IMG/VR virus record: IMGVR_UViG_3300029787_000439
Coordinates: 1 to 20,022 of that record
Origin: a virus
Length of the DNA stretch: 20,022 nucleotides
Direction: 5' to 3' (one strand)
In this document: positions 1-20,022 of the stretch, one piece after another
Layout of the letters: each line of letters opens with the position of its first letter
Numbering within the stretch: position 1 is the first letter of the stretch
Notes under the pieces: model-generated
Told to the model about the DNA's origin: nothing
The model's input: the letters and a program-made list of their open reading frames with translations, nothing else
The model's database searches: none
Position numbers and translations under genes: made by a program

Positions 1-108
1 ATATACGAACACCTTATGGATAAAGAATATACACCTCTGAAAGGAGAAGTACACTCATTAACTAAAAAGCTTCGTAGTGTTGGCGAGTCAGTGACCGATG
101 AAGTTTAG
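1..108 (+). CDS. 3' end of an unidentified plus-strand gene
   Basis: Frame 1 is open from the window edge to a TAG at 106-108 and gives a 35-residue C-terminal fragment (starts IYEHLMDKEY, ends SVGESVTDEV). The other two plus frames hit stops within the first 40 bases, and the minus strand here holds only ORFs of about 15 codons. The piece is polar and charged, possibly helical, with no motif I recognise. It is transcribed towards the large minus-strand gene, so it belongs to a different transcription unit from the virion genes. An internal ATG at 16-18 could in principle start a 30-residue peptide, but a gene entering from outside the window is simpler. Function unknown. Confidence 0.45.
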   Translation: MYEHLMDKEYTPLKGEVHSLTKKLRSVGESVTDEV

Positions 109-184
109 ACCAGATTATGATTTTGTAACTGCTGTATGCATCACACTTTTAGTGATGTACTTAATTTCTATTCTTATTTTTTAA
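98..184 (+). CDS. Possible 28-residue single-pass membrane peptide
   Basis: An ATG at 98-100 inside the last codons of the preceding plus-strand frame opens 28 codons ending in TAA at 182-184. The two frames overlap by 11 bases, as in translationally coupled phage genes. The product begins MKFRPDYDF and continues as one hydrophobic stretch (about residues 10-28, with TAVCITLLVMYLISILIF), enough for one membrane helix. Its stop codon interlocks with the stop of the giant minus-strand gene (TTAA at 181-184). No Shine-Dalgarno is visible, as elsewhere in this window. Small membrane peptides at the end of late regions can be lysis-related (holin or spanin-like), but nothing here proves that. It could also be a chance ORF in AT-rich DNA. 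Confidence 0.35.
   Translation: MKFRPDYDFVTAVCITLLVMYLISILIF
137..181 (+). terminator. Weak hairpin with T-rich tail in the convergent zone
   Basis: TGCATCAC (137-144) can pair with GTGATGTA (152-159) around a 7-base loop, with one G-U pair. On the plus strand the stem is followed by a T-rich run that becomes TTTTTT only at 176-181, about 16 bases later. It is therefore not a textbook terminator, but it is the only stem I see where the two convergent transcription units meet. It lies inside the 28-codon ORF. On the minus strand no T-run follows. Confidence 0.25.
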
Positions 185-3100
185 TAGAATCCAGTGTCTT
201 CTTTAGATTTTTTATTGTCTTTATATTTTTTTGTTTTATAAATACTAAAGATGTCTTTGTAAAATGGAAGCAGTCCAAAGTTTCCACTAACTTGTATAAT
301 ATTTCTCATCCAATCAGTCTTTCCTTTAAGTTTTTCTTTCTTATCAAAATCTTCTTCTTCAGCTATACTCATTAAATTTGCACCTAATTTAGTCAAATCT
401 CTTAGCATTCTTCCGTAAATAGCATAAGGTCCTAATCCTGAAGTAACTGCAATTTCATAGAAATCTTGGACAGCTCTATCTTGTTTTATTTGTGAAAACA
501 CTAATGAATCTCTGTAATCATCGTACTCCTTACCACCCCTAAGAGACTCACCATATTTTTCATTTAAATTTTCAATATAACTATTTATAAAAATCATTGG
601 AACATTACCTAAAGTCCTTCTTGAAAACAAACTTAAAGCAGAGCCTAATACGCTTTGTTTTAACATACTCTCATAATCTTTTTCTTCGTCGGCTCCAAAA
701 GGCATCATCATCAAATTTCTTAAAGTTTCTCCAATTATTAAATAAGATGCCATACGCAAATTTAAAGCTAATAATGTTTGAGCTCCTTGAACTGGTGTCA
801 TTTCTCCTTGACCTATCATAGACGCTATAGCCTGTCTACCTGTAGCATATTCATTGATACTAAATTTAGCCATAAAAGAGTTAGCAGTTTTATATATTTG
901 CATAAGCGCATTATCGTCTCTATTTATCTGATTTTTTAATATTACGTCCGCCGCATTTGTGCTTGATGCTGCTCTTTGAACTGCAGTATCAGCAGCCCTA
1001 GTGGCTTCAAGAATAGCTTTTTTGTTTTGCCCTATATATTCCAAATCATTCTCAGCTAATTTTTTTAAATCTAAATCTTTGTTTGTTATTTTTTTAAACT
1101 CTGTACTTAATGTACCAAAAAATAAAGGTCTCGAGATAGATTTATCTGGAAAAGACAACAGATCTTCGGCTAACTTTATTGGAACTCCCTTTATTTTATC
1201 AGGTATTGAATTGGTTAACCTAGATATTTCATTTGCTATTTCTCCTTTAGCTCGTGTAGGTGATTTTTTATCCACTAATCCTCCTTTTTCTGCTTTTGAC
1301 CCAGTTAATTTTTCTTTACCAAACAGTCTAGAAAAACTTTTTGCTCCTATATTTCTAGCTATATCAAGTCCTTCATTATTATTATTTAAAGAATACCTTA
1401 TTAATTTTCCAGATGAACCCTTAATAAAATCTTTAGGAGCAGCTGTCATTACATAAGCGAGGTTGCTAGCTAACTCTCCTCCCGCTCTAGGAACGGAGGA
1501 TAAGGCTGCGTAATATCCTAATTCTCTAGTTTTTTGAAAAATTTTAAATCTAAAAGGAGAAGAAATATTATTTCCTATAGCTATTTGAACCATTTCATTG
1601 TAAGCATCTCTTAAAGCTCTACCCCCTTGTTCTTGTGTTTGATCTAATCCTTCTGTTTTATTAGAAATAGAACGCACTGTTTTACCTCCAACTCGTAAAG
1701 TGTTAGTTACATAATAATCTAAATTAGTTTCAGAAGTAGCTCTAATTAAAGTATTAATAGGGTCAAAGTCAATCGGTTTCACGCCTTTTGTTCTGTCCTT
1801 AGCTGTAGCTGATTGAGTAGAAGGTTTATCTGATAAATCTTTTTCTATGCTTTTGATTGCATCAGTTGCTTCTTTTTTTAAATCTGCTTGGTTAACCGAC
1901 ACATAATGATGAACGTAGTTATCTACTGCATCTAATTTATCACCCCTAACAATGGATGCCGCCACAATTGCTTTGTCTGTGTTTTCACTATATACGTCTT
2001 GAATTTTTTTGGTCGCTCTTTTTGTTCCAGCATCCATTGTATTGTAAATCTCTTGCGCAGATTTTCCTTCGTTTTCTTTTATTAATTCTTTTAAAATATT
2101 TATATCTGCATCTTGATAAATTGATCCGCTTTTACCTTTATAAGAATTAACAGTTTCTTTAGCCCACTCAACTCCAGGAGCAATTCCTTTAGTGTTAGGG
2201 TTTGATTCAGCTTCTAAAGTGGTTAAGTACATTGTTATTTTATATCTTTTTTTAACCGACTCATTTGTTGTTTGCCCTCCCCTAGATGCAATATCGCTTT
2301 CTATACTACTAACGGCTGCTAATACCTCTGAATTGGCAGCTTCAAATTTTGACATTGATCTTCCAAAAGGATCAAAGACATTGTTGTATATCTGTCTGCC
2401 TTTAAAGTTTCCGTAAACATCATCTATTACACTTAAAGGATTACTTCTAGCTATCTGTAATTGCGTTGATTTTCCTGTTAGTACGCTTTTTATTTTTCCA
2501 TAAATTAAAGATGCCCCACGAGCTATTTTATTTTTAGTTAACTTGCTTAGGATAGGCACCACTTCATTAGACTGTTTGTTTGCTTGTATAGTATTCATTA
2601 ACACATTAGCTTTATGTGTGTAAAAACCATTATTAATATTGTTTACATGAATTTGAAATTGTTCAAGTTGACTTCCTGTTAATTCTACTAAATCATTTTT
2701 AGTAACATCTTCAAATCTATTAGCAAACTCTTGTGAATAAAAATCTACTTTACTAGTTTGTACTTTTGATTTTGATATATCATCTATTAGTTTTTGACGA
2801 ATCTTAGCGTAGTCATTTATTTTTTTAACCGTTTCTGAGTTTTCTTTAGTTTCATCCTTGTTTACTTTATCAACTAGATTATATAAGGTGGGCGTGTCAA
2901 TATTGTCTAGCTTGTTTTCAATATAATCTTTATTGTCTTTTATAATTTGTTGGCCAGATATATCGTTATTATTTATTTCTTCTACAATTTTGTTGGTCTG
3001 GTTAATTTCTTTTTCGGTAGGCACTGGATCAGTGACTGTTATATCCTCTGTTAATTTATTATATAAAGAACTTGCTTTTTCAGTTATTGATTCAGCTTTT

Positions 3101-5526
3101 CCTAATTTTATTTGACCTCGTTTTTTAGAATAATCTTTTACGAACTCAGTGTACTCAACTAGCTGTTCACTGTTTAAAGACTCTAAGGGGATGTTTAGCA
3201 TCTTACTAATAGCAGCGTTAAAATTTCTATTAGCACCTATATTTCCTCCGCTTAAATTACTAACCGCTTTATCCCTAACCTTTGAAGCTTCAGATAACTT
3301 AGTGGAATAGTCTACGTCTCTACTAACTTTATCTGCAAACTCAACTAATTTGTCTACTTGAACTTTACTATCTATGTTTGTTTTATTAAGCTTTGATATA
3401 ATTTGAGTGGTTTGTTTTGGAGTTAGATTTCCTTTTTTTCCTATACCTTTAATTGCCGTAGTAAGTTTCTTAATTTTTTTCTTAGCAGATAAATTAGCCT
3501 CTCTTGCGGCCTTAGCTTCTAATTTGATCTGATCCTTAAGCGCTGACTTTTCATTAACAGTAACTTTTTTTATCGGAGGAGTAAGAGATTTATCAATTTC
3601 TTTTTGAAGTTTTGTTTTAGGTTGTTTTATCTCCTGGGTCTCTGAAACTTCAGTTTTATCCTGGCCCTCTTGGGTTGGTTCGACGGTCGTTTCTTCTTGG
3701 GCTTGCGTAATCTCTCCGGAAGGCTCTGTGGGTTGATTGTCTCCTTCAACCACTGCTTCGCCAACTTCGGATTGTTCTTCATTAAGTACCTCAGCTGGGC
3801 TTTTGATTGTATCGGCATCTTGTTGTAATTTATTTAATTCATCTAATTTATTTATTATATCTTGATCAGAAGGTTTATCAACCCCCTCTTCTAGTAATGC
3901 TTTAACAGCGTCATCTTTAGTTAATTCATTTATAGTAGTCTCAGCACCTGAACGCTCGCTTATGTTTTCGAGTTCTGTATTTATTTCTTGTATTCTGTTT
4001 TTTTGAGCCTTGACCAATGCCTCATCTTTTCCTGCTATTTGTGACTCTAGTTCTTTTTTTTCTGCCAACAACTTAAGCGCAGGAATTTGGTCATTCTGAT
4101 TAATATTTAAACCGTCGAGCTCATATGCTAAAGCCGCTTTTTTATCATAGTTATTAAGTATGTTATTTTTTTGTTCTGTTGTTATTTCATTTTTAGCAAC
4201 TTTCAAATCTAGAGTGCGCTCCAAAAACTGTTTGCTTTGCGGAACATTAAGTATGTCTAATTGAGTTTTATTTATAGGATCAATTGTAGGATCAGAGAAA
4301 GTTGAAGTAAAATCTTTATAGGAAGATTCGTTAACAATTTTTTTGATTTTATTCCCTCTTCTGTTTTGTCTAATTCGATTTATACCTACACCACTTACAG
4401 ACAATGGTCCGGTTGCTACACCTCCAATTAAAAAAGTTTCTAAGAATTCACTAAAAGAATTTTTAAAAGCGTCTTCGTCATCGTTCAATGCGTAATCACT
4501 CATTTTTTGTACTAATAAAGTTGCGTCTTCAGATAAACCTTCAAAAGCAAAGTCTTTGCTAACTCGTTTAGCCATATCTTTAACTGTTTTTAAAGTTGCA
4601 TCTGCACCTTTATTTAATAGACTTTTATAAAATCTACCTCCTATTTTTTTTGTTACAATCTCAAACACACCTTCTGCGGTTCCACTTATTATTGAGTTTA
4701 AACTAGTTTTATAATTTAAATCATCTCCTTCATCTTGGAGCTCAGCGCTTTTTCCTGCTATAGATCCCGCTATTATACTTCCAATTCCTGCAAGCGGTAC
4801 CATTGCCTGAACAAGACTAGGTAAAGAACCTAATGCTTCTACTGATATACGAGAAACTCCTCGCCCTACACTATCCAAATCTAAATCCTGTATTCCTGCT
4901 AAATCCTCTGTAATACTTTGATCATATTTAATGTAGGTATCTTGTATCTCTTTGGATTCTTTATTGTATTCATTATATAAATCTGCTCCTGCTTGTGTGT
5001 TAATTCCGACTCCTATTGCTCTGCCTCCTCCTAAAGACCCTAGCCCCTCATATATAGCCATAGAGGGGGCGTTTATTATTTTTTCTCTTTCTTCTCGTGG
5101 TAAAGCATTTATTTTTTCTAAAGCCTCAGGGTTTGTCAAACCTAAAACTCCGGTAAATATTTGCTCATTTATAGCTGTGGGAATTCTACGAAGTTGACCA
5201 AGTGCAGTTAAAGTATTAGCTTTTATTTTTCTACCCGCATCAACAAGTAAACTAGTGTTAGGCTCTATTTCTTCTTCTTCAACATTTACTGACTCATTTG
5301 ATTGAATAATCTCGGAGGACTCCAATGAACCACCTTCCAATGGTAATCCCGTAACGTCTTTTTTTTTTAATCCGTTAATAAATTGTTCTTCTGATTCAAA
5401 CATTCCTTGTGGCATGTATTCATAAAAATCACTTACCCCATTTTCGTTAGCATAAATAGTAAATTCATCTAAGTCCGCAAACATACCTTCAGGAATGAAT
5501 TCATATATTTCTTCGACTTCAAACAT
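181..5526 (-). CDS. Giant internal (ejected) virion protein, T7 gp16-position analogue
   Basis: This 1781-residue protein is the last gene of the minus-strand late block, 5 bases after the stop of the 589-residue gene. The N-terminus has two copies of a Y-E-[FY]-[IM]-P-[EQ]-G-M-F-x4-[EQ]-F motif (residues 8-22 and 35-49). A hydrophobic Gly/Ala-rich stretch follows at about 229-257, then long Lys/Glu/Asn-rich helical sequence, an acidic Glu/Gln/Thr/Pro linker at about 578-640, and a C-terminal third with small hydrophobic helices (about 1575-1640, e.g. LRMASYLIIGETLRNLMMM). The C-terminal section around ISRPLFFGTLSTEFKKIT recalls the C-termini of other giant phage polyvalent or internal proteins. 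T7 gp16 is about 1318 residues. I see no lytic transglycosylase signature. Position, size and the small upstream partners suggest a protein packed in the head and ejected to form a DNA channel; this is inference. The start is ATG at 5524-5526 with no Shine-Dalgarno. Confidence 0.85.
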   Translation of the reverse strand: MFEVEEIYEFIPEGMFADLDEFTIYANENGVSDFYEYMPQGMFESEEQFINGLKKKDVTGLPLEGGSLESSEIIQSNESVNVEEEEIEPNTSLLVDAGRKIKANTLTALGQLRRIPTAINEQIFTGVLGLTNPEALEKINALPREEREKIINAPSMAIYEGLGSLGGGRAIGVGINTQAGADLYNEYNKESKEIQDTYIKYDQSITEDLAGIQDLDLDSVGRGVSRISVEALGSLPSLVQAMVPLAGIGSIIAGSIAGKSAELQDEGDDLNYKTSLNSIISGTAEGVFEIVTKKIGGRFYKSLLNKGADATLKTVKDMAKRVSKDFAFEGLSEDATLLVQKMSDYALNDDEDAFKNSFSEFLETFLIGGVATGPLSVSGVGINRIRQNRRGNKIKKIVNESSYKDFTSTFSDPTIDPINKTQLDILNVPQSKQFLERTLDLKVAKNEITTEQKNNILNNYDKKAALAYELDGLNINQNDQIPALKLLAEKKELESQIAGKDEALVKAQKNRIQEINTELENISERSGAETTINELTKDDAVKALLEEGVDKPSDQDIINKLDELNKLQQDADTIKSPAEVLNEEQSEVGEAVVEGDNQPTEPSGEITQAQEETTVEPTQEGQDKTEVSETQEIKQPKTKLQKEIDKSLTPPIKKVTVNEKSALKDQIKLEAKAAREANLSAKKKIKKLTTAIKGIGKKGNLTPKQTTQIISKLNKTNIDSKVQVDKLVEFADKVSRDVDYSTKLSEASKVRDKAVSNLSGGNIGANRNFNAAISKMLNIPLESLNSEQLVEYTEFVKDYSKKRGQIKLGKAESITEKASSLYNKLTEDITVTDPVPTEKEINQTNKIVEEINNNDISGQQIIKDNKDYIENKLDNIDTPTLYNLVDKVNKDETKENSETVKKINDYAKIRQKLIDDISKSKVQTSKVDFYSQEFANRFEDVTKNDLVELTGSQLEQFQIHVNNINNGFYTHKANVLMNTIQANKQSNEVVPILSKLTKNKIARGASLIYGKIKSVLTGKSTQLQIARSNPLSVIDDVYGNFKGRQIYNNVFDPFGRSMSKFEAANSEVLAAVSSIESDIASRGGQTTNESVKKRYKITMYLTTLEAESNPNTKGIAPGVEWAKETVNSYKGKSGSIYQDADINILKELIKENEGKSAQEIYNTMDAGTKRATKKIQDVYSENTDKAIVAASIVRGDKLDAVDNYVHHYVSVNQADLKKEATDAIKSIEKDLSDKPSTQSATAKDRTKGVKPIDFDPINTLIRATSETNLDYYVTNTLRVGGKTVRSISNKTEGLDQTQEQGGRALRDAYNEMVQIAIGNNISSPFRFKIFQKTRELGYYAALSSVPRAGGELASNLAYVMTAAPKDFIKGSSGKLIRYSLNNNNEGLDIARNIGAKSFSRLFGKEKLTGSKAEKGGLVDKKSPTRAKGEIANEISRLTNSIPDKIKGVPIKLAEDLLSFPDKSISRPLFFGTLSTEFKKITNKDLDLKKLAENDLEYIGQNKKAILEATRAADTAVQRAASSTNAADVILKNQINRDDNALMQIYKTANSFMAKFSINEYATGRQAIASMIGQGEMTPVQGAQTLLALNLRMASYLIIGETLRNLMMMPFGADEEKDYESMLKQSVLGSALSLFSRRTLGNVPMIFINSYIENLNEKYGESLRGGKEYDDYRDSLVFSQIKQDRAVQDFYEIAVTSGLGPYAIYGRMLRDLTKLGANLMSIAEEEDFDKKEKLKGKTDWMRNIIQVSGNFGLLPFYKDIFSIYKTKKYKDNKKSKEDTGFY

Positions 5527-5531
5527 AAGGT

Positions 5532-7301
5532 TTAATATAATTTTTTATAATCAGTGAAAGTGCCATCAGGATTTTCTTTCTTCCATTCACTAAAAAGAGG
5601 AGGCTTTCCTGCTTGGTTAGCGTTTATTTTATTTATATATGTTTGCAAAGCGCTGCTTACTACCCCTGGATTTTCAGTGCTTCCTAATACTGTTTCTACA
5701 CCTTGAGAATTAGTAACGATAATATCATCCCCGGTTAATAAACCATCGGCATCTTTAAATGTTACTTTAAAATCTTCATCGGTATAAACATTTAAAATAC
5801 TACTTACTAGCCTAGTCATGTCATCAACACTTCCCTTTACTTTTTTTAATTCTGATTGTATGTTGTTGCTTTTAGGATCATCTGGATTAACTCTATTTTC
5901 TGCAAAATTAACTTTTCCTTTTTTTGCTTTAGTCTTGCTTGAGCTTACATTAATAGATTCTCCTTTTTCATCTTTGGTTATAAGTGTTCCAAACTTATAA
6001 TCCTTAGATAGTTCATCAAATGACAATTGATTTTCTGGATAGAATATTTCCATTAATATTCTTTGTGATCCTTCAGCAGGATAAGCGTCTGATTTTTGCA
6101 CTCCATTTTCATCTTTATAAACCACGGTTATTGTTTGCCCATCTTCAGACCTAATAATATCTTCATATCGTGTGGTAATTTTTCCGCTTTTTTCATTTTT
6201 ACGATTAATATTAGCTAACATTGTGTCAATAGCTTGTTGAGATTCTGCATTAGTTCCTGTAACCACCTTATCAACATTGCCTATGGTTGAAATTTCATTT
6301 TCTTTTATTTGTCCTACCGACTCTTGTAAGGTAGAAGGTTTTTCTTTTTGTGCCTCTTTAACTTCTCTTGGCAACGCTTTACGTAGTTCTTCAGCCATAA
6401 ACTTTACAGCCTTTTCCTCGTCACCTTCAGCAAAACCAAAAGTGCCATCTGGCTTTCTATATACAGTACCAGGTTCACCATCTTTACCAGGCTTTAAGTC
6501 TTCTTCTTTATAAACAACATCATACCCCATACCATCTACAAGTATCGAGACAGTGGGAGCTTGTGCGCCAGCAAGTAAATACTTGGCTTCGTCTTGCATC
6601 AATTTGCCAAGGTCTTCGTCGCTCAGGTCTGCTACATTTGCATATACACCAGTTATACTAGCTCCACTTCCCTCTATAATGCCTCTTTTACCAAACTGAT
6701 CAACTATAGTTTTAGCAACTTTACCATAATCATACTTAGGTAAATTACTGTTAGTCAAATCACTTAGGTAGGAAGGGCTAACTATGTCCCCTGTTTCTTT
6801 ATTAAATAATTTCAATCCTCCCCTACCATCTTGCTCTACCTCCATAGCTCCTGGCTGGAATACTTTATTAAACTCATTTAAATTATAAGTGTTAACAGCA
6901 CTAGCTTTATCGCTTGCTACATCATCAACAATCTGTTGTGCTGTTTTTTGATAGGAGGTTTGAGCTGCTATCATCTGCTCATTAGATTGGTTTAGGTTTC
7001 TCCACTGAGCTGAATATTCACTTGAGCTTATTTGACCAGTTTCTAGTTGGTTTTGTAATGAAGTAGAAACATCCATTATCCCTTGACTAAACTTTCCGAA
7101 AAACTGGTTAGCATTTTGGTTTACTGTTGGTGTGAGATCACGCTGGCTTTTTCTAAGCGCATCTTGTTCATCTCTCCAAGTCTGCCTTTGTTGTTCTCGT
7201 TTCTCTTCTTGAGCTAAAAGCGTATCAGATAAATCAAACAGCGCTGAAGTATCTGGAACTATTGCTTTATCCTGTAACTTAAAACCTATTTTAGTTGCCA
7301 T
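5532..7301 (-). CDS. Internal virion or cargo protein, T7 gp15-position analogue
   Basis: 589 residues, Gln/Ser/Asp/Lys-rich, with no signal peptide or membrane helix. Residues about 25-150 are strongly helical and coil-forming (many Glu, Gln and Arg, e.g. LLAQEEKREQQRQTWRDEQD). The middle and C-terminal parts mix charged loops with short beta-like segments, and the protein ends in a polar tail (FTDYKKLY). I recognise no catalytic motif. It lies between the small Ala-rich gene (10 bases upstream) and the giant gene (5 bases downstream), so all three are surely co-transcribed. In T7 the equivalent slot holds gp15 (about 747 residues), a tube-forming ejected core protein. By position this is the counterpart, but sequence similarity to gp15 is not evident by eye. 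The start ATG is 7299-7301. Confidence 0.85.
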   Translation of the reverse strand: MATKIGFKLQDKAIVPDTSALFDLSDTLLAQEEKREQQRQTWRDEQDALRKSQRDLTPTVNQNANQFFGKFSQGIMDVSTSLQNQLETGQISSSEYSAQWRNLNQSNEQMIAAQTSYQKTAQQIVDDVASDKASAVNTYNLNEFNKVFQPGAMEVEQDGRGGLKLFNKETGDIVSPSYLSDLTNSNLPKYDYGKVAKTIVDQFGKRGIIEGSGASITGVYANVADLSDEDLGKLMQDEAKYLLAGAQAPTVSILVDGMGYDVVYKEEDLKPGKDGEPGTVYRKPDGTFGFAEGDEEKAVKFMAEELRKALPREVKEAQKEKPSTLQESVGQIKENEISTIGNVDKVVTGTNAESQQAIDTMLANINRKNEKSGKITTRYEDIIRSEDGQTITVVYKDENGVQKSDAYPAEGSQRILMEIFYPENQLSFDELSKDYKFGTLITKDEKGESINVSSSKTKAKKGKVNFAENRVNPDDPKSNNIQSELKKVKGSVDDMTRLVSSILNVYTDEDFKVTFKDADGLLTGDDIIVTNSQGVETVLGSTENPGVVSSALQTYINKINANQAGKPPLFSEWKKENPDGTFTDYKKLY

Positions 7302-7311
7302 TGTTTAGTTT

Positions 7312-8094
7312 TTAATTATCTCTTTTGGGAAATATATTAGTAAACAAGTTTGACGCACCTCCACTAATACTCGATAATAAATTACCAAAATTAGTGCCAC
7401 CACCTAATGTATCTCTATATTCTGATCTAGACATTGTACCTCCTTCATCCCTATATTGTCCAAAACTTACTCCCGCAAACGGATCATTTGGATCACCTTG
7501 ATTTAAATACTCAGGTATTTGTTGACCAGCTATAGCTCCCATACTTGCAATACCTTGCATTGCTTGACTTTGGTAAGCAGCTCTGTTTTGAGCGGCTTGT
7601 TGAGCTGCCGCTTGTTGTCCTTCTACTTCTTTAACATCTAATCCTACCCTTAAGTTTTGTAGTCTTGATTCTTCCTGGGCCGCTGCTTTTTCTAAATCTG
7701 AAAGCTCTCTACCCATGGCTGCTCTTGTTTGAGCTTGTTGCGCTTGATTAAGAGCTGCGGCTCTACCCGCAGTAACTCCAGCGCCTCTTTGCTCTCCCTC
7801 TTGACCAGCTTGGACAATTTGTCCTAAGCCAGATAATGCGGCTTCTCTTTCTAGTTCATAAGGTTCTTTTTGAATAGACAAACCTTTCATATAATTTACC
7901 TCTAATTTTTCTCTTGCTTGTTCTAAAGCTTTGCTTGCTGCATCTTCAGCTTTTTGTTGTGCTTTTTTTTGCTTGGACGCGTTAGATAAACTTACTGCCG
8001 TGCCTGCAGTTGAGGCTGCAAAAGCAGCTCCCGCAGCTATAGTGCCTGCCTTAATTGTAGCTCCCGCTATTGCTGTTCCTGTTATTATTGCCAT
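7312..8094 (-). CDS. Small Ala/Gly-rich internal virion protein, T7 gp14 / P22 gp7-like
   Basis: 260 residues of very biased composition. Residues 3-36 are an Ala/Gly/Thr/Ile stretch that could insert in a membrane. Residues about 40-175 are Ala/Gln/Glu-rich and almost certainly helical, with runs such as AAAQQAAQNRAAYQSQAMQG. A second short hydrophobic patch (GIASMGAIAG, 181-190) precedes a Gly/Ser-rich tail. This pattern is typical of the small ejection proteins of short-tailed phages (T7 gp14, 196 residues, outer-membrane pore; P22 gp7). The start ATG lies one base after the stop of the GNAT-like gene (TAATATG), so translation by reinitiation is likely, and the 589-residue gene follows after 10 bases. 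Function is inferred from composition and position. Confidence 0.85.
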   Translation of the reverse strand: MAIITGTAIAGATIKAGTIAAGAAFAASTAGTAVSLSNASKQKKAQQKAEDAASKALEQAREKLEVNYMKGLSIQKEPYELEREAALSGLGQIVQAGQEGEQRGAGVTAGRAAALNQAQQAQTRAAMGRELSDLEKAAAQEESRLQNLRVGLDVKEVEGQQAAAQQAAQNRAAYQSQAMQGIASMGAIAGQQIPEYLNQGDPNDPFAGVSFGQYRDEGGTMSRSEYRDTLGGGTNFGNLLSSISGGASNLFTNIFPKRDN

Positions 8095-8095
8095 A

Positions 8096-8506
8096 TTAAA
8101 ACGATTTAATCATTTCTTGTGTGTATGTATCGCCCTTAATATAACCCAGCTTCTCGTATGTTTTAACAAGACCATCGTGTTTTATAAGGGCATAGGTGTA
8201 TTTATTTCCGTTGTTTTTACAAGTATTAGTGAGGGCCTCTACCAGCATTTGCACAGCTTTGTGCTTTCTTTTTTTCTTTGTGTATTTTTTATTTGATATT
8301 ATCCAGTCCACCCAGGCTACTTTTGAATTTGTTATATATATAAACCCTGCGCATACAGGGACGTCGTTGTCTAATACTAGCAAACCACCTTCTCCATCAT
8401 CTGGCAAAAATTCTTTTGCCGGAGGCTCCCATCCCCAGTCCTCCCACCAACCAACAAGTATATCCTTGTAATCAGTAGAATTAAGTTTACGTATATTAAA
8501 CTTCAT
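8096..8506 (-). CDS. GNAT-fold protein, T7 gp13-position analogue
   Basis: 136 residues with the outline of a GCN5-related N-acetyltransferase. The C-terminal motif is clear (residues 111-122, DGLVKTYEKLGY, followed by a beta-strand ending TQEMIKSF). The acetyl-CoA pyrophosphate loop region (about 74-86, KYTKKKRKHKAVQ) is basic and lacks a clean Q/R-x-x-G-x-G/A, so catalytic activity is doubtful. The N-terminal WWEDWGWEPP motif and the central NSKVAWVDWIIS occur, from memory, in many marine phage 'acetyltransferases'. T7 gp13 is 138 residues, also has a GNAT-like fold, and precedes genes 14-16 exactly as here. I infer a role in building the internal core or in maturing the virion, though modification of a host or phage protein remains possible. 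The gene has its own predicted promoter 7 bases upstream of the ATG. Confidence 0.88.
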   Translation of the reverse strand: MKFNIRKLNSTDYKDILVGWWEDWGWEPPAKEFLPDDGEGGLLVLDNDVPVCAGFIYITNSKVAWVDWIISNKKYTKKKRKHKAVQMLVEALTNTCKNNGNKYTYALIKHDGLVKTYEKLGYIKGDTYTQEMIKSF

Positions 8507-8513
8507 ACACTAA

Positions 8514-8521
8514 CAAAGATA
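8514..8521 (-). promoter_or_regulatory. Bacteroidota-type promoter -7 box (TATCTTTG) for the GNAT-like gene
   Basis: The minus strand reads TATCTTTG, an exact match to TAnnTTTG, then TTAGTGT and the ATG. Transcription would begin within a few bases of the start codon, giving an almost leaderless mRNA. I find no convincing -33 TTG at 17-23 bases upstream. It would drive the 13-16-like block separately from the tail genes. Confidence 0.45.
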
Positions 8522-8528
8522 CTAATTT

Positions 8529-9350
8529 TTATGGATAGCTTTTCATTATCTGAGACTCTACCGCAAAGAGCTCTGCTCTATTGGGACCTATATTTTCTAA
8601 AGTCATTAAAGCATAGTGTCCAAGGATCCCATGAGATTCAGCAATTGAATTTTTTAAAGCCATCATTAACGGAGTGTTTGTAGTAGGATTAGTAGCTCCC
8701 GCTATTGTGCTGTCCACAGTTATAGAGCTTGTGGCAATGGTAGTAATAACCCCTGCTAAAGCAGGTGAATTAGTAAACTCATTTAAATAATAAAGATAAT
8801 CCCCAATACTAATTATTGAATCAATAGGAACTACAAAAGAAAAAACTCTAGGGTTAGTCATTGTAAACCCTGTGGTACTTCCGATTCCATTTACAGATCT
8901 AAAATCAAAATCAGCTAATGTTGATGGAGTCTGAGAAGTGTTTTTAATAGCGGCATAATAAGCGCCCTCTTTCAGCTCAAACCATGTGTTGTTTATAAAG
9001 GCTTCATTATTCATGTCTGTGTTCAGACTTATATTCCACGGAGCATCCGCTTCTAAACCAATGGTTTTAAATAATTTATTGTTAAGCGGCGAGTCGTTAA
9101 TTACAGTAGTTATTGTACTGTTATGTTGAGTTCCATAAAAATTATTACGCAGTAAATTAGTATTGTGCCTATAAAGATTGCCACCTGAAAAAGTATAAAA
9201 ATAGTTATTCATCCCTACCATATAGTCAGGGTTGTATGAATAAAAAGAAGGCCAACCGTTTACACCGTTGCTGTATGTGAGCGTATATAGCTCACCATCA
9301 GGCACTTGAGGTGTTGCAATTGGATTCGGTGATGAAGGGATTGATGCCAA
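8529..9350 (-). CDS. Conserved marine-phage structural protein of unknown role
   Basis: 273 residues starting at a TTG (minus-strand codon at 9348-9350). An in-frame TAA lies five codons upstream and the next ATG is only at about residue 44, inside conserved-looking sequence, so the TTG is the best start. The N-terminus is Pro/Ser-rich (IPSSPNPIATPQ). A recognisable block follows (LTYSNGVNGWPSFYSYNP, then DYMVGMNNYFYTFSGGNLYR), and the C-terminus has SIAESHGILGHYALMTLEN and ends ESQIMKSYP. From memory this combination recurs in uncultured marine phage genomes beside tail or head genes, usually unnamed. It looks beta-rich and soluble, with no signal peptide. Its place between glycosyltransferase and internal-protein genes, with its own predicted promoter, suggests a virion surface component. 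Function not established. Confidence 0.82.
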   Translation of the reverse strand: MASIPSSPNPIATPQVPDGELYTLTYSNGVNGWPSFYSYNPDYMVGMNNYFYTFSGGNLYRHNTNLLRNNFYGTQHNSTITTVINDSPLNNKLFKTIGLEADAPWNISLNTDMNNEAFINNTWFELKEGAYYAAIKNTSQTPSTLADFDFRSVNGIGSTTGFTMTNPRVFSFVVPIDSIISIGDYLYYLNEFTNSPALAGVITTIATSSITVDSTIAGATNPTTNTPLMMALKNSIAESHGILGHYALMTLENIGPNRAELFAVESQIMKSYP

Positions 9351-9355
9351 AGTAA

Positions 9356-9372
9356 TTGTATTTTAAATACAA
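9356..9372. promoter_or_regulatory. 17-bp palindrome at a predicted transcription start
   Basis: TTGTATTT (9356-9363) and AAATACAA (9365-9372) are perfect inverted copies around one central base. The palindrome begins within the 3' end of the -7 box at 9370-9377 and covers the expected start of transcription of the 273-residue gene. The arms are too close to form a hairpin, so a dimeric DNA-binding protein site is a better guess. It may be chance in AT-rich DNA. Confidence 0.3.
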
Positions 9373-9401
9373 ATATACAAAAATTTAATCCTGCTATGCA
9401 A
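9370..9401 (-). promoter_or_regulatory. Bacteroidota-type promoter (TTG-N21-TATATTTG) for the 273-residue gene
   Basis: On the minus strand TTG (9401-9399) is followed after 21 bases by TATATTTG (9377-9370), which fits TTG-N17-23-TAnnTTTG as described for Flavobacterium. The -33 element overlaps the stop region of the preceding gene. The leader to the TTG start codon would be about a dozen bases. Confidence 0.5.
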
Positions 9402-9918
9402 CGGGCGTAGCCGTAGGAGTAGGAGTAGGTGGCACTGGTGTGGGTGTTGGTGTAAGCGTAGGAACAAAAGTCGGTGTAGGTGTAGGAGTTATTTGTGTTC
9501 CGCCTATACATATTTGTGCTGACCCTTTTGTTCTTCCCTCTGGGTCATCAATTACAAGTTCAAATGTCAATATGGTGTAGTCCCCACTAAGCATTGGTGT
9601 TACTGGGTTAGAAGGAAAATATACTTGGCTTGGACCAAAGCTATAAGCAGGCACCATTATCGAAGAAGGATAGAATCTAGTATACTCGTTTCCTAAAGCG
9701 TCTAATATTACTCCAATCCCATAGACTTTCCCTGAACCACTTAACCAATTAGTCCTAATAAACGGAGATAATCCTGCGGTTAAAGTTAGGTTGTTAGCAA
9801 GAGTTATAATTTCTCTATTGGCTACATTATATCTAACTCCATCTATTCCTAAGTATTGGGTAATGGTTGGAGCAGAAGTCCCCGTTCTTACTTCAGCAGT
9901 ACATGTAATGAAACTCAT
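9394..9918 (-). CDS. Small beta-rich protein with a C-terminal Thr-Pro tail
   Basis: 174 residues. Residues 1-143 look like one beta-rich domain (e.g. YGIGVILDALGNEYTRFYPS, GDYTILTFELVIDDPEGRTK) with two Cys. Residues 144-174 are a low-complexity tail in which 24 of 31 residues are Thr or Pro, mostly TPTP units, ending TATPVA. Such tails are extended, linker-like and classic O-glycosylation or hydroxyproline substrates. The gene is 30 bases downstream of a glycosyltransferase of the hydroxyproline GlcNAc-transferase type, so it is a candidate acceptor (inference). It has no signal peptide or membrane segment. A virion decoration or fibre-like protein is likely from its position among structural genes. 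I do not recognise the folded domain. The start ATG is 9916-9918, directly after a predicted -7 box. Confidence 0.82.
   Translation of the reverse strand: MSFITCTAEVRTGTSAPTITQYLGIDGVRYNVANREIITLANNLTLTAGLSPFIRTNWLSGSGKVYGIGVILDALGNEYTRFYPSSIMVPAYSFGPSQVYFPSNPVTPMLSGDYTILTFELVIDDPEGRTKGSAQICIGGTQITPTPTPTFVPTLTPTPTPVPPTPTPTATPVA
9397..9489. repeat. Low-complexity Thr-Pro codon repeat
   Basis: These 93 bases encode the 31-residue Thr/Pro tail. On the plus strand they read as degenerate GGTGTA/GGAGTA hexamers. The array is imperfect, so length change by slippage is possible but the codons are already diverged. The plus strand is unusually G-rich compared with the AT-rich surroundings. Confidence 0.75.
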
Positions 9919-9923
9919 AAATA

Positions 9924-9931
9924 CAAATTTA
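9924..9931 (-). promoter_or_regulatory. Promoter -7 box (TAAATTTG) for the Thr-Pro protein
   Basis: The minus strand reads TAAATTTG, then TATTT, then the ATG. The expected transcription start falls on or next to the start codon, so the mRNA could be leaderless. No good TTG is visible 17-23 bases further upstream. Confidence 0.45.
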
Positions 9932-9948
9932 CAATTTTTTTGCTTTGT

Positions 9949-11172
9949 TTATTTAACAGCCCCTGTTATTTGATTCGTCCATCCCTTAGCAGCACTATAA
10001 GGCCACACTATATAATTTTTTGGGTACTGTCCCATGAATTCACTTTCTATTATAATTTCTTTTAATCCCTTCCAATGTTTTATTTGGTCAGGGAGAATAT
10101 CTTTTCTATACAGCTGCGTTTTGTTTTCGTCTTCAAAAATAACCGCTACAAAAGTATAGTCATCTTCTTTTAGTTGCTTGCTAGATATAGTTATTTTGTA
10201 TCTAAAAATTTTATGATAAACTTCTGTTCTAAACATAGGAGGCTTGTTGTCAAGAGTAGACTGTTGTACTGTTCTTTGTTTAAAATTAATACCAGCAAAA
10301 TCTTGATACCATGATAATGACTTCATAGGCCCTAAGTCATAACCCTTCATTGCACGTTTAGCACAAGGAGTACATTTTTGGTCGTCTATTTTTAATAATG
10401 TTTTTACTCGTGTCTTAGAAGATTGATCTAACTTATCCCACTCGAGGTTGTCTTGCCAGTGTTTAGTTCTACCCTCCCTAGTGTATTCATGCCATGCTAT
10501 AATTTTATTTGGATGAAACAGCTCATACCCCCATGTGTAAGCTCTGACGGCAATACTAATTTCTTCTCCGTGAAAATAAAGTAAAGGATCATGCGGTACT
10601 TCTCTGCAAAAAGCACCTATGGTAAAAGCGAAGTGACCCGAATAAAACCTAGTTGGTATTGGTTGTTTGGTGTTTTTCTTTATATAGTAAGGTAAAAATA
10701 AAGCAATGCCATCTGGTGTAAATCTGTCAAAGGACATACCCCAAGGAGTTTTTGTTCTGTGTTTTGGATCATTTTTAGGATCGTATGACGGCAAGTAACT
10801 GGTGATTAAAGGTCTAGCAACACCTTTAGATCTCAATCTAAAAAACATATCACAACATTTAACGTCCCAGTTTTTTACAAATCGGTGATGGGAATCAAGT
10901 TGTAAAGTAAAATGCTGATTATTGTAATGACGCTGTATCTGATTTCTTGCCCAACATGTGCCCCTAGATTCAGTGTGTGGTATTTCTATTACAATAAAAC
11001 GAGCATCGTTTTTAAACTCTTCAAGAGAATCCCATTTATCAGATTCTGAATATTGATGGGCTATACAAATGGTTAACTCCTCTGGATATTTGGCGTTTTT
11101 TATTAAACTCCGTAGTGTTGGAATTAACTCTGGATCCCGATAGCTAGCTATCTGAACAAATATAGAATACAT
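9949..11172 (-). CDS. Glycosyltransferase of the hydroxyproline GlcNAc-transferase type (PF11397-like)
   Basis: 407 residues. The N-terminus IFVQIASYRDPEL (residues 4-16) is the typical opening of the GlcNAc family (Skp1-type GnT1). SRGTCWARN (69-77) and LQLDSHHRF...NWD (90-103) follow; D93-S94-H95 stands where the family has its metal/nucleotide-sugar D-x-D-like motif. Next come YSGHFAF (177-183), EVPHDP (191-196), HGEEISIAVRAYTWGYE (201-217), W227-H228-E229-Y230, and DLGPMKSLSWYQDFAG, matching the family's closing segment. Residues about 310-407 form an extra beta-rich domain that may bind the acceptor. The expected reaction is transfer of GlcNAc or a similar sugar from a UDP-sugar to a protein Hyp, Thr or Ser. 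The enzyme is cytoplasmic, with no signal peptide or membrane helix. Its neighbour 30 bases downstream encodes a Thr-Pro tail. The gene has its own promoter overlapping a palindrome. Confidence 0.9.
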   Translation of the reverse strand: MYSIFVQIASYRDPELIPTLRSLIKNAKYPEELTICIAHQYSESDKWDSLEEFKNDARFIVIEIPHTESRGTCWARNQIQRHYNNQHFTLQLDSHHRFVKNWDVKCCDMFFRLRSKGVARPLITSYLPSYDPKNDPKHRTKTPWGMSFDRFTPDGIALFLPYYIKKNTKQPIPTRFYSGHFAFTIGAFCREVPHDPLLYFHGEEISIAVRAYTWGYELFHPNKIIAWHEYTREGRTKHWQDNLEWDKLDQSSKTRVKTLLKIDDQKCTPCAKRAMKGYDLGPMKSLSWYQDFAGINFKQRTVQQSTLDNKPPMFRTEVYHKIFRYKITISSKQLKEDDYTFVAVIFEDENKTQLYRKDILPDQIKHWKGLKEIIIESEFMGQYPKNYIVWPYSAAKGWTNQITGAVK

Positions 11173-11175
11173 TAG

Positions 11176-11196
11176 ATTTGATTTTATAAATCAAAT
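11176..11196. promoter_or_regulatory. 21-bp palindrome between promoter and glycosyltransferase start
   Basis: ATTTGATTT (11176-11184) and AAATCAAAT (11188-11196) are perfect 9-bp inverted copies around three bases. On the minus strand the left arm overlaps the last bases of the -7 box, and the right arm ends three bases before the ATG. It could be a repressor site covering the transcription start or a hairpin at the 5' end of the mRNA. There is no T-run, so it is not a terminator. Confidence 0.4.
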
Positions 11197-11199
11197 ATA
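11192..11199 (-). promoter_or_regulatory. Promoter -7 box (TATATTTG) for the glycosyltransferase gene
   Basis: TATATTTG on the minus strand matches TAnnTTTG exactly and lies in the 34-base gap after the 439-residue gene. No convincing -33 TTG is seen. The leader would be about 10-15 bases and would contain the palindrome's second half. Confidence 0.45.
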
Positions 11200-11206
11200 A
11201 TAAATA

Positions 11207-12526
11207 TTAACTAAGATAGCTGAAGCCTCCCCCAAAACCTCCAGAAACTGTACATGCTTGACAATCATCCCCTACATATGTCGTAATTTGTACAGGAGGG
11301 CTTGTGCTAGAACTATATTGATTTGGCGTTGTAGTTGTTTCGTACAATTCCCAGCATATTGCTTCTACAGAATCTCTATAAACAGACCCCGCTCCACCAT
11401 TATTAAATATAGGATCGTTAGTAGGTTGCACGGACACTCTGTCACCGTTTAATATTTGTGCTTCAGGATCACAAGCTCGCAATACCCAATATGTTCCTGG
11501 GCAACCTACTGCTCCTATTGTAAATCCTGGTTGACCTTTGGCTACACCGTTTTGATCTACTTCGAGCACATTAAATAATTCAGCTTTTCCTGATAATTGA
11601 GAGGAATTAAGCTCTTGCTCTATAATATAAATAGTTGATCCGCTATCATTTGTAACTCGTGTGCCAGGTAAAAATATTGTTGTTGTTGATTTAAAATAAT
11701 AATCAGTGGTATTATCACTACATTTTCTTAACTCGTATATGTTTTCATTTACAACATTAAAAGAAGGACATCCTGTTTCGCCTGCTAAAACGCTTAACGA
11801 AAGACCTCGACCTGCGGAGCTTTCTAATTGATCTTGAGCAGGAACTGTGCTTTGAGGTGATGTCGCTTGATCATAAACAAAATACTCTACTGGGTTAGTG
11901 TTAGATGTCACAAACCTTTGATTAGTAGCAGGACCAGCGCCTGAAACTCTTTCTATCCATCCCCCTGCAGGAACGCTTCCATTAGAGTTAGCACAACCAT
12001 TTAACTTATAAAAAAGAGTTGGCACAGTAACTCCCGTTGGTATGGGTTCTATGGATCCAGTTAAAGTGTTCGTTACTGTAGTTCCTCCTGAATCAGGTGG
12101 AATTAATCCGTCAGGATTTGTTGCAGTAAAAGGGGCTGTGCTTGAAAACTGAAAGCCTGCTAAAGCTTGAGCAAATATTTCAAAATCATATGGAGACTGT
12201 GCAGGGCCTGTTTGTGTTACTGGTCCTGGAGCTCCACTACCATCGTATCCAGATCCTGAAAGAGAATAATTAACCCCTAAAGTCCCTACAATATTATTAG
12301 TTACATTCTGTGTTACGCTATATAAAGTAGCCGTTGTTGGGGGTGGCGAAGCACAATTATCACAAGTAGTTTGAGCTTGTAAAAGACCATTTAATTGTTG
12401 TCTAGAAATAGCAGTATTAGAATAAAAGCCATCAGCAGCTAACGTAGTTAGGCCAATGTCAGTATATATAGAAGTTGCTTCTTCTAATGTTAATGCGTCC
12501 ATGTAATAAAGTGCTTCTGTTGCCAT
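11207..12526 (-). CDS. Cys-patterned tail appendage-like protein
   Basis: 439 residues. Residues 1-58 form a small module (MATEALYYMDALTLEEATSI... to CDNC at 55-58) of a kind I recall fused to tail proteins of marine Bacteroidota phages. A Pro/Thr/Ser/Gly-rich beta section follows. Three loosely repeated units share an aromatic-x-L-x-x-C core: FYKLNGC (172-178), YELRKC (264-269) and YWVLRAC (346-352). Further Cys are at CWELYE (391) and DCQAC (421-425), and the tail is Gly-rich, ending GGFGGGFSYLS. The composition suits an extended, beta-rich fibre or spike component. The ATG (12524-12526) is 11 bases after the stop of the long stabilisation gene, and the gap has no TAnnTTTG motif, so it is probably co-transcribed with the tail genes. 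The exact role (receptor binding or adaptor) is unknown. Confidence 0.82.
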   Translation of the reverse strand: MATEALYYMDALTLEEATSIYTDIGLTTLAADGFYSNTAISRQQLNGLLQAQTTCDNCASPPPTTATLYSVTQNVTNNIVGTLGVNYSLSGSGYDGSGAPGPVTQTGPAQSPYDFEIFAQALAGFQFSSTAPFTATNPDGLIPPDSGGTTVTNTLTGSIEPIPTGVTVPTLFYKLNGCANSNGSVPAGGWIERVSGAGPATNQRFVTSNTNPVEYFVYDQATSPQSTVPAQDQLESSAGRGLSLSVLAGETGCPSFNVVNENIYELRKCSDNTTDYYFKSTTTIFLPGTRVTNDSGSTIYIIEQELNSSQLSGKAELFNVLEVDQNGVAKGQPGFTIGAVGCPGTYWVLRACDPEAQILNGDRVSVQPTNDPIFNNGGAGSVYRDSVEAICWELYETTTTPNQYSSSTSPPVQITTYVGDDCQACTVSGGFGGGFSYLS

Positions 12527-12537
12527 ATTTTTTTATA

Positions 12538-15500
12538 TTAAGTTGGACATCCTATTTTTATATGCCACGCTGTAGTTGGAAGCGGGCCATATACTTTTAT
12601 TGTACAGGTTGTGGTTGCTGTTGTTTTTTGAAAAGTAAAAGTATGCCAAGTGTTATTGGTTGTAACTCCATTTATTTCCGTGACATATCCACCATTAGAA
12701 ACTCTAGGTAAAGGCGCTGTTCCATTAGGCTCATAAGCTTGACCTGTAAACGCACCGTTATTAGGCTCGACGTAATAAGTTCCTGTGTCTGGATCTATAC
12801 CTTGTAGTGTTGCTAATAATCCCTGAGGCCCTTTATACCAATCGCTACCCACGCCTATACCCATATATCGTGTGTCTATTACTACCGCTCCGTCAAACTC
12901 TACTATAAGTCTATCAGGTAGGGCCTCAGCTAAAAACTCTACTGATACTGTACCAGTACCTGACCCTAAAGTATATGTTTGAGCATCAGGATAGTTGTTT
13001 CCTCCAGAATAGCTAGCAGCGCTACCACATGGTGTCGTCGGTAAAACAGGAACACATCCACAGCAAGCATTGTATGCTGTTGTATTTATACACAAAGTAG
13101 CTGCTGTTATTTTTCTGTAATCCCAAATCAAATACAGATTATCATCAGCTGTAGTCATTGTTGGCATAGTAAAGGTTGCATAATTAGTGTCCCCACTATT
13201 TATAATCGGTGTGGCTTCAGCGGAAGCAGTAACTAACGCGTTCATGTCGGTAACATTATTACTATAAACAGTAGAACTTCTTAAATAACGTAATTTATTA
13301 GAACCTTGATCAAATAAATAAGTGTCTGTAGGAAATTTATTACTTATTATACTAACAATAGCTCCTTCGTCTGGAACGGTGTTGGAGCCTAAAGCTCCTG
13401 TGAGGGTTTCATACTGAGATATAATTGTTCCACTACCTGTTTCAAATTGAACTAAATTAGTTTGAGTGGGTGAGGAAAATACATTATCTGTCCATCTATA
13501 TTCATTATGAATTGTTTTACCTGCATCTGTATTACTTGTCAAAGCAATATTGTAAACAGTAATTAAGTTTTCTACCGGACAACTAACTGTAACTTCCGCA
13601 GAATCAGAAACTAGACCTGAAGTTGAAGCTTCAATAGTAACCTCTGATTCATCAATGTTATTTTTTGGAATAGTGAAACTTCCACTCACAAAGACTAAAC
13701 CACTAGTATATTTAACACCATTATAATATGCGTTAAAGGTATACCCAACTCCTGTGTTTGTGTCTTGAGTTACAATCGGAGAGACTCCAGCTTCTGTTTC
13801 CATTTCTTCAAGCCCTCCAGCAGGTGTGTTTACCTCTGTAATTATATCATCATCTGAAGCATTTGGAATTATATAAGATACTGTAACCTGACCAACAGCT
13901 TGACCCACGTCTACGCAATAAATATTTCTTTTACCTGGTTCAATTACAAGGTTTTCTGATACGTCACAAGCAAGACATAAAACAAAATCAAATGTGTTTT
14001 GTAAATTTTTAGCCAATACAAACTCATTCATATAAGGATCGTAACCGCCAAGCTTTTGAGTACCTAAGGAATCAATAAAGAAATCTCTAAACCATCCACG
14101 CATTCCTCGTTCAGAAATAACAGTAAGCTCTTCAGCGCCACCAGACCCGCCTCGTAATCTTATAACTGCACCTCTTTTTGCGTCTACAAAATATTTATCA
14201 AAGCCCCATACCGCAAAACTTTCAGGATTATTACTTATACCATACTCTTCGTCTCTAGCAATTTGCACACCTAACACCTGAGGTACACTTGTAAGGGCTC
14301 CTCCTCCAGTAGCATCTGTTAATAAGTCTTTTCCTACAGGCACATAAGATATTTTATCTTCTTGTATTGTAAGAATATCGGTACGTCTAGCGTATAGTTT
14401 TCTAATTGGACCAAAAGAATCTTCTAATGGACTAAAGTTTAGTAAACCTAAATTAAATTCGTTAAGTTTATTTACATTACTTTCATCATTAAATACACCG
14501 CTATAAGTTAAATCAGAAAATCTATGAGCTTCTTTATATATCTGAGAAGATGTGGTTGTTGTTCTATTACCAAAATTCATAGGCCTTCCTGTAATAGAGT
14601 CTCTTATTTTATAACTTTCTATGCCGTTTCCAAAAGCAATACAGTTTGAAAAACCTGTGTCTATAATTGCATCTTGGGCAGTTACTACTCCAGAGTTATC
14701 AAAATCAACTATTTGGCTTTGAGAGCTTCCAGTGTGTTGACCAAATGCATCTATGGGAAAAGATAAATCGTTTTCATACCAAACATCAGGTAACGCATCT
14801 AAAGGTTGTGTTTCAAAAACTATATTAATGCTTGCTCTTATTACTTCTATATTAACCTCTATACCTGTAGTTCTACTGCCATTACAATTTCGGTCACCTG
14901 TAATTCCTAAAAAAGTTTCTCCTGTTGCGCTTCCTCCTGAGTCGCTTTTAAAAAATTGAAAGAAAAATTTAGCGTTTGCTTGTGAAGGAAGATCAGAATT
15001 ATTTGGCGTAGCTGTAGATATACTTTGTAAACTAGAATCATAAGAAATAATACCATTAAAATCCCCATCATTATCACCACAAATAAAAGTTGAATTAGTT
15101 TGAATTAGACCAGTCGATGCCGTACCCAAGCCTTCATTATCAAAAAACTCTTTAAAATTAGTATAATTAGCTTTTGCAATAATAGTTTGATCATACCTCC
15201 AAGTTCTTCTTTCACAATCAGCACCACAGTTTTTTCTACCATTTCTTACACCTTGTATGGTAATTCTAACTTGACTAGCAGCGGGTATATCGTAATCGAT
15301 AAATTGACTAGTTCCCGTACCCCCTGGATTTTTAACACTTACTGGGTAAAATAATTTTGGATAATGGTTTCGATCTCCAGCTGTACGAGAAAGATTCCCA
15401 TAACTTATAAAACTATCTAAATTATCCCCTGATTCAACAGCGAAATTATTAGGTATCATTTTCATATACGTTCCTGCTGGAGCTTTTACTTTGTCTCCAG

Positions 15501-17148
15501 TTGGATCTAATGGATTGGTAAACTCTATAAATCCTAACGCCATGTTCTCTTTTTCTAAAACAACAGCAGTAGTACACTTTCTTCTAACTCCTGCAGCGTC
15601 GCTCTTCACAATTAAACGATCTCCTGCTTCTACCTTGTTTGCGTTTTCTCCTTCTAAAAGAAAATAAACACCATTAGAATTATCGCCACGAACAAAAGAT
15701 GAAACAAAAATAGTTTCGTAAGTAGTTTTATCTGGCTTTATACAAAACTTGTATCTCGTTGCCCAATAAGGCGCAATTTGTGCTGATGGCCCACCAGCTT
15801 GACCACCAGGGATATTAACCGTAATACTATTAGCTGTACCAGAGTCGCCACACGATGTAGAAACAGTATTAAAAGGACTTACTAAAGCGGTAGATGATCT
15901 GTTAAAATCATCCATATATATTATTCCTATTTCATACCCTCGATTACTATGTAAGCTATAATTATCGTTAGAACTTATAAACGATCCAGAAATACTTGTT
16001 ACTGAAAAATACTCATAGGATTCATTTGCCCCATCAATCCATTTCATGGCTAACAATTGAAGAACTATATCGTCCGAATTTGGTTGAGATAAAATTGTTA
16101 AACCTTGAGGAGAAGTGGTGACACCACTTGCACTTTTAGTAAAGGTGCTTAAATTGGTAGGTATTTCACAATTAAAAGCATCCGTAAATGTAAATCCATT
16201 ACACGAGTTAGGTACTGTTTGTACGTTTGAGGCTGTTCCTATTGCAGAAATAAAATCAGGGTCTTGAGTCAAAGCATAAACTGTAGAATAATCTCTTAAC
16301 AGCTCATAGCTAAAACTAACAGTTGTAACCCCAGTTGCAGAAGTGGGAGCTGTTCCAACGGCTGCATAAAAAGAATTGTGAACAAAAGATAAATCCCATG
16401 TAATTTGATTGCCTCTTTTTAAAGTTTTCCCTGTTAGATTTAAAGCAAAGGTTGAGTTGGGTATGCTTACTGATGAGCCAAAAGTATAGTTTGAGGTGGT
16501 TCCAATAGTGTCCGTAAGCTCAGATTCTTCAATTTCGGCAGATAGTAAAGTAGTTTGATAACTAAAATTTACAGCGTTATTAAATCTGTCTTTTAAATTA
16601 TAACCTTCAAAATAATTTCCGTAAACTAATCTGTTACCCATTAAAGTTTGTGCTTGTGCTTTTAATGGTACATTGTCGTAAAGCCTAAGTATTTCGTTTT
16701 CAGGAAGAACTGTAAATATTTTTTGATTTTCAAAATTAAATAAAAAGGTGTTGTTGTCTCCTAAACCCAATACGGCTTTGTCAAATCGCTCTATAATTTT
16801 AATAGTGGGGTCAGACATATCTTTAAACAAAAGCTCTATGTCTGTAACTAAAGGACCCCCAGTGTTAAAACTAATGTCAACCGCATTAATAGAGTTGACC
16901 ATTCCTTCATTTAGAAAACTAGTGGGTGTAAATTGAAAAGGTCCCGCTCTAAAAGCAGGATTACTAAATTGTGATACTGCAGAAAACTCTCCGTTTTGAT
17001 ATTGGTATCTGTAAGCAAAGCAAATAAACCTGTCTTCTAAAAAAGTACCCCCATTAGGAATTGTTTTTAAAACAATAGTAGGCGCTGCTAAAGGTGGTTT
17101 TTTTATAACCAAAATACTTTCTGCACTAAATTGATCTCTATACGACAT
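12538..17148 (-). CDS. DNA-stabilisation / tail 'muzzle' protein, C-terminal part, with adhesion modules
   Basis: 1536 residues. It starts with a segment I recognise from the interior of crAss-like stabilisation proteins: VIKKPPLAAPTI (14-25), FLEDRFICFAYRYQYQNGEF (36-55) and NRLVYGNYFEGYNL (172-185). Further conserved segments follow: NPESFAVWGFDKYFVDAKRG (about 975-1000) and GGYDPYMNEFVLAKN (about 1035-1050). Residues 815-826 match a canonical EF-hand calcium loop (D-x-D-N-S-G-x5-D). After about 1060 the protein changes to Ig-like and adhesion-like modules and a Cys-rich linker (ACCGC). A C-terminal jelly-roll-like domain (SYSGGNNYPDAQTYTLGSGT to the end) resembles carbohydrate-binding modules of phage tail proteins. 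In other phages the stabilisation protein seems to be one chain; here its N-terminal part is the upstream gene, one base away (TAATATG). Likely role: distal short tail that seals DNA and contacts the cell surface. Confidence 0.88.
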   Translation of the reverse strand: MSYRDQFSAESILVIKKPPLAAPTIVLKTIPNGGTFLEDRFICFAYRYQYQNGEFSAVSQFSNPAFRAGPFQFTPTSFLNEGMVNSINAVDISFNTGGPLVTDIELLFKDMSDPTIKIIERFDKAVLGLGDNNTFLFNFENQKIFTVLPENEILRLYDNVPLKAQAQTLMGNRLVYGNYFEGYNLKDRFNNAVNFSYQTTLLSAEIEESELTDTIGTTSNYTFGSSVSIPNSTFALNLTGKTLKRGNQITWDLSFVHNSFYAAVGTAPTSATGVTTVSFSYELLRDYSTVYALTQDPDFISAIGTASNVQTVPNSCNGFTFTDAFNCEIPTNLSTFTKSASGVTTSPQGLTILSQPNSDDIVLQLLAMKWIDGANESYEYFSVTSISGSFISSNDNYSLHSNRGYEIGIIYMDDFNRSSTALVSPFNTVSTSCGDSGTANSITVNIPGGQAGGPSAQIAPYWATRYKFCIKPDKTTYETIFVSSFVRGDNSNGVYFLLEGENANKVEAGDRLIVKSDAAGVRRKCTTAVVLEKENMALGFIEFTNPLDPTGDKVKAPAGTYMKMIPNNFAVESGDNLDSFISYGNLSRTAGDRNHYPKLFYPVSVKNPGGTGTSQFIDYDIPAASQVRITIQGVRNGRKNCGADCERRTWRYDQTIIAKANYTNFKEFFDNEGLGTASTGLIQTNSTFICGDNDGDFNGIISYDSSLQSISTATPNNSDLPSQANAKFFFQFFKSDSGGSATGETFLGITGDRNCNGSRTTGIEVNIEVIRASINIVFETQPLDALPDVWYENDLSFPIDAFGQHTGSSQSQIVDFDNSGVVTAQDAIIDTGFSNCIAFGNGIESYKIRDSITGRPMNFGNRTTTTSSQIYKEAHRFSDLTYSGVFNDESNVNKLNEFNLGLLNFSPLEDSFGPIRKLYARRTDILTIQEDKISYVPVGKDLLTDATGGGALTSVPQVLGVQIARDEEYGISNNPESFAVWGFDKYFVDAKRGAVIRLRGGSGGAEELTVISERGMRGWFRDFFIDSLGTQKLGGYDPYMNEFVLAKNLQNTFDFVLCLACDVSENLVIEPGKRNIYCVDVGQAVGQVTVSYIIPNASDDDIITEVNTPAGGLEEMETEAGVSPIVTQDTNTGVGYTFNAYYNGVKYTSGLVFVSGSFTIPKNNIDESEVTIEASTSGLVSDSAEVTVSCPVENLITVYNIALTSNTDAGKTIHNEYRWTDNVFSSPTQTNLVQFETGSGTIISQYETLTGALGSNTVPDEGAIVSIISNKFPTDTYLFDQGSNKLRYLRSSTVYSNNVTDMNALVTASAEATPIINSGDTNYATFTMPTMTTADDNLYLIWDYRKITAATLCINTTAYNACCGCVPVLPTTPCGSAASYSGGNNYPDAQTYTLGSGTGTVSVEFLAEALPDRLIVEFDGAVVIDTRYMGIGVGSDWYKGPQGLLATLQGIDPDTGTYYVEPNNGAFTGQAYEPNGTAPLPRVSNGGYVTEINGVTTNNTWHTFTFQKTTATTTCTIKVYGPLPTTAWHIKIGCPT

Positions 17149-17149
17149 A

Positions 17150-18247
17150 TTAAATAGTTAAAGTATAAGTTACACCATCTACTAATTTTAAACCACTGAG
17201 CTGTAAAGATCCTAGAGCCTCTGGATTATAAACATTTAAGTTTTCATCTATGTAAGACAAAATGCCAACCGCATAAGAACAAGAAAAAATTCCACTTGAT
17301 CCGTCACTACCTGTAATATTACCCGATATAATTCCTGTTCCAGGATTAGAAGTTCCAGAAGATAATATTAATCCCATTAATCCCGTTCCATCTGGAAATT
17401 GGGTAAACATTGTAAAAGCTAAACCACTTGCGTCATTAGCTCCTTGTATTCCATAACCCCGTGTAAAAGGAAAAGTATTAACAACAGGAGCGCCTTGAAG
17501 AAAAGCTACAGACCCATATGTGTAACAGCCCGTTCCTGGTAAATCTATCTGGGTGGTTGTTGGTGCGACCCCAACCCCTATACCATTCACTGGTGTTGGG
17601 CACCCTAATAAAGTTCCTCGATGAAAACCTATTACTCCTCCTGAAGAATCCACATAAGCTCCAGCAGTAAAAACAAAAGCTGTTGTCTGATTTGGATTAG
17701 TAATAATTGAAGTTGATTCAATAGGCTCTGCATAAGCATTTTTTATATTTATAAATCTTGGAGGGTTTAAAAAATCAGTAAAAAATAATAAATCGCCTAC
17801 CTTGTCGGTGCCTGTAATTAAAAACTGTGGGTTAAAATTTAATGTAGTGTTTTCTCCTGTACCATCATCAATGCTTACAATATGATAAATAAGTTGTCCC
17901 GTTAGTACATTAAGGGAAACTATCATGTCTAATTTACCTGTATTGCCTAGAGGAAAATTAGGGTCGTGAACAAACCAATATAATGTTTCGTTAGCACCAT
18001 CTTCATACACACCTATAGTTCTTGCTTCGCTACTTAAAGGGGTATTTGTTGAAGTAATAGGGTCAATAAAATAAAGCTCTGTTAATCTTGAATTACCCTT
18101 GGCATTTTCTACGGACCCAACCTCCGACTCTTCGGTTGAACCAAGCCTTACGTTTAACGCATCAACATACTCGCCGTTAGGTAGCAGCCTTTCGTCAAGG
18201 CTTTTATTCATTCGCCCTAATACAAAATTTCTTTGCGTTTTTGCCAT
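17150..18247 (-). CDS. DNA-stabilisation / tail 'muzzle' protein, N-terminal part, with extra domain
   Basis: 365 residues. The start (NFVLGRMNKSLDERLLPNGE, 7-26; then YVDALNVRLGSTEESEVGSV, 27-46) is the characteristic N-terminus of stabilisation or muzzle proteins of Bacteroidota podoviruses. LLFFTDFLNPPRFINIKNAY (153-172) is the next conserved strand group. In single-chain relatives, as I recall them, this is followed almost directly by the VIKKPPLAAPTI segment that opens the next gene. Here residues about 178-360 form an additional Gly/Thr/Pro-rich beta domain, and the protein stops. The two genes are in different frames with one base between stop and start, and the junction has no classic slippery heptamer. 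Either the gene has truly split at a domain insertion or an indel breaks one ORF. The start ATG is 18245-18247, one base after the previous stop (TAAAATG). Confidence 0.85.
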   Translation of the reverse strand: MAKTQRNFVLGRMNKSLDERLLPNGEYVDALNVRLGSTEESEVGSVENAKGNSRLTELYFIDPITSTNTPLSSEARTIGVYEDGANETLYWFVHDPNFPLGNTGKLDMIVSLNVLTGQLIYHIVSIDDGTGENTTLNFNPQFLITGTDKVGDLLFFTDFLNPPRFINIKNAYAEPIESTSIITNPNQTTAFVFTAGAYVDSSGGVIGFHRGTLLGCPTPVNGIGVGVAPTTTQIDLPGTGCYTYGSVAFLQGAPVVNTFPFTRGYGIQGANDASGLAFTMFTQFPDGTGLMGLILSSGTSNPGTGIISGNITGSDGSSGIFSCSYAVGILSYIDENLNVYNPEALGSLQLSGLKLVDGVTYTLTI

Positions 18248-18248
18248 T

Positions 18249-19163
18249 TTATTTTAGCCACTTGTTTTCCCCTCTCATGTTCATTAACAAACGCCCAGGG
18301 TGAATATTACTTAGCCTTATTTTTGCATTTCTTAATAATGCCGACTTGTCTTTTCTTGCTCTATTTATTATGTATTCCTGTACTCCAAATTTGCTGTTTA
18401 ATACAGCGTATTTTATATATGCATAAATGTAATCCTCAAAAAGTTTATTTAAAGTAACCAAAGAATCATCTCCGCCTTCCATTCCGTCGGATATGTATTC
18501 TAAAATACACTGCTCATTAGCCATAGTAGAATTAAAATTAATAACCCCTGCTTTCTTATCTATTGTGAAAGTAGGGTTTATATTAGCCGTTTCAGTATTA
18601 AGGCCATAGCGAGCTCCTATGAAAGTATCGTAATAGTCTTCGTTATAGGGCGGATTATTATCCTGGTCTAAATTTGCTTGATTTAAATAAATACTATTTA
18701 AAGATCCATCAGTTCTAGCTGTATCTAAACTTGATGTTTGTGTGTTGGCATTATCGTCTGCGTCGTAAGTAAATGTGGCGGTTGCCGATTGGACATATGA
18801 CAAAGCTGACTGAACTTGAATATTTTCAACAAGTGGTCTAATTGTGTTATTTTTAAACAATGAAATACGCACCCAATTAACATAGTCTGATGGCAACACA
18901 AATCTTAAATCAGAATAAACAGTAAGCTGTAATGATTTTATTTCTTTAAAAGCATCGTAGTTTAATTCTTGTATACCACGTTTAGCGTGAAATAATATTT
19001 TATATCTGTCTTCATTATTGATTAAAGAATGGTTTCCATCATGCATTAATAAAAAATTATTAACGATGTCTGTCAAACTAACATACTGATAAGACCCCCA
19101 GTTAAGATCTGTAGGGTTAACTCCGTCATTAGTATAATATTTTTTTTGATCTATATACGCCAT
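18249..19163 (-). CDS. Neck/ring-type structural protein
   Basis: 304 residues. It is mixed alpha/beta, with no signal peptide or membrane segment. Conserved-looking parts are YQYVSLTDIVNNFLLMHDG (about 26-44), YKILFHAKRGIQELNYDAFK (about 69-88, helical) and LRFVLPSDYVNWVRISLFKN (about 101-120). The C-terminus is a basic helix (INRARKDKSALLRNAKIRLS). From memory, proteins with this 'HAKRGIQE' block lie beside the stabilisation protein in crAss-like and marine Bacteroidota podoviruses, where they form rings between portal and tail (the slot of T7 gp11/gp12 and P22 gp4). A central segment (about 125-175) is Asp/Asn/Thr-rich and probably a variable loop. The ATG is two bases after the stop of the preceding gene (TAATTATG). 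The ring role is inferred from neighbours and recollection. Confidence 0.87.
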   Translation of the reverse strand: MAYIDQKKYYTNDGVNPTDLNWGSYQYVSLTDIVNNFLLMHDGNHSLINNEDRYKILFHAKRGIQELNYDAFKEIKSLQLTVYSDLRFVLPSDYVNWVRISLFKNNTIRPLVENIQVQSALSYVQSATATFTYDADDNANTQTSSLDTARTDGSLNSIYLNQANLDQDNNPPYNEDYYDTFIGARYGLNTETANINPTFTIDKKAGVINFNSTMANEQCILEYISDGMEGGDDSLVTLNKLFEDYIYAYIKYAVLNSKFGVQEYIINRARKDKSALLRNAKIRLSNIHPGRLLMNMRGENKWLK

Positions 19164-19165
19164 AA

Positions 19166-19894
19166 TTATTGTTCTTGATTTTGCATTTGCTCTTCAACTT
19201 GTCCAAACTTAAATACATCGCCCTCTCTAATTGAGATACCAACGTATTGTAGTATTTTAGAAACTAAATCATTTCCATCATCTATAGGTAGCTCAAAGTC
19301 TTGATAGTCAGCTTGACTCTGATCAAAAATTGGAGCACCTCCCGATATAGTTGTAAATGTCCATTTCGGATCTTTAGGGTATCTAATATATTGAGAAACA
19401 ACATCTGTTGCGCCGTTAAATGTGGTTGGATAAATTGCTATTGATCCACCTTCTTGTGTATAAGCTGGATAAGTTACAGAAGGCGCTGTAAGATTTGAGC
19501 TATTAAGAAGCGTAATTTTATTGTTTGAAACTAATTCCGCAACTCCTTTGAAGACTCCCCCACTTGAACACCTTACTTCGTTTATTAAATAATAATCTGA
19601 CCCTGTGGTAGCAACTGTGGGTAGAAAATAAACATTACCCGCGTTTTGCGTTAAATTACTTGTAACTGAAAAAGTATCAATTACTTCTTCATAACCCTTT
19701 TTTATGTCAGCATATCCAGTGCCAGACAATCTAGCATTTTCTTCGTTTATCTGTTGATTATATTGAAAGAAATATTCGTCAAACAAATCTAATTGTGCTT
19801 GCTTAGCAAATAAGTTAAAATCACTTGGTGAAATATAGCCGTAGTTATTTTTATTTATAATTGCTAAGACTGTATTTCGTACAGAATTTATCAT
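19166..19894 (-). CDS. Neck/ring-type structural protein (first gene of the operon)
   Basis: 242 residues when started at the ATG at 19892-19894 (MINSVRNTVLAIINKNNYGY). The frame is also open from a TTG at 19910-19912, but that TTG is part of the promoter -7 box and would not be transcribed, so the ATG is preferred. The N-terminal half is helical (ISPSDFNLFAKQAQLDLFDE, then YFFQYNQQINEENARLSGTG). The middle is beta-rich, and the tail is Gln-rich (EEQMQNQEQ). I recall the same N-terminal pattern in ring or 'tail tubular A-like' proteins of crAss-like and marine Bacteroidota phages, just upstream of the HAKRGIQE protein found next here. Likely role: a connector ring between portal and muzzle. 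It opens the run of tightly spaced genes down to 11207. Confidence 0.87.
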   Translation of the reverse strand: MINSVRNTVLAIINKNNYGYISPSDFNLFAKQAQLDLFDEYFFQYNQQINEENARLSGTGYADIKKGYEEVIDTFSVTSNLTQNAGNVYFLPTVATTGSDYYLINEVRCSSGGVFKGVAELVSNNKITLLNSSNLTAPSVTYPAYTQEGGSIAIYPTTFNGATDVVSQYIRYPKDPKWTFTTISGGAPIFDQSQADYQDFELPIDDGNDLVSKILQYVGISIREGDVFKFGQVEEQMQNQEQ

Positions 19895-19909
19895 TGTTAT
19901 TCTTTTACA

Positions 19910-19938
19910 CAAAGATAAGTAAAAAAAAAAGAGGTCAA
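19910..19938 (-). promoter_or_regulatory. Bacteroidota-type promoter (TTG-N18-TATCTTTG) of the neck-tail operon
   Basis: On the minus strand TTG (19938-19936) is followed after 18 bases by TATCTTTG (19917-19910). This is the best promoter in the window by match and spacing to TTG-N17-23-TAnnTTTG. The -33 TTG is the first three bases of the terminator's right arm, and the spacer contains its T-run. Transcription should start about 10 bases before the ATG at 19894. Confidence 0.65.
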
Positions 19939-19952
19939 TTTTTTTGACCTCT
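19920..19952 (-). terminator. Rho-independent terminator after the upstream minus-strand gene
   Basis: Reading the minus strand, AGAGGTCAA (19952-19944) pairs perfectly with TTGACCTCT (19938-19930) around a five-base loop, followed directly by a run of ten T opposite A19920-19930. It lies about 26 bases after the TAA at 19978-19980. On the plus strand no T-run follows, so it works in the minus direction only. It shares bases with the next promoter. Confidence 0.8.
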
Positions 19953-19977
19953 CTTAGATTATCGACTAAAACGAGTT

Positions 19978-20022
19978 TTATGAAATCGTTGTTATCGCTT
20001 GACTTAGAGTCACGTTAATGGT
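19978..20022 (-). CDS. 3' end of an unidentified minus-strand gene
   Basis: Only one minus frame is open from the window edge. It encodes the C-terminal 14 residues TINVTLSQAITTIS and ends in TAA at 19978-19980. A strong terminator follows immediately, supporting a real gene end. In related short-tailed phages the gene ahead of the neck/ring proteins is often a capsid or portal protein, and a highly expressed capsid gene followed by a terminator would fit. Fourteen residues cannot show which. Confidence 0.5.
   Translation of the reverse strand, partial: TINVTLSQAITTIS

Follow-up and report, generated by a model that had tools for sequence, protein, structure and literature searches.

A four-gene block behind the tail genes of a crAss-like flavobacterial phage: a probable ejection-protein cassette only partly equated with T7 genes 13–16

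Do the four late genes that follow the tail genes in the viral sequence IMGVR_UViG_3300029787_000439 (positions 1 to 20,022 of the record, called here the window) correspond to genes 13–16 of phage T7, as an earlier note had proposed? The genes reside on the minus strand, arranged head to tail, and are separated in the ORF list by gaps of 1, 10 and 5 nt (Table 1). Their positions and sizes (136, 260, 589 and 1781 residues) were confirmed, and both their order and their location after the tail genes are those of T7 gp13–gp16 (138, 196, 747 and 1318 residues, after gp11/gp12). The description of the proteins as unrelated-looking also proved correct, at the level of ordinary sequence searches. 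The block is real, but of an already known kind, and its equation with T7 gp13–gp16 is partly supported.

Table 1. Features of the four-gene block and of the tail genes upstream of it (window coordinates)
Feature	Coordinates	Strand	Remarks
GNAT-like protein, 136 aa, phrog_17252	8096..8506	-	position of T7 gp13; acetyl-CoA P-loop absent
Ala/Gly-rich small virion protein, 260 aa, phrog_13764 'virion structural protein'	7312..8094	-	T7 gp14 position; proposed membrane-inserting ejection protein
N-terminal hydrophobic segment of Ala/Gly-rich protein, residues 9-27	8014..8070	-	hydropathy
Middle protein, 589 aa	5532..7301	-	T7 gp15 position; no family match, no hydrophobic segment
Giant protein, 1781 aa	181..5526	-	T7 gp16 position; no transglycosylase domain
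Conserved C-terminal region of giant, residues 982-1774, phrog_32588	205..2583	-	E 3e-70
Transmembrane-like hydrophobic segment of giant, residues 238-256	4759..4815	-	hydropathy
TATCTTTG, flavobacterial -7 promoter box (TAnnTTTG)	8514..8521	-	15 nt ahead of GNAT start
Muzzle C-terminal domain, separate 273-aa protein	8529..9350	-	PF25729 E 2e-15; immediately upstream of block
Muzzle protein in two ORFs	12538..18247	-	365 aa at 17150-18247, 1536 aa at 12538-17148; PF25731
Tail-ring-type virion structural proteins (two ORFs of 304 and 248 aa)	18249..19912	-	phrog_13977 3e-43; phrog_14543 6e-40

Family searches identified the genes upstream of the block as tail genes (ring-type proteins, muzzle, muzzle C-terminal domain), and by its ring and muzzle genes this marine phage is a crAss-like podophage. 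The two muzzle ORFs match residues 1–180 and 176–1516 of the muzzle of Caudoviricetes sp. ctfjg026, and the separate C-terminal protein matches the end of the one-piece muzzles of Cellulophaga phage phi40:1 and of elemoviruses. According to the phi40:1 record, the homologue of the smaller ring-type protein, gp095, was found in virions by MS/MS. Sequencing error as the origin of the 174/273 split was considered and rejected, since four other contigs share the arrangement, with a TTG start at the identical place.

The order GNAT, Ala/Gly-rich, middle protein (about 450–730 aa) and giant is strongly conserved among relatives, and recurs in the isolates elemoC, ctfjg026, phi38:1/phi40:1 and Panino. 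In 117 of 120 loci, the end of the GNAT gene and the start of the Ala/Gly-rich gene following it are 1–12 nt apart; 12 of these loci are second fetches of the same contig, which makes about 105 of 108 distinct places. The adjacency, whose persistence in relatives had been proposed as a check, is kept in almost all of them, and with such constant spacing is not the result of chance. The GNAT gene is inverted, on the other strand, in Gundel, and set apart in phi19:3-type phages. The proteins diverge more and more from the first gene to the last: in six relatives, identity to their window counterparts ranged from 59 to 87% for GNAT, the best conserved of the four, from 36 to 66% for the small, from 21 to 53% for the middle and from 24 to 30% for the giant protein. 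The flavobacterial -7 box consensus TAnnTTTG (taken from PMC9723704) is located within 60 nt upstream of the GNAT gene in 84 of 88 distinct loci; in the controls it was found upstream of the Ala/Gly-rich gene in 2 of 88, and the reversed motif in none of 88. The TATCTTTG box at 8514..8521 is presumed to mark the start of the transcript of the block, GNAT first, as promoter phi13 precedes gene 13 in T7 and this putative promoter box the GNAT gene of the window.

Evidence that such proteins are virion components comes from the record of phi40:1, a cultured relative and not the phage of the window itself, in which gp097–gp101 are annotated as 'structural protein' on the basis of experimental MS/MS proteomics. 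phi38:1 and phi40:1 (Pervagoviridae, Callevirus) feature the same order of muzzle, GNAT-like (132 aa), Ala-rich (200 aa), 549-aa and 1691-aa proteins, their muzzle being one-piece, in contrast to the split muzzle of the window. The first two are homologous to those of the window: gp098 is a true GNAT relative (profile E 4e-12) and gp099 a true Ala-rich relative (profile E 1.5e-22), no decoy being matched in either case. For the middle and giant proteins, sequence similarity is slight or undetectable, gp100 being placed by position only, and gp101 (1691 aa) by position and indirect partial matches. Virion proteomics, another check suggested at the outset, thus places counterparts of all four proteins in phi40:1 particles by the MS/MS of the record, gp100 and gp101 being assigned mainly by position. 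The same block, in the same order, is carried by elemoviruses (Flavobacterium phage vB_FspP_elemoC) and ctfjg026, the GNAT proteins of which are 32% and 47% identical to that of the window, and the Ala-rich protein of ctfjg026 34%. Their giants are 3694 and 3859 aa long, and the records do not call the block an ejection cassette.

The label GNAT-like is right, but weak by sequence. The protein matches phrog_17252 with E 7e-40, and Acetyltransf_10 with E 0.0068, under the family cut-off. The sole PDB match of the family profile, weak (E 0.02) and nearly full-length (profile positions 3–124), is 1mk4, a Bacillus GNAT deposited as a hypothetical protein. The acetyl-CoA pyrophosphate-binding motif [QR]xxGx[GA] (P-loop) was found in none of 67 family members. 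Specific homology to T7 gp13 was not supported. PF11090 (Phage_T7_Gp13) is weakly matched in 3 of 50 records, each time by the GNAT gene and with at most 14.5 bits, below the gathering score; the same model weakly matches unrelated genomes (bacteria, an archaeon). The resemblance of the window protein to gp13 does not exceed that expected of an ordinary GNAT, and profile-profile comparison was not significant (P 0.014–0.022). The idea that such a GNAT is gp13 is not new, having been proposed for roseophage SIO1 by Bischoff et al. in 2019 (PMC6775973). In SIO1 and other cobaviruses the GNAT gene (pc40) immediately precedes that of a small internal virion protein, and pc40 weakly matches the window GNAT family (E 0.0012 among ten sequences). 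Unlike the window, these phages have T7-like tail genes and no annotated muzzle.

The small protein is Ala/Gly-rich, as first described, Ala and Gly accounting for 24–31% of residues in complete homologues from the first 32 loci. The highest hydropathy peak begins at residues 1–9 in 26 of 27 family members, and T7 gp14 likewise has an N-terminal hydrophobic segment (residues 1–19). Pfam T7_gp14 (PF24072) is the commonest match of the family, found in 10 of 66 members (best E 3.8e-5; the next family in 2 of 66). Among 50 records, nine of ten T7_gp14 matches fall on the Ala-rich gene, the best three spanning nearly the whole model; ten of the proteins, when reversed, gave no match. The gathering score of 27 bits was not reached, the best score being 21.3 bits, in relatives, and the 260-aa protein of the window has no T7_gp14 match. 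Among the 66 members, E values of 2e-4 are also reached with unrelated families, a custom model built on 33 true gp14 sequences did not separate Ala-rich proteins from shuffled ones, and profile-profile comparison with gp14 was not significant (P 0.04–0.15). Nothing was found by reciprocal searches of 17 T7-like genomes, by a PDB search with the family profile, or by tblastn of the window protein against phage records.

Homology to T7 gp15 or gp16 was not found. Profile-profile comparisons of the middle and giant proteins with these two gave nothing significant, and PDB searches with their family profiles no match. The gp15 family (phrog_1339) was not matched in 50 records, the controls being equally silent; size and synteny are the usual basis for assigning gp15 homologues (PMC8954989). 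Seventeen of 26 relatives of the middle protein match phrog_35506, which the 589-aa protein of the window does not; the latter also gave no tblastn match against phage records, and hydropathy revealed no hydrophobic segment in it. Counterparts of the middle and giant proteins were assigned largely by position, since the middle-gene profile misses the elemovirus and phi40:1 proteins, and the giant-family profile does not detect phi40:1 gp101. Giants vary in size from 1410 to 3859 aa; residues 1031–1625 of the window giant match the elemovirus giant, and segments comparable to its hydrophobic one are found in phi40:1 gp101 and in the elemovirus and Panino giants. No SLT transglycosylase or muralytic domain was found in 16 giants; such a transglycosylase domain is likewise missing from P22 gp16 (PMC8954989). 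The DxDxD motif occurs once in the window giant and is absent from the phi40:1 and Panino giants, hence nothing points to a polymerase motif conserved among the giants. A role of the giant as RNA polymerase was rejected, DxDxD not being conserved and the crAss001 subunits being unmatched.

What is shared with T7 gp13–gp16, as with the corresponding proteins of P-SSP7 and HTVC011P, is the order, the rough sizes and the place after the tail genes. The hydropathy pattern is also much like that of gp14, gp15 and gp16: the small protein has a hydrophobic segment at its N-terminus and the giant one or two such segments, whereas the middle protein has none. At the sequence level there is the weak Pfam gp14 signal, no significant homology for gp13, gp15 and gp16, and no transglycosylase in the window giant. 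The small-medium-large scheme is general to podophage ejection genes (PMC8954989). The virion proteome of the T7-like phage phiPsa17 lists gp14–gp16 and not gp13 (PMC4517105), unlike that of phi40:1, where gp098 is present.

The block is probably an internal-virion ejection-protein (DNA-channel) cassette of a crAss-like, short-tailed flavobacterial phage. The head or tail would house the three larger products. When the phage adsorbs, the Ala/Gly-rich protein may exit first and enter the outer membrane by its hydrophobic N-terminal segment; the periplasmic part of the channel may be made up by the middle protein, and the giant, which has one or two membrane-like segments, may extend to the inner membrane. 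DNA would thereby cross an envelope that the tail is unable to span. The GNAT-like protein, in which the acetyl-CoA motif is missing, would be a non-enzymatic small morphogenesis or core factor, the way in which T7 gp13 is thought to act. The analysis suggests that the gene often annotated as 'acetyltransferase', and interpreted as serving host takeover or metabolism, encodes an inert virion or assembly factor.

Other explanations bear on different parts of this reading. The GNAT protein might be an active acetyltransferase that either serves host takeover, as Rac does in phiKMV-like phages, or modifies a virion protein, and merely resides in the late operon. GNAT superfamily similarity and its rank as the best conserved of the four proteins fit this, as do the opposite orientation in Gundel and the label 'hypothetical', not structural, given to the counterparts in phi46:3, phi13:2, elemovirus and Gundel. 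The host is also the target of acetyltransferases from other phages (PMC10504331, citing the Rac work). Yet the absence of [QR]xxGx[GA] from all 67 members, the presence of gp098 in phi40:1 virions, and the near-constant 1-nt gap to a small virion gene in late position make enzymatic activity quite unlikely. It is also doubtful that the block, rather than being of T7 type, is a diverged version of the crassvirus cargo set known from crAss001 (C1 and C2 with RNA polymerase parts), in which the giant would be a cargo enzyme, either a virion RNA polymerase or a different one. The tail genes of the window are crAss-like, and in crAss001 the cargo genes gp45 (842 aa), gp46 (534 aa) and gp47 (2341 aa) likewise follow the muzzle gene; their products are found in virions, C1 (gp45) and C2 (gp46) being proposed to form a channel (PMC10172136). 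However, neither the block proteins nor the family profiles match crAss001 gp45, gp46, gp47, gp49 or gp50, no GNAT and no 200–260 aa protein follow the crAss001 muzzle, and the giants, as seen above, give no sign of a shared polymerase motif. The hydrophobic helix of C1 is moreover at about 136–158, as opposed to the N-terminal segment of the small protein in the window.

A more substantial possibility, if short of probable, is that the block resembles T7 by convergence or coincidence, small helical Ala-rich, medium and giant late genes being common in podophages, and the weak Pfam matches a matter of composition. The failure of the custom gp14 model against shuffled sequences, the E 2e-4 scores of unrelated families, and the weak PF11090 matches in unrelated bacteria and an archaeon are in line with this. 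On the other hand, the ten reversed proteins have no T7_gp14 match, the best genomic matches cover nearly the full length of the gp14 model, and neither the conserved order nor the MS/MS presence depends on these Pfam matches. Sequence convergence would still allow an ejection function. It may, tentatively, be that the dead GNAT-fold protein and the small Ala-rich protein are an ancient pair, by descent, in T7-like and crAss-like podophages, one ancestral ejection module having been fitted to two tail architectures (nozzle and muzzle), with GNAT as a dedicated, packageable core-assembly factor.

Hundreds of viral contigs contain flavobacterial phages with crAss-like tails, whose ejection apparatus we did not find described. 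The comparison names the likely channel proteins, and phi38:1/phi40:1 are a cultured phage pair suited to testing them. If the link to T7 is true, it would help find the function of T7 gp13.

The four adjacent genes that the earlier note had likened to T7 genes 13 to 16 were recovered by ORF calling with the positions and sizes assigned to them there (136, 260, 589 and 1781 aa). The GNAT protein retrieved 32 contigs, and a profile of its family matched at least 599 stretches, at least 569 of them relatives. The adjacency of the GNAT and Ala-rich genes holds well beyond the window: an Ala/Gly-rich gene lies 1–12 nt after the GNAT gene in 117 of 120 fetched loci, or about 105 of 108 distinct ones, 12 being repeat fetches of the same contigs. 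Three loci depart from this: L025, where the contig ends, and two of the Gundel type; Gundel itself has its GNAT gene next to the Ala-rich one on the opposite strand. Where contigs are long enough, a gene of mostly 450–730 aa follows, and then a giant of at least 1410 aa. The same order is found in elemoC (135, 205, 449 and 3694 aa), ctfjg026 (136, 302, 644 and 3859 aa), phi38:1 (132, 200, 549 and 1691 aa) and Panino (169, 216, 500 and 1829 aa), while a few small genes separate GNAT from the block in phi46:3, phi13:2 and phi19:3.

Giants at this position range from 1410 to 3859 aa (alignment A6). DUF3293 is matched by two of them, with a best E of 1e-12, and a GNAT domain weakly by one or more. 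The giant of locus L009 is in two ORFs, a split gene or a frameshift. Contig IMGVR_UViG_3300046002_004363 (99577 bases) carries two elemovirus-like GNAT loci (L149, L150), separated by about 65 kb and differing slightly in their neighbours; it is either a joining of two related genomes or a product of misassembly.

The window of 20,022 bases is an entire viral contig, and therefore covers part of a phage genome. Its long genes are all encoded on the minus strand; in transcription order their products have 248, 304, 365, 1536, 439, 407, 174, 273, 136, 260, 589 and 1781 aa. The first two products belong to PHROG virion structural families, the 365-aa one to the crassvirus muzzle (PF25731), the 273-aa one to the muzzle C-terminal domain (PF25729), and the 407-aa one is a GlcNAc-type glycosyltransferase. 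BLAST neighbours of the upstream proteins are Caudoviricetes sp. ctfjg026, Flavobacterium elemoviruses, Cellulophaga phi38:1/phi40:1, phi46:3 and Maribacter phage Panino. These gene families and relatives identify the phage as a crAss-like podophage whose host is presumably a flavobacterium; a DNA search of phage records found none close to the window.

The muzzle is a single polypeptide in phi40:1 and the elemovirus, and several ORFs in the window, where the 439-, 407- and 174-aa genes lie between the 365- and 1536-aa ORFs and the separate C-terminal domain of 273 aa. The 174-aa ORF and the 273-aa ORF each match phrog_38031, which is a single piece of 460 aa. Their separation (about 43–48 nt), and the TTG start of the 273-aa gene preceded by a TATATTTG box, recur in four other contigs (L006, L007, L010, L032), and a sequencing error was rejected for this reason. 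The glycosyltransferase gene is embedded among the tail genes, and several relatives carry a gene of 403–409 aa near its place.

Coordinates of tail features in the window and of a two-ORF giant in a relative
Feature	Sequence	Coordinates	Remark
Muzzle ORFs, 365 and 1536 aa	window	12538-18247	match residues 1-180 and 176-1516 of ctfjg026 muzzle
Glycosyltransferase gene	window	9949-11172	PF11397, E 5e-73; phrog_24687
ORF of 174 aa	window	9394-9918	
174/273 separation	window	9351-9393	
Muzzle C-terminal domain, 273 aa	window	8529-9350	
Giant in two ORFs	L009	13229-20402	1410 aa and at least 947 aa

The four proteins, for which the earlier note had looked to virion proteomics, have counterparts in particles of a relative. 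The phi40:1 record, whose annotation note is the evidence here, marks gp097 (muzzle), gp098, gp099, gp100 and gp101 as 'annotation based on experimental MS/MS proteomics analysis'. Family profiles built from the window and metagenomic relatives only, run against a mix of real, shuffled and reversed proteins, identify gp098 as the GNAT relative (E 4e-12) and gp099 as the Ala-rich one (E 1.5e-22), and match zero decoys; a search of all phage records also pairs gp098 with the elemovirus GNAT (E 9e-7). The counterparts of the middle protein and the giant are gp100 and gp101, mainly by position: the middle-protein profile detects ctfjg026 only, the giant profile the elemovirus giant only, which gp101 matches in part. 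GNAT may be present in particles at a low level, or in some lineages only, since it is labelled 'hypothetical' beside 'structural' neighbours in the phi46:3, phi13:2, elemovirus and Gundel records. The virion proteome of the T7-like phiPsa17 lists gp14-16 and does not list gp13 (PMC4517105).

Equivalence to T7 gp13-16 (138, 196, 747 and 1318 aa) is only partly supported. Among 66 Ala-rich proteins, 10 have a match to Pfam T7_gp14, the best at E 3.8e-5 and all below the Pfam cut-off, against none of 10 reversed sequences; every other family is matched by at most two of the 66, and unrelated families reach 2e-4. In 50 whole records 9 of 10 T7_gp14 matches, all sub-cut-off, fall on the Ala-rich gene by coordinate comparison, the three best covering almost the whole model; phi38:1 gp099 matches model positions 1-180, again sub-cut-off. 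Our own model, however, trained on 33 true gp14 proteins, does not distinguish real Ala-rich sequences from reversed or shuffled ones, profile-profile comparison gave nothing significant, and a reciprocal search of 17 T7-like genomes was empty. Homology to gp14 is likely but unproven. For gp15 and gp16, no sequence homology was found in the block (profile-profile comparison; gp15 in 50 records; SLT in 16 giants). crAss001 has a different gene set after the muzzle, with no sequence match found to the block, which fits the remark that crassvirus cargo sets may vary (PMC10172136).

PF11090 (Phage_T7_Gp13) matches weakly three times in the 50 records, each time on the GNAT gene, but also weakly matches unrelated organisms, as the shared GNAT fold alone might produce. 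A WW..W stretch, LP and AGF.Y.T.S are near-invariant in the family; the acetyl-CoA motif Q/RxxGxG/A is found in 0 of 67 members examined, and was not seen by eye in T7 gp13 and its P-SSP7 and HTVC011P counterparts. The GNAT protein is probably not an enzyme.

Hydropathy resembles, in outline, that of gp14, gp15 and gp16: the main hydrophobic segment is at the extreme N-terminus in 26 of 27 Ala-rich proteins, middle proteins have none, and giants one or two. T7 has promoter phi13 just upstream of gene 13. The flavobacterial -7 box TAnnTTTG (PMC9723704) lies within 60 nt before GNAT in 84 of 88 distinct loci, which are kin and not independent events, mostly 14-15 nt upstream of the start; it precedes the Ala-rich gene in 2, and the reversed motif occurs in 0. 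It is a putative promoter.

The idea that a marine-phage GNAT beside internal virion genes might be T7 gp13 dates from a 2019 proposal for SIO1 (PMC6775973), and the gene layouts of SIO1, P-SSP7 and HTVC011P agree. New here are the T7-like arrangement in crAss-like-tailed phages, its near-universal conservation among them, the GNAT family's loss of its acetyl-CoA motif, and a tie to MS/MS evidence that already existed. By analogy with T7 (PMC11784390) and the C1/C2 proposal for the crAss001 cargo proteins gp45/gp46 (PMC10172136), the block is best read as an ejection cassette, in which the small Ala-rich protein would insert into the membrane, the middle protein would form a periplasmic tube, the giant would be the third component, and the probably inert GNAT would act as an assembly factor.

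What the first reader, a model, noticed from the sequence alone, without database searches (positions are those of the whole stretch)
9394..11172. Hydroxyproline-GlcNAc-transferase-like enzyme paired with a Thr-Pro-tailed virion protein
The glycosyltransferase has the ordered motifs of the PF11397-type GlcNAc-transferases (IFVQIASYRDPEL, LQLDSHHRF, EVPHDP, GEE, WHEY). The gene 30 bases downstream encodes a protein whose last 31 residues are 24 Thr/Pro. The eukaryotic founder of the family modifies hydroxyproline in a cytoplasmic protein. A phage carrying the enzyme beside an ideal acceptor suggests a self-contained virion glycosylation system. Enzyme family: established knowledge plus visible motifs. 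Acceptor link: inference.
Basis: partly seen in the sequence, partly recalled or inferred. Interest (0 to 1): 0.72.

Follow-up and report, generated by a model that had tools for sequence, protein, structure and literature searches.

The report
Phage sugar-adding enzyme beside Thr-Pro tail
A marine bacterial virus carries an enzyme that probably attaches sugars to a threonine-proline-rich stretch of its own tail-tip protein, and the same enzyme-plus-stretch pairing recurs in several unrelated viruses, suggesting that some phages make mucin-like sugar-coated parts.

Summary
The 407-aa protein matches PF11397 (5.5e-73), and its neighbour's last 31 residues are 12 Thr + 12 Pro. The neighbour and the next gene align to consecutive parts of one 460-aa family, so the 'tail' is the linker of a two-part muzzle-associated protein, split in this clade and fused in 20 of 28 other enzyme-bearing contigs.

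The enzyme-acceptor link gains strong statistical support. Of 102 contigs spanning the muzzle genes, 36 have enzyme and Thr/Pro tract, 61 neither, 5 disagree. Outside this clade, 21 of 60 enzyme loci have a tract against 1 of 80 random viral loci. Tail codons vary freely while residues hardly do (pN/pS 0.055; domain 0.314). The predicted fold is closest to the mucin-starting polypeptide GalNAc-transferases, with the same metal-ligand spacing. A jumbo phage with a 41%-identical enzyme has reported virion glycoproteins.

Hydroxyproline is not supported in this clade: no PF13640 prolyl-hydroxylase domain in 27 enzyme-bearing contigs. Related phages place prolyl-4-hydroxylase cassettes in the same slot, beside Pro-richer linkers (one with Val-Pro repeats). 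Best reading: phage-encoded mucin-type O-glycosylation of threonines in a virion linker. No glycan has been shown; most Thr/Pro-tract contigs lack the enzyme.

The parts
9949..11172 (-). GT60-like (PF11397) glycosyltransferase, 407 aa; D93-S94-H95 and H228 invariant in 38 of 38 aligned relatives
   Evidence: AlphaFold2 pLDDT 94.4; fold closest to ppGalNAc-transferases
9394..9918 (-). 174-aa protein: beta-rich domain (1-141) plus Thr/Pro tail; N-terminal part of phrog_38031, proposed acceptor
9397..9489 (-). Thr/Pro tail (last 31 residues, 12 Thr + 12 Pro), proposed O-glycosylation region
   Evidence: pN/pS 0.055 against 0.314 in the domain
8529..9350 (-). crAss_MUZ_C protein, 273 aa, C-terminal part of phrog_38031; the homologue in Cellulophaga phage phi18:3 is annotated as structural from MS/MS; TTG start supported by ATG at the same place in L012 and L014
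11207..12526 (-). 439-aa protein whose N-terminal ~60 aa recur in many relatives; some relatives carry Thr/Pro tracts in it (e.g. L172)
12538..17148 (-). muzzle-like virion structural protein (phrog_14478 positions 159-1367)
17150..18247 (-). N-terminal part of the muzzle-like protein (crAss_MUZ; phrog_14478 positions 3-154) with about 190 extra residues at its end
9924..9931 (-). TAnnTTTG promoter-like motif before the Thr/Pro-tailed gene; in 7 of 7 split-clade relatives printed
   Evidence: motif meaning recalled
9370..9377 (-). TAnnTTTG promoter-like motif before the MUZ_C gene; in 8 of 8 split-clade relatives printed
   Evidence: motif meaning recalled
11192..11199 (-). TAnnTTTG promoter-like motif before the GT gene; in 6 of 7 split-clade relatives printed (not L014)
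   Evidence: motif meaning recalled

Best explanation
The phage encodes a cytoplasmic, metal-dependent GT-A glycosyltransferase of the PF11397/GT60 family. During late infection it transfers a HexNAc (most likely GlcNAc from host UDP-GlcNAc) to many threonines in the disordered Thr/Pro tract of the adjacent muzzle-associated protein. The result would be a mucin-like, stiff, sugar-coated stalk or tail at the tail tip. Shown: family, gene order, fusion homology, co-occurrence, selection on the tail, predicted fold and invariant metal-site residues. Inferred: donor sugar, threonine as acceptor, presence of the modified protein in the virion, and the role (spacing or protease resistance of the linker, shielding, or adsorption).
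For: PF11397 5.5e-73. Of 102 contigs spanning both muzzle genes (two named phages included, window not), 36 have GT and a tract in a slot gene or MUZ_C, 61 neither, 3 tract only, 2 GT only; clustered at 95% MUZ_C identity 22/39/1/1 of 63, p = 1e-14; at 80% 12/21/1/1 of 35, p = 2e-7. L101 has the N-terminal domain, no GT and no tract. Outside the clade: tract in 21 of 60 GT loci against 1 of 80 random loci, p = 3e-8, and that one random locus (L577) lies in a PF11397 contig. Commonest low-complexity tracts near the GT: Pro-Thr 21, Thr-only 16, Ser-Thr 7 of 60; random loci 1, 1, 1 of 80. Reverse test: PF11397 over cut-off in 10 of 50 Thr/Pro contigs, 0 of 29 Ala/Pro contigs, 2 of 40 random contigs. 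Tail pN/pS 0.055 against 0.314 with equal pS 0.71. Fold: the 29 best rows are polypeptide GalNAc-transferases, Z 20.0-23.4, next 17.5. D93, H95 and H228 are invariant in 38 of 38, with the spacing of the Mn ligands Asp224, His226 and His359 of GalNAc-T2 (PMC4432651, figure legend passage). Linker make-up follows enzyme type: T/(T+P) 0.47 beside GT60 alone, 0.30 beside P4H cassettes. XacN1, whose ORF334 is 40.7% identical, has at least two glycoproteins by the authors' proteomics (PMC5852040 passages) and 85 TPTPT-type DNA matches.
Against: No glycan has been seen on this protein. The clade association is partly shared ancestry. L162 has the GT and no tract. 39 of 60 GT loci outside the clade have no tract in the held flanks, and 28 of 50 have no TPTPTP-type match in the whole contig. 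40 of 50 Thr/Pro contigs have no PF11397 hit; against the random set alone that enrichment is p = 0.059. Ser-Pro (5 against 0) and Gly-Ser (4 against 0) tracts are also commoner near the GT than in random loci, which are shorter. In some GT loci without a tract (L180, L182, L183, L185) a carbamoyltransferase gene lies next to the GT, so other acceptors are possible there. Thr/Pro linkers also occur in proteins that are not glycosylated (recalled). The donor sugar cannot be read from the sequence.
Confidence: 0.74

Rival explanations
1. Hydroxyproline glycosylation: prolines of the tail are hydroxylated by a host or unseen phage enzyme and the GT adds GlcNAc to hydroxyproline, as Gnt1 does on Skp1.
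For: Gnt1 belongs to the same CAZy family GT60 (PMC6939170 passage). Related phages put a P4H-like gene in the same slot: L080, L145, L148 and L149 by Pfam, L063 and L137 by homology; in L148 and L149 (near-identical) a PF11397 gene is in the same cassette. The L080 enzyme matches solved prolyl 4-hydroxylases at 8e-26 and sits with an HPAT-like gene (PF23452, 1.3e-5). In Aquimarina loci a PF13640 gene lies directly behind the PF11397 gene (L306, L312).
Against: PF13640 in 0 of 27 GT-bearing contigs of the window's clade. P4H is not enriched among Thr/Pro contigs: 4 of 50 against 4 of 40 random. Linkers beside GT60 alone have T/(T+P) 0.47, those beside P4H cassettes 0.30 (29 and 6 related sequences, p = 7e-4). 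L058, with P4H and an HPAT-like gene, has long Val-Pro repeats instead. This points to Thr where P4H is absent.
Confidence: 0.1
2. The GT modifies something else (host surface glycan, another virion protein or a small molecule) and the Thr/Pro tract is just a flexible linker.
For: Phage glycosyltransferases can act on DNA or cell-surface glycans (recalled). GT genes without a nearby tract are common (39 of 60).
Against: Pro-Thr is the strongest tract near the GT (21 of 60 against 1 of 80); Gly-Thr 0/0, Asn-Thr 0/0, Gly-Pro 1/2 and Ala-Pro 3/1 are not enriched, though Ser-Thr 7/1, Ser-Pro 5/0 and Gly-Ser 4/0 are somewhat. Polypeptide-transferase fold; fixed position inside the tail-tip operon; joint absence of GT and tract in L101.
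Confidence: 0.13
3. The Thr/Pro tract is a low-complexity repeat spread by DNA slippage and the association is lineage or composition bias.
For: The tracts are repetitive, and several GT-bearing records have many copies.
Against: Codons are scrambled while residues are kept; the reversed DNA pattern is nearly absent (2 of 50 GT contigs); the association repeats outside the clade and with one vote per 70%-identity GT cluster (14 of 24 against 1 of 80).
Confidence: 0.03

Closest known systems
[quoted passage not shown]
   Same: GT60 by CAZy (PMC6939170 passage); Mn2+-dependent, adds GlcNAc to Thr; assayed on a Thr-run peptide flanked by Lys-Pro-Pro (PMC3769586 passage)
   Different: Eukaryotic, microsomal; acceptor is a surface mucin, not a cytoplasmic phage protein
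Skp1 Gnt1 (CAZy GT60)
   Same: GT60 by CAZy; cytosolic activity (PMC6939170 passage)
   Different: Needs hydroxyproline made by PhyA (PMC6939170 passage); no PF13640 match in 27 contigs of the window's clade
Animal and Toxoplasma polypeptide GalNAc-transferases (CAZy GT27)
   Same: Closest solved folds; same metal-ligand spacing; the snail enzyme's best peptide has Thr between prolines (PMC6994419 passage)
   Different: No sequence-level match; a ricin-type lectin domain was not demonstrated; donor is UDP-GalNAc
Xanthomonas jumbo phage XacN1 ORF334 with virion glycoproteins
   Same: 40.7% identical GT, Thr/Pro tracts incl. in ORF325 next to baseplate genes, at least two glycoproteins by proteomics (PMC5852040 passages)
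   Different: Unrelated myovirus; which proteins are glycosylated was not seen (supplement not read), and it has a second GT
Mycobacteriophage virion glycosylation
   Same: Phage-encoded GTs suggested to modify the capsid (PMC11256854, abstract start in search listing)
   Different: Families and acceptors not compared here

Membership tests
PF11397 / CAZy GT60 | Profile match above the curated cut-off | tested here: met
   246.9 bits against 21
PF11397 / CAZy GT60 | Conserved D-x-H-type metal motif and catalytic-region residues | tested here: met
   D93, S94, H95, H228 in 38 of 38; E203 in 37 of 38
PF11397 / CAZy GT60 | GlcNAc transfer from UDP-GlcNAc to a polypeptide | not testable with these tools
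   needs an enzyme assay
Skp1 Gnt1-type hydroxyproline pathway | Partner prolyl 4-hydroxylase | tested here: inconclusive
   0 of 27 GT-bearing contigs, all fragments; present in the same cassette as a distant PF11397 gene in L148 and L149
Polypeptide GalNAc-transferase (GT27) | Fold and metal site | tested here: met
   Z 20.0-23.4 for the 29 best rows; ligand spacing as in GalNAc-T2
Polypeptide GalNAc-transferase (GT27) | Sequence similarity to GT27 | tested here: not met
   No PDB sequence at E <= 0.01 with the profile; Pfam gives only PF11397. Not filed as GT27
crAss-like muzzle proteins | Profile match of neighbouring genes | tested here: met
   PF25729 2.4e-15 and PF25731 8.7e-8; phrog_14478 6.9e-176
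Phage virion glycosylation system | Glycan on a structural protein | not testable with these tools
   needs virion mass spectrometry

The most novel reading that the evidence does not exclude
Tailed phages build mucin- or extensin-like glycoprotein linkers in their virions with exchangeable modification cassettes carried next to the acceptor gene: a GT60 enzyme alone for threonine glycosylation of Thr-Pro repeats, or prolyl 4-hydroxylase with O-fucosyl-, arabinosyl-, carbamoyl- or GT60-type enzymes for hydroxyproline-linked glycans of Pro-rich or Val-Pro repeats. Enzyme type and linker composition co-vary, and the GT60-Thr/Pro pairing recurs in phages of Bacteroidota, in gammaproteobacterial jumbo phages and in other uncultured viruses.
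Probability: 0.5. Interest if true: 0.92.

Novelty: new variant of a known kind. Interest (0 to 1): 0.8.

Why it matters
[quoted passage not shown] If true, this gives a simple sequence signature (GT60 enzyme plus Thr/Pro tract) that predicts which phage proteins are glycosylated and roughly where, across many uncultured viruses. It adds a prokaryotic, cytoplasmic, two-gene version of mucin-type O-glycosylation, and the P4H/HPAT-like cassettes suggest a bacterial-virus version of plant-like hydroxyproline glycosylation. Both can be tested by co-expression in E. coli.

Tried and rejected
Relatives of the GT in named phages: 3 records. The 174-aa protein has no hit in named phages, no significant fold match (best E 4e-3, TM to the query 0.36 or lower in the rows shown) and no Pfam family. 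Alternative genetic code: the 174-aa ORF ends in TAG and a TAA follows three codons later, so TAG read-through would not fuse the two genes. Programmed frameshift for the split pair: disfavoured, because the MUZ_C gene has its own start and a promoter-like motif in 8 of 8 printed relatives. P4H enrichment among Thr/Pro contigs: none. Bacterial PF11397 loci: 15 of 80 have a Pro-Thr tract, but Ala-Arg (25), Gly-Arg (14) and others are as common there, so no claim is made. NCBIfam: no family for 7 proteins. Profile search of solved structures: nothing at E <= 0.01. The PADLOC library was not run.

Limits of the counts. The 77 new GT loci come from the 80 best of at least 591 stretches (3 of the 80 were already held). 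60 of the 77 have no muzzle-gene BLAST hit and were used as 'outside the clade'. Random loci are the 80 returned by an arbitrary 14-mer, a capped list, and shorter (median 8.9 against 20 kb); per megabase the tract difference has p = 1.6e-4, and GT loci <=16.5 kb against random loci >=10 kb give 7 of 24 against 0 of 31. Whole contigs: 50 of the 60 GT contigs were searched; the 10 left out were 3 near-duplicates, 3 short ones and 4 with tracts. Of 80 Thr/Pro-pattern loci the 50 with a coding tract and contig >=15 kb were tested, of 80 Ala/Pro loci 29, of 80 random loci the 40 >=15 kb. The Ala/Pro set has one PF11397 hit below the cut-off. One search used 29 GT60-only proteins and 6 beside P4H (two of these also have PF11397), many of them related.

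Papers: no held paper has both 'phage' and 'PF11397'. One holds 'phage', 'prolyl hydroxylase', 'glycosyltransferase' and 'tail fiber'; its passages note phage 2OG oxygenases resembling human EGLN3, with no glycosylation link in what I saw (PMC12774648). A last listing of 11 papers with 4 of 6 terms on phage, hydroxyproline and linkers showed none on this by title. Beyond these searches I do not claim that it is unpublished.
Full report
What is there. The window is a 20,022-base uncultured virus record. Its genes read on the minus strand as a tail-tip operon: two crAss-like muzzle genes (17150-18247 and 12538-17148), a 439-aa protein, the 407-aa glycosyltransferase, the 174-aa Thr/Pro-tailed protein, a 273-aa crAss_MUZ_C protein and a weakly GNAT-like gene. 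[quoted passage not shown] Named relatives of the 273-aa protein are one uncultured podovirus from Manatee Spring and phages of Flavobacterium, Cellulophaga, Tenacibaculum and Maribacter (122 records); the phi18:3 homologue is annotated as structural from MS/MS. The host is therefore probably a flavobacterium (inference).

The enzyme. It matches PF11397 at 5.5e-73. AlphaFold2 gives a confident model (pLDDT 94.4, pTM 0.90). The 29 best rows of the structural re-alignment, one per entry, are all polypeptide GalNAc-transferases (Z 20.0-23.4, rmsd 3.3-4.7, 260-294 residues aligned); the next row is 17.5. Foldseek's top 41 rows are the same family. D93, S94, H95 and H228 are invariant in 38 of 38 sequences. 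In GalNAc-T2 Asp224, His226 and His359 bind Mn2+ (PMC4432651, figure legend passage); the spacing 0/+2/+135 is identical here. There is no sequence match to GT27, so it looks like a GalNAc-transferase in fold but is filed as PF11397/GT60.

The tail. The 174-aa protein and its downstream neighbour align to one 460-aa family. In 11 contigs the 174-aa part is a separate gene (in L097 and L135 the second part is missing or cut by the contig end); in 20 other GT-bearing contigs both parts are one protein with a Thr/Pro-rich linker. In the split clade the tail reads almost identically in 10 of 10 aligned sequences, while its codons are scrambled: pS is 0.71 in both tail and domain, pN/pS 0.055 in the tail and 0.314 in the domain. 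That is purifying selection on a Thr/Pro pattern, not repeat slippage.

Co-occurrence in the clade. Of 102 contigs covering both muzzle genes, 36 have GT and tract, 61 neither, 3 tract only (L063, L080, L137) and 2 GT only: L149, whose linker fails the six-threonine rule, and L162, a true exception. With clusters at 95% identity the table is 22/39/1/1 of 63. L101 has the N-terminal domain without GT and without a tract.

Co-occurrence outside the clade. Among 60 loci with no muzzle-gene hit, 21 have a Pro-Thr tract within the held flanks, against 1 of 80 random viral loci; that one locus, L577, lies in a contig that itself carries PF11397. GT loci clustered at 70% identity give 14 of 24. Across whole contigs, TPTPTP-type DNA occurs in 22 of 50 GT contigs and 2 of 40 random contigs (p = 2.5e-5); the reversed pattern occurs in 2 of 50. 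In the reverse direction, PF11397 is over cut-off in 10 of 50 contigs picked only for a Thr/Pro tract, 0 of 29 Ala/Pro contigs and 2 of 40 random contigs; pooled controls p = 0.004, random alone p = 0.059. So the enzyme is associated with the tract, but most Thr/Pro contigs lack it and many enzyme loci show no tract.

Unrelated jumbo phages. XacN1 and the Stenotrophomonas phages CM1 and RAS14 carry the enzyme at 36-41% identity. XacN1 has 85 and RAS14 36 TPTPT-type matches on both strands, against 4 and 3 for the reversed pattern; in XacN1 one tract is in ORF325, a 3,313-aa protein next to baseplate genes. The XacN1 authors report at least two glycoproteins by proteomics and suggest the phage's own two transferases make them (PMC5852040, passages). 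The supplement that would name the proteins was not read.

Hydroxyproline or threonine. PF13640 is in 0 of 27 GT-bearing contigs of the clade. In a sister group the same slot holds cassettes: P4H, O-FucT (PF10250), carbamoyltransferase, PF11397 and a weakly PhyH-like protein in L148, with the same set in the near-identical L149; P4H, a GDP-mannose-dehydratase-like epimerase, an unassigned protein and an HPAT-like protein (PF23452, 1.3e-5) in L080. The L080 P4H matches solved prolyl 4-hydroxylases at 8e-26, and five of five slot P4Hs looked at keep an H-x-D...H...K pattern. Linkers there are Pro-richer: T/(T+P) 0.30 in 6 sequences against 0.47 in 29 beside GT60 alone (p = 7e-4; related sequences). 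A third arrangement, in L058 (and L057 and L059, near-identical), has P4H and a gene 38% identical to the L080 HPAT-like one (itself without a Pfam hit), beside, in L058, a protein with long Val-Pro repeats and few threonines. GT60 includes both the Skp1 hydroxyproline enzyme and the T. cruzi threonine enzyme (PMC6939170 passage), and the latter was assayed on a Thr-run peptide flanked by Lys-Pro-Pro (PMC3769586 passage). Threonine is the simpler acceptor in the window's clade.

Mechanism proposed. Made late in infection beside its substrate, the enzyme binds a UDP-HexNAc through the DSH/H228 metal site and adds sugars to threonines of the disordered tract before or during virion assembly, giving a stiff, protected linker or free tail at the muzzle. 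In the split clade the tail ends a separate 174-aa protein, and how that attaches to the virion is unknown. Donor, site and function are inferred.

Verdict. The enzyme-acceptor link is well supported statistically and structurally; the hydroxyproline part is not supported in this clade; biochemical proof is missing.

Noticed in passing
L148 7702-12796; L149 11093-16241; L145 7879-13095; L080 5001-8964; L063; L137: The slot between the muzzle genes holds modification cassettes: P4H-like oxygenase with O-fucosyltransferase-like, carbamoyltransferase, PF11397 or hydroxyproline-arabinosyltransferase-like genes.
   Followed up: partly
L058 3-2754; L057; L059: P4H plus an HPAT-like gene directly behind a protein with (Val-Pro)n repeats and few threonines (seen in L058): a possible proline-only counterpart of the Thr/Pro system.
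   Followed up: partly
L306 9905-11465; L308, L309, L310, L312, L315: In Aquimarina genomes and one Bacteroidia MAG (L310) a 2OG-Fe(II) oxygenase-like gene (PF13640 in the two tested, L306 and L312) lies directly behind the PF11397 gene, like the Skp1 hydroxylase-Gnt1 pair.
   Followed up: partly
L180, L182, L183, L185, L249; L168 24792-28509; L148 9997-12251: A carbamoyltransferase gene sits next to the PF11397 gene in several phages and one bacterium, hinting at further decoration of the sugar or another acceptor.
   Followed up: no
window 12538-18247: The muzzle protein (one phrog_14478 family) is split into two adjacent genes here, with about 190 extra residues at the end of the first.
   Followed up: no
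window 9924-9931, 9370-9377, 11192-11199 (-): TAnnTTTG promoter-like motifs lie directly upstream of the three genes, so the split pair seems to have separate promoters.
   Followed up: partly
L686 42049-49501 (XacN1 ORF232-236): Five neighbouring genes, each with TPTPT-type matches: candidate family of Thr/Pro-linked proteins.
   Followed up: no
L162 11372-12598: GT present but no Thr/Pro tract and a short MUZ_C: the one clear exception in the muzzle clade.
   Followed up: partly
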